From assembly GCA_947044365.1 (NCBI GenBank), contig OX345637.1, positions 9,113,076 through 9,177,075 of the forward strand: a stretch of DNA of 64,000 nt, written 5' to 3'. The translations under genes were made by a program, and so were the position numbers. Position 1 is the stretch's first letter. Each line of letters starts with the position of its first letter. This document shows, piece after piece, positions 1 through 64,000 of the stretch. Source of the DNA: Petrosia ficiformis (Eukaryota; Porifera; Demospongiae; Haplosclerida; Petrosiidae). The notes below the pieces were generated by a model. The model had not been told where the DNA came from. It saw only the letters and a list, made by a program, of their open reading frames with translations, and did no database searches.

Positions 1-1230
1 AGATCAAATGGACAAATTATTAAGTTAGTTTTAACCCTTAGAGGACTAAGCTTGTTTTTGAAAATTTTTCCCATTTCCAACGCTGGCATCTCTGTTGCAA
101 AATCTTGGCCATCGTTCACTTTTGTTAAACTAAATGTAACTCTGATTCCAATGAGTGATGTAATTTATAACGAGCCACTGATGTTCGTAATTTTCACAAA
201 ATATTGCATACATACAACTTGAATGTGCACAGACCTAGACACACAGGCACACAGAGACACACAATATCGGAATTCTACAAATGTTTTGAATTTTAGATTT
301 CACCTGACACAAATCTAGCTATAATTCATTCATAACTGGTATGACAGTTGACAGTTGTGTGTTGTTATGTCGTAACTTAATAAATGATATGCACTATACC
401 TATACAGTATACACCACAACCATCCCTAATCACATGATGATGGATTACTCTATTATTATGGATTTGTATGTCATAATTGGTAATGACTGTTGTATATATG
501 GGAGTCTAGCATAGTATGATATAAACCGCATGTGTGTTGACATATTCCAGTCTGCTATACTCTGTGAGGCAAGAGTGTCATCTTTTTCGGATCAAAATCA
601 CTCAACTGGTTTAGTCTCATTTAGTGACTACAATATTACAACAGCAACGGACAAATAATTAAGTTAGTTTGAACCCTTAGAGCACTGAGCTTGTTCTTGA
701 AAGTTCTTCCCATTTCCGACACTGGTGTCTCTGCTGCAGATATCTTGGCCCTCGTTCACTTACGTTAAACTTAATCTGAATGATTATAATTCCAACGAGT
801 AATGTAATTTACCAATGTTCGTAATTTTCACAAAATCTTGCATACACACAATTTGAACACACACAGACCTAGACACACAGGTACACAGACACAATATTGG
901 GGTTCCACAAATGTTCTGAATTTTAGATTTCACCTGGTAACAGATATGACGGTTGACGGTTGTGTGTTGTTATGTCGTAACTTAATAAATGATATGGATT
1001 GTACCTAATACAGTATACACCACAACTATCCTAGATCATATGATATTCTGATATTATGGATTTGTATGTTGCTATATTTGATATGAATGTTGTATATACG
1101 GTATTCCACTCACGCAGTATGGTAACTATAAAAACGTGTGTATTTGTATATTCCACTCAGTCCTCTGAGGTCACCTTTATTTGCATCAAAATTGCTCAAC
1201 TGAATTATTCTCATTTAGTTACTACAATAT
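1..1230. repeat. Tandem pair of a ~640 bp piggyBac-like non-autonomous element
   Basis: Bases about 1-590 and 640-1230 are diverged direct copies of one another. Shared blocks include the sequence after CCCTTAGAG, the run around GTTCGTAATTTTCACAAAAT, and the ACAGACCTAGACACACAGG block. The first copy begins TTAA-CCCTTAGAGGACT at 31. A related element lies in opposite orientation at 48533-49111, where a right-hand TTAA and the same terminal sequence are visible. TTAA targets and CCC-starting ends are typical of piggyBac elements, so that assignment is inference. No transposase is seen here. Confidence 0.55.
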
Positions 1231-1239
1231 TACAACAGC

Positions 1240-2660
1240 AACACAAATGTGAGTTACTTCAGCACTACAGTCTTAAATATGATCATGTGTGTTGTTGGTA
1301 TGGTAACTGTTCTGTTGTTATTAAAGTATCTTCACATTCATTATATAGTACATGTATAGTTTAATATCATAAGGATTATACTGTAACTCAATAATGTATA
1401 TGTAATATATTGTCTATTCTCTAAGTACAGATAATAAGATGAAGATAGCTATCATACTATGTATGATGGTAGTACATTAACAGTCAGGAGTACTGTCACA
1501 ACATCAACAAGCAGATAAAATTTATGATTGTTATATTATCAGTGATCATTGCCAACAGTCAGGAAGTAAGGTTAGGTTTCATATTAAAGTCTGTTTACAT
1601 TCACAATGACCTAAAAATTATATTGTGATGACTTTACATGTATATAGAATATAGTATATAGTTTAATATCATAAGGTTAATACATGATTATACTGTAACT
1701 CACAAATTTGACATCACAAAAAATTGAAGCCCAGGATGATGGTACAAATGGATTGCTAATTATTCCTAAACAACACAAAAGACATTGAACAACAAGTACT
1801 AAATACACTACATCCGTTATAGTATTATATATTACTTGTTTGTTTTTTGTATTTGTTTGATCTTCAAGACTAATATAAAACGTTTAGAGTACACATCAGA
1901 ATATCATTTAGTTTCAAGTCAATTAGTATAAACATTCTAGACTCCCACATCTAGTTTTGCAGAATATGACAGTGACCTCTTAAACTCTGTTAATTATAGA
2001 TAATTATGTTTTACTGTGATTATACAGTTGTCAGTGTATATGTACATAAATACAGAATATTACTAACTATGGTATATATTTATAGTACTCAGTCTTTTTT
2101 TTATTACAAGTATGCATTTGTTATGATACAGATGAACCCTTGACACATTTCACTTCATATAGGAGGAGTCACATCTTCCTTGTGCACCCTCCTCCTGTCA
2201 GCATTGACCATGTTTACATATACACTTAATTGTTGGGACTCTAATCCATAATTATCACTACAATGTTTCTTTCCCCTCCACAATTTTATGTTCCTCCACC
2301 TAGTATTTATCTAATTAATGTACAGTTTGAACTATATTAAATAAAGTTAGTAACTAATATTAACAATTTGTTTTTTGTGGTGCAATAACAATATTGAAAT
2401 TAAAAATACAAGGAAAGTAAAATAAAAATAATTACAACACTGTAAAAATAAAATTGTACTACTTTATTGGTTAGTACATTTACATTTGCAAGGAATAGTG
2501 GAAATTGTAATTTAATTGGTAGTATAGGTTGCATAGTGACATACATGTAAATAATTGCAATTTCCTTATCTGTCTAATAGATGTACAAAGAAGCAGAATA
2601 AATATTTTAATTAAATCATTGTGAGTTTTTGAACCTTCTCTGTGCACCAATATGAGATAT
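1240..2660. other. AT-rich intergenic stretch, no gene recognised
   Basis: No splice-supported coding sequence was found. It contains a short internal duplication (a TTTAATATCATAAGG block near 1358 and again near 1660) and, at about 2440-2640, a diverged copy of the inverted-repeat element described at 3863-4178. Confidence 0.5.
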
Positions 2661-2666
2661 ATATAT

Positions 2667-3051
2667 TAGGTATAATAATATCTGTTATGTATTTTAATAT
2701 AATTAGTACAAAGTGTGAAATATTGTGAAATATGTGTCTATGTGCACGTGCATATAAATTATATGTGTGTGTGTGGTGTGTGTGGTGTGAAAATAAAATT
2801 GTTAAAATAACTAATTTATTGGTTACTACAGTTACAAGGAATAGTGGAAATTGTAATTTAATTGTTCGTGTAGGTTATTATACTGGATGGCGATATATGT
2901 ACTTGTACTAATTATAATCCAATATTTGACATTTCAATTTCCTTTTCCTGTCTAATAGAAGTAGAATAGATATTTTAATTAAAACTGATGACATTCTTTG
3001 TGTATCTAATATGGCATGATTTTTGGTACAAGTATGTTATCATGCAGTAAT
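2667..3051. repeat. Direct repeat, copy 1 of ~385 bp
   Basis: Nearly identical to 3738-4123, from the GGTATAATAATAT start through the GTGTGTGTGGTGTGTGTGG tract to the ATCATGCAGTAAT end. It includes the left part of the inverted-repeat element that is complete at 3863-4178. Confidence 0.8.
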
Positions 3052-3737
3052 ATTTGCTAGGTTACAGTGAAGCTTGATACATTAGTAGATATGGCTTTCT
3101 TAATCAGCCTAAGCAATTTAATATTCTAAATATTGAATGGAATGCAAGTGTTCTACTTAGCTCTGGTCAGGACTAATCACCTCTCAGACAATACATATAT
3201 AGGCTATGTACTGAAACAGAATATAGTATATACTGGGTAAACAGCACAAAATACAAGTTAGAATCCAACATAGTCTGGACACAATAATGTTTGCCATTCT
3301 GTTCCATTAATTTATGTATAATATTAATTATGATTATTAAAATCACTTATAATTATAATAAACTCCCTAGTACCAGACTTATTTTTTTCTGTTCATCTCC
3401 TTTCTTATTCTTGCCTTTCATATCTGTCATGAACTGTACCTTATATTGCTTTCTACAGTCTATGTGTCTTTTTGTGTGTCTATGTACATATATGCACATA
3501 TATGTACATAATAATTATGTACATTTGTGTCTTGCTCTGTAGGCTAAATGTATAAGTACACCATAATTGCATGTGTCATGACAACAGAAGTACTATCACA
3601 ATGTGTATTTATGAGAATAGTGTTGCAACAGTATAGAATATACAGTATTGAGATAACAATTATTGTAACCACTTTTTGATTTAACCACTCTTAGGTGAGC
3701 GAAGCTCTTTTATACAATTTGATTGAAGCCATGTTTC

Positions 3738-4123
3738 TTAGGTATAATAATATTTGTTATGTATTTTAATATAATTAGTACAGAGTGTGAAATATTGTGA
3801 AATATATGTCTATGTGCACGAGCATATAAATTATATGTGTGTGTGTGGTGTGTGTGGTGTGAAAATAAAATTGTTAAAATAACTAATTTATTGGTTAGTA
3901 CAGTTACAAGGAATAGTGGAAATTGTATTTTAATTGGTCGTGTAGGTTATTATACTGGATTGCGATATATGTACTTGTACTAATTATAATTCAATAATTG
4001 ACATTTCAATTTCCTTTTCCTGTCTAATAGAAGCATAATAGATATTTTAATTAAAACTGATGACATTCTTTGTGTATCTAATATGACATGATTTTTGGTA
4101 CAAGTATGTTATCATGCAGTAAT
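3738..4123. repeat. Direct repeat, copy 2 of ~385 bp
   Basis: Second copy of 2667-3051, about 1.07 kb downstream, with few mismatches. The two copies flank sequence at 3120-3260 that resembles the CAGTGTTCT-ended element seen at 22832-23018. Confidence 0.8.
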
Positions 4124-4178
4124 TTGCATCCTTGCAACTGTATTAACCAATACATTTATTATTTTAACAATTTTATTT
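3863..4178. mobile_element. MITE-like element with ~50 bp terminal inverted repeats
   Basis: The left end AAATAAAATTGTTAAAATAA, followed by a TTATTGGTTAGTAC block, is matched by its reverse complement ending at 4178. Diverged or truncated relatives lie at about 2440-2640, 2785-3050 and, inverted, at about 10448-10510. There is no coding capacity, and the superfamily is not assignable from what is visible. Confidence 0.65.
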
Positions 4179-4179
4179 A

Positions 4180-4867
4180 TCTTATAGCTCTTCTTAAGCC
4201 TCTTTTCTCATTACTTATAGAGTTTGAGATAGAGCAGCATATGAAATGCTGGAATAAGAGCTGTAAGTAGCGCTAGAATACAAAGTAGAAGTATAGCATT
4301 AATAAACATTGGCTACATAGATGATACCTTAATCTGAATGCAAGGGTATGGAATTAGTGAGAACATCAACCTATTTTCTGCATTCCGTTCAAAGTATTAT
4401 CAATACAGCAAAGGACAGTTTTTACAATTGATGAAAAGATATGATAGATGGGCAGATCAGACATACTGCCACTTAGGTTCTATATGGAAACACATCATAT
4501 AATAAATCATTTAAAGAAATATAGTTAAAATACACTTGCATTATGGATTTTTTAAATGTAGGAGAGCAGGATAAAGTTTATTCCAGATAAATTTCTGATG
4601 ATTATGCGTTTATATAATACAATATTGAATATGTGTATGTGTTACATATGTATATTATCTGCCCATTATGTAGTGTATAGTGTTTGTAAGATTATTTTGA
4701 ACGCCATTTAAAAAAAATTATGACCTATGACATGAAGAAATAAAATATAGCAGTAATGTTTAAAAATCAATGAGTTCGAAATTCAAATTAGTTGTGATCT
4801 CATAAAACTAATAATTGTGTGAAAGTGAATGCAGTTTATAAAAAAAATTAAATAACTATTAGTAAAA
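4180..4867. other. Non-coding sequence downstream of the 4868 stop codon
   Basis: AT-rich sequence lying 3' of the minus-strand receptor. It presumably holds that gene's 3' UTR. No other gene or clear repeat was recognised. Confidence 0.4.
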
Positions 4868-6007
4868 TCACATGACGTTGTACACATTTGATAGAGGTGT
4901 TGGCCATGGTTGCACTTGATCACCAGCGTATGTAATTGTTACATTACAATGTTCTGGCTCTGGATAAAAGAAAATAATATTTGGTTTATACTATAAATGT
5001 ATTTAGAAAAATCCTTTAAAGTAATAGTACAAAGCAATCTGATTTTATTACAATAGCTATTAGGTATTAACAATGTTGTGGTTATATGATTATCCTAGGT
5101 GAGGAAGCACAGCCTAACTCAATGATTCAATTATCATAAATTCATGTCATACTTTACTTGATTTGGAACGAAGCTTTGAGCAATATAAAGCAATCTGATT
5201 TTATTACAATAGATATTATTTACTTGGTCTAAACAATGTTGTGGTTATATGATTATCGTAGGCAGGGTTCGAATTTAGCACTTGTCCACTTGTCCTGACA
5301 AGTGAAAAATGATTGACAACAATCTTTCTAAATTTAATTATATTCATTACAATGATTGTGGGTGTAGCCACACCTTTGTTTACATACACGTGGTTACTGT
5401 ATCAGCTGTTACTGTGAGATGAGTCTGGTAATAAAGATGACGTGAACAGTCAGATTCCTGTGGATTAATTTTGACACACCCCTCATGAAATTAATAAGTT
5501 GTCTGGGACAAGCGATTTTTTTCAAATTTTTTGCCTACTTGCCCTATGGACAAGTGGATCAGAAAGTTAAATTCGAACCCTGAATTCGTAGGTGAGGAAA
5601 GACACCCTAACACAATGATTCAATTATCACAAATTCTTATCATAGTTAATCCAATCACATCAAAAAACATATTTACCTGATTTGGAACGAACCTTTGAGA
5701 AATATACCACACACATAACAACAACGAGTATGATGATTAGCACTGCAATGAAAATTATTATACCAATAACAATTCCAACAGTTGCTGCAACAGGAAAATC
5801 AGCATCAACTGGATCTGTAAAGGCAAAATAATTTAGTACTCTCGTAATTTTTACAGTGTTCTCCCAAGCCTGTTTGTTGCTACATTCCTGTTAATTTATT
5901 CCACATTAAAATATTTACTGAAGCTAATGATCACCCTAAAATAGGTCTAATGTGCCACAAATGCCACTCCATATTTAAATCCTAAGTGGAGAACACTTAT
6001 TACACAT

Positions 6008-6038
<31 letters not shown>

Positions 6039-8604
6039 ATATACAGTACTATAATAGTTTAATGCTTGCATTACCAGATGTAGCTGACACTGTTAGTGTT
6101 TGTGAAGATGTTGGTATAGTAGCTGTTGAAACTATAGTAAACAAGATACTTCTCATTATTATAATTATACATGTTATTATAAAAGTAGTAATGATATGAT
6201 ACATATAACACTAAATGTAAGCTTACGGAAAATATTAAATGTTCCAAACTTACTTATTGTAGTATCCTCAGCAATTATCATAAAAACTCCACTGTCACTC
6301 ATTTCCAAAATGTTGTTACCATCAACTACTTGTAGGGTGTAGCTGTAATAACAATTAGACATTAATGATGTTAGGTTGAAAGTTTCTTCATCTCCATTAG
6401 CTATATATTCATTTTTGTCGGTCATTTCTGTAGATGTTCCATTGCATTCTGAAATACTGAGTTGAACTTCTAAATCTAACGAAAAATCAGAACATCCATT
6501 GATTGTTGTATAACTGATAACAACAGAATCACTAGTGATGTTTCTTTCAGTCACAGATGTAAGAAGAGCAGTATCTGTACAAGAGAAGATTATAAAAACT
6601 AACATTGTTGCCTATCTTGTACATTCCTTCAGTGTATGCAAAACAATGTAAATGAAGTAAGTAAGACATTTATATTTCCCACTATGCTGTTATTATGTAT
6701 ATAATTTATGCACAGTTATATGACTTTATATTTGTACATTCCATCTTACCAACAGAAGCCACAGGACTTTCCTGACTATAACCAACAGCATTCCTTGAGA
6801 AGACAGATATATTATATTCTTCATCAAAATCAATTTTTAAAATGGCGGAACAACAATTCACACTTATTGAACAGTTATCACCATAACATGTTTCATAGCT
6901 AAGTATAGGTGGAGTCTTGGTATCATTGATGACAGGAGTCTTCAGTATAATATATATAAAAATTAATGTACATTAACTGTGTTATTATACTCTAGAGCAA
7001 CTCACAGTCCAGTTGACTTCTAATATCATTATTTCATCATTGTAATTCACACATACAGACGGTGATGTACTTATAGCTGGTGGAACTATACAAGTATTCA
7101 AAAGCATTAACAAGAACAATTTTTAATTTTACTCACCATTTGCCATAATAGGAACACATAATTCAGTTATATTCCCAATCCCAGCTTCGTTCTCAGCTCC
7201 AATAGCAAAACAATATCTCTGATTAAAATCAAGACCAGTAACATTGAATGTGGTAAAGTTACTAGATATGTAACATTGTCCTTCCAGACAACTTGTATCA
7301 TTTCCAGAAGGTGGTGGATCTACTGTGATATGATAACGTTGTACTTCAGCCCCTCCAACAAATGATGGAGGATTCCATTCAAGTCCGACTGTTGAGTGTG
7401 TACAGAAATTATTTACAAAATCTCGTGGAGGTCCTGGAGGAACTATATTACACAATGAAGTGTAATGAAGTGATATTCAGAACACATTCTATATAACTCA
7501 CGTATAGTGACCAATATAGTACATCTCATAGTTCCTGATACCTCTACATCTACACATGTAACTGTTGTGCCACTGAGTGATAGATCAAGAACAAAGTTTA
7601 GAGTTGAAGTTGCTGGTGCTGTATTTCGTGTATATACACCTGTAAAATGACCTTTTGTGATTGTTTCGCTAGTATCATGAACATCAGAATTAAAACCAAT
7701 CTGCAGCAGATCACCAGGAGGCCGTATGTCCCATCGAATATCTGTTGTTGTAATTGTACAAGTGAAGGTTACATTTGTTCTAGCGACTGTAAACGTATTG
7801 TCGATATCATCACAATCTAGATTTTGTACTTGTGTATTTACTGCATAAAAACATATTTAGACAAATGGTCATATTAAAAACATTTTCAGACACACACATG
7901 TTCATGATTAAAAATGTATCCATGAATGGCAAATATATAATTTTAATAATTGTATTATTGATTGAAATTTGGAAATTTATAACCATACAAATCCAAATTT
8001 TTACTTTTTTAGAATTCTACTATAATTTTTTCTAATTATGAATGTATAAGTACACCGTGTGTCATGACAATGCATTATCACTTCATGTGAGAATCATTTG
8101 AAGTTACAACAGACTACACTGTATATGGATTCATTAAAATACATTGTCATTACACACTTATATATAACTAACAATCATGAGATTTCTTACCATAATATTG
8201 ATATTATATATGTCTATAATTATTTTCATTGATGGTATTGCTATTAATATATAATTATAAATAACTATTTTACATTTTAGATACAATATAATATTTATGT
8301 TGCCACTACTATATATATATATATATATATATACACTTAACAATTTGACATGAACACACTATCACATATAAAATATATAATTAATGCTCACATAAATTCA
8401 ATGCTCATTTGGATACAAAAAAAAAGAATCAACCTTTATCACAAGAAAAAGATCAAATAAAACATAAAGGTGAATAATGATAATATTATAATTATGTATA
8501 ATTATAGGTATAATAATAATATGAATATATAATATAATAAAAATATTATTACATACATACATGTATAAACGTATAAATATATATTATATATACATATATA
8601 TATT

Positions 8605-8679
<75 letters not shown>

Positions 8680-8844
8680 TATAAATTAGCTACATGCATA
8701 ATATAATTATATATTTAACAATTCTTGCAAGTAAACTCTATTTACATGAATAAACATTGCAATTTAATATTATTTATCATAATTATTATGAGTACCTTTG
8801 AAAATGAGAATGAGAAATATCTGCAGCTTTAGCAGCAAGATCAT
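4868..8844 (-). CDS. Ig/FN3 type I membrane receptor, 9 exons, 523 aa
   Basis: Exons on the minus strand: 8796-8844, 7502-7840, 7137-7442, 7006-7085, 6750-6939, 6254-6574, 6075-6131, 5677-5814 and 4868-4959. All junctions are GT-AG with matching phases and total 1572 nt including TGA. Residues 1-16 (MILLLKLQIFLILIF) form a signal peptide. Residues 17-129 form an Ig-like domain with paired cysteines and a DIRWDI tryptophan. FN3-like domains follow at about 130-231, 259-321 and 322-428, with a linker exon at 232-258. A Ser/Thr-rich stalk (429-447) precedes a transmembrane helix at about 456-485. The 38-residue tail ends in NVYNVM, and Y520 gives a YxxM motif (a PI3K SH2-type consensus). Ligand and function are unknown. 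It is the minus-strand paralog of 11571-16816. Confidence 0.85.
5010..5700. repeat. Intronic tandem duplication including a piece of the TM exon
   Basis: Bases 5027-5185 and 5187-5700 are diverged copies: both carry CAATCTGATTTTATTACAAT, GTTGTGGTTATATGATTATC and GATTTGGAACGAA. In the second copy GATTTGGAACGAA is the real 3' part of the receptor's TM exon (5677-5814). In the first it is an isolated intronic fragment. The second copy is interrupted by the element at 5263-5584, so the first copy serves as an empty-site reference. Confidence 0.75.
5263..5584. mobile_element. hAT-like non-autonomous element
   Basis: The ends are CAGGGTTCGAATTTA and its inverted counterpart. The flanks ATCGTAGG (5255-5262) and TTCGTAGG (5585-5592) look like an 8-bp target duplication with one mismatch. 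The uninterrupted duplicate at 5090-5100 shows the empty site. An 8-bp duplication and CAGGG termini are hAT hallmarks. It sits in the last intron of the minus-strand receptor. Confidence 0.7.
8609..8670. repeat. (AT)n microsatellite in first intron
   Basis: A near-perfect TA dinucleotide run inside the 955-bp first intron (7841-8795) of the minus-strand receptor. Shorter TA runs are at 6019-6040 and 8311-8332. The rest of this intron is AT-rich with no recognisable feature. Confidence 0.9.
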
Positions 8845-9143
8845 TGTTGGATGACTGCAGTCAAAGAAGCGCGAAAACTGGTGAAGTTTCCCGCTTTTAT
8901 GCCGGAAATTTATAATTAAATTTAATTTATATTAATTAACAAATATTTTAGTAGAACATTCTTTCACAATGAAAATGTATGACATTTTATATATCAATAG
9001 AAAGGTAATTTATCATAAATTACAAAAAAAGATAAATAAAATATCACTATAAATAAGACAAACAGACTTATACTGTAGCTGCTGCATGAAGAGGCAGTAA
9101 ACAGACACTCAATATAGTCAACTTTTTTTGTATTGTATATAGG

Positions 9144-10758
9144 AAATGGCTACTGCAAAGGAAAATAGTGTTTGGATGACCTGGATAAACCAATGCAGGA
9201 AGTAAAGGAGCATGGATTGTCCATCAGAAAGGTTTCATACAAATAATTATAGTACAGGGGCAGAGATATGTCAATTAAGTTCGTTGTAAAAAGTTATGGG
9301 TTATTTAACCTTCAGTTGGTTACAGGAGTTTAATGCTGATTCGTTTTTGCTGCTAGAATAGATAATATTTACAGGTACTAGTTTAATCTTTGACTATTAT
9401 AAAGTACATGTCACAATAAAGCATAGATCTAGTAACAAAAGTAATATTAACAATTATATATAATGTGTAGTAGTATAGTATGGGTATAACCTGTGGTGTA
9501 TTATTATCACTCCCATGCTAACATCTGTGAACACAATATAATTATGTACTAGAATCTGTGCTTATAGTAGCAATGTGTGGATATTTGAGAAGTCCAGTGT
9601 AATAATGTACATGAATTTGTACTAATAGCAAACAATATACAATGTACAGATATTCGAGAAGTTAGCACATGTATGTAATTACTATGGGATTTACATTTAC
9701 ATGTTTGAAGTACGTTGTGTTGCTTTTGTTATTATTTCGTGTAGTAAAAATGGCTGAAATCAGATATGGGCAGACTCGGATGGTTAAAAAATCCTTGATT
9801 AGACTTGGAGACCAAATTCTCTTCAGGATAATCCTCTGGGTAAAGATTGGTGGTACATGTTCTTATATCAACACCCGAACATTTCTCTTAAACACTTCGA
9901 GCTCTACGAATTTGTAAGGCAAGTGCCTGGACAGCTGAGGTCATGGACAAGTGCATGGTATAGTGATTATTAACAATTTCTGCTCAGTCATGATTTGTAT
10001 GATAGACCTGACCAAATCTGGAAAGCAGATGAAAGTGGGCTTCCTCTGTGTCCTATACAGTATAAAAATTAATGGGTTACTTTAACTTTTCTTTAGCTAC
10101 ATGAGATTCAATATAATATTACTAGTTATGTTTTCAAGACAATATCTATATTGACTAGTATATAAAGCACACACTTGTTATGACTGCATGATAAAAGTAC
10201 ATATACCATAATCAATTATCATGTCCAATATCTCGTATTAGATGTACAAAGAAGGCTAAAATGATTTAATTAAAATGTTATTTGGCTTCTTTAATAGACA
10301 AAGTTTTGGATTATAATTAATATATTTCACCATTAAAATGTTATCTTGCTTCTTTGTATATCTAAAAGGGATAATTGAAATTGCAATTATGTAATTATAA
10401 TTACATATATGTCACCATGCAATCACAACAAACTACACAACCAATTAAATTAAAATTTCCATTATTCCTTGCAACTGTACTAACCGTTATTTTAACAATT
10501 TTATTTTTGCAATGTGGTAGCACAATTCCGCCAATGCATATCTTCCCTTGGGTTCATTGCTCATACAATGCAATAAAGGCTAGTGTGGATGGAGCTTACT
10601 TTGGTAAGTCTGACAGTGGATGGATTAACCAGGAGTTATTCTATGGATGGCTCACAAACCATTTTGTGAGATACACTATTCCACACCATCCAGTATGCCT
10701 TCTTTCGGATGGCCATTCCTCTGACATTGATTTGGAGACATCAAGTACTTGTATTTAA
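9144..10758 (+). pseudogene. Pogo/Jerky-like DDE transposase remnant, broken by insertions
   Basis: Three separated pieces of one transposase are readable in different frames. Bases 9169-9240 encode a psq-type helix-turn-helix segment (LDDLDKPMQEVKEHGLSIRK). About 9748-10065 encodes the CENP-B-like segment with HPNISLKHFELYEF and then the first catalytic region YDRPDQIWKADESGLPLCP, with an in-frame stop between them. About 10570-10757 encodes DSGWINQELFYGWLTNHF and the second catalytic region LLSDGHSSDIDLE. This order matches the pogo/Jerky/Tigger families. The pieces are separated by non-coding repeat fragments at about 9281-9745 and 10058-10520. It is clearly dead; the longest uninterrupted piece (10375-10758) is only its last third plus repeat sequence. 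Confidence 0.8.
9281..9745. mobile_element. Element fragment inside the transposase pseudogene
   Basis: Starts with GTAAAAAGTTATGGGTTATTT and the CCTTCAGTTGGTTACAGGAG block. It matches, inverted, the right half of the element at 61060-61665, including a GGGTATAACCTGTGGTGTAT core. A left-end-like copy of the same element begins at about 10058 (AAAAATTAATGGGTTACTTT). Confidence 0.65.
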
Positions 10759-10799
10759 AAAGACCTATACTATTACTCTAAAATGCAGCATGATTATAA

Positions 10800-11570
10800 A
10801 TTCATTCAAACAATCTGGAATATGTCCTCCTAATTTAATAGGCTAGCAATAAATGAAAAAAAAAATTACGTCAATCAAAATTATATAAAAGTACAGAAGA
10901 AACATTGGAGCAATCGTCTCACCAGTCATGGTCAAACTAGGCTTAGAAGGTAAAAGACTTGTCTTAAAATTAGCACTGGAAGAAGAAATGAGAGGTGATT
11001 AATAAGTATGAACAACACTTAGAAAAATGATTTTGATAATGATCCGTTGTATAACACTTGGGAGAAACTGAAACAGTTATCTTAATGGAGGAAAAAAAGA
11101 TAAAGCAAGAAAAAGGAGGAAGAACACAAGTGAGACAGAAGATTGAAAGAGAAACAAAGAAAAAGAAGCACTCCAAGCATACACCCCCTGTGGATGAACA
11201 ATTCTGTTCTTACCCTGTAGACATGGTTATACAGCATCAATGATCACTCCTACCCTTAACATAATTATCTACCATCATTCTCCCCTTGGACATAATTGGC
11301 AGTTTCTTGATGTAATTATAAATAGAAATGATTGATTCAAACACACATCCAACAGTGATAAACCCTAGAATAATCCCACTGTTGGTTATTATATTTAGAA
11401 ACACCCAATTACTAACTACCAAATCTTTTCCTCTACAGATGCATCATGTTTAAGAGATATTACACCTCAACACAGTAATACAACACATATACAACAGCTC
11501 AATGCAATGCATAGATTTATATGAGGCGGGGTTATGTTTGCAGAATCAAGGGTGGGGCTGAAAGCATATC
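10800..11570. other. 5' flank of the plus-strand receptor, with a stray exon fragment
   Basis: Mostly unrecognised sequence. At 11432-11520 there is a truncated copy of the start of the receptor's fifth exon together with its acceptor (CCTCTACAG then ATGCATCATG, compare 15071-15170). It carries a 14-bp internal deletion, so it is an exon relic rather than part of the gene. Confidence 0.7.
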
Positions 11571-14500
11571 ATGGTCACGATTCGCTGCTGCCTTGTTCTC
11601 CTGCTCTTACCATTTACTTTCTCTTCTGTTGAAATATCTGGTGGAGATTATTGTAGACAGCATGGAGAAAGTCTTGTGTATGCTGATCCTGATAGTACCA
11701 TCACTATTAGCTGTACAGTTGATAATCCTAACACTGGATTAAATATACTAAAATGGAAAATGGATTCATTAGATGTTGAGTTGTCTCATGAGGATGCTGT
11801 TCCAGGAGATGAAGAACAAGCTGTTGATCAGCCAGAGTTTGTATCAACTGTTACTAGTTCTAATAGCACACTCAAAACTACAACCGCATCACTTACATTC
11901 ACGGCTATGTCAGAGCTAGATGAAGTTATAGTGATATGCTTAGATGGACAAAATGCAACAGACAATTGTAAACTGTATATTAAAAGTAAGTGCATGTCAA
12001 AACATGAAATTGCCACTCCTATGATTCATGTACATGTCACATAGGAACAACTAAAATTAAGTTATGTAATTATTTTTTCAGCTGTCCCAAGTGGTCCAGT
12101 CAATATTACCAGTCCCAGTCAAACATACAGTACTGTACATATTCAATGGAGTCCCCCTATGGATAATGGAGGGGATATTGTGAACTATATCATCACTGTT
12201 AGTCCTGTACTAACTGAAGGAAGCTGTACTGGAGAATACTGTACTAGTGACACTGAATATTATGAAGTGACTCAACTAATGTATACAACTAACTATACAT
12301 TCACAATTTCAGCTAATAATTCAGTAGGTATGAGTTCGCCTGATGAATCATCATTGACTGTTACTACACCTGGAGAGGGTGAGTGATAAATTGTTCAAGA
12401 GCATGTTAAAACAAAAGTGGGATGGTACATTAGGAACAAAATCAATTGAACTAACCACTTCGTATAGTTAGGATCACAAATTAAAGAAGCTATACTTATA
12501 GTTAGAGTAAACGTGAATCACATAGAAGCTATACTTATGTAGGGTTTGTTAAAAAACTAAGTTTCTTTCACAATGAAGCTATAGTTATGTAAGGTTATCA
12601 AACAACTCTACATAAGTATAGCATCTGTCAAAATGAAGCTATACTTATGTGATGTTATCTACATAAGTATAGCTTCAATTCTGTCACATTGAAGCTATAC
12701 TTATGTAAGGTTATCAAACAAATCTACATGCATCTGTCAAAATGAAGCTATACTTATGTGATGTTATCTACATAAGTATAGCTTCAATTCTGTCACATCC
12801 CAAGCTATAATTATGTAAGGTTATCAAACAGATCTACAAAAGTAAAGCTTCTGTCAAAATGAAGCTATACTTGGGTGATGTTATCAAACAACTCTACATA
12901 AGTATAGCTTCAATTATGTTTCATCAAAGCTATACTTATGTAATGCTATCAAACAACTCTATTTAAGTATACCTTCTGTCACAAAGATTCTTTGTGAAAA
13001 AAGCTATACTTATGCAGGATTGTTTGATAATCCTGCATAAGTATAATGTCTGTGTTCTCTAGTCCCTAGACTCTCATACCCCACTGCGAAAAACAGTTTG
13101 GTAACTTGGGCCAACATTCCAGGCGCAGTGACGTCGTGATCAGGTGACTATCACCTAATTCACTCCACCTACTGCATGTATATTCAAATCTTAGCTTACT
13201 TGTGTGGAGGAGAATCATGGTCTCCAGATGATGGTAGAAGGCTATAATCCAGGATGCTTCACAGCCTTATTACAGCTTCTTTTTTTACTTCTTTTTGATA
13301 TGCTGTTTTTGAATGTATGAAGTCATGTGATCAATTAATTAAACTGAGCAATCTGGTTGGATATTACAAGATTCGGGTAATGAACATTACTGTGCCAAAA
13401 ATGTTGGTCCAAGTTACAGACTGTTTTTTGCTATGGGGCATTGCAGTCTGGGGAGGAGACTACGTTCACTCTAACTATACTTATGTAGAGTTGATATGTT
13501 GAAGTGCTTACTTAATTATACTTAAAATATAATTATTGTCTTTTATTAGTTCCACCAAGTGTTGCAAAAGTTGATGTGTGTTTGAGTTATATAGCTAGTA
13601 AAACAGTCCTCAATATAACAACAGAAGTAAGTATAAATTATATCATTTGAGATTGTTTTCAAATCATTTTTCAGTTTTTGTATAGTGTGTATATTTCAAG
13701 GGGAAACATTTTGTGGATTAGATATCAGCCACCATTTTGTGGTTAAATTTTTGCAGGATATATAGGACCCAAAGTTAAATTTGCGTTTTCAAAGATAGAA
13801 GTGGAGGGAACTTTCTTGGAAAGTGGGCCCTTGGGATCAGGCAACAATCCATCTTCTCTCTTGAAATATTGAAATATAGTAGATATCTTTTGCACTACAA
13901 CACCTTTCAACCTGTGTGGTGACGTGATGATTTTGTTTGGCTATTAAATTAGTTTTGTTAATTTTTGCATTTAGCAGTAAAACAGCAAAACCTTTCCAAC
14001 TTAAAATATACCCACTATACAAACTCATCTGTTGATATTTATTCTGGTAGCAGTAAAGTCTTCTTCATAATTATTATACATACAAAATTAATAATTATAT
14101 TAATAATTGACAGTACCATTTGATCCTTCTTTAGCCATGTTTAATAATGGTATCAAATCCATCTACCACTCCACCTATTACTAACTATACAATATCCATT
14201 AATGGACTGTCACCAGAAAGTGTAGATACAAACATTTTATGCAATGGATATCAAAGACAAGTCAATGAGGGGTCACAGAATACTGTTGGAGTTACTGTGG
14301 ATAATATTATAGGACCCAGTGTGAAGACATTTTCTGAAGTGTTCTGTGAGTCACTAAAATGTGCTAATATTAATTTTGTGTCCACAAACAGTCTAATATA
14401 ATATTATTTTATTCATTATAATTATGTAGTTACAGTGTCTCTTATAATTAAATATTATGTCACTAATAGTGATACATAACTTTACTGATATTCTGATAAT

Positions 14501-16816
14501 ATAATGACTTTAGATATTATCTACATGAACTGGTCTGACTGATTGTTCAATGTAATGTGTATTATTAGCATATTTGTGGGTATTAAAAAGCTTTTAGTGA
14601 CACATTAAATTATTATTGACATTAAGTGTGGCTCAGAAATTCACTAAAATTAATGCATACTAAATCCAAGCATTTAAAAATCGCTAAATTTAGTAAACAC
14701 AATTAATAGTAGGCATAAGCTATTATTACTATTTCAGTGAATTGTTTGAGATCAGAAAACTTGCTATCATTAATTTTGTACCCAGTCATCAATATCTATC
14801 ATTAATTGCAAATTTGTAATCACCATAGCCATAAGTGTAGTTACACCTTCTCTCTACAATTAAATCATTTCAATATTCTATAGGTAAACTAAACTACAAA
14901 TTACTATTTACTAAATCCAGTTCATGTGGATATTTTGGTTTTTATATCCCTACATGTTCTTTCATCTTTTTGGAAAATGTTTTATATTCCATTATTCCTT
15001 TCTGAATTAATTCATTTCATTTCTAATAATATAAACAGTATCTACAAAACAACTACCCACTACATTTTCTCCTCTACAGATGCATCATGGTTAAGAGATA
15101 TTACTCCTCAACACAGTAATACCACACTCATTATTTCATATACAACAGCTCAATGCATAGATTTAGATCAGCTCAAAGTACAACTGACACTAAATACTGG
15201 TCTAACCTCTGCAATGAGCTATGCTGTGGATTCTAATAGGATGTTTATACTCAATTCTATTGAACCCACTAGGCCACTGAGTTATACACTGAATGTTGTA
15301 GATGATAATAGTATAACTATTGGTAGTCCATATACTGGGGATTTGTTTACTCACTTATCAACGACAACAACAACAATAACTCCAACCTCTCCTCCTACAG
15401 ATTCTAGTGAAGGTAATAATGGCATGTAATTGAATATAAGTGTACTATATAAACTGTGAAGTACACACACATGTACATACACACAGACACACACACACAT
15501 GTACATACACACAGACACAGATACACACATGTACATACACACAGACACAGATACACACATACACACACACACAGACACAGACACACACACATACAAGTAC
15601 ATACACACAGACACAGATACACACACACACATGTACATACACAGACACAGACACACACACACACATGTACATACACACAGACACAGATACATACACACAG
15701 ACACAGACACAGATACAGACATACATGTAGATACACAGATACACACACATGTACATACACACAGACACAGATATACACACACATGTACATACACAGACAC
15801 AGACACACACACACACATGTACATACACACAGACACAGATACATACACACAGACACAGACACAGATACAGACATACATGTAGATACACAGATACACACAC
15901 ATGTACATACACACAGACACAGATATACACACACATGTACATACACACTGACACACATACACACAGACACAGATACACACACACACATGTACATACACAC
16001 AGACACACACACACATGTACATACACACAGACACAGATACACACATGTACATACACACAGACACAGATACACACATACACACAGACACAGACACAGACAC
16101 ACACACACACACATACAAGTACATACACACAGACACAGATACACACACACACATGTACATACACAGACACAGACACACACACACACATGTACATACACAC
16201 AGACACAGATACATACACACAGACACAGACACAGATACAGACATACATGTAGATACACAGATACACACACATGTACATACACACAGACACAGATATACAC
16301 ACACATGTACATACACACTGACACACATACACACAGACACAGATACACACACACACATGTACATACACACAGACACAGATACACACATACATGTACATAC
16401 ACACAGACACAGATACACACAGACAGACAGACAGACACAACAACAACAAAGAGACTCACCAAATCCATTTATGGATAAATGAAGGATCAATGCATGCTAG
16501 AGGAGTACATCTAATAATGATAATTATTATTTCATTTCGTTCATCAGATCTACCTCTTGCAATAATCATTGGTACAGTATCTGGAGTTGTTTTAATTCTC
16601 ATTGTGATAGTAATATTAATAGTAATTATAGAACGTTTCTGTGTCAAATTCAAAAAGAAAGACGTCCCTAAAGAAGAATTTGAATTTCGTCTACCTCCCA
16701 GTAGAGATCCAACGATTAGTAAAAGTGATAGCGACAGCACAGCACCTGACTATGAAGCGCCAATCAGGACGAAATATATACCAGCTGTCTATGAAGAAGT
16801 TGTAACAAAGATGTGA
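11571..16816 (+). CDS. Ig/FN3 type I membrane receptor, 6 exons, 533 aa
   Basis: Exons: 11571-11985, 12082-12378, 13550-13626, 14135-14345, 15080-15412 and 16548-16816. All are GT-AG with matching phases and total 1602 nt. The signal peptide is MVTIRCCLVLLLLPFTFSS. An Ig-like domain follows to residue 138 (ISC...LKW...VIVIC), then FN3 at 139-237, linker exon 238-263, a second FN3-like exon 264-333 and a third domain at 334-about 423. A Thr-rich stalk (TTTTTITPTSPPT) leads to a transmembrane helix at about 448-472. The 61-residue tail is basic near the membrane, then acidic, and ends PAVYEEVVTKM. Y526 with V at +3 is close to an ITIM but has Ala at -2. It lies divergently from its paralog at 4868-8844. 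Two introns contain long tandem repeats. Ligand unknown. Confidence 0.86.
12480..13055. repeat. Alternating inverted-repeat array in intron 2
   Basis: An 18-bp motif, GAAGCTATACTTATGTAG, occurs about ten times forward and its reverse complement CTACATAAGTATAGCTTC about seven times, with variants. They are spaced by short GTTATCAAACAACT or ATTCTGTCACA segments. Neighbouring forward and reverse copies can form a chain of stem-loops. A lone relic (ACTATACTTATGTAGAG) is at 13478-13494. The array lies wholly in the 1.17 kb intron between the first FN3 exon and the linker exon. Confidence 0.9.
15457..16440. repeat. ~980 bp compound CA-rich minisatellite in last intron
   Basis: Built from variants of ACACACAGACACAGATACAC and ATGTACATACACAC, ending in an (ACAG)n tract. 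The array itself contains a higher-order duplication of about 516 bp: blocks near 15470 recur near 15987. It lies between the stalk exon (ends 15412) and the TM exon (starts 16548). All six frames are open across it, so the long reading frames here are artefacts. Confidence 0.92.
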
Positions 16817-17568
16817 TGTATTTTGTATACTAGTTGGTCATTAAACTCAGTCCTTTTTTAATAACATATTTTTATGAATTTTATTAACTCTGTATTATTT
16901 TTAACAAGATAATAATTTACATCTATTTTGACAACGCCAGTGGACTTGTCTATGATACAGTTCCTTTTACAAAAGAGCACTTCCTTTATGTAATGTGTTA
17001 GTATTCTGGTATAAACGTATAATCTAGTCACAGTCCCTCCTCTTTATTGGTTATCAAAGTATAGTTGTCTAATTATATACATAAATTATGTGTAATTATT
17101 ATACTCCAAAAAGGAAGTTGTTTACTAAGCAATGGAGATAGACCCATGCTTATATTACCTATTAAGACACATTGGGTATACAAAACACAAGAAATATATA
17201 ATAATAATTATAATTATATTCCTTCAAAATTCACATGTGATGACAGTAGCTAGTGATTATGAATATTACAATTATCTCTCATAGGAGTATTAATCAACAG
17301 ACCATGAATATGTTTTACATTTTATAGTTAAAGTATAACAAAAAAAGACACCCAATCATCAACTTATTGATAAGAGAAAATTTAAGAAGTTTTTACAATA
17401 CTGGGATAGATTATAAGAAAACAAAATGTCACTAAATGAACGAAGGGAATTTTATTTTAATAATAATGTAACTTAACAACAATGTAACAAACAATAATAA
17501 CAGGCCTAATTAACGATAATCATTGTATGAGATGTTAAACATCTCAACGAGAACTATCTTTGTCAGTA
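16817..17568. other. Convergent 3' flanks between two receptor genes
   Basis: Lies between the stop at 16816 (plus) and the stop at 17569 (minus). It presumably holds both 3' UTRs; an ATTAAA is visible at about 16841 on the plus strand. No other gene was seen. Confidence 0.5.
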
Positions 17569-17789
17569 TCACTGATGCCTCACATCACTGTATTCCACAC
17601 CACTATTTGAAGGGTTCTTGGATTTACTTGAAACTAAATCCAACTCAGCATAATTAGGCTGTTTAGGCTGTTTGATATCAGAATATTGAACTGATCCTGG
17701 CTGGGGTTTTGGACGTTTTTGTTTGCTTCCTTCTTTGCTGGACTTAGGAATGTCTGACATTTCAAGTTCAGCATAGTTTTCCTGTTTGG

Positions 17790-17840
<51 letters not shown>

Positions 17841-20800
17841 TATTACATTTACCAAAATGACTCTCTAATCTATCTAATATAATATATTATAGCATATTAA
17901 ATGCCCAAACCATGTCCCAGTTTATTTTCATAATCCCAGCATGTCTGCTAATTGAATATGATAGATTTAATGTGAAAAAGGGTTATGACTTATACAACAC
18001 ATATCTATTTAATGCTATGTTATAGCAGTTATTAGTATATAATATATCATGTGACATTGAGCCAATCAGGTTTTCATATACTAGTCACCTGATCACATTT
18101 TAAACAGTATAATGTGCACTTAGCATAGATAATATACTTAATACATAGATACATGTACCTATAAAAATGTGACCAAATGCACAAAAATGTCAAGTGATAG
18201 ATACTAAATCTTTTATAACATTCTTTACAGAGTATTGAGTGTTATAATGTGGTACTCCAGTGAACCAATAAAGGTCTCAATTAGGATTAGATAATGAAGA
18301 CCTTTACTGAGCCCCACCCTCATGTCACTTAATATTATTTAGATATTATTGTTAGGAAAAGTAGTGATTGTTTCTCGATTGTCAATAGTTTACCAAATTC
18401 AATAAATTCCTCAAGATTGTTAATTAAAATAAATAATCCTGGCTTTGTATATTATAATTATTATTACTACCTTTAAGACATTCTAGGAAGCACCGTTAAT
18501 ATTATATGTAAACAACGCCTGTAAATCATGGTCAGCACAGAAAAAAATGGTCAAACATTCAGGTGGCAAGATTGCTTTTTGGTCAGACTCTCAGAGCATT
18601 CTATTTCTGTATATTAAGGCATGACTTAGTAAAATGGGTTAGAGCGAGATTTTCCCAAACTACATCCATTTTCTATAAGCAGGTATCTTATTTATCACTC
18701 AAGCAGGTTCCATTGAATGTACATCAAGAGTTTTTGATATGTTTTGAAGCATGGGCCATTTCGGCTCAACAATGGTTAGTGTGTACGCCATTGGGAATAC
18801 ACACATGTACATCCATCTTGAGCCAATTAACAGAGTTAATGCTGTTAGTGATAATGTAATCATAATTAACTGCGCCATCTGGCCCAAAAAGAGAACTGTG
18901 CAGTGCCAAATAAGAAGCTCTTTAGGCCAATGGTACGCCATATGAGCTTATCAAAAAAACTGATGTACATACAGGTACATACTACATACTGCACTGACAT
19001 ACACACATGTACATACATGTACATTGACTCATGTACATAAATACATGCATACATACATACATACATTACAAACATACATGTACATTACATACATACCTAC
19101 ATAATACATACATAATACATACATACATGTACATACATACATACACACATGTACATACATACATACATGTACATACATACATACACACATGTTCATACAC
19201 ACATGTTCATACATACATACATGTTCATACATACATACACACATGTTCATACATACATACATGTTCATACATACATACATACATTACAAACATACATGTA
19301 CATTACATACATACCTACATAATACATACATAATACATACATACATGTACATACATACATACACACATGTTCATACATACATACATGTTCATACAATGTA
19401 CATACATACATACATACATACATTACATACATACCTACATACATAATACATACAATATGTACACATATGTACTCAACTATTTATGTTTGCATGCATGCAT
19501 GTATACATACACGTACATACATACATAAATACATGTATATACCAGAGCTGGGTGGTATACCGATATTTGTAGTTATTCATAATATTATGTAAATATCACT
19601 ACTCACTTGTTGCAAAATTTGCAATACCGGTATATCGAAATACCGATATTTCAAATACAGTTCCATGCATTAACGATATTTCATTACCATGCTGCACATG
19701 CTCGATATCGTGTGATAATCGTGGTTGAGAAGATGAGTCAAGAGCAGGACTTGGTGTTGAAGCAAAACACAACTTCAGGCGTATGGCAGTACTTCAGTTA
19801 ATAATTCACTCATTTACATTTAATTTGATTAAGCATTTTGAGATTATTATTATTAGCAATTATTAACTTTAGCAGGTTGTGACCATTGTGTGGGTATAAT
19901 AATCAGTTGAAAAATGTCGTGATATCTACCAATATCGTGATATTTTGTAGGCTAAATATTGGCATTAAACATATGCAACATCGCCCAGCCCTGGTATATA
20001 CATACATACATACACACATACATGTACATATACATACATTACATACAACATACACAACAAAGGTTCGAATATTCAAATCATTTTCCCAGCCATAATATGC
20101 ACATACAATATATACTTAGTACATATATATTATACATAATAATTATACATACACAAACATACATATATACCTACATACTTTTACATACATGTGTACATAC
20201 ATAATCTGCAAAAATATTTACATAAAAGTAGGGAGAGTTACTTGAGGATCAATCCTAGCTCTCAAGGCTAGGTACCTCAGTGGTTCTACTAGTATACACT
20301 TAATGATGGATTACATCACTATTGTCAGTTTAATTCATACATTGTATATTCATTCATATACTTACCAAATACATACATAGGACTAATGTAGTTCATAATT
20401 ACAATGTACATCAGCCATGAGGTCGATTACATTGCAATGCAATATATTACTATTTCCTTAAAAATCAGTATATTACTATTAATATTACTATTACTGCTCA
20501 AGTCAATGTAATATATTACTATTAGTATTACCTTAGAATACTATTACTATTACCAATGTAAAATATCACTATTACTACTACCTTAAAAATCAATAGAATA
20601 CTATTACTATTACTAATGTAATATATTGCTCAAGTCAATGTAATATATTACTATTACTACTACCTTAAAAATCAGTATATTACTATTACTATTACTGCTC
20701 AATTGAGTATTACTGCTATAGACTACTTAGTATAGTATTGAGGTTTCTTTGAAATTCTTTCATGTATACTGTATTACTCAGTATTCAATTACCTATTTCT

Positions 20801-23800
20801 ATTACTATTAGCTCAGTATTTAATCACATATTACTATTACTATTTGTATTACCTCAGCAGAGTTTTTGATAAGTTTAAAAGCATGGGCCAAATTGGCTCA
20901 AAAATGGTTAGTGTGTACACCATTGGGAATACATCTTGAGCCATTTAATGAAGACTTAATGCTGTTAGTGACAATATAATTATAATTAACTGTGCCACTG
21001 GCCCAAAGAGAACTGTGGAGTGCCAAATAAGAAGCTCTTTGGGCCAATGGTACGCCATATGAGCTTATCAAAAACACTGTACCTCAGTATTTTAATTACC
21101 TATTACTATTACTATTACCTCAGCAGAGTTTTTGATAAGTTTAAAAGCATGGGCCAAATTGGCTCAAAAATGGTTAGTGTGTACACCATTGGGAATACAT
21201 CTTGAGCCATTTAATGAAGACTTAATGCTGTTAGTGACAATATAATTATAATTAACTGTGCCACTGGCCCAAAGAGAGAACTGTGGAGTGCCAAATAAGA
21301 AGCTCTTTGGGCCAATGGTGCGCCATATGAGCTTATTAAAAACACTGTACCTCAGTATTTTAATTACCTATTACTATTACTATTACTATTACTATTACCA
21401 CATGTCTGTTGTACATACAAATAGACATTATATAGTGCACATATATTATATACCACATAGAAATATAATATATATATATATATAATTATATACATTTATA
21501 CATGTACATAACAGCATTATATATAAATACATGTACACATGTAATTATAATAATGTACAGTATATATATGTCAATAAAAAGTCACCATACAGTACAGTAA
21601 TTACTCAGTAGTTTCATTTCCACACTACAGTAGTTCAACAGTAGCTTTGACAGTAATTGGTATACTTGTCAATTGAACACTACAGTAGTGAGACAGTAAT
21701 TACATGTACTGACAGTAGAACTAAGGTAATTACTGTTACTATAAGGTGACATTTTATTGACATAATTATACTGTATATACATATATAGCACATGTACTTT
21801 CTTACACACAATCATATATGTATACATGCTATATAGAAGGTCATATGTATTATAAATATGATATACATATGTGCTATGTGAAAGTTCAGTATATGTCAAC
21901 AACACATCCTATCATTTCAAAACAATCAATAATACATTATGCTTTGCTCAAACCTCTACTAAATCAACTATCCCATTGCAAACATTAGTATAATACCACA
22001 GTATACACAGTATACATAGTATACACAGTATACATAGTACCACAGTATACACAGTATACCACTGTATACACAGTATATATAGTATACACAGTATATACAG
22101 TATACATAGTATATACAGTATACATAGTATACACAGTATACACAGTATACCACAGTATACCACAGTATACCACAGTATACACAGTATACACAGTATATAC
22201 AGTATACATAGTATACACAGTATACACAGTATACACAGTATACACAGTATACACAGTATACCACAGTATACACAGTATATACAGTATACATGTTTATTAT
22301 TGTGGTATACATGTATAATAACTTAATAAGTAAAAAATAACTATTCAATTATTTCATACTAGTAAAATAAACAAATTATATTACAATATATTATATAGTA
22401 TAAATCAACCACATCACACCAGCATGCTAGTTTACATGTATTATATATATATAGAGGTCATACATTCCATATTAGAAGTGTAAATATCACTAGTATATAT
22501 AGTAAATTAGAAGAATATGAATAAGTGGTTATAACTATACTGTTTATGAATATGAAAGGATCAACAAATATTATTATGCAGTGAGTCCTATAATCCAATT
22601 TGCTTGTTTACAGTACATGACACAGTGGCCCAAATAATGTCATCTATATACTCTAGTGATTACTCAACTGGATAATATTTGACATACATGTAGTATTTAT
22701 ACAAAGTGTATACAAACACACCAGTGACTCATAAAGTATGTTATAATACAATATGAATGTGATTAGACTGGATGGGAAGGGTAACACAAGTATTAGAAAT
22801 GCAGTCATAAGAATACACACAGTCACTAATGCAGTGTTCTACCCACACTGGTCGGCACTGGTGAAGAATAACCACCACTCAGCATTCGGATGAATTAGCT
22901 ACCTCTCTGATATAACATATATAGGCTACTGAGACAGAATTAAGTATAAACTGGATAAACAGCACTAAATGCATAGTAGAATCCAACCACCACTCTAAAT
23001 ATCCTGGGCAGAACACTGTCAATGCATTCAATGTTAGTCAAAGGGTTCAGCAAGGTGTTGAGATTCAATTTGAATATATACATGTATATATTGCAGGCAG
23101 AGACTAACAGTTTGTATAGAAAGCTGTTGAATCATAACAGTACATATGTAATGTCTATTAAGATAAGGAAACATGATATTCACAAGTGTTATGATTATGA
23201 TAATATAATATATGTAGTATGTAGTAATATACAGGTATTATACCTACTGGACTAATATACACTAATATACTAGACTAATATACTAGACTAATATACTAGA
23301 CTAATATACACTAATATACTAGACAGATGATAATCATCAGAGGGTGAGCCTGAACAAGCAAGAATTTGAACATGTGGAGAATTGTATGGAAAAAAATATG
23401 AGAATACTGTAACAATCCATTGAAGTGGCATTCAAGCAAGTAGACCTGGGTAGGATGGGGCTCGCCCTAATAGAACATGTGATACATGTATATGTTCAGG
23501 TAACATGATATTCATTTATGGATCTTTTCACAATATAGTATGGATTACAATACTAAACTACTTTCAGATTACACTATTACTAGATCACATGATAAAGAAG
23601 CATACTTACAAATTTAGACAAGAATAGGAATGTTCTATATAGAGTATGTAGTAATATAATACTAATGAATTTATACAACAATGACTTACAATAGTGATAC
23701 TTGAGATGTATTTCTATGTAATACTGAATTTATTGAATGGCTGAGAGCCAGAATGATCTAACTCACAAAACAGTACTATGTAAACAATGGCTAACACCAA

Positions 23801-26800
23801 AACATCTTCAAAATGTGTTAAGGAGCAGAAACAAAACTGAAGAAATCAACTATTTCATATATAGTACTTGTTGTGCGTACATGTATATCTAATTTTCAAT
23901 TCATTTTTGTGCAATATGGACAATTCCTAGTCATTTAGACTACTCTGGCTGTCAGCCCTTATGGAGAACAATTACATGTTGTCTGGTAATTAAACATGAT
24001 GTTTACAAGTGTTATGAAATATAGCATAATAGAACAACAATATGTAATATTGTTAAGTAAACATGACATTTACAAGTCATAGTGTATTGTATAATTAATA
24101 TCATGTACTTGTACATTACTATACAATAATAATTAATATATTTGTATTATAGTACATGTTACCATATTGTAATACTATTACAATATAAGTAGTAATAGAT
24201 TATAGTACATGTGTATGCTAACATAATTATTGGACTATAATAGACTTGATGGTAGTACTATACAACATCTGGTAATCAATAAACCATAAAATTATAATTA
24301 ATATACACATATACATGTATCATAGTTATTATAGTAGAGGTCACTTTAATTATACTACTATCCTAAACCTAAACTTTGAGTACTTTAATACACACATGTC
24401 ACCATATTGGAATATTATATTACAATACTCATTAGACTGATAGCAGTGCTGTACAACAACACCCAACAAACCATGTTCTTATTACTATTACCAAACAGAT
24501 TTAATAATATATGTATTCATAGTATACTGCACCATGTACATTGTGAATACAGTGCAATAGAATGTACGGTACAATGAGTACATGTAAAGAATTTATATTT
24601 GCTACAACAAAGAATTACCCACTAGTTTACTTAGTACAACATTCTCTAATAGCAAAGACTTATTCAATGTCAGAACAGTTGAACCGTAAAACCCCACACT
24701 GTTCAGAAAATGTTAGGAAAATTATGCAGGTATATACACACATATGCCTTTATACCAAAACAATGAGACTTACTTACGAGCACCTCCTTCTACTGGGCAC
24801 CAGAATGGAAAAAAGTTTATTTTACAAATGGACGTGACTGCTACATAAATTGTATGTGGACTCATGATTCAAACTGTAGTTGCTCTAAGCTACATGTAGG
24901 TATCCAGAGAGAGAATGGAGGCTACTAGGCTGAGGACAAGCAAAAGGTAAGTTGTTATTCATGTGAAATATGGACCAATTTTCAACATTTGAATTCCAAT
25001 TCTGTAATTATATCGGAGTTAAGTTTACCTGCTTCAAAGTTAAGGGCTGCTTCAGTCCCACACTGCCCTGATGGTTCCAGTGTATTGCAATTGGATACCC
25101 CTTTATGGCTTCCATTATTAAGCTACTGAGGTTACTTCTACAGTTCTTTGCACATTTATTCTTGATGTATAGAGGGCTTAACTGGACTTGAAAGCAAAGA
25201 TTTGTTTAAGCTCTGTGATTTTGATTTTTATGTACATGTATGTTATCTACCCAGCCAGGCAAAATAGTCAAACCCTCATAAATGTAGTGAGAAAGATAAT
25301 ATTCATTAATTTTAATAATTATTCGTTTTACTGCAATCCCAAATAATTATATATACAATCATTACTCAATCAATGATATAACAGACACAAAAAAACACTT
25401 TTGGGATACAACCTGGTGTACATATACACATACATACCTACTTACATACCAGACATGGATAATAGTAATAGGAAAGAGGTTCAAGGTAATAGTAACTAAT
25501 TAACTAAGTAATTGACCTTAAACACTGTGTATGTTCATTTATAGTAGGGCCAGTAGGGAATTTTGGGCTGAAAAGGTGTGGAATTAACTGATTCTTTTTT
25601 TGAGAAACTCATGAGCAATTGTCGTTTAGTTTAAAACATGACAGAATTTCAAAGAAACCTCAGTACTATAGTAATTCAGTAATAGTAATAGTAATATGCT
25701 GATTTTTAAGGTAATAGTAATATATTACATGTACATTGCATTGTAATTGACCCCATCTCTGATACATACATATATACATACATACATACATACATACATG
25801 TACATATACACAGTACACGTATGTATAATGTATGTATGTATATAGGTATGCTTGTACGTATGTATGCATGTATTGATGCACCATTGGCCCTAAGAGCTCT
25901 CTTTGGGTTAGTGGGACAGTTATTTGTGATTATATTGTCACTAATGTATTCCCAATAGCACACACACTAACCATTGTTGAGCCAACTTGACCCATGCTAT
26001 CAAAAACTCAATATATTACAGTATTACAAGTAAACAGAGGTCATACATTCCATATTAGTTTAAATATCACTAGTATAGTAAATCGAAAGAATGATTGTGT
26101 AAATTCCTGTTATGAATATACAAGAAACTGTAATGAGAAACTAAGTGCTGGAGATCAGAGCTTTTGGTGTTTTGACAGCCAATAACAGAGACTTACAAGT
26201 GTGAAAGAGTCTTCTTGGTGAATTTCATCGTAATATGTGCAAAAATCCAAGAGAATCCAATAACAAAACTTATAAAATGTTTGTATTACTTTATATACTC
26301 TTTGGATAATTACTATGTGAAAGAAAGATTATCCAGTCCAGTAGTCACTGGAGTAGATAACATTCTTTGCATGGCTAGTTTATAATGTACACAAGCTTTC
26401 TGGATTAGAGGTTTCTAGTTATAATGATCATCACTATAATGATAGTGACAATCATGGATACTCTGATTTGATCAGTATAATTATAATATAAAATATATAT
26501 GTAGTTACACAATCAGATATGATATTCACAAGTGTTAGGCCAGCTCAAGAAATAAGTGATTATTCAACATAAACTATGTACTGTAGAATTACAATACTTT
26601 AAATATAATTAGAAGAACAACATGTAGTGTTTGTTAAGGATAGTGTTGTTTTAGTTTGACAAAAATGACTACTTTTAGTTATAGTTATAGTATGCCTCAT
26701 TTCTCAAACTTTTAGTTTAGTTATAGTTTAATTAACTAAGGTAATATTAGGCTTACTAACAGGGTTTTAGTTTTAGTTAACTAACTAAAAGTGCCCATTA

Positions 26801-29800
26801 ATGGACAATTTTCATTTTAGTTAGTTATAGTTATTGCAATAGACTTGTAATTTAGTTATAGTTTAGTTAACGAAAAGTCATAATGCCTTACTAAAAGGGG
26901 TTTTTAGTTTTAGTCATAGTTAACTAAAACAACACTAGTTAAGGAATCATATTACACCTACAAGTGTAATGATGTCATAGAGAGCATGACAAGTTCTGTT
27001 GTATAATTATAAGTTAAACATGTGTTGTGTACATATTGATCATGTACATATCATTACCATGTATAACACATGGGAATTATAATATATGCTATATATAGTA
27101 CAAGCTATTTATAGTATCAACAACACTTCACCACATGTATGTACATACAAGATGTACTAGTCATCATGAAGTGAATTTTGTTTATTTGGACTAAGAATGT
27201 CCTAATATGGTAAACACCTGGTGACTATTGAGTAAACAGTTGATATACATGTAGTGTGTAAATAGATTACAGGAAATCATGACAGCACAAAAGCAAGTCA
27301 TGACATGTGCATGTACATGTAAATATGTAATTGGACTTACATCTGGTGACACTTCCCCGTCCTTCCTATTTGAGATAGAAATGAAAAGATAATACTAGAT
27401 TTAATTATTATAAACAAACAATTATCTATATTTCACTGAACTATACTTTATATGTGACACATCGTATTGACATGACTCACTTTTTTCCTGTGTAAAAAAA
27501 CGAACAGACAATCATAAATTGACAGTTGAATACAGGTATGTTAGAGTATTAGACTACAAAATTATTAGCTTGCAAATACACAAAAAAAAAATTTATAATT
27601 AATAATACTAAAAGTTTTCTGACCTTTTATAACACAGTAGATAACTATTATTGATACAATTGTAATCACAACCGCTGGTGATAATATTCCAATTACTATA
27701 CCGATAATAGCTCCAGGTTTAAGTCCTAGTAGAAGAAATTGTACATTATATAGTGTATGGTGTGTGTGTGTGTATGTATGTGTATGAGATTTTATGTGTA
27801 ATCATTATAGTGTACATTGCACAAGTACATGTATGTGCAAGAATTGAGTAGTGACAGAAAAAGACTTAGAATCATAATAATTATGATTCAAGAACAGCTG
27901 ACCTCCACTACTTTTAGATGAACTTGTAGTCATAGAACTGGTAGTAGAAGTAGCAGTAGAACCAGTAGTAGTAGGAGTAGGTGATATAACATTTGATGTA
28001 GTTGATGGGATCACTAGAGGAACACCTGAAATTGAAGAGAATATATTATAAATGTTACATGTATGTGAACTGTTACAGTTCTGCTTATAATCATTAGGGT
28101 GATAGTATTAATGGATAGTGATAATATTCTCATTAAATTATACTTACAAACTATCACTTCAGTAGCTATGTTGTTTCCTAACACATTTTCAGCAGACACA
28201 TTAATTGAGTAACATCTACCCTTCATTACATCTTCAATAAGATATGATGTAGTATCAGCTGGTAATATTTCATTAGAATTATCACTTCCATTATGAGTTA
28301 AGTAATAACTCAATATGGGTGGACGAGTAGACTGATCAGACTAAATAAATGATAACAAAAATGATATAGCAAAGAGGAACATATAAAGTAATTATTTCTT
28401 CACAGATGTTCATTTCTATTGATGGGTGGAGACAAAATTAATGTGGCCACAGACACTTTAATATTGTTCTTGAAATGAAGCCACTAGTTTGAATCAAACA
28501 CTATAAATGTTTAAAAACAAATTTTTATCTAATTATTCAAAGTGTTCTTATGGCATAGCCATAGGCCAGCCATCTATTTGTGATCATATTGTGAGACTTT
28601 TAAAGTTATTTGCTCAAAACGTTTTACTGCTACAGTACATCATAACTCAGTCAAATGTAGTACAGCAATAGTTTCTTGGCTGTGTTATACAAGATACTTT
28701 TGTATAACACAGTCTTAAAAGATAAAGAAAAAATATAGAAGGAAAAATAATCCCTATAATTGCTTGGTAAGTTACATTGTATTCTTCTTTGAAACACATA
28801 TTAATTATTATTTTTCTCTACAAAAGTAGTTTCACTACTTTTGTGGCAGTCTTTCAGTTAGATCCTTATCTACAAGTTGTCTTCTTCATGCTATTATGTA
28901 TTATTATCATCATTTACATGCCACACACATTAATTGATCACATCCACTGACTTCGTTAAATATGTGAAACTGACACAAGCTAATATAATTAATTGAGTGA
29001 TGCCCACCATAACAAGATCTATGTATGCTCTATGATCTTCATTGCTTGTTTGAATGCAACTTCAATAGACAGTTACAATATTTTCATATGCAATTCTTGC
29101 TTGATCAGGTTTACCCCTCTGATGATTATTATCTGTCTAGTTATAATATTATATAATTAACCACCACTGGGATGACCCTTTGGGACATAACAACAACTAT
29201 AAACCAACAGTTTGTTGTTGAATTAATCTTGTGATGGTACATTAGTATGGCAAAGATAGAAATGAATTCACTTCCTATATGTAGACCACATATTGCAAAA
29301 AAATTAAAGAAAAGACATTCTGCACTTACACTCCATGAGACACCTATGTTAGCGGTATTATTTGTACTACCATTGAACAGTTCATAATCTAACTCAAGAC
29401 TTGCTGGAACTGAAGAAGAGAATATTCACAATGGTATGCACATGTAGCTAACACACTTACCATCCAGTATGAACCACATAGAATCACTGTGTTGTCCAGT
29501 TCTATTAACACTATCAACAGCTGCTACACTAACACAATACTGTGTGGATGAATCATTAACTAGTACATCCAGTTTTACGCTGGTATCAATAGATGTGATG
29601 TCAGTATCACTAGTAGTTGAGTTAATAGTGTAACTTGTAACACACTGAGAAGAAACACCAGGAGGTGACCAGGATAGAACAACTGATGTAAGAGTATAAG
29701 AAGATAACATGAGGTTCAGAGGAGATGAGGGAATAGCTAAATAGAGAGAGAAAATGAAAGTAATTATTAATCAGTATTCCAGTAATCATACCTGCTATAT

Positions 29801-30231
29801 TGATGACACATTCTTTAATATCTACACTTGGTGTCTCACACTCTATAGTATAATCTCCAATACTTGATTGAACAGTGAATGATATGTTTGATATAAGAGG
29901 ATTAGTGTTGGATATCAGGACTGTACTGAAGTCAGTTGCACCATCTATGACACCAGAAACATTTTCTGTATCACCCGAGAGATATGGTCGTGTATCTAAT
30001 TCAGACATGGTCTCATCCCTTATCCTCCATCTAAGAGGTGAATCAGCTGTACACTGATACTCTACTTGTTGAGAAAGACATAGTTCTGCATCACAACTGA
30101 ACTCAACATTACCTACTACACCTGCATGAAAATAAATACAGTAATACAATATTATTTATATCATATAATAATGTTACTAACACACCACAAATAAACAAGC
30201 AAATCAGAACAAAACTCTTCAGTATAGACAT
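17569..30231 (-). CDS. Ig/FN3 receptor with ITIM/ITAM-like tail, 10 exons, 464 aa
   Basis: Minus-strand exons: 30186-30231, 29792-30121, 29461-29736, 29330-29409, 28148-28340, 27903-28025, 27624-27725, 27481-27487 (7 nt), 27341-27365 and 17569-17781. Phases fit throughout (1395 nt). The signal peptide is MSILKSFVLICLFICG. Ig spans to residue 125, FN3 126-217, linker to 244, FN3-like to 308, Ser/Thr stalk 309-349 and TM helix about 355-380. The tail holds ENYAEL (Y397), VQYSDI (Y427), NYAEL (Y438) and VEYSDV (Y458). VQYSDI and VEYSDV match the ITIM consensus. YSDI, seven residues, then YAEL matches ITAM spacing. Attachment of the last exon across a ~9.6 kb intron is inferred: its phase fits, the frame is conserved only if the 7-nt exon is included, and no competing exon was seen. 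The ectodomain nearly equals that of the gene at 30326. Likely a signalling receptor; ligand unknown. Confidence 0.68.
17791..17837. repeat. (GA)n microsatellite acting as a polypyrimidine tract
   Basis: On the minus strand this is an uninterrupted CT run ending just upstream of the acceptor TTCCAAACAG at 17782. It directly precedes the exon that encodes the ITIM/ITAM-like tail, so it occupies the position of the 3' splice-site pyrimidine tract. Confidence 0.85.
18735..18955. mobile_element. MITE copy with GTTTTTGATAAG-type ends
   Basis: Begins AGTTTTTGATATG and ends CTTATCAAAAAAAC, inverted to each other. The interior has the CATGGGCC and GGCCAATGGTACGCCATATG blocks shared with the copies at 20865-21073, 21127-21340 and, inverted, 25880-26010. 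A short CA/ACATGTACATC tract is inserted in it. It lies in the long last intron of the minus-strand receptor. Confidence 0.75.
18960..19542. repeat. (CATA)n / ACATGTACATA microsatellite
   Basis: A compound CATA-rich array with an internal higher-order duplication of about 260 bp. It is split by the hAT-like element at 19543-19993 and resumes at about 20002-20080. Reading frames across it are spurious. Confidence 0.9.
19543..19993. mobile_element. hAT-like non-autonomous element, 451 bp, perfect 8-bp TSD
   Basis: Ends CAGAGCTGGGTGGTATA and the inverted CATCGCCCAGCCCTG. The flanks are a perfect duplication, GTATATAC at 19535-19542 and again at 19994-20001. The CAG(A/G)GCTGGG terminus and 8-bp duplication are classic hAT features. 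The interior contains several CCGATAT/ATATCG motifs and no transposase. Confidence 0.88.
20420..20860. repeat. Degenerate (TATTAC)n tract
   Basis: Irregular TATTACTATTAC arrays with recurring CCTTAAAAATCAGTATATTAC blocks. A related inverted tract is at about 25460-25740, including GAGGTTTCTTTGAAATTCT (20738) matched inverted near 25645. These may be remains of one dispersed element. Confidence 0.7.
20857..21350. mobile_element. Two tandem copies of the GTTTTTGATAAG-ended MITE
   Basis: Bases 20865-21073 and 21127-21340 are almost identical, each followed by an ACTGTACCTCAGTATTTTAA segment and a TATTAC run. The repeated unit is therefore MITE plus microsatellite (about 263 bp), which suggests local unequal exchange or slippage rather than two insertions. 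Confidence 0.8.
21985..22290. repeat. TATACACAG minisatellite
   Basis: About thirty units of 9-12 bp (TATACACAG, TATACATAG, TATACCACAG) run in mixed order. The core GTATAC is palindromic. Located within the long intron of the minus-strand receptor. Confidence 0.9.
22300..25440. other. AT-rich intronic sequence, no gene recognised
   Basis: Apart from the small element at 22832-23018 and a tandem tract of ACTAATATACTAG at 23254-23322, nothing identifiable was seen. A 91-codon open frame at 24562 has no splice or domain support. Confidence 0.5.
22832..23018. mobile_element. CAGTGTTCT-ended small element
   Basis: Begins CAGTGTTCTACCCACACTGG and ends GGGCAGAACACTG, inverted. The same family is inserted in intron 6 of two receptor copies (32781-33052, 39972-40299), and a worn relative is near 3150-3260. 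The ends resemble hAT-type termini; no clear target duplication is visible here. Confidence 0.7.
25880..26012. mobile_element. Truncated inverted copy of the GTTTTTGATAAG-ended MITE
   Basis: Read on the minus strand it starts GAGTTTTTGATAGCATGGG and runs through CAATGGTTAGTGTGTG to CCAATGG. This matches 20865-21073 with an internal deletion. Confidence 0.65.
26641..26937. mobile_element. hAT-like element, 297 bp, perfect TIR and TSD
   Basis: Both ends read TAGTGTTGTTTTAGTT (16/16 inverted). The flanks are a perfect 8-bp duplication GTTAAGGA (26633-26640 and 26938-26945). The interior is a degenerate TTAGTT-rich sequence. A related TTAGTT-rich stretch is at 57605-57715. Confidence 0.9.
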
Positions 30232-30325
30232 GTCCTTCGAAAAATGGGTAAATGGCTGCTTACCAGGAAGGGGCGTTGCTTATTAGCAGGTACCACCCCC
30301 TCCCCTCCCCTTCGCAAATATAGTA
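30232..30325. promoter_or_regulatory. 94-bp divergent start region of the first gene pair
   Basis: Separates the minus-strand ATG (30229-30231) from the plus-strand ATG (30326-30328). It contains AAGGGGCGTTGC and a C-rich ACCCCCTCCCCTCCCCTTCGC tract, corresponding to AAGGGGCGTTGC and CGCCCCTTCGC in the other two pairs. A shared bidirectional promoter is inferred from spacing and conservation; transcription starts are not known. Confidence 0.5.
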
Positions 30326-33300
30326 ATGTTGTTGGAAATAGTGATTGTGTTTTGTCTCATTCAGTGTGAGAAATGTTGAAATATTATATATATATATATA
30401 TTATATATATATATTATATATATATATAATATTATATATATCTATATAATTATATATAATAATTATTTATAATTTATATATAATTATTATGTATATATAT
30501 ATATAATTATAATATTATAATAAAATTATATATAATTATAATAATTATTATAATTATAATTATTATAATTATTTATAACGTGCATAATTATTTTCGTTAC
30601 AATACAATACAGACTCTTCTGCGAATGTTGAGTTCAGTTGTGATGCAGAACTATGTCTTTCTCAACAAATAGAGTATCAGTGTACAGCTGATTCACCTCT
30701 TAGATGGAGGATAAGGGATGAGACCATGTCTGAATTAGATACACGACCATATCTCTCGGGTGATACAGAAAATGTTTCTGGTGTCATAGATGGTGCAACT
30801 GACTTCAGTACAGTCCTGATATCCAACACTAATCCTCTTATATCAAACATATCATTCACTGTTCAGTCAAATATTGAAGATTATACTATAGAGTGTGAGA
30901 CATCAGGTGTAGATATTAAAGAATGTGTCATCAATATAGCAGGTATGATTACTAGAATAGTGATTAATAATTACTTTCATTTTCTCTCTCTATTTAGCTA
31001 TTCCCTCATCTCCTCTGAACCTCATGTTATCTTCTTATACTCTTACATCAGTTGTTCTATCCTGGTCACCTCCTGGTGTTTCTTCTCAGTGTGTTACAAG
31101 TTACACTATTAACTCAACTACTAGTGATACTGACATCACATCTATTGATACCAGCGTAAAACTGGATGTACCAGTTAATCATGATTCATCCACACAGTAT
31201 TGTGTTAGTGTAGCAGCTGTTGATATTGTTAATAGAACTGGACAACACAGTGATTCTTTGTGGTTCATACTGGATGGTAAGTGTGTTAGCTACATGTACA
31301 TACCATTGTGAGTATTCTCTTCTTTAGTTCCAGCAAGTCTTGAAATAGAGTATGAACTGTTCAATGGTAGTACAAATAATACTGGTATCATACGTGTCTC
31401 ATGGAGTGTGAGTTGGTTGTAGGATACATTTTCCTTCATTCAGTTTGACAGAGCTATTATATAATCTCGTTATGTATTTTTAAATATGTATCAGAGAGCA
31501 CAATAAGTACTCTCTATGTAGGAATGGCCTAATAAAGAATGGTCACCTATACATTTCAATTGCAGTAGATCTGTCAAAATATCTTCTACAGAGAAATAAG
31601 AAACATATACCTTATATACTAGAACATTGCATTTATCGACTATGTAATAGTTCAAGCACTGCTCCAGTATATAAAGGATGTTTAATCCTTAGAGGTGTAA
31701 ATCCACCCATCTATCATATATTAAGTATATTAAAGACGTTCTGTGCATGTCACTATACATCATTGAAAAGTCAATGTTATGAGGTTTAAATATTATGTGC
31801 AGTTTGAACTGTTCCACCTGCTGAGTCAGCATGTAATATAACCCTCTAATAATGATTAAATTCCACCAGTGATGTGTCCTCTAATTAATTTAATGTACAA
31901 TGAAGAAGTAATTAGAAATTATGATCAATTAACTTTAGTAGCATACTTTTTAATCTTTTAAATGCTATCATTTATTTAGTCTGATCAGTCTACACGTCCA
32001 CCCATATTGAGTTATTACTTAACTCATAATGGAAGTGATAATTCTGATGAAATAACCATCAGTACTACATCATATCTTATTAAAGATGTAATGAAGGGTA
32101 GATGTTACTCAATTAGTGTATTTGCTGAAAATGTGTTAGGAAACAACACAGCTACTGAAGTGATAGTTTGTAAGTATAATTTAATGAGAATATTACCATT
32201 AATACTATCACCCTAATGATTATAAGTAGAACTACATGTATAACAGTTTGCATACATGTAACATGTAATATTCTTTTCAAATTACAGCTGTTCCTCCGGT
32301 GATCCCATCCACTTCATCAAATGTTATATCACCTACTTCTAGTACCACTTCTACTACCAGTTCTACTACCAGTTCTACTACCAGTTCTATGACTATAATT
32401 TCTTCAACATCCACACCAGGTAATGATGGTAAACTTTTCTTCAGTCCAATAGTGTATTAATATCATAGTTATTATATTATAATAACTATGATAATTATTA
32501 ATAGACTATTACTAATACAAAGGGATTGAGACACTATTACACTAATATAAATGTTTTGGAACACACTAGTATGTACTACTACTATATACTAAATTACTAA
32601 TACAAAGCAACTGACTTACAAATCATTTAATATTCTATATGCTACCATGGCAACTATTTGATGCAGCTAGGTATATATTTTGCACATAAAGATATAAGTT
32701 ATATAAACTTGTAGGGCTGAGGGGTATATCGACATGAACCTCTGAACACCAGTAGGTAGAATATCTGGCATATACACTTGCAGTGTTCTGCCCAGAATAT
32801 TTCGAGTGGTGGTTGGATTCTAGCTTGCATTTAGCACTGTTCATCCAGTTTATACTTAATACTATCTCAATAGCCTATAAATGTATTATCTGAGAGGTGG
32901 TTATAGAGGTGAATGGTTAATTCATCTAAGAGGTGGTTAATTCATCTGAGAGGTGGTTATAGAGGTGAATGATTAATTCATCTAAGAGGTGGTTAATTCA
33001 TCTGAGAGGTGGTTATTCCTGACCAGTGCCGACCAGTGTGGGCAGAACACTGAACATGGTTTATATAATACATGTATAATATTATATAGTGATTTTAAAC
33101 AAAGCAAGTTTTGATGAGGTGTGTATGCTCAATATATAGTGTATTTTCATTCACTATATACTAGTTTTTGTATGCACACACACAGTAAAACACAGAGGCA
33201 CACACACAGTAACACACAGAGTCACACACACACACACACATACATAGTCACACACACATATCACTCACAGCACAAACTCATACACATACACACACACACA

Positions 33301-33928
33301 CAGTTACATGCTATTATTGTTATTCCTCAGTGTGTTCTTCTTTCTTCACACCAGTAATACTAAGTGTTGTTTTGACATTCATACTAACAGCAGTAATCTC
33401 ATACATACCAAAATACATGCTAGTTATGTTGTTTTGAAAATACCTAATAACTTATAATAAATGAGGTAACAACTACCGGTTGAATAATCAATTCATATTT
33501 ACAATCTATATGTATGCTGTTCAGTTGTAAAGGTCAACAGTTTGATTATAATAGTGTCCATTGCTTTACCTGATATCCTCATGCTATAATACCAGCCTGC
33601 ATGTGTCTATAATGTGTCCATCTGGATACCTATGAACGCACGCACATCCTTCCTATTCTTTTATTATTCTTTTCCAGCTTGTACTTCTTACTCCACATCA
33701 ATAGTACTCAGTGTTGTTTTGACATTCATACTAACAGCAGTAATCTCAGTTATTATAAGTTCTCTAGTGACATTCCTCTGTACTAAAAGCTATTATTCAA
33801 AATCTCAGGAACCCAAACCTGTTGAACAGGTTCCAATGTATGAGGTTGTAGAGAACATACCTTCTATACCTCAAACCACTAACATGTCACTAACTACTAA
33901 TCCAGCGTATGGTCCTGTTCAACATTAG
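30326..33928 (+). CDS. Ig/FN3 receptor with NPxY tail, 7 exons, 433 aa
   Basis: Exons: 30326-30365, 30613-30942, 30998-31276, 31328-31407, 31980-32169, 32288-32419 and 33678-33928. All are GT-AG with matching phases (1302 nt). The signal peptide is MLLEIVIVFCLIQ. Ig spans to residue 123, FN3 124-216, linker to 243, FN3-like 244-306, Ser/Thr-repeat stalk 307-350 (TTSSTTSSTTSS) and TM helix about 359-385. The tail has MYEVV (Y405) and NPAY (425-428) near the C-terminus. NPxY is a known PTB-binding or endocytic motif. The ectodomain is almost identical to the inverted gene ending at 30231, but the TM and tail are unrelated. An AATAAA lies at 34163. Intron 6 contains an inserted element and a dead TM-exon copy. 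Confidence 0.82.
30375..30600. repeat. TA-rich low-complexity tract in intron 1
   Basis: Runs of TATATA and TAATTATAAT fill most of the first intron. The equivalent introns of the 37665 and 44907 genes are shorter (123 bp) but also TA-rich. Confidence 0.85.
32781..33052. mobile_element. CAGTGTTCT-ended element in intron 6, two 56-bp units
   Basis: Begins CAGTGTTCTGCCCAG and ends GGGCAGAACACTG. Its interior carries GAGGTGGTTAATTCATCT subrepeats. The copy in the next gene (39972-40299) is 56 bp longer, exactly one extra subrepeat unit. The gene at 44907 lacks the insertion: its sequence ATATACACATGG near 47245 is the uninterrupted site. Confidence 0.85.
33350..33410 (+). pseudogene. Decayed partial copy of the TM exon in intron 6
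   Basis: About 55 bp (GTGTTGTTTTGACATTCATA onward) duplicate the start of the real TM exon at 33678 but then diverge into CATACATACC. In the gene at 44907 the functional TM exon lies directly at this position, after the CA-repeat and TTATTCCTCAG. Here the working copy has been displaced about 320 bp downstream. Confidence 0.75.
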
Positions 33929-34284
33929 AAGGATTTTACAAAATGCATTTCACTTATTGTCATTGTTTTTTTCTTTAATAATTATAATAATTATTTTAAA
34001 ATTGATATCACTGTTGTATTTGCAGAATTTGGTTTTAATTCATTTATTTCTGTATGGAAATAGTTTTATGAATTTTAATTTTAGTTATACTAAACCTACT
34101 ATCAACCATTGTGGTTACTTGTATGTGTTTAATATAAATTATACCATATGTCAGGCAATACAAATAAACAATGTCCATCTGCTTTACATAATATATAATA
34201 ATCGTACATTCATGTTTTCTTATCATAACATGAAAATCCATATAAAATGACCATTGTTTATGTGTGTTATAAATTATTATCATG

Positions 34285-34440
34285 ATGTCTTCATGGCTGA
34301 ATACATTTCAGTCATTTTCTTGATATAGGTAAGATGTATTGTTCAAATCATTTTAACTAATAATTGTCTAATTTGTTCCCAGATAATGCATACATGAGTT
34401 TTTCTTATACAAGTTCAAATAAATTTTGTCCTATCGTGTT
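34285..34440 (+). pseudogene. 5' fragment of a receptor gene (signal exon and Ig start), decayed
   Basis: ATGTCTTCATGGCTGAATAC with a donor at 34329, then TTGTTCCCAGAT...AAATTTTGTCCTAT. This corresponds to the signal exon and first 55 nt of the Ig exon preserved at 35713-35873 and 50976 onward. It has an in-frame stop and a lost acceptor. Equivalent relics lie at 41534-41690 and 48083-48235. Confidence 0.65.
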
Positions 34441-35137
34441 CATCTTTGATTGCTCTTGAAATGTAGAAATATATTTTCATGAACAAGATTCTGATGTTTT
34501 AAAGATGATATCTGGCCATCTAGAAGGAATTGTTATGGTAAAACACGCGATCGATATCAAATGTTATGTGTGTATCAAAACGTACCTATATGTATTAACA
34601 GAGATTTCAGGTCATCACTTGCAATTAAATTTATGGCAGCCATTTTTTAAATCCAGGCCATCCCTATATAAGGAGTAGTACAATACTCTCTGATACAATG
34701 GAGATTATCACCTTTTATACATTCTACGATTAGAGATTTTGGAATATTAAACATTCTTGGGATGCATAATAATATTATATGTAAACAATGACTGTAATTA
34801 TTTACATGAATAATGCACAGTAGAAGTAAGGTAATTGTATGTATTCAGAATGTGTTGAACTATAGGATGACTCACAATAGGCCAATTATCATAACATAAG
34901 CACTTATGGTAAGAATATATAATCTATATAATGTAAGATGTTGAAAGTATTCAACTTCATATGGAATATAAGTAGATTATGACATACTATACAGAAAATA
35001 TGCAAGTCCTTACGTTGTGTTGATTGCCCTAGTGTGAATCAGCCTTAATAAATATGCACAAATATGTCAGAAGGTAACATGTACGGTATGTAATATGCAG
35101 TCAAATAATCCTAGCATAGGGATACAAGACTACGTAC

Positions 35138-37581
35138 CTGATCACTGTTATCATAAACAGGTTTTACCCCTCCGTGCACTGTAAAGAAAAAATACGTAGT
35201 ATTTTAATGTATGTGATAAACCTTAATTTGAACTCTATAATAAATTACAATAATAATGATCTCTCACTTGTTTCCTGTGAGAAAAGATAAATTGAAAGTA
35301 ATCATAATATATATATAAACATAATTTGTACTAACCTTTAACAACAAAGAAGATAATTATCCTAACCACTATAATGATCACTATGACAACAGCAATACCA
35401 GCAATAGCAATAGCACCACCAGGACTTTGGTTGCTAATGAATTAGATATGATTATAATGCAAACAATATCATCTTTAAAACACTTCTACAGATTATCGGA
35501 TAATTGGTAGGTCAGTAGAGGTGTTGTAACAGGTAATTCTGGTAATGTAAAATTAGAAGGAGAAATCCAATATCTGGGAATGAGCTGAAAACATCATTAC
35601 CATAATCACAGTTAAAATGTGTAAAGACTATCTTACCTATAGCAAGAGAGAAACTGTGATATTCATTAAATTGTAGGTGTGGTTCAGAAATAAATTAAAG
35701 TGGGAGTTAATCATGACTTCTGCATGGATTTTCTTTGTTATTTTCAGTTATTCTTTCGACATAGGTAAGAAATACAATTCTTAACATTATATTATTTTAA
35801 TTTGTGACAATTTTTTAGTTTATTCCCAGATATTGGATTTCTCCTGTACAAGTTCGACTATATTTTGTCCTAGGCATAGCCATAGGCCAGCTATCTATCT
35901 GTGATCATATTGTGAGACTTTTAAAGTTATTTGCTCAAAATGTTTTACTGCTACAGTACATCATAACTCAGTCAAAATAAACAAATGTAGTACAGCAATA
36001 GTTTCTTGGCTGTGTTATACAAGATACTTTTGTATAACACAGTCTTAAAAGATAAAGAAAAAAATAAAGAAGGAAAAAGAATCCCTATAATTGCTTGGTA
36101 GTTACATTGTATTCTTCTTTCTGAATTGAAACACATATTAATTATTATTTTCCGCTACAAAAGTAGTTTCACTACTTCTGTGTCAGTCTTTCATCTAGAT
36201 CAATATCTACAAGTTGTCTTCTTCATGCTATTATGTATTATTATCATTAGCTCATCATTTACATGCCACACACATTAATTAATCACATCCACTGACTGCA
36301 TTAAATATGTGAAACTGACACAAGCTAATATAATTAAGTGAGTGATCCCCACCATAAACAGATCTATGTATGCTCTATGATCTTGATTGCTTGTTTGAAT
36401 GCAACTTCAATAGACAGTTACAATATTTTCATATGCAATTCTTGCTTGATCAGGCTTGCCCCTCTGATGATTATCATCTGTCTAGTTATAATTAACCATC
36501 ATAGTGATGACCCGTTGGGACATAACAACAACTATAAACCAACAGTTGGTTGTTGAATTAATCTTGTGATGGTACATTAGTATGGCAAAGATAGGAATGA
36601 ATTCACTTCCTACATGTAGTTACATGTATTTACCACATATTGCAAAAAAGAAAAGACATTCCACACTTACACTCCATGAGACACCTATGTTACCGGAATT
36701 ATTTGTACTACCATTGAACAGTTCATAATCTAACTCAAGACTTGATGGAACTGAAAAAAAAATACTCATAATGGTATTTACATAACTAACACACTTACCA
36801 TCCAGTATGAACCACATAGATTCACTGTGTTGTCCAGTTCTATTAACAATATCAACAGCTGCTACACTAACACAATACTGTGTGGATGAATCATGATTAA
36901 CTGGTACATCCAGTGTTACACTGGTATCAGTAGATGTGATCTCAGTATCACTAGTAGTTGAGTTAATAGTGTAATTTGTAACACACTGAGAAGAAACACT
37001 AGGAGGTGACCAGGATAGAATAACTGATGTAAGAGTATAAGAAGATAACAAGAGATTCAGAGGAGATGAAGGAATAGCTAAATAGAGAGGAAAATGAAAG
37101 TAAATTATTAATCATTATTCTAGTAATCATACCTGCTATATTGATGACACATTCTTTACTATCTACACCTGATGTCTCACACTCTATAGTATAATCTCCA
37201 ATATTTGACTGAACAGTGAATGATATGTTTGATATAAGAGGATTAGTGTTGGATATCAGGACTGTACTGATGTCAGGTGCACCATCTATGTCAGCAGAAA
37301 TATTTACTGTATCACCTGAGAGATATGATTGTGTATCTAATTCAGACATGGTCTCATCACTTATCCTCCATCTAAGAGATGCACCAGCTGTACACTGATA
37401 CTCTACTTGTTGAGAAAGACAAAAATCTGCATCACAACTGAACTCAACATTACCTACCACACCTGCATGAAAATAAATACATGCAGTAATATAATATTAT
37501 TTATATATATATAATAATAATACTAACACACCACAAATAAACAAGCAGATCAGAACAAAACACCTCAGTGTATATATACAT
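35138..37581 (-). pseudogene. Inverted receptor copy, chimeric and probably non-functional
   Basis: Minus-strand exons with good splice sites: Ig 37133-37462, FN3 36799-37077, linker 36671-36750. The signal exon (37532-37581) has a 4-nt gain that puts its ATG out of frame; an in-frame alternative start would be at 37721, inside the opposite gene. The second FN3 and stalk exons are missing. Instead, at about 35873 the copy switches to foreign sequence holding an opposite-strand signal exon (35713). It is followed by a TM exon (35336-about 35433, AIAIAGIAVVIVIIIVV) and a tail exon 35138-35178 (HGGVKPVYDNSDQ). The TM exon is 2 nt out of register with its relatives. The Ig and FN3 exons are intact and diverged from their neighbours, so it could still donate sequence by gene conversion. 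Confidence 0.62.
35713..35873 (+). pseudogene. Isolated intact signal exon plus truncated Ig exon
   Basis: ATG at 35713 encodes MTSAWIFFVIFSYSFDI with donor GTAAG at 35765. Acceptor TTTTTTAG at 35818 starts an Ig exon (VYSQILDFSCTSSTIFCP) that stops abruptly at about 35873, where it joins sequence homologous to the first pair's intron (28540 region). The same arrangement is repeated at 42962-43122. It is the best-preserved 5' end of the gene type whose body is at 50976-53354. Confidence 0.72.
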
Positions 37582-37664
37582 CTCCTTCGAAAAATGGCTC
37601 CTTTGCTAATAATTTTTAAGGGGCGTTGCCTAGTCCGTAGGTGCAGGTGCCGCCCCTTCGCAAA
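37582..37664. promoter_or_regulatory. 83-bp divergent start region with GC-box-like palindrome
   Basis: Contains AAGGGGCG (37618-37625) and its inverse CGCCCCTT (37651-37658) flanking a 25-bp spacer. This is one of the few GC-rich spots in the window. It lies between the inverted copy's old start (37579-37581) and the plus-strand ATG (37665). The 44824-44906 region is nearly identical. A bidirectional promoter is inferred. Confidence 0.55.
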
Positions 37665-40600
37665 ATGTTGAAAGTAGTGCTTGTGTTCTGTCTCATTCAG
37701 CGTGAGAAAATTATGTTGCATCTGTAAAATATAGCTATATAATATAATTATATATTATATATTAGTATATATTAAGTATATTAAAGTATTTAGTAATATC
37801 ATAATTATTTTCATTACAATACAGACTCTTCTGCGAATGTTGAGTTCAGCTGTGATGCAGAACTTTGTCTTTCTCAACAAGTAGAGTATCAGTGTACAGC
37901 TGATTCACCTCTTAGATGGAGGATAAGTGATGAGACCATGTTTGAATTAGATTCACGACCATATCTATCAGGTGATACAGTAAATATTCCTGGTATCATA
38001 TCAGGTGCACCTGACTTCAGTACAGTTCTGATATCAAGCACTAATCCTCTTATATCAAACATATCATTCACTGTTCAGTCAAGAATTGAAGATTATATTA
38101 TAGAGTGTGAGACACCAGGTGTAGATAGTAAAGAATGTGTCATCAATATAGGAGGTATGATTACTAGAATAGTGATTAATAATTACTTTCATTTTCTCTC
38201 TTTATTTAGCTATTCCCTCATCTCCATGGAATCTCTTGTTATCTTCTTATACTCTTACATCAGTTATTCTATCCTGGTCACCTCCTAGTGTTTCTTCTCA
38301 GTGTGTTATAAGTTACACTATTAACTCAACTACTAGTGATACTGAGATCACATCTACTGATACCAGTGTAACACTGGATGTACCACTTAATCATGATTCA
38401 TCCTCACAGTATTGTGTTAGTGTAGCAGCTGTTGATATTGTTAATAGAACTGGGCAACACAGTGAATCTATGTGCTTCATACTGGACGGTAAGTGTGTTA
38501 GTCACATGTATACACCATTGTGAGTATTCTCTTTTTTAGTTCCAGGAAGTCTTGAGTTAGATTATGAACTGTTCAATGGTAGTACAAATAATACTGTTAA
38601 TATAGGTGTCTCATGGAGTGTGAGTTGGTTGTGGCATACATTTTCCTTCATTCAGTTTGACAGAGCTATTATATAATCTCGTTATGTATTTTTAAATATG
38701 TATCAGAGAGCACAATAAGTACTCTCTATGTAGGAATGGCCTAATAAAGAATGGTCACCTATACATTTCAATTGCAGTAGATCTGTCAAAATATCTTCTA
38801 CAGAGAAATAAGAAACATATACCTTATATACTAGAACATTGCATTTATTGACTATGTAATAGTTAAAGCACTGCTCCAGTATATAAAGGATGTTTAATCC
38901 TTAGAGGTGTTAATCCACCCATCTATCATATATTAAGTATATTAAAGTAGGTTCTGTGCATGTCACTATACATCATTGAAAAGTCAATGTTATGAGGTTT
39001 AAATATTATGTGCAGTTTGAACTGTTCCACCTGCTGAGTCAGCATGTAATATAACCCTATAATAATGATTAAATTCCACCAGTGATGTGTCCTCTAATTA
39101 ATTTAATGTACAATGAAGAAGTAATTAGAAATTATGATCAATTAACTTTAGTAGCATACTTTTTAATCTTTTAAATGCTATCATTTATTTAGTCTGATCA
39201 GTCTACACGTCCACCCATATTGAGTTATTACTTAACTCATAATGGAAGTGATAATTCTAATGAAATAGCCATCAATACTACATCATATCTTATTGAAGAT
39301 TTAATGAAGGGTAGATGTTACTCAATTAGTGTATTTGCTGAAAATGTGTTAGGAAACAACACAGCTACTGAAGTGATAGTTTGTAAGTATAATTTAATGA
39401 GAATATTACCATTAATACTATCACCCTAATGATTATAAGTAGAACTACATGTATAACAGTTTGCATACATGTAACATGTAATATTCTTTTCAAATTACAG
39501 CTGTTCCTTCGGTGATCCCATCCACTTCATCAAATGTTATATCACCTACTACTCTTACTACCAGTTCTACTACCAGTTCTATGACTATAATTTCTTCAAC
39601 ATCCACACCAGGTAATGATGATAAACTTTTCTTCAGTCCAGTAGTGTATTAATATCATAGTTATTATATTATAATAACTATGATAATTATTAATAGACTA
39701 TTACTAATACAAAGGGATTGAGACACTATTACACTAATATAAATGGTTTAGAACACACTAGTATGTACTACTACTATGTACTAATTACTAATACAAAGGG
39801 ACTGACTTACAAATCATTTAATATTCTATATGCTACCATGGCAACTATTTGATGCAGCTAGGTATATATTTTGCACATAAAGATATAAGTTATATAAACT
39901 TGTAGGGCTGAGGGGTATATCGACATGAACCTCTGAACACCAGTAGGTAGAATATCTGGCATATACACTTGCAGTGTTCTGCCCAGAATATTTCGAGTGG
40001 TGGTTGGATTCTAGCTTGCATTTAGCACTGTTCATCCAGTTTATACTTAATACTATCTCAATAGCCTATAAATGTATTATCTGAGAGGTGGTTATAGAGG
40101 TGAATGGTTAATTCATCTAAGAGGTGGTTAATTCATCTGAGAGGTGGTTATAGAGGTGAATGATTAATTCATCTAAGAGGTGGTTAATTCATCTGAGAGG
40201 TGGTTATAGAGGTGAATGATTAATTCATCTAAGAGGTGGTTAATTCATCTGAGAGGTGGTTATTCCTGACCAGTGCCGACCAGTGTGGGCAGAACACTGA
40301 ACATGGTTTATATAATACATGTATAATATTATATAGTGATTTTAAACAAAGCAAGTTTTGATGAGGTGTGTATGCTCAATATATAGTGTATTTTCATTCA
40401 CTATATACTAGTTTTTGTATGCACACACACAGTAAAACACAGAGTCACACACACAGTAACACATAGAGTCACACACACACACACACATACATAGTCACAC
40501 AGACATATCACTCACAGCACAAACTCATACACATACACACACACACACAGTTACATGCTATTATTGTTATTCCTCAGTGTGTTCTTCTTTCTTCACACCA

Positions 40601-41177
40601 GTAATACTAAGTGTTGTTTTGACATTCATACTAACAGCAGTAATCTCATACATACCAAAATACATGCTAGTTATGTTGTTTTGAAAATACCTAATAACTT
40701 ATAATAAATGAGGTAACAACTACCGGTTGAATAATCAATTCATATTTACAATCTATATGTATGCTGTTCAGTTGTAAAGGTCATAACAGTTTGATTATAA
40801 TAGTGTCCATTGCTTTACCTGATATCCTCATGCTATAATACCAGCCTGCATGTGTCTATAATGTGTCCATCTGGATACCTATGAACGCACGCACATCCTT
40901 CCTATTCTTTTATTATTCTTTTCCAGCTTGTACTTCTTACTCCACATCAATAGTACTCAGTGTTGTTTTGACATTCATACTAACAGCAGTAATCTCAGTT
41001 ATTATAAGTTCTCTAGTGACATTCCTCTGTACTAAAAGCTATTATTCAAAATCTCAGGAACCCAAACCTGTTGAACAGGTTCCAATGTATGAGGTTGTAG
41101 AGAACATACCTTCTATACCTCAAACCACTAACATGTCACTAACTACTAATCCAGCGTATGGTCCTGTTCAACATTAG
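37665..41177 (+). CDS. Ig/FN3 receptor with NPxY tail, 7 exons, 425 aa
   Basis: Exons: 37665-37701, 37825-38154, 38210-38488, 38540-38619, 39193-39382, 39501-39611 and 40927-41177 (1278 nt, phases consistent). The signal peptide is MLKVVLVFCLIQ, followed by Ig, FN3, linker, FN3-like, a Ser/Thr stalk shortened relative to the 30326 gene, TM and the same MYEVV...NPAYGPVQH tail. The last exon is identical in protein to that of 30326-33928. The Ig exon differs from the 44907 gene only at replacement sites. The second copy of the CAGTGTTCT element (39972-40299) and the dead TM-exon fragment (about 40600-40660) are in intron 6. Confidence 0.83.
39972..40299. mobile_element. CAGTGTTCT-ended element in intron 6, three 56-bp units
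   Basis: Same insertion as 32781-33052 at the equivalent position, with one additional 56-bp subrepeat. This is a copy-number change since the block was duplicated. Confidence 0.85.
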
Positions 41178-41533
41178 AAGGATTTTACAAAATGCATTTC
41201 ACTTATTGTCATTGTTTTTTTCTTTAATAATTATAATAATTATTTTAAAATTGATATCACTGTTGTATTTGCAGAATTTGGTTTTAATTCATTTATTTCT
41301 GTATGGAAATAGTTTTATGAATTTTAATTTTAGTTATACTAAACCTACTATCAACCATTGTGGTTACTTGTATGTGTTTAATATAAATTATACCATATGT
41401 CAGGCAATACAAATAAACAATGTCCATCTGCTTTACATAATATATAATAATCGTACATTCATGTTTTCTTATCATAACATGAAAATCCATATAAAATGAC
41501 CATTGTTTATGTGTGTTATAAATTATTATCATG

Positions 41534-41690
41534 ATGTCTTCATGGCTGAATACATTTCAGTCATTTTCTTGATATAGGTAAGATGTATTGTTCAAATCAT
41601 TTTAACTAATAATTGTCTAATTTGTTCCCAGATAATGCATACATGAGTTTTTCTTTTACAAGGTCAAATACATTTTGTCCTATCGTGTTC
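41534..41690 (+). pseudogene. Decayed 5' receptor fragment, second copy
   Basis: Copy of 34285-34440 within the tandem block, differing by a few bases (TTTTACAAGGTCAAATACATT). It has the same in-frame stop and lost acceptor. Confidence 0.62.
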
Positions 41691-42386
41691 ATCTTTGATT
41701 GCTCTTGAAATGTAGAAATATATTTTCATGAACAAGATTCTGATGTTTTAAAGATGATATCTGGCCATCTAGAAGGAATTGTTATGGTAAAACACGCGAT
41801 CGATATCAAATGTTATGTGTGTATCAAAACGTACCTATATGTATTAACAGAGATTTCAGGTCATCACTTGCAATTAAATTTATGGCAGCCATTTTTTAAA
41901 TCCAGGCCATCCCTATATAAGGAGTAGTACAATACTCTCTGATACAATGGAGATTATCACCTTTTATACATTCTACGATTAGAGATTTTGGAATATTAAA
42001 CATTCTTGGGATGCATAATAATATTATATGTAAACAATGACTGTAATTATTTACATGAATAATGCACAGTAGAAGTAAGGTAATTGTATGTATTCAGAAT
42101 GTGTTGAACTATAGGATGACTCACAATAGGCCAATTATCATAACATAAGCACTTATGGTAAGAATATATAATCTATATAATGTAAGATGTTGAAAGTATT
42201 CAACTTCATATGGAATATAAGTAGATTATGACATACTATACAGAAAATATGCAAGTCCTTACGTTGTGTTGATTGCCCTAGTGTGAATCAGCCTTAATAA
42301 ATATGCACAAATATGTCAGAAGGTAACATGTACGGTATGTAATATGCAGTCAAATAATCCTAGCATAGGGATACAAGACTACGTAC

Positions 42387-44823
42387 CTGATCACTGTTAT
42401 CATAAACAGGTTTTACCCCTCCGTGCACTGTAAAGAAAAAATACGTAGTATTTTAATGTATGTGATAAACCTTAATTTGAACTCTATAATAAATTACAAT
42501 AATAATGATCTCTCACTTGTTTCCTGTGAGAAAAGATAAATTGAAAGTAATCATAATATATATATAAACATAATTTGTACTAACCTTTAACAACAAAGAA
42601 GATAATTATCCTAACCACTATAATGATCACTATGACAACAGCAATACCAGCAATAGCAATAGCACCACCAGGACTTTGGTTGCTAATGAATTAGATATGA
42701 TTATAATGCAAACAATATCATCTTTAAAACACTTCTACAGATTATCGGATAATTGGTAGGTCAGTAGAGGTGTTGTAACAGGTAATTCTGGTAATGTAAA
42801 ATTAGAAGGAGAAATCCAATATCTGGGAATGAGCTGAAAACATCATTACCATAATCACAGTTAAAATGTGTAAAGACTATCTTACCTATAGCAAGAGAGA
42901 AACTGTGATATTCATTAAATTGTAGGTGTGGTTCAGAAATAAATTAAAGTGGGAGTTAATCATGACTTCTGCATGGATTTTCTTTGTTATTTTCAGTTAT
43001 TCTTTCGACATAGGTAAGAAATACAATTCTTAACATTATATTATTTTAATTTGTGACAATTTTTTAGTTTATTCCCAGATATTGGATTTCTCCTGTACAA
43101 GTTCGACTATATTTTGTCCTAGGCATAGCCATAGGCCAGCTATCTATCTGTGATCATATTGTGAGACTTTTAAAGTTATTTGCTCAAAATGTTTTACTGC
43201 TACAGTACATCATAACTCAGTCAAAATAAACAAATGTAGTACAGCAATAGTTTCTTGGCTGTGTTATACAAGATACTTTTGTATAACACAGTCTTAAAAG
43301 ATAAAGAAGGAAAAAGAATCCCTATAATTGCTTGGTAGTTACATTGTATTCTTCTTTCTGAATTGAAACACATATTAATTATTATTTTCCGCTACAAAAG
43401 TAGTTTCACTACTTCTGTGTCAGTCTTTCATCTAGATCAATATCTACAAGTTGTCTTCTTCATGCTATTATGTATTATTATCATTATTATCATCATTTAC
43501 ATGCCACACACATTAATTGATCACATCCACTGACTTCGTTAAATATGTGAAACTGACACAAGCTAATATAATTAAGTGAGTGATCCCCACCATAAACAGA
43601 TCTATGTATGCTCTATGATCTTGATTGCTTGTTTGAATGCAACTTCAATAGACAGTTACAATATTTTCATATGCAATTCTTGCTTGATCAGGCTTGCCCC
43701 TCTCATGATTATCATCTGTCTAGTTATAATTAACCATCATAGTGATGACCCGTTGGGACATAACAACAACTATAAACCAACAGTTGGTTGTTGAATTAAT
43801 CTTGTGATGGTACATTAGTATGGCAAAGATAGGAATGAATTCACTTCCTACATGTAGTTACATGTATTTACCACATATTGCAAAAAAGAAAAGACATTCC
43901 ACACTTACACTCCATGAGACACCTATGTTACCGGTATTATTTGTACTACCATTGAACAGTTCATAATCTAACTCAAGACTTGATGGAACTGAAAAAAAAT
44001 ACTCATAATGGTATTTACATAACTAACACACTTACCATCCAGTATGAACCACATAGAATCACTGTGTTGTCCAGTTCTATTAACACTATCAACAGCTGCT
44101 ACACTAACACAATACTGTGTGGATGCATCATGATTAACTGGTACATCCAGTGTTACACTGGTATCAGTAGATGTGATCTCAGTATCACTAGTAGTTGAGT
44201 TAATAGTGTAATTTGTAACACACTGAGAAGAAACACTAGGAGGTGACCAGGATAGAATAACTGATGTAAGAGTATAAGAAGATAACAAGAGATTCAGAGG
44301 AGATGAAGGAATAGCTAAATAGAGAGAAAAATGAAAGTAAATTATTAATCATTATTTTAGTAATCATACCTGCTATATTGATGACACATTCTTTACTATC
44401 TACACCTGATGTCTCACACTCTATAGTATAATCTCCAATATTTGACTGAACAGTGAATGATATGTTTGATATAAGAGGATTAGTGTTGGATATCAGGACT
44501 GTACTGATGTCAGGTGCACCATCTATGTCAGCAGAAATATTTACTGTATCACCTGAGAGATATGATTGTGTATCTAATTCAGACATGGTCTCATCACTTA
44601 TCCTCCATCTAAGAGATGCACCAGCTGTACACTGCACTGATACTCAACTTGTTGAGAAAGACAAAAATCTGCATCACAACTGAACTCAACATTACCTACC
44701 ACACCTGCATGAAAATAAATACATGCAGTAATATAATATTATATATATATATATAATAATAATACTAACACACCACAAATAAACAAGTAGATCAGAACAA
44801 AACACCTCAGTGTATATATACAT
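42387..44823 (-). pseudogene. Inverted receptor copy with a 5-nt frameshift
   Basis: Tandem copy of 35138-37581. Minus-strand segments are signal 44774-44823, Ig 44370-44704, FN3 44036-44314, linker 43909-43988, then the same chimeric TM and tail region. The Ig exon is 335 nt instead of 330: a duplicated CACTG at about 44634-44638 shifts the frame just after the first Ig cysteine. With the out-of-frame start and missing FN3-2 and stalk exons, it cannot encode the receptor. Confidence 0.72.
42962..43122 (+). pseudogene. Isolated signal exon plus truncated Ig exon, second copy
   Basis: Essentially identical to 35713-35873, with the same breakpoint into inverted-copy intron sequence. Confidence 0.7.
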
Positions 44824-44906
44824 CTCCTTCGAAAAATGGCTCCTTTGCTAATAATTTTTAAGGGGCGTTGCCTAGTCCGTAGGTGCAGGTGCCGCCCCTT
44901 CGCAAA

Positions 44907-47702
44907 ATGTTGAAAGTAGTGCTTGTGTTCTGTCTCATTCAGCGTGAGAAAATTATGTTGCATCTGTAAAATATAGCTATATAATATAATTATATATTAT
45001 ATATTAGTATATATTAAGTATATTAAAGTATTTAGTAATATCATAATTATTTTCATTACAATACAGACTCTTCTGCGAATGTTGAGTTCAGCTGTGATGC
45101 AGAACTTTGTCTTTCTCAACAAATAGAGTATCAGTGTACAGCTGATTCACCTCTTAGATGGAGGATAAGGGATGAGACCATGTCTGAATTAGATACACGA
45201 CCATATCTATCAGGTGATACAGTAAATCTTTCTGGTGTCATAGATGGTGCACCTGACTTCAGTACAGTTCTGATATCAAGCACTAATCCTCTTATATCAA
45301 ACATATCATTCACTGTTCAGTCAAGTATTGGAGATTATATTATAGAGTGTGAGACACCAGATGTAGATAGTAAAGAATGTGTCATCAATATAGGAGGTAT
45401 GATTACTAGAATAGTGATTAATAATTACTTTCATTTTCTCTCTTTATTTAGCTATTCCCTCATCTCCATGGAATCTCTTGTTATCTTCTTATACTCTTAC
45501 ATCAGTTATTCTATCCTGGTCACCTCCTAGTGTTTCTTCTCAGTGTGTTATAAGTTACACTATTAACTCAACTACTAGTGATACTGAGATCACATCTACT
45601 GATACCAGTGTAACACTGGATGTACCACTTAATCATGATTCGTCCTCACAGTATTGTGTTAGTGTAGCAGCTGTTGATATTGTTAATAGAACTGGGCAAC
45701 ACAGTGAATCTATGTGCTTCATACCGGACGGTAAGTGTGTTAGTCACATGTATACACCATTGTGAGTATTCTCTTTTTTAGTTCCAGGAAGTCTTGAGTT
45801 AGATTATGAACTGTTCAATGGTAGTACAAATAATACTGGTAATATAGGTGTCTCATGGAGTGTGAGTTGGTTGTGGCATACATTTTCCTTCATTCAGTTT
45901 GACAGAGCTATTATATAATCTCGTTATGTATTTTTAAATATGTATCAGAGAGCACAATAAGTACTCTCTATGTAGGAATGGCCTAATAAAGAATGGTCAC
46001 CTATACATTTCAATTGCAGTAGATCTGTCAAAATATCTTCTACAGAGAAATAAGAAACATATGCCAGAACATTGCATTTATTCACTATGTAATAGTTCAA
46101 GCACTGCTCCAGTATATAAAGGATGTTTAATCCTGAGAGGTGTTAATCCACCCATCTATCATATATTAAGTATATTAAAGGACAGAGGAGGTTCTGTGCA
46201 TGTCACTATACATCATTGAAATGTTAATGTTATGAGGTTTAAATATTATGTGCAGCTTGAACTGTTCTACCTGCTGAGTCAGCATGTAATATAACCCTCT
46301 AATAATGATTAAATTCTACCAGTGATGTGTGCACAACCTCCTCTAATTAATGGAGTACACATTTAATGTACAATGAAAAAGCAATTAGAAGTTATGATCA
46401 AATAACTTTAGTAGATTAATCTTTTAATGCTATGAATAATTTTGTTATCATTTATTTAGTCTGATCAGTCTACTCGTCCACCCATATTGAGTTATTACTT
46501 AACTCATAATGGAAGTGACGATTCTGATGAAATAGCCATCAATACTACATCATATCTTATTGAAGATGTAATGAAGGGTAGATGTTACTCAATTAGTGTG
46601 TTTGCCGAAAATGTGTTAGGAAACAACACAGCTACTGAAGTGATAGTTTGTAAGTATAGTTTAATGAGAATATTATCACTATCCATTAATACTATCACCC
46701 TAATGATTATAAGTAAACAGTAACAGTTTGCATACATTTAAACATGTAATATTCTTTTAAAATTACAGCTGTTCCTCTGGTGATCCCATCAACTTCATCA
46801 AATGTTATATCACCTACTACTCTTACTACCAGTTCTATGACTATAGTTTCTTCAACATCCATACCAGGTAATGATGGTAAACTTTTATTCAGTCCAATAG
46901 TGTATTAATATCATAGTTATTATAATAACTATGATAAATAATTATTAATAGACTATTACTAATAAAAAGGGACTGAGACACTATTACACTAATATAAATG
47001 TTTGGGAACACACTAGTATGTACTACTACTATATACTAATTACTAATACAAAGGGTCTGACTTACAAATCATCTAATATTAACAATATATATATATGTTG
47101 TATACTATGCTACCGTGGCAATTATTTGATGTGGCTAGGTGCATATTTTGCACATAAAGATATAATAATTATATAAACTTGTAGGGCTGAGGGGTATATC
47201 AACACAAACTTCTGAACACCAGCAGGTGGAATATCTGGCATATACACATGGTTTATAATACATGTATAATATTATTATACTGTTATTTTAAACAAAACAA
47301 TTTTTGATGAGGTGTGTATGCTCATATTGTGTATTTTCATTCACTACTAGTTTTTGTATGCACACACACAGTAACACACACACATACATAGTAACACACA
47401 CACACACACACACAGTTACATGCTATTATTCTTATTCCTCAGCATGTGCTTCTTGCTCCACATCAATAGCTCTCAGTGTTGTTTTGACATTCATACTAAC
47501 AGCAGTAATCTCAGTTATTATAAGTTCTCTAGTGACATTCCTCTGTACTAAAAGTTATTCAAAATCTCAGGAACCCAATATACAATCAAAACCTGTTGAA
47601 CAGGTTCCAATGTATGAGGTTGTAGAGAACATACCTTCTAATCCTCAAACGACTAACATGTCACTAACTACTAATCCAGCATATGGTCCTGTTCAACATT
47701 AA
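44907..47702 (+). CDS. Ig/FN3 receptor with NPxY tail, 7 exons, 424 aa
   Basis: Exons: 44907-44943, 45067-45396, 45452-45730, 45782-45861, 46460-46649, 46769-46867 and 47443-47702 (1275 nt, phases consistent). The domain order is as in the genes at 30326 and 37665. The stalk is the shortest of the three. The tail has a small insert (NIQS) before KPVEQVPMYEVV and ends NPAYGPVQH. Intron 6 lacks the CAGTGTTCT insertion, and the TM exon follows the CA repeat directly, so this copy keeps the older exon layout. One FN3-exon change replaces a Leu by Pro (FIPDG). Confidence 0.83.
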
Positions 47703-48082
47703 AAGGGTTTTACAAAATGCATTTCACTTATTGTCATTGCTTTGACTTTAGAAATAATTATTATTATAATTATAATTGTTAATTTTAAAAAAATGTGATA
47801 CCAGAATTGCAGAATTTTTTTTGTATGGGATATAGTTTTACGATTTTACTGATTTATCGTGAATTTTATTTTTACTATAAATCATTGTGGTTACTTAGTG
47901 TGTTTAATATAAATTATACTTTGTCGAAAAAATAAACACTGTCCATCTGCTGTACATAATGTAAATAGGGATATGTTTATAATAATTACACATTCATGTA
48001 TTCCTGCTATAACATGAAGATCCATATAAAAGTGTGAACATTGTTTATGCATGTTACCATAATTATATCATGATTTCTTTCT

Positions 48083-48240
48083 TCATGGCTTTTCTGAATA
48101 CGTTTCATTCTTCATCTTGATATAGGTAATATGTTTTGTTCAAATCATTTAAAATAATTATTGTCTAGTTTGTTCCCAGATAGTACGGAGTTTTTCTTAT
48201 ACAAGTTCAAATACATTTTGTTCTATTGTGTTCATCTTTG
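48083..48240 (+). pseudogene. Decayed 5' receptor fragment, third copy
   Basis: More diverged relative of 34285-34440 (TTTGTTCCCAGATAGTACGG...ACATTTTGTTCTATTG). It marks the third, most worn copy of the tandem block. Confidence 0.55.
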
Positions 48241-48532
48241 ATTGCTCTTAAAATGTAGAAATATATTATTTTCATGTACAAGTTTCTGAGGTCAACAATT
48301 TTACAGTTTTGCCACTCAAAAAATGTTTCTCTGCTTTAAGACAATATCTAGTCATCTAGAAGGAATTGTTTGTGATAAAAACACTTGGTATCAAATATTA
48401 TGTGTGCACATGTATCAAAACATTGATGGCAGCCATTTTTTTTTATCCAGACCATCCCTATATACTGAGTACTACCATACTCTCTGATACAATGGAAATT
48501 ATCATATTTTGTGATTAGAGATTTTGGAATAA

Positions 48533-49111
48533 CCCTTAGAGGACTGATGTCACATAATTGTGAAATTTGACCCCTACACAGTTTGGAGTGTGTTCCTAGC
48601 ATTATGAAGAACTCCAAATGTTTGTAATTGGTGTCAGACCATGAAAATGGCTAAAAAAAAGTTGATGGTTTTTCGGCAACCCTTTGCCCTAAATATGAGG
48701 TCTGGGGGAATTTTAAAGGGGTGTCACCCCGTTAATGGGGTTTGAAGGGGGCCATGCAATTTGGGGATTCAGTGACCCCACCAACACAATCTGGTGAGTA
48801 GCCGAGACATTCCCTTGCTGTAAAACCTGATGTTGTGGGTGTAGCTGGTGCCAACATGCAGTGAGGTCATTTTGTTTGTCCCAGTTGCAGTCAAAAGAGG
48901 GAGAACACTGCATTTGAATTAGTCATACAAAGTACTTGGGAAACTTTGAGTCCTGGTAAGTAAGTTGGTAGAAGTAGTACTCCATGTCGGAAAAGGAACC
49001 AAGTTTGGGGTAGAGAAAGTGAATGGTGGCCAAAATATATGCAGTAGAGACACCAGTGTTGGAAATTAGAAGGATTTTGAAAAACAAGCTCAGTCCTCTA
49101 AGTCTAAGGGG
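48533..49111. mobile_element. piggyBac-like non-autonomous element with TIRs
   Basis: The left end CCCTTAGAGGACTGA matches the inverted right end, where CAGTCCTCTAAG is followed by TCTAAGGGG and then TTAA (49112-49115). The right part matches, inverted, the repeats at 31-130 and 675-770. The left flank ATAA may be a mutated TTAA. The interior is relatively GC-rich and has short open frames without recognisable domains. Confidence 0.6.
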
Positions 49112-49119
49112 TTAAACAT

Positions 49120-50500
49120 TCTGGGGAGCATAATATTAGTGTGACTAGGAAAAACATTTCATGACAACAGGATGTGATGAGTTTACCTGTAATATAGTTT
49201 AAAATTTAATGTCATACCCAGATCTATTAAGTGCTCTATTAATTAATGTAATGAACATGTACATGTATATTATACATATATATGTATTAATTACAGTATA
49301 CATGTACTTGGTACTTACATCGATATCACAGGTTATTGAACAGGTCATTGATGATGAGTACCATAATTAGAATCCAGTGATAAGAAATAATTGTCCATTT
49401 GTCCAAATTCTGAATTGAAATCTGATAAACACAAAAAAGAACAGGAAAGATACTAAAGTTAAGATTATTTTCCTGAGTTCAAACAAACGATTACAGTATA
49501 CTTATCATAAGAAATAGCTATATAAATCACTAGCATATACTGGTATACATGTATTATATGTGACATATTGTATCAATGTTGATGTATATTTTGGCATAAA
49601 TAATCTTTTGATAAATGATTAAAAAGGCAGAAAAGAAAGCAAGTCTCATTAACCTGCAATATACCCATTTATGGCTTATGAGATATAAAAGTAACCCACT
49701 AGGCCATGACTGCTGTTGACTAAACCTCGCTGTGAAGTTAGTGTTCTTTATTCTTATAACTAATCAGATAATTTGTCAAGTCAAATGCAATTTAATGTGG
49801 ATAAAGAGGTGAAATGTCTAATTTAAAGGCATTTCATAAAAAGATTGGAAATTAATTTGAAAATTCAAGATCAAAATTCAAAAGCATATAAAAAGGTCAA
49901 GCAAAGGGAAAGTACAATCAAAAATATATTTTATATTTTATATAAAAAAGGCAATAAGTGACGAATAATTATATATAAAAGATTACAGTAATAATTATAG
50001 ATATTATATTATATCAAACATAAGTAATTAAAAGATAAACACCAGATAGACTGATTAAAGGGTCCTTTAATGGCTAACCAACTCAACCAGACAATATACA
50101 TATACATTATTATACATCTTTACACATACATTGTTATACAATCTACATACATAGTACATATAAAATACTGAAATGATTGTGTCAACAGTGAAGCCACCAA
50201 ACTTTTTATAAGCCGGTACTATTTATCTACATGTATAATAATGTATAGTAGAAGTAATGTAATTGTATGTATTCTGAATGTGTAGAACTATAGCACTACG
50301 GCAATTAGTAACATAAGCACTTATACTAAGAATGTATAATATTTATAATCTATATAATGTAAGATGTTGAAAGTATTCAACTTCACATAACATACTATAC
50401 ACAAAATACATTCTTGATGTAAGTGCTTACATTGCCCTAGTGTGAATCAGCCTTAATAAATATGCATAAATATGTCAACAGGTAACATGTACGGTAAGTA
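49120..50500. other. AT-rich intergenic stretch
   Basis: No exon recognised. From about 50190 it is a diverged copy of the sequence flanking the tail exon of the inverted copies (compare 34790-35100). Confidence 0.5.
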
Positions 50501-50508
50501 ATATTCAG

Positions 50509-50880
50509 TCAAATACTCCTAGCATAGAAGACTACGTGCCTAATTATAGGTTTTACCCCTCCACTGTAAAAACAAAAATACAAAATATTATAGTGTATGT
50601 TAAACCTTAATTTGAACTCAATAATAATCATTTCTAACTCACTTGTTTTCTGTGAGAAAAGATAAATTGAAAGTAATAACAATATACAAACATAATTCAT
50701 TGCTTACCTTTAACAACAAAGAAGTTAATTATCCTCACCACTATAATGATCACTATGACAACAGCAATACCGCAATAGCACCACCAGGAGTTTGGTTGCT
50801 AATTCTGGTAATGTAAAATTAGAAGGAGAAATCCAATATCTGGGAATAAACTGAAAATATCATTACCATAATCACAGTTA
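50509..50880 (-). pseudogene. Worn third copy of the TM and tail exons of the inverted receptors
   Basis: Minus-strand GGTGGTGCTATTGC then GTTGTCATAGTGATCATTAT and TTCTTTGTTGTTAAAG-GTAAG corresponds to the TM exon at 35336-35433 with a deletion that changes frame. The tail exon near 50545-50565 has lost most of its length and gains a stop. No Ig or FN3 exons accompany it. Confidence 0.6.
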
Positions 50881-50975
50881 AAATGTGTAAAGCAAGAGAG
50901 ACTGTGAAAAAAAAATGATGTTGTAGGTGTGGTTCAGAAATAAATAAAGTCATTAAAGTGGGAGTTAGTATAGTC

Positions 50976-53354
50976 ATGACTTCTGCATGGATTATCTTCT
51001 AGACATAGGTAAGAACTACAATTCATAAAAATTATTATTTTAATTTGTGACAATTTTCCAGTTCATTCCCAGATATTGGATTTCTCCTGTACTAGTTCCA
51101 CTAGATTTTGTCCTAATGTTCCTTCTGTAATACCACTAGTTCAATTATAAGATGGGGTTTATCTGGTGATATTAATGATGATATTACTTTTGGTGCAGTA
51201 GATCCTGTTGATACTAATAGAACCAGTGATCTAAATGATGACTTCACAGCTATTAAAACTGGTAGTATATCATTCATTCTCAAATTCACTAGTCTGATTG
51301 AGTTTGATAATAGTATAACTGTGAAGTGTACTGACCTGAATGATGGAAATTCAAACACAAATGATGATTCTTGTACTATAATGATCTATGGTATGAAATA
51401 TATATAACAAATCATCCAAATTATTTAATATCAGATACTCCATCAACCAGTCCTACAATACCTGTACCAGGTTACACTGATATCAGTTTTAATTCAGTCA
51501 CACTGTCTTGGAATCCATCAACTGAACAGTGTATAGATCATTATAATATCACTGTTACCAGAAATAACATGAATCCAGTAGATATGATCAGTGATACTAC
51601 ATCATATGTGTATCCTATAGACAGAGGAGTTGAGTATTGTTTCACTGTGTCTGTAGTGGATGGAGCTAACATGAGAGGACCAGACAGTATGAGTCAATGT
51701 CTAACTGCAGAAGGTAATTTTTCTTTGTTCTTATATTTTCATTATATAATTCTAATTATACAGTACCAGAAGTACCTGATATAACACCTCAACCTACCAG
51801 ATAATCCTGATGATCCTGTAGAAGTGTTTATTGATATAGAGGTATATAAAGATGATATTGTTTACATTATAATTATGAATCATATCTAAATCATTAGCAA
51901 CCAGACTCCTCTTGTCCTGAAGCTCTTGAATACATAGTAATTCATGATGTAAATATTAACATCACTCCAAACACCATTACACTTCCCTCACCTACTACAA
52001 CTACTACACTCACTGGAGCTATAAGGGGATCTGTTTATACTATACAAGTTCAACCTAGTAATACACTGGGGACTGGGAGTATAACTAGTACCACAGTAGG
52101 TATGTATGTGTACATGACTACAGTGAGAAATGTTATTTGATAATACAGAAGGGTCGGTTATTAGGCAGAATAATAATTCCCAGGGGGCTCGGTCAATTAA
52201 TGAGCGTGGCGCATAATAGAATGCGCGCTCAGCAGAAAGAAAGATGAAACTGCTAACTATTCTACCTGAAATATATTCCTAAAGTTCCACAAGATCCTTT
52301 AAAAGGTAAAGAGAGTATATAATCAAAATAATAACTATAATAGGCTGTTGTGTTTCAGGCATGATAAAGTCAGCCATGATTACTGAATGGTGGACACCAT
52401 AAAGCAATCATAGGGATACTTTTTTCTCTATATACACTTGTTTTTAAAATAAATGACCTTCTTGGACTGACCACTGAATTCTTAAACTATCATTGTATAA
52501 CATCATAATACTATGCTTAAATTTTGTTCACTACATACCAAAATTTTCACAGGCTATAAATTTCACTTTTTTCATAAAAACTGATGGACTGCAAAATAAT
52601 GGTCATGCCCGCCACATGTAAGCATTTTTGCTGAACATGAAAATTTTACTGCAAAATAGTTCAATATTGTCAAAACACAAAAATGTTACCCATGAAAATT
52701 TATGGCTGTATGGTAACTACCTTTTTAATAAGCATAAGTGGTTGATTATGGGGAGCCCAAGCAGACTAGTGTCATAGGGTATATGGGTGGTATCTTGAAG
52801 AATAATAATAATACAATGCTTACTACATGCCAGAATATTACACTGCATGTACATAACAGATTCTTTAACCTTTTACTTGAATACATAATTATGGGTTGCA
52901 TGTTATATACCATATCTCATTAGTAGCTGATGTGATGTACTGCAGGCACTTTGTGCATGTTCTGTTATCAGTTACTACATGCATAAACATTTATAGTGGG
53001 AGAAGTACTGACATATAAACTGTGATAACTTTGGAATCCTACTTGATTTACTTAGTCATTGTGAACAACAACCATCATGTTAAGCTTACTCTTCAATATC
53101 TCAGAGGTGTGAAATAGTATACTGTGTATAATTATTATTATATTAAAATACAATTAAGGTAACTGGTTGAAATAACCAAATGATTTTTCCAGTATAGCAT
53201 TTATACATGTAATATTTTTTTCAAATTACAGCTGTTCATCTGGTAATCCCATCAACTTCATCAAATGTTATATCACCTACTTCTACTACCAGTTCTACTT
53301 TCAGTTCTACTACCAGTTCTACATCTACAATTTCTTCAACAGATGTACCAATGG
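50976..53354 (+). pseudogene. Diverged Ig/FN3 receptor with several frame lesions
   Basis: Exon-like segments: signal 50976-51008, Ig 51062-51390, FN3 51435-51713, linker 51764-51841, FN3-like 51898-52099 and stalk 53232-53354. The signal exon is 19 nt shorter than its intact relative at 35713 and hits a stop. The Ig exon is 329 nt with a frame change between FCPN and FCNTTSSIIRWG. The linker exon has another shift (…PQPT, then DNPDDPVEVFIDIE). FN3, FN3-like and stalk exons are open, and splice sites are preserved. No TM exon was found downstream. It is either a pseudogene or a gene with sequence errors; the three independent lesions favour the former. Confidence 0.7.
52145..52250. repeat. 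GC-richer dispersed repeat
   Basis: The block GGCTCGGTCAATTAATG followed by GCGTGGCGC recurs at 62282-62310, and a worn copy is at 57029-57062 (GGCTCAGTCAATTAAT). Lies in the intron between the FN3-like and stalk exons of the broken receptor. Confidence 0.6.
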
Positions 53355-53861
53355 GTAAGCTTTCAATATGATTATACTCTGCTACCATGGCAACCATTTG
53401 ATGTGGTTAGGTGTTTATTTTGCATATACACCTCATCAAAACTTCAATTGTTTAATCATTGTATAATTATATTTCATAAACCATGGCTAGTTGTTGTACA
53501 TTGTATATGCCAGATATACCACCTGCTGGTATTTAGAGGTTTACGTGGATATAACCCTCGGCCCCATAGGCCTCAGATTATATCCACTCCTCCACAGCTT
53601 GTAGTATATCTGGTATATACATTTACATCTCCTAACCATCGTTTACACATAATTATAATAGTGGATATTTCATTCACTGCTAATGTTTGTAACATTATAA
53701 AAAGGAATAGGTTATTTTAACAATTTTATTATCCTCAATGCTCACCAGTTTTTCCTGCTAGGTAATGCTTACAAATACTCATTTTTATCTTGGTCTATAT
53801 TGACTAGTACATGTCATAGTGTAGTAACAAAAACAATAATACAATGTATATAGCATAGTAT

Positions 53862-54237
53862 TAGGCCTGTGTAATAGTCTTGATATGGCGATTATTGATT
53901 GCTGTTTTTACTATTGTGATAATGATAATACATTTTGTTTATCACGATAACACTGCACATGTGCAAATCCTGTTCACATAATAAAATTCTATGTTATCTC
54001 ATGTTTACAATCTGATAGTGATTGATTTATATTATAGCTAGTAGTAATTCTGTGACTGAGTTCCTGCCACTAGAGGTCTATTTTAATCATTTATTGTGTA
54101 CTTCATCTGTCTACTGAATTCAATATATACTGTAATAGTGTAATAGTCATTCATTATTTAATGGAAATTGAAAGGCATTAATTATCGGTGTTGTTATCAT
54201 GATAATCGTGATAATAATGCTCATTATCACAGGCCTA
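53862..54237. mobile_element. hAT-like element with near-perfect 8-bp TSD
   Basis: Ends TAGGCCTGTGTAAT and, inverted, ATTATCACAGGCCTA. Flanks are CATAGTAT (53854-53861) and TATAGTAT (54238-54245), one mismatch. No coding sequence. Confidence 0.75.
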
Positions 54238-54397
54238 TATAGTATTATAAGCAATATATTATTATCTTTCCAATTCTAACATCTGTGAAAACAACAGATG
54301 TTACCTGTTAGCATACTATATATATTACATGTATATATAATTATATATATATATATAAATAATTATATATTAGCTCGAGAATGATGTATTATTCATC

Positions 54398-54855
54398 CAA
54401 ATCATGTAAAAACAAAGCAATTAAACTGTTGTAGTCACTGCAAGTAAGTATTATGGTAACTTCACATATAAAGCTTTTTTATGGACTCTGACATAATCAA
54501 AAGTACTTCATTATTGCTCATACTTCAACAGACTTTCTCACTTCAAGTTCTGCAATAAAACTTTTTGGCTCAAATGTTTCATTATGTTCTGATAAATAAT
54601 AAATGATGTTTAGCGAAAAACTTGTAAATTCTTTCATCGGCTTCCATACTTAAGGATAGATCACCTTTTTATTACATAAAAAGCATCACAAATGTCTTAC
54701 CTGTGTTCTGATACCTTTAGCAAGTCTTAGAGACCTTTCTGTGCTTCGCTAGACCACTGCTAGATAAACTGTTAATCATTACTTTTAGTGATTTAATTGC
54801 AAACTGAAGTACTTGTGACTACAACAGTTTAATTGCTTTGTTTTTACATGATTTG
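54398..54855. mobile_element. Foldback element with perfect 41-bp inverted repeats
   Basis: Arms 54398-54438 and 54815-54855 are perfect reverse complements over 41 bp (starting CAAATCATGTAAAAACAAAG). The interior is about 376 bp with no recognised coding region. It directly abuts the next foldback. Confidence 0.88.
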
Positions 54856-54856
54856 A

Positions 54857-55336
54857 ATCTGGATATAGGCAATGTGGATTACCCTCCCCCTCTACATTTT
54901 CGACCAACCTTATTTCATCATTTAACTAAGTCAGTCCTCGGTGTTATTTAAAGCTTGTACTGAAGTAATTGGTTCTTTGTCATGGTATAAATGTTTCTTG
55001 TAGCTGAAAGAAAGCACCAACAGACTCTCATCAATCCAAATGCATCGATCTATATTTATCTTCTACTATAGGATTACTTGAAAATCAACGAAGGGACCTT
55101 ATCCAAGTATTATCAAACAACAGATTTTTTCACTTCAAGTACTGCAATGTTCTACTGATAAACAGCAGGGTTTCATACAGGATTTTTTGTTGGGAAGGGA
55201 TAAGGGATATGGTCCCTGAGGAAATTTTTGGCTTCTGTTGGCTTCTGGGGCCCCAGAAGGCCTGTAGTTAAATGATGAAATAAGGTTGGTCAAAAATGTA
55301 GAGGGGGAGGGTAATCCACATTGCCTATATCCAGAT
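54857..55336. mobile_element. Foldback element with 72-bp inverted repeats
   Basis: Arms 54857-54928 and 55265-55336 are reverse complements over 72 bp with one mismatch. Each holds a TACCCTCCCCCTCTACATTT block. The interior includes a CTTCTGGGGCCCCAGAAG palindrome at about 55242-55259. Confidence 0.88.
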
Positions 55337-56169
55337 CCAATCTGATAACATCATCTGTGAAATAACAGAAACAATGAATCCGAAACCTTTAAAATACTGC
55401 AAAATACTTTAAATGTGTGGGATTCATTGTTTCAATAGTATTTTACAGTATTCCACCAGAAGACACATGACCAACATTGCATGTTACTGCACCAGAAGTA
55501 ACATGACTCAAAGTTCTATTGCACTAAAAGTCACATGTTACTAATTATGTTTTGCTAGAAAGAGATTTTCTTGATGGTACAAATAAATCCTGAAGGTAAC
55601 AAGAGAAACCACAGAGCATTTTCTATGACCAGTACTAAAGTTTCTCACTCCTGATGTGACGGTAGTTAAAGATAGCCACTGGTCTAGGCTTTAGCAATAT
55701 AACACTGTGTTGCTAACAGTTTGTTTAAAAAACAAAAAAAAACAACAGACTAAATTATTATACATGCAGATATCCAGGAAATATCACTCATTAGAAACAC
55801 ATATTGTCACTCGTCTTTGGCTGATATTTCCTGGTATTTGTATGATGATATAATTTTATCTAGTTCATACTTCATACACATAAATACAGTGTTAATTATT
55901 CTGTTGTTTGGGTGCCATTTCTATTTTCAATGAGATATATACATATACATGTACATGTAGCTTTTCCATCATCAGTTGCAGATATCTTAGAGTATATCCA
56001 GAACATACATTTGCAATTAGACAATAGTGTAATCTACAAAGCCTGACAAATATCATACAGGTAATGCACATGTATAGGCAATTATAATCATTCGGGCTGC
56101 TGCACAGTTTTGTTTGTACCATGATTGACTTACTCCCACGAAAAAGAATTTTACTATAAGGTAGATATT

Positions 56170-56296
56170 AGGCAAGCACCAGTGATATGCTTAAAAGTGC
56201 ATTAAGCTTAATAGTGCTTTTAAAGGTGCTTTGAAGTCTTATCATGAATTTAAAAACATTTGCTTACACTTTAAGTACTTAAGTCAGTGCTTGCCT
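56170..56296. mobile_element. Short inverted-repeat element
   Basis: Starts AGGCAAGCACCAGTG and ends CAGTGCTTGCCT, with internal GCTTAAA and TTTAAG elements. About 127 bp, with no clear target duplication. Confidence 0.5.
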
Positions 56297-56600
56297 CTTT
56301 TCTGGTACATGATGACTTGAGATGAAAAGAAAGAAAGAAATAAAGAAAGACAGCATGTACAACTAATAGTTAACACTTTCATGATTAGAGTGACACCGAC
56401 ATGTATATATTCACTTCCCACATGAGAAAATTATAATAGTTATATATTGTATAGCTTCCCTTTGGAAATGACAAATTCAACATTGAACCTGATTATATTC
56501 ACAGCACCGACATTTTAGCACTGGTTGTTTCACTGATGAAGTTCTAACTTCTGCAATTTTTTTTGTTGTTGAAATTAATAATTTTGTTCTCTCTCTTCAG

Positions 56601-56958
56601 TTTATTCAACTGGTGATATAACTGGTAGTTGTAATGAAACAAGTCCGGGAGTGTATTTGAATCCTGGTGATACTGTGATACTGAATTGTGATGTGACTAA
56701 TCCTCCAGCTGGTTTTAACTTGCTAGCATGGAATGTTCCTATTGGTGATCCAACTCAACTTGTTCTCATTAGTTTCGTTACCAGTGCTAGTAATTCATTA
56801 TTTAGTGCAACACTTACATCAGCCAATGATGATGCTAGAACAGTTAGTAGTCAGTTAACATTTACAGCTAGTGAGACATTGGATGAGATGAAAGTGACAT
56901 GTTCAAATAATGACATACCAACATAATTATGAAGAAACTTGTACTCTACTAGTTTTGA
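56601..56958 (+). pseudogene. Orphan Ig-domain exon with a late frameshift
   Basis: Acceptor CTCTCTTCAG, then an open Ig-like segment: signature ILNCDV, LLAWNV, LTFTAS and MKVTCS, close in style to the first exon of the 11571 gene. The frame hits a stop after NDIPT. One shift later EETCTLLVL runs into a good GTAAG donor at 56959, so the original exon end is visible. No signal exon upstream and no FN3 exon downstream were found. Confidence 0.68.
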
Positions 56959-57742
56959 GTAAGTCAATATGATCAAATGTTCTGTGAATTATAGACTGTT
57001 TTCTTTATAGTATTCGGCTCAACAAACTGAGTTGTGTCATTCCAGGAGGCTCAGTCAATTAATATACATGTAAATGGAAGAAGTGAAGGTAGTAGCTTTG
57101 GTTGCTTTTTACCTTCTGCTTGTCATTACAGTAGTTTGTGCATGCATTTTTTGCACAACATTATTTAGCCAAGCTACTATAACTTCATTAACACAAAGTG
57201 AATGTTACATTATTAGCCTCCATATAAAGTAATCGTAAGAATGGCCCCATATACATAGTCTACTCACAATTCTAACTAATATGAAAAATGTGTTACATCA
57301 TGATTTTTGTAACACATTTTTCATTCTATTGATATTCTTCAATTTTTGGATGCACTTTGTGTTCTTTGTTCTTCTATTAGAATCTTATTCTGCCCTGTTT
57401 TTGTGGGTTATTCATGAATAGCTATTATCATAATTATTATTCAAAATTTATGAATACTGGAATTAAAAAAAAGGTAAGCTGATGTAGGGAAGCCAAATTA
57501 TCATCACCCCTATCTTGTTTGTTTACTTTTTATACATTTTTCATCCCTACATCATCTTGATTTAAGAAGAAACTATCTTGTATTTATATAGTACATGTAT
57601 CTGTTAGTATGACAAAAATGGCCACTTTTGTTATGGGTATAATGATTTTGTTATAGTTAATTAACTAAAATAAAATTAGGCTTACTAAATGGGTTTTCCA
57701 CTAACTAACAGTGCAAAAACGCTAAATTCTATGAATAAGACT

Positions 57743-57816
57743 GGCAGTCACTGGGATTCGAACCCAAGGCCACTGACTTCAGCCACCAGGGTGCTTACCA
57801 CTGAGCTTTGACAACC
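57743..57816 (-). ncRNA. tRNA-like sequence (tRNA pseudogene or SINE head)
   Basis: Read on the minus strand it has an A-box-like GCTCAGTGGTAAGC and a perfect B box GGTTCGAATCC. The ends GGTTGTC and GACTGCC can pair with one mismatch and one wobble over seven positions. The anticodon arm is poor and the D stem short, so an active tRNA is unlikely. It matches the head of a tRNA-derived SINE or a decayed tRNA. Confidence 0.5.
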
Positions 57817-57964
57817 ACACAATCATTAGCACTTCACAATCCTCTATATACTGCACAAATGGTACTGAATGCTTCAGTCACACACTGGGCAGCCACTATG
57901 TACGTGTCATGATAACAATCCTAATGCTTTGCTGTTTATGTATGTGTGTGTGTGTAAGTATGTA

Positions 57965-58335
57965 GTGCTGGGTATTAATCGATTATTGTGATAAGAATTG
58001 ACTATTGTGTCTTCAAGACCTAGATTAGCCATTAGCTGGAGAAAGTTATATTTTTTAATGTGTACTAATTTTAGCAACTATAATGTTAGTTGCTAAAATC
58101 ACTATAATTAGTAGCAATTAAAAGTAAACCTAAAGTAAATATTCACAAGTATCCAATTATCTCTCCTTTTGCCTGAAAATACCTAACAACCTTAGTTCCT
58201 TCTGAAAGAACCTTTAGTAATGTTGGACACAGTAAACAGAAAGAGATCATGTTTACTTCTAGACACTGTGCAGATACTTTTCGTTTAGCCAGAGAGCCTG
58301 GACTAGTGATATTCCTACTATCTCACAGCCCTATA
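57965..58335 (+). mobile_element. hAT remnant with transposase C-terminal fragment
   Basis: Near 58193-58255 the frame reads LVPSERTFSNVGHSKQKE, matching the PSER(V/T)FS core of the hAT C-terminal dimerisation domain. The left edge has TGCTGGGTATTAATCGATTA and the right edge CTCACAGCCCTA, plausible but worn hAT ends. Boundaries are approximate. Confidence 0.62.
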
Positions 58336-58461
58336 TACATGTATATATGTATTTACATATGTATTTATATATCTACAAAGTAAATACATATGTATGTACA
58401 TGTATAATATATATAATATTTTATATAGATTATATATGTATATATATATATATATATATAT

Positions 58462-58977
58462 CAAGGATGTTGTAATTACATTTGCAAATCTAATCATTAC
58501 AACTCAATTACTTAGTGAAATTTCTTGTAATGATTACAATTGCAATTAATAATTGATTTTAGTGGTAAAAATTGTCTTTTAAAATGTAATCAATTACTAA
58601 TTACAATTACTCAGTTAGAAAAAAAAGGTTTACAATGTAGAATTCTAGACCATGTGTTCATTAACTTTTAAAAATACAAGGTTCTCAAAGTTATCAGCAA
58701 GCGTGATCTATCTGCACGTAATATTTTCCCAGCCTGGCTAAACACCCTTTCCACAGGAGCATTGAGCATCACATGGTGATAAAATTAACATTTTCAGTGA
58801 GCACAACTGACTTGTATGCACATAACAAACAAATCAATTACAATTACAATATTTAAATTACAATTACCAATTACTTCACCTTAAACTATCTTAATTTCAA
58901 CTACCATTACAATTACTTAGGGAAAAGTAATTAATTGTAATTAATTACAATTACTAATTACAATTACAACATCCCTG
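58462..58977 (-). mobile_element. hAT element with transposase C-terminal fragment
   Basis: The ends CAAGGATGTTGTAATT and, inverted, AATTACAACATCCCTG are terminal repeats. Flanks ATATATAT and ATATATGT agree at 7 of 8, though in low-complexity sequence. On the minus strand, about 58650-58778 reads MLNAPVERVFSQAGKI then LRADRSRLLITL, ending NEHMV-stop: the hAT dimerisation core (PVERVFS). The rest is AT-rich repeats of AATTACAATTAC. Non-functional. Confidence 0.75.
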
Positions 58978-58991
58978 ATATATGTAATATA

Positions 58992-59125
58992 TATAGTATG
59001 GGTTCGAGGTCTATATGGCTAATATAAGACCTGAGCCCCGAGATATCAGCCCGAGGCTTGCCGAGGGCTGATATCGAGGGGCGAGGGTCTTATATTAGCC
59101 ATATAGACCTCGAACCCATACTATA
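58992..59125. repeat. 134-bp near-perfect hairpin
   Basis: Arms 58992-59031 and 59086-59125 are perfect inverted repeats of 40 bp, starting TATAGTATGGGTTCGAGGTC. Inside is a second pair CGAGATATCAGCCC / GGGCTGATATCGA around a GAGGCTTGCCGA loop. It is unusually GC-rich for the window. Confidence 0.9.
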
Positions 59126-59140
59126 TATAATATATTGGTT

Positions 59141-59533
59141 AGCTTACAGCCACATCTCTTCAAACACTGGCCACCTGCCTCGAGTGTGCCACAGCTGCCA
59201 TGTTTGTTTACAAATCGTTTGCTTTCAGTTGTCTTTCTTTTTTTCTTTAAAGACAAGGATGGGCGATTTTCTTTTCAACATCGTTTTCTTGGAATTGCTG
59301 CCATTGTACACCAGGTCACCAGCTGGCTATCTGGTCAGCATGGATGTGCATGCTGTGCGCATGTGCATAGCTATGAATACGTTTATTTATGAGTTTCATA
59401 CCTGCATGCCTCGTGAAATCATTGTATATGAGCTATGGACTCATGAATATCATTATGATGTAATCAGTGTTCTAATCACAGGTCATATATGGCCTATATA
59501 CGACCTGGCGTTGCTTTGATGTGGCTGTAAGCT
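59141..59533. mobile_element. Element with 15-bp terminal inverted repeats
   Basis: AGCTTACAGCCACAT at 59141-59155 is matched inverted by ATGTGGCTGTAAGCT at 59519-59533. An open frame of 153 codons crosses it but shows no recognisable domain. It may form one composite element with the adjacent hairpin. Confidence 0.55.
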
Positions 59534-59789
59534 ATACTATATATATATATATATACACATGTATGTACATGTAGGTATGTAGTTTTAGCACATGGAAATC
59601 GGTAGACTACTCCAGTTTGTGATGATGGAACAGTCTTTTGGATCGGAAACAATCTGTTGGAGAGCTGTTGATGGAATGAAGGATGTTCTTGTGATACGAC
59701 GAATATAGCTTCAGATTGTCTTTGTATTAATATAAATGTTCCGCGCAATCTGCAGATTGCGCAAATTCCCAGAATGCAAAGAATATATA

Positions 59790-60300
59790 TATATATATAT
59801 GGTAAAGTTAACTTAGCTGACGGTTGTGTGTTACTTGATTTTTTGGCAGAAGAATGGTCTTTTTTGGGTTTTCTGTAACGACTTCAAGTAGCCATTTCCT
59901 TATAGATGTGTACTTCCTCGTTATCTCATTCTGTCAATGTTGATGATAGTTTGCGAGGCAGAGGATGGCAAGATGAGAACTGGAAGTATTGGTCTGTGTG
60001 TGTATACCAAGGTCAAAATGGTATGATCCTCATCTTTCTTAAGTAAGACATTCTGAAACAGAAGTTGGTTGTCTTGTTATATTTTACTCATAAACTGGAT
60101 GAATACCAGGTTCTATGCTGTTGCTATGGTGACAAAACTCACTAATGAGGTCTGAAAGAATGGCTGTACAGAATTTATCAATATATCTTTACCAGAATAT
60201 AATTATGGATAGTAGTGTATGCCATTTTACTATAAATAGGGGGTTTAGGGATTAACGTTTGGCTTTTTAATAAATTTTTGATTTGTGAACAAAGATTAAA
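59790..60300. other. Unrecognised intergenic sequence
   Basis: No exon or repeat identified. A short block (GTCTGAAAGAATGGCT) recurs at 60938, on the other side of the microsatellite. Confidence 0.4.
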
Positions 60301-60314
60301 ACAAGTACTACATA

Positions 60315-60889
60315 TGTATGTGTGCATGTACATGTATGTGTATGTTTATTTTATACTGTTATTATAGGTATGTATGTATGTATGTATGCAAGTATGTATG
60401 CAAGTATGTATGTGTGTTTGTGTTTGTCTGTCTGTGTGTGCATGTATGTATATATGTATGTACATATGTATGTACTTATGTACATATGTATGTACATATT
60501 TATGCACATATGCATGTATGTATGTATGTATGTATGTATACTTATTCATGTATGTATGTATGTATGTATGTAACAGTATATACATATATGTATGTATGTA
60601 TTGTATGTATGTATGTGTCTGTGTGTGCATGTATGTACATATGTATGTACATATGTATGTACTTATGTACATATGTATGTACATATTTATGCACATATGC
60701 ATGTATTTATGTATGTATGTATGTATACTTATTCATGTATGTATGTATGTATGTATGTATGTAACAGTATATACATATATGTATGTATGTATTGTATGTA
60801 TGTATGTATGTATGTATGTATGTATGTATCTATTTATGTACATGTATGTATATATGTATTGTATATTATTTAGGTATATATGCGAGTGT

Positions 60890-60921
<32 letters not shown>

Positions 60922-60930
60922 TGGTGTAGA
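60315..60930. repeat. (ATGT)n compound microsatellite
   Basis: GTATGTATGTAC-type units contain a higher-order duplication of about 235 bp (compare 60440-60600 with 60625-60790), ending in a (GT)n run at 60887-60920. Open frames across it are artefacts. Confidence 0.92.
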
Positions 60931-61059
60931 TATGAAGTCTGAAAGAATGGCTATACAGATGTCATCATTATATGTTTTCTAGAATGTATGGATACTAGTG
61001 TATGCCATTTTACAATGTATGTATGCTATTATGCTATGTATGTATGCTATGGGTCTACA

Positions 61060-61665
61060 TCGTAAAAAATTAATGGGTTATTTTAACATTCATTTGGTTA
61101 TGTGAGTTCCAATATAATATTAATAATATACTCCTCAGACTATGTAAATTAATTCTTGTTACAATATTATAGGTAATGTTTACAAGTAGTAATTTACTTC
61201 TTGATTAGTATATAGGGTATATGCCATAATATAGAATGGTACCAAAAATAATACAATCTACTTCAAACATAGTATATGTAAATCACTTGTAATTACGTAC
61301 ATCTGGCAACTTCTTGAATTTCTGTGGAGCACAACACATGTTATTTACTTTTATAATTACAAATTCATGTACGTAATTATTCTGGAATGAGTAAGTAACA
61401 TCTGTTGTTTTCACAGATGTTAGAATTGGAATACTAATATAATACACCACAGGTTATACCCATAATACTATGCTGTGTATATAGCTACATTATATTAATA
61501 TATGTGTTACCATATGGTTTATTTCATTAGTACTTTATATAGATCAAGATCAAATGAACTGTGACTTGTAAATGTTACCGAACAGGAAAAACAAATCAAC
61601 ATTCAGGAAAACATTGAAACTCCTGTAACCAACTGAAGGTTAAAATAACCTAATATTTTTTACAG
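61060..61665. mobile_element. MITE-like element with ~45-bp TIRs
   Basis: Left GTAAAAAATTAATGGGTTAT...TTTGGTTATGTGAG is matched by the inverted right end AACTGAAGGTTAAAATAACC...TTTTTTAC. This is the most complete copy of the family whose fragments interrupt the transposase pseudogene at 9281-9745 and about 10058-10240. No coding region. Confidence 0.75.
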
Positions 61666-62565
61666 TGTATGACAAACTAAAACAATTATACTAACCATAA
61701 TTTGGCTATTAGTGGTATATGTACATGTATATTATGTGTATATATCAGTAGACCTCAATACAAGTGATATACATAATCAGTCTAATAACCAAAGGGCTTC
61801 CTGGTATTTGTGGTGTATGTATATATGGACCAAAGCCCTTTAACCAAGGCTTAAGTACAGGAACAAGCACAAAATATTTAGTGCCATGCTCAATTAACAA
61901 CACTTCCTATATTCATTGTAAGTGCTTCTTAAGTACTACTAAAGTAAATACATTATGAATTATTATGTGAAGCAAACTCAATTAGAAATATATGAATGCA
62001 AAGATAGACAGTCTTAGGTAATATAACTGATTAGGTATAGGTTTAACTATAGCTAAGAAATAGGAAAGTTCCCTACAAGTTGTGCATATTATCTATGTGG
62101 ACACATCATTGAAACTGTAGTAACATTATTTCATTAACAATGATTATTAATTTTTATGGCCCGTAGGGCCATCTCTATAATTGCTTTCCACGGGGTTGAA
62201 TCTATATATATATATATATGTTTGTGTCACTTGTGCAACTATGCGTTGTATATGTAGTTAAGGAAGTTGCGTCATTCCCGGGGCTCGGTCAATTAATGGG
62301 CGTGGCGCGTAAAAGAACGCTTTTAAACGAGGAGGTGCGGTATAAACAACAGCGCAGTAATACGCGTAATGCAATGAAATCGCTTCCGCCTGTGCGGGTA
62401 TTTAAGGGGAGTGCCCAGGGCACAATATGGCGGCAAATTTTGAAAAGCCATATCAATACAACATGGCAGTTAAAATGCGAGAAAACTATCGACAATAAAC
62501 CTAACCATAGCAACGAACGACGTAGTGCAATTAGCGTAAAAAGCACATGCTCGAAAAATCCCAAA

Positions 62566-63353
62566 ATGGACGCAGAAAACGAGAAAATGGAGGTAATTAG
62601 TGATTTTCTTTTACTAATCAATAATATAACAATATTATTAGATTGTAATAAAATACTCAGAAAAGGTGCCTCATGGCCTTTTACAAAAAATTGTAGAGAC
62701 AATTAGGACTCATGAAGAACCTGTTGAGGTATCGTTTGAGCACACCATCTGCCATCAGTCCACCTCCAGATCCGGCAACTCCAAGCCCCAGACTGAAGCT
62801 TCTTCTTCTTGGCGTGCCAAACGACCTCGTGAAGATAGCAGTAGCAGTGGTTTCTCTGCATCAAAAAAAAGAAAGGTTCTCGATTATAGTTTGCATAAAA
62901 AAAATATTTTTTTTTACATAATATTATTCAAGACATAAGTGGCTATGGAGATGGCGATCCCAATCCACCATCAACTGGGGGTGATGATGTATGCCCATTT
63001 TGTAGACTGAGCCCCTGCATTATTGCACAACCACCAAACTGGTTGAGGGGGTCAGCACAGGCCAGCCTCAACAACATTACAAAAAGATATAAATTGTATA
63101 AAAAATTTTGGATTTTGTTGGATCAGTTAGGGGTCTGGAATGATCCATATTATTTAGCACTAAAAGTGACCAAGACATCCATCAATGACAGAAGAGATGT
63201 GATGCCATCGTGCATAGTAACAGTAAGTTATGAGTAATTATCACCCAGTTATCTTAATAATATTTATCAACTTATCACTCATCCTAGGAAGTACGACGAA
63301 GATTCTCAAACCCTCCTGGAGTCTCATACACTGACTTCCAACCATCAATTTGA
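62566..63353 (+). CDS. Small gene with Cys-rich P2X7-tail-like domain, 188 aa model
   Basis: Proposed exons: 62566-62592 (MDAENEKME), 62666-62849, 62933-63222 and 63288-63353. GT-AG junctions give a single 567-nt frame. The start and the second exon's donor are the weakest points: an alternative donor at 62876 does not keep frame, and the open frame extends upstream of 62566. The C-terminal half (from DISGYG) has CPFCRLSPC, then NNITKRYKLYKKFW, DRRDVMPSCIV and EVRRRFSNPPG. The RR(D/E)VMPxC...VRxxFxxPxG pattern resembles the Cys-rich domain of P2X7 intracellular tails, which occurs as a stand-alone domain in many invertebrate proteins. The N-terminal half is Ser-rich and basic (KRPREDSSSS). 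No function is claimed. Confidence 0.55.
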
Positions 63354-63577
63354 TTTCCTAAAATTATTTTTTTTTAAATTTGAATGATTATATTGAGTAT
63401 ATAGATGCATGTGTGGGCATATGTAACAAATGAATGTGTCCTGACCTAGTGGATAGTATGAAGATGCATACCTAATCTCATTTCTGAAAAATTGAGCTGG
63501 ACCTTTAAAAAAATAAAATTAATACATTTATATACTAATAATTGTTATACATTAACTGATCTAATTGATATTTCACT

Positions 63578-64000
63578 CTAGTCATCTATTTCTTGGTCGT
63601 CATACACTGTATCATCATCAACGTCAAATCCATCATTCAATATATCATCTTCCTCAAGGGCATCCTCTTCTACTTCTTGGTCAGTTTCCATTGGTTCAGA
63701 TTCAACCGGACTACCACCATTAACAAACTTACATGTACAACATGGACAAGTAAAACAAAAAATTCAAACCTGATGGCTACAGTATTTTTTTGTGTATAGG
63801 ATGACCAGATACCATCAACAAACGAAAATGTTTTCTTCACTAGCACTTTAAATGCAGTGCGTCTGTCTGGCCTTCGAGCATCTGGAATAAAACATTCACT
63901 TGTGAAAGATCTCTCCACATTTTCATTCTAAACAACAAGGGGAGAATTTGTGATTCCTTGCTAAATAATATGTAAGTATAAGTACTGCCTACCCAATCCA
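63578..64000 (-). CDS. C-terminal end of a minus-strand gene, cut by the window edge
   Basis: Two exons: 63770-63927 and 63578-63710, separated by a 59-bp GT-AG intron with matching phase 2. A further donor at 63992 suggests another exon runs off the edge (63993-64000). The readable protein has NENVERSFTSECFIPDARR, then a Lys-rich stretch with TFSFVDGIWSS, and ends in a strongly acidic tail (EVEEDALEEDDILND...DDQEIDD-stop). No family was recognised. It lies tail-to-tail with the 62566 gene, stops 225 bp apart. Confidence 0.5.

Follow-up and report, generated by a model that had tools for sequence, protein, structure and literature searches.

Probable sequence-tract import and diversifying selection in the outer Ig domain of clustered sponge receptor genes

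How can one exon of two closely similar gene copies collect replacement changes while the introns beside it stay identical? The question arises in a 64,000-nucleotide stretch of the Petrosia ficiformis genome (GCA_947044365.1, contig OX345637.1, positions 9,113,076 to 9,177,075 of the forward strand; hereafter the window, in whose coordinates all positions are given). A preliminary description, made from the letters alone, had attributed the pattern to diversifying selection, or to imported tracts, focused on an Ig domain, and had suggested codon models and mapping of the changes on a predicted fold as checks. Our follow-up supports both causes, through sequence states shared among gene copies and a codon-model site test, with the two acting together rather than as alternatives. 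We put the probability of this reading, imported tracts plus diversifying selection on the outer V-set-like Ig domain of clustered sponge receptors, at roughly 65%. The cluster seems to swap Ig-domain pieces among neighbours, its exposed face changing unusually fast, like that of vertebrate immune receptors.

A head-to-head array of predicted receptor genes

The locus, probably on chromosome 2 of this haplosclerid sponge, belongs to an array of 14 near-identical Ig–FN3 copies, spread over 149 kb as seven head-to-head pairs (p1 to p7, each with a plus gene such as p2p and a minus gene such as p2m), with the Ig exons of partners 0.36–0.67 kb apart. Judged by the exon models (Table 1), the proteins would be single-pass receptors with a signal peptide, a V-set Ig domain, two FN3 domains, a Ser/Thr linker, a membrane span and a short tail. 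Genes p2p and p3p have uninterrupted frames of 425 and 424 codons, respectively, and consensus splice sites. In p2m the sequence is shifted by 4 bases ahead of the signal peptide, and neither the linker nor the second half of the second FN3 domain was matched. The array was read from one assembled haplotype; extra variants of the family (P0005, P0006 and P0011) sit on short contigs. Searches of Rfam over 26–48 kb and of a plasmid collection gave no match, and none of the papers listed by literature searches that covered few subscription journals described this Ig–FN3 receptor family.

The Ig exon is predicted to adopt a V-set fold, a beta sandwich whose strands follow the V-type order, C' and C'' among them, and its best matches are T-cell-receptor V domains. 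Sequence models miss the domain: the p2p exon matched no Pfam family, and among 79 family members, six matched C2-set_2 (best E 0.029), one I-set and one Ig_3 (0.12). The family alignment comprised 79 rows, hand-picked mainly for coverage, and the homologues were the best 120 of 162. The family's sequence profile had no match in the PDB; the whole protein had 28 at E ≤ 1, the best stretches lying at residue 102 or beyond, within its FN3 portion. The earlier label ‘Ig’ draws its support from the predicted V-set structure.

Table 1. Positions of the tandem blocks and predicted exons in the window.
Feature	Position	Strand	Basis or remark
Tandem block A	32885..40130		3' end of p1p, p2m, p2p up to intron 6; self-BLAST and alignment
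Tandem block B	40131..47247		3' end of p2p, p3m, p3p up to intron 6; self-BLAST and alignment
p1m transmembrane exon, minus type	27619..27726	-	unlike plus type
p1m first FN3 exon	29461..29736	-	
p1m Ig exon	29792..30121	-	98% identity to head-to-head partner p1p
p1m signal peptide MSILKSFVLICLFICGVLV	30175..30231	-	unlike plus-gene signal peptides
p1p Ig exon	30613..30942	+	
p1p first FN3 exon	30998..31276	+	
p1p transmembrane and tail exon	33678..33928	+	
p2m first FN3 exon	36799..37077	-	
p2m Ig exon	37133..37462	-	head-to-head partner; probable pseudogene
p2p exon 1, short signal peptide MLKVVLVFCLIQ	37665..37701	+	splice sites, open frame
p2p Ig (V-set) exon, first of compared pair	37825..38154	+	comparison, exon model, structure prediction
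p2p first FN3 exon	38210..38488	+	spliced protein has two fn3 stretches
p2p second FN3, first half	38540..38619	+	exon model
p2p second FN3, second half	39193..39382	+	exon model; p1p-like
p2p Ser/Thr-rich linker	39501..39611	+	exon model
p2p membrane-span and cytoplasmic-tail exon, containing the stop	40927..41177	+	identical to p1p
p3m first FN3 exon	44036..44314	-	
p3m Ig exon, p2m twin	44370..44704	-	5-base duplication, frameshift
p3p exon 1, signal peptide	44907..44943	+	
p3p Ig (V-set) exon, second of compared pair	45067..45396	+	
p3p first FN3 exon	45452..45730	+	
p3p second FN3, first half	45782..45861	+	
p3p second FN3, second half	46460..46649	+	
p3p linker	46769..46867	+	
p3p transmembrane and tail exon	47443..47702	+	

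Dense replacement changes in one exon of p2p and p3p

An ungapped comparison of the p2p and p3p Ig exons reproduced every count of the preliminary description: 13 base differences in 11 codons (V/I, S/R, F/S, S/T, I/L, P/S, I/V, S/D, R/S, E/G and G/D, at exon offsets 56, 103, 117, 128, 161, 164, 170, 176–178, 259, 264 and 294), all of them replacements with no silent-only codon difference, next to identical introns 1 (0/123) and 2 (0/55) and a first FN3 exon with two changes in 279 bases (one silent, one replacement). These exon and intron counts, and the nearest-copy analysis below, covered six of the seven plus genes, p4p being omitted for an insertion. No silent change among 11 events has a probability of 0.063 by plain site counts and 0.034 with transition bias, and the silent count alone, at P only 0.03–0.06, was dropped as proof of selection. 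Change density is far more skewed, with 13/330 in the Ig exon against 25/5586 elsewhere in the duplicated block (P 6e-8). The pseudogene-like p2m/p3m pair in the same blocks differs at 1/330 Ig-exon positions, and that change is silent (P 0.002 against 13/330). Density is thus the strong part of the p2p/p3p signal, and the missing silent changes are weak by themselves.

Replacement without silent change is not a rule across the array, since pooled pN/pS over the 91 pairs of 14 copies is 0.92 for the Ig exon (0.72 for FN3), computed without the first four Ig-exon codons, where plus and minus genes differ. Six close pairs together hold 35 replacement changes and 9 silent ones, not far from the 3.5:1 expected under neutrality. 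Three close comparisons, picked after the data were seen, pool to 5/56 silent changes against 26% expected (P 0.001).

Up to intron 6, the two genes lie in stretches that self-BLAST aligned at 96.9% identity (32885–40130 against 40131–47247). The 7.24-kb block of the preliminary description is not one uniform copy: 38 bases differ from 32885 to ~38800, with 13 falling inside the Ig exon, and divergence beyond is ~4–9%. It is uneven because the 3' half of p2p is nearest to the upstream gene p1p (30.3–33.9 kb), which is the closest copy from ~38.62 kb onward; the transmembrane and tail exons of p1p and p2p differ at 0/251 positions, and those of p5p and p7p at 1/249. By their sequence the copies are mosaics: a recent tandem duplication produced blocks A and B, and p2p consists of a p3p-like front joined to a p1p-like back.

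Probable tract exchange and selection, with rival explanations

Among the other 12 copies, the frameshifted p3m and p6p included, both states are present for 10 of the 13 sites and 8 of the 11 codons that differ, when 9.2% would be expected at random (P 1e-8), and the shared states include a 3-base codon swap. Most of the variants therefore look shuffled rather than new; the private changes number three (offsets 117, 259 and 294). A single donor of the p2p differences was sought and rejected, as none of the 12 other copies carries the full pattern. The implied import tracts would be ~10–15 bases long, and the PHI test supported recombination only at a range of 20 bases (P 0.005–0.02; P 0.13–0.42 at 40–80). 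Larger transfers occur too. In p5p and p1p the entire ectodomain stretch has plainly been imported from the gene facing it, and likeness of partner exons by conversion is clear in p1 and p5, indicated by the tree in p4 and p6, and not seen in p2, p3 and p7 (own-pair closeness 13/5040); of all seven pairs, p7m and p7p diverge most in the Ig exon, at 12.1%. The p5p/p7p comparison was ruled out as an independent hotspot replicate: its Ig exon (36/330) exceeds introns 4–6 (10/1136) but not flanking introns 1–3 (32/196, P 0.08), which differ as much, and the exon is imported. The imported segment therefore explains that excess.

M2a fitted the Ig exon better than M1a (2dlnL 18.7), with 20% of codons at omega 3.8. 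Recombination inflates this test, so its nominal chi-square P was not used alone; the value lies above those of all 71 heavily recombining null simulations, which reach 14.9 and whose fits ran through fewer optimiser steps than the fit to the observed sequences. For the first FN3 exon the statistic was 9.7, a value that recombining nulls attain. Twelve of the 14 copies entered the codon tables, site models and segment counts, the frameshifted p3m and p6p being omitted, and site-model reruns further omitted p2p, p2p with p3p, or p4p. With p2p and p3p both left out, one of six sites at P > 0.9 and four of 12 at P > 0.5 were p2p/p3p differences. Replacements cluster in codons 39–60 and silent changes do not, codons 66–85 hold three replacement and seven silent changes, and the replacement-to-silent ratio of 38:6 in codons 34–65 is not significantly different from 32:13 in the remainder (P 0.12). 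In five homologous arrays on other contigs, the 34–65 peak was not clearly repeated (39, 9, 19, 22 and 64 of 96 circular shifts were as high). On the predicted fold, the sites fall in three regions of the V domain: its C'–C''–D edge, EF turn and FG end.

Imported tracts combined with selection would work as follows. Short conversion-like exchanges would bring in most of the 13 p2p/p3p differences, and the three private changes would come on top; selection, on statistical grounds, would keep replacements in those three regions of the V domain; and the D–E part and the tail would remain nearly unchanged. Ectodomain stretches have been copied between the opposite genes of some pairs (p1 and p5), signal peptides and membrane or tail exons staying specific to gene type. 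Because the fold is predicted to be V-set and the variable sites lie where they do, the Ig domain is a putative recognition surface. By analogy, its partner would be variable, and most probably allogeneic or microbial in origin, with conversion serving both to renew variety and to keep a pair's two receptors matched.

Recurrent gene conversion from diverged paralogues could also build a mosaic without selection for variety. The states shared at 10 of 13 sites, the chimeric p2p and the ectodomain imports in p5p and p1p are what it predicts; p5p/p7p illustrates that import alone can yield such an excess, and the pooled pN/pS of 0.92, the within-exon contrast at P 0.12 and null simulations reaching 14.9 fit it as well. 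We nevertheless consider it unlikely, as imports should bring proportional silent differences, at odds with 5/56 against 26% in the post hoc comparisons, and as replacements but not silent changes cluster, the pseudogene-like partners in the same blocks differ at only 1/330 and the site test lies above all 71 recombining nulls. A further alternative, in which positive selection acted on point mutations that arose since the duplication and no tracts were imported, accords with the positive site models, the failure of any single donor to fit p2p and the weakness of PHI past 20 bases; reuse of other copies' states at 10 of 13 sites (P 1e-8), the 3-base codon swap and the imports plain elsewhere in the array make it highly improbable.

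Blocks A and B might instead be two haplotypes of one locus set in tandem, or merged copies. The 7.2-kb block is near the mean HiFi read length of ~10.5 kb, derived from yields given in PMC12648040, where 13 haplotypic duplications are described as removed during curation. Set against this, assembly QV is 62.8, proteins of several copies are on record for a 4.3-Mb contig and the 3' parts of the blocks differ, p2p there matching p1p, so that we regard such an artefact as very doubtful; even if the blocks were alleles, the Ig excess would persist, then as diversity between alleles. That the exon is simply drifting in decaying genes is hardly credible. The frameshifts in p3m and p6p, a signal peptide shifted in p2m, p3m and p4m (by eye) and a long insertion adjoining the p4p Ig exon speak for decay, yet the intact, consensus-spliced frames of p2p and p3p, the tails conserved at 0/251 (p1p/p2p) and 1/249 (p5p/p7p) and the three replacement against seven silent changes in codons 66–85 do not, and drift alone should not outrun intron divergence.

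Comparison with paired and polymorphic receptor systems

A broader interpretation is possible, and we offer it tentatively: a sponge germline paired-receptor system of divergent V-set/FN3 genes with different tails, whose binding exons are matched by conversion across the inverted repeat, whose C'–C''–FG face is diversified by selection and which recognises allogeneic cells or microbes. Features typical of paired receptors are present, namely near-identical ectodomains next to different plus-type and minus-type membrane exons, and ectodomain exons kept alike by partner conversion (clear in p1 and p5). The tyrosines of the plus tails, read by eye (PMYEVV, NPAYGPV), do not appear to conform to the ITIM motif. 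If the interpretation is true, germline paired receptors evolved at the animal base, in Porifera, akin to vertebrate KIR and CEACAM clusters, which suggests that paired-receptor-like evolution would not be confined to vertebrates. For the unsettled genetic basis of self/non-self and symbiont recognition in sponges, this compact array is a concrete candidate.

Another sponge, Geodia cydonium, has a polymorphic Ig-domain receptor tyrosine kinase whose Ig-like domains are likewise variable; it differs in being a kinase receptor and is not known to lie in a head-to-head array. The sea urchin Sp185/333 proteins are not known to have an Ig fold. An Amphimedon grafting study infers a polymorphic system, in which aggregation-factor and adhesion genes were not significantly enriched (PMC5450542). 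Sp185/333, as described in PMC5103432, resembles the array in its clustered immune genes, mosaic exons and proposed recombination or conversion, and differs in its effector proteins of another kind and its near absence of pseudogenes. The Hydractinia Alr family is likened here by description, not sequence: PMC11067881 presents clustered single-pass IgSF genes with pseudogenes and an Ig fold confirmed by structure prediction, but there Alr1/Alr2 allele sharing governs allorecognition.

Primate CEACAM1/3/5/6 N-domain shuffling likewise combines positive selection with recurrent conversion of an outer V-type domain in clustered paralogues, although bacterial adhesins are proposed as the driver there (PMC8860441). 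Relative to Xenopus CEACAM paired receptors, as described in PMC5112662, the Petrosia genes are from a sponge, have two FN3 domains after the Ig and no ITIM or ITAM identified, and their conversion extends to the first FN3 exon, with partner Ig exons 0.36–0.67 kb apart, head to head. The same paper describes a V-type outer Ig on its own exon, partners in opposite orientation, ligand-binding exons converted with silent changes near absent afterwards, and replacements gathered on the CC'C''FG face, all of which resemble the sponge array.

Divergence between recent duplicates

In this sponge V-set receptor family, with genes paired head-to-head (p1–p7; m, minus strand; p, plus strand), variants appear shuffled among copies and diversifying selection would act on the predicted binding face of the V-set domain ('Ig'); we infer a recognition function. 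Base-by-base comparison of the p2p and p3p Ig exons (37825..38154 and 45067..45396), carried by recent tandem blocks A and B, confirmed every number of the preliminary description: 13 bases differ in 11 codons, all replacements, introns 1 and 2 are identical (0/123 and 0/55), and in the first FN3 exon we count 2/279 differences, one silent and one replacement. Over 32885-38800, the blocks differ at 38 sites, comprising 13/330 in this exon versus 25/5586 elsewhere (Fisher P = 6e-8; P = 3e-6 with the differences taken as 11 events), and the near-identical stretch 37655-38619 gives 13/330 versus 3/635 in its remainder (P = 1e-4).

A local mutation hotspot might cause such an excess but is disfavoured because the p2m/p3m Ig exons, used as a control within the same blocks, differ at 1/330 sites, a silent one, plus a 5-base indel (P = 0.0017 versus 13/330). 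Both minus genes are probably dead, given that the signal peptide is shifted by 4 bases relative to the ATG (by eye; also in p4m), that the p3m Ig exon carries a further 5-base duplication and that neither gene has a match for the linker or for the second-half exon (FN3b2) of the second FN3 domain. In another recent pair, p5p/p7p, the Ig exons differ at 36/330 sites (~31 replacement, 5 silent), introns 4-6 at 10/1136 and the tail at 1/249; this pair was rejected as a clean replicate because introns 1-3 are as divergent (32/196; P = 0.08 against the Ig exon) and the Ig exon was imported. A replacement excess over introns is present in the second FN3 domain too: p1p/p2p FN3b2 plus linker differ at 9/301 sites, all replacements, whereas their introns 4-6 differ at 17/1947 (P = 0.005); p5p/p7p FN3b2 differs at 8/190 versus that pair's introns 4-6 (P = 0.002).

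Imported variants and proposed selection on the Ig exon

The imported tracts proposed in the preliminary description are well shown for the Ig exon. At 10/13 sites the other 12 copies include both p2p/p3p states (random-change expectation 9.2%; P = 1e-8), and the same holds for 8/11 codons (P = 7e-7); p7p shares the GAT-to-TCA codon swap, and sites 117, 259 and 294 (exon offsets) are private. None of these 12 copies carries the entire p2p run of states, so the tracts are short or their donors unassembled. PHI detected recombination at a 20-base range (P = 0.005–0.02) and none at 40 or 80 bases. Larger-scale exchanges are plain: p2p is chimeric, matching p3p to ~38.62 kb and then p1p (intron 5, 0/118; intron 6, 10/1257; tail, 0/251), and p5p has imported its ectodomain, its Ig exon being 99% identical to that of its head-to-head neighbour p5m, whereas the sequence ahead of the acceptor and beyond FN3b1 (first-half exon of the second FN3) is nearer to the plus type. 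The pair p1p/p1m follows the same pattern.

The proposed diversifying selection is supported, by a site test and by clustering, although recombination weakens the tests behind it. In codon-based analysis, site models (own implementation, assumed tree) favoured M2a over M1a (2ΔlnL = 18.7, with omega 3.8 for ~20% of codons) and M8 over M7 (19.7), with M8 posteriors >0.9 at codons 45, 48, 55, 56, 57, 59, 86 (0.90), 88, 97 and 102, whereas pooled pN/pS across 91 pairs of 14 copies (Ig exon 0.92, FN3 0.72) indicates no gene-wide replacement excess. Summed over six close pairs, the changes number 35 replacement and nine silent, near the neutral ratio. Omitting p2p and p3p left a site-test value of 16.8. 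Null simulations lacking positive selection, in which each 4-codon block had its own shuffled tree, reached at most 14.9 (n = 12) and 12.3 (n = 59 more), and nulls without recombination 2.3 (n = 12); the optimiser was given fewer steps on simulated sets than on the real one. The signal survives the recombining nulls, and nominal P values are too small; the first FN3 exon (2ΔlnL = 9.7) lies inside the recombining-null range.

Tree-free analysis found replacements concentrated in codons 39-60 (32/70; P = 4e-4), no clustering of silent changes (P = 0.44) and three replacement versus seven silent changes in codons 66-85; N:S in codons 34-65 (38:6) versus the rest (32:13) did not differ significantly (P = 0.12). 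Of the 11 codons that differ between p2p and p3p, ten also vary among the other 10 copies with intact frames (background 52/105; P = 0.004). On the predicted structure, eight of ten selected codons map to the C-C'-C'' and FG-G side (P = 0.013, the side being defined after the data were seen), two to the EF turn and none to strands D and E. Across five other homologous arrays the variable stretch was not clearly repeated; segment 66-85 was least variable in four. P0011, a short-contig variant, combines a C'-C'' stretch that is mostly different with a D-E part that has not changed, and extra variants of this kind suggest that diversity may be greater.

Gene structure and genomic setting

The p2p gene comprises seven exons bounded by consensus splice sites, with a 425-codon open frame: short signal peptide, Ig exon, FN3, second FN3 (two exons), Ser/Thr-rich linker and a single exon for membrane span and tail. 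Pfam matched two FN3 stretches in p2p and no Ig. The same open layout is found in p3p and p7p; p1p and p5p are also open, read from the Ig exon onward, with a start and leader preceding p1p and none found upstream of p5p. Minus genes carry a signal peptide and a membrane exon unlike those of the plus genes; m-type membrane exons follow p1m, p4m, p5m, p6m and p7m. The p4p Ig-to-FN3 stretch measures 1450 bases versus the usual 48-56, an insertion that probably breaks the gene. With 16 long matches in 194 kb, the plus-gene membrane/tail exon outnumbers the plus Ig exon, so other ectodomains may share this tail. In p1p and p2p the membrane exon in use is preceded by a second, truncated copy, an alternative or relic exon, and a further type, PGGAIAIAGIAVVIVIIIVVRIIIFFVVKG, has Arg inside its hydrophobic run and ~16 minus-strand copies in 194 kb. 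Immediately 5' of the p2p and p3p start codons, between divergent genes, stands a G+C-rich hairpin (folding z -2.6 before p2p); variants also precede p1p, p4p, p6p and p7p (by eye). Intron 6 of p2p holds a 56-base tandem repeat (3.3 copies, 99%), and a long tandem array of ACACAG type, open over long stretches in both strands, is simple repeat.

Coordinates of features in and around the array (values above 64000 run on into the right flank)
Feature	Position	Location, strand or source
p4p Ig-to-FN3 stretch, with insertion beside the Ig exon	83119-84568	right flank
Plus membrane/tail exon copies	33678, 40927, 47443, others up to 184772	window and right flank
Truncated membrane-exon copy	33333-33431 (p1p), 40580-40678 (p2p)	
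PGGAIAIAGIAVVIVIIIVVRIIIFFVVKG membrane-exon type	35334-35426, 42583-42675	minus
G+C-rich hairpin AAGGGGCG...CGCCCCTT	37618-37658 (p2p), 44860-44900 (p3p)	
56-base tandem repeat	40079-40263	
ACACAG-type array	15463-16439	
Clusters of FN3 and Ig matches	contig 2: 7.29-7.33, 9.14-9.83, 10.10-10.13 Mb; contig 14: 3.33-3.40 Mb	protein search

Copies were numbered over the window plus 130 kb of right flank, in a single haplotype of one specimen. Among the best candidates scored in a DNA search of the whole 191.2 Mb assembly, 14 exon matches fell at 9142867-9291845 of contig 2 only (15,999,405 bases; window at 9113076-9177075); the genome report of Petrosia ficiformis gives 191.25 Mb, a chromosome 2 of 16.0 Mb and GC 33.5% (PMC12648040). 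At least 107 protein-search matches, mostly FN3 and some Ig, are concentrated largely on contig 2, and the array seems to belong to a far bigger receptor region.

Head-to-head partners and known paired receptors

Ig exons differ by 5.6% between partners versus 8.6% between members of different pairs; re-pairings equally close numbered 13/5040 for Ig (3/720 without p3) and 64/5040 for FN3. In the ectodomain tree, partners are sisters in p1, p4, p5 and p6 (support 100, 98, 100 and 85) and not in p2, p3 and p7. In the sequence 5' of the Ig exon, similarity is 53% between partners and 85% among minus genes. Ectodomain exons thus pass between opposite genes, leader and membrane parts staying type-specific.

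Paired receptors are defined by opposing signal motifs; we therefore say that the array appears to work like paired receptors, not that it belongs to the class. Frog CEACAM paired receptors present a feature set similar to that of the sponge array, including lost silent change and a CC'C''FG face that carries the replacements (PMC5112662).
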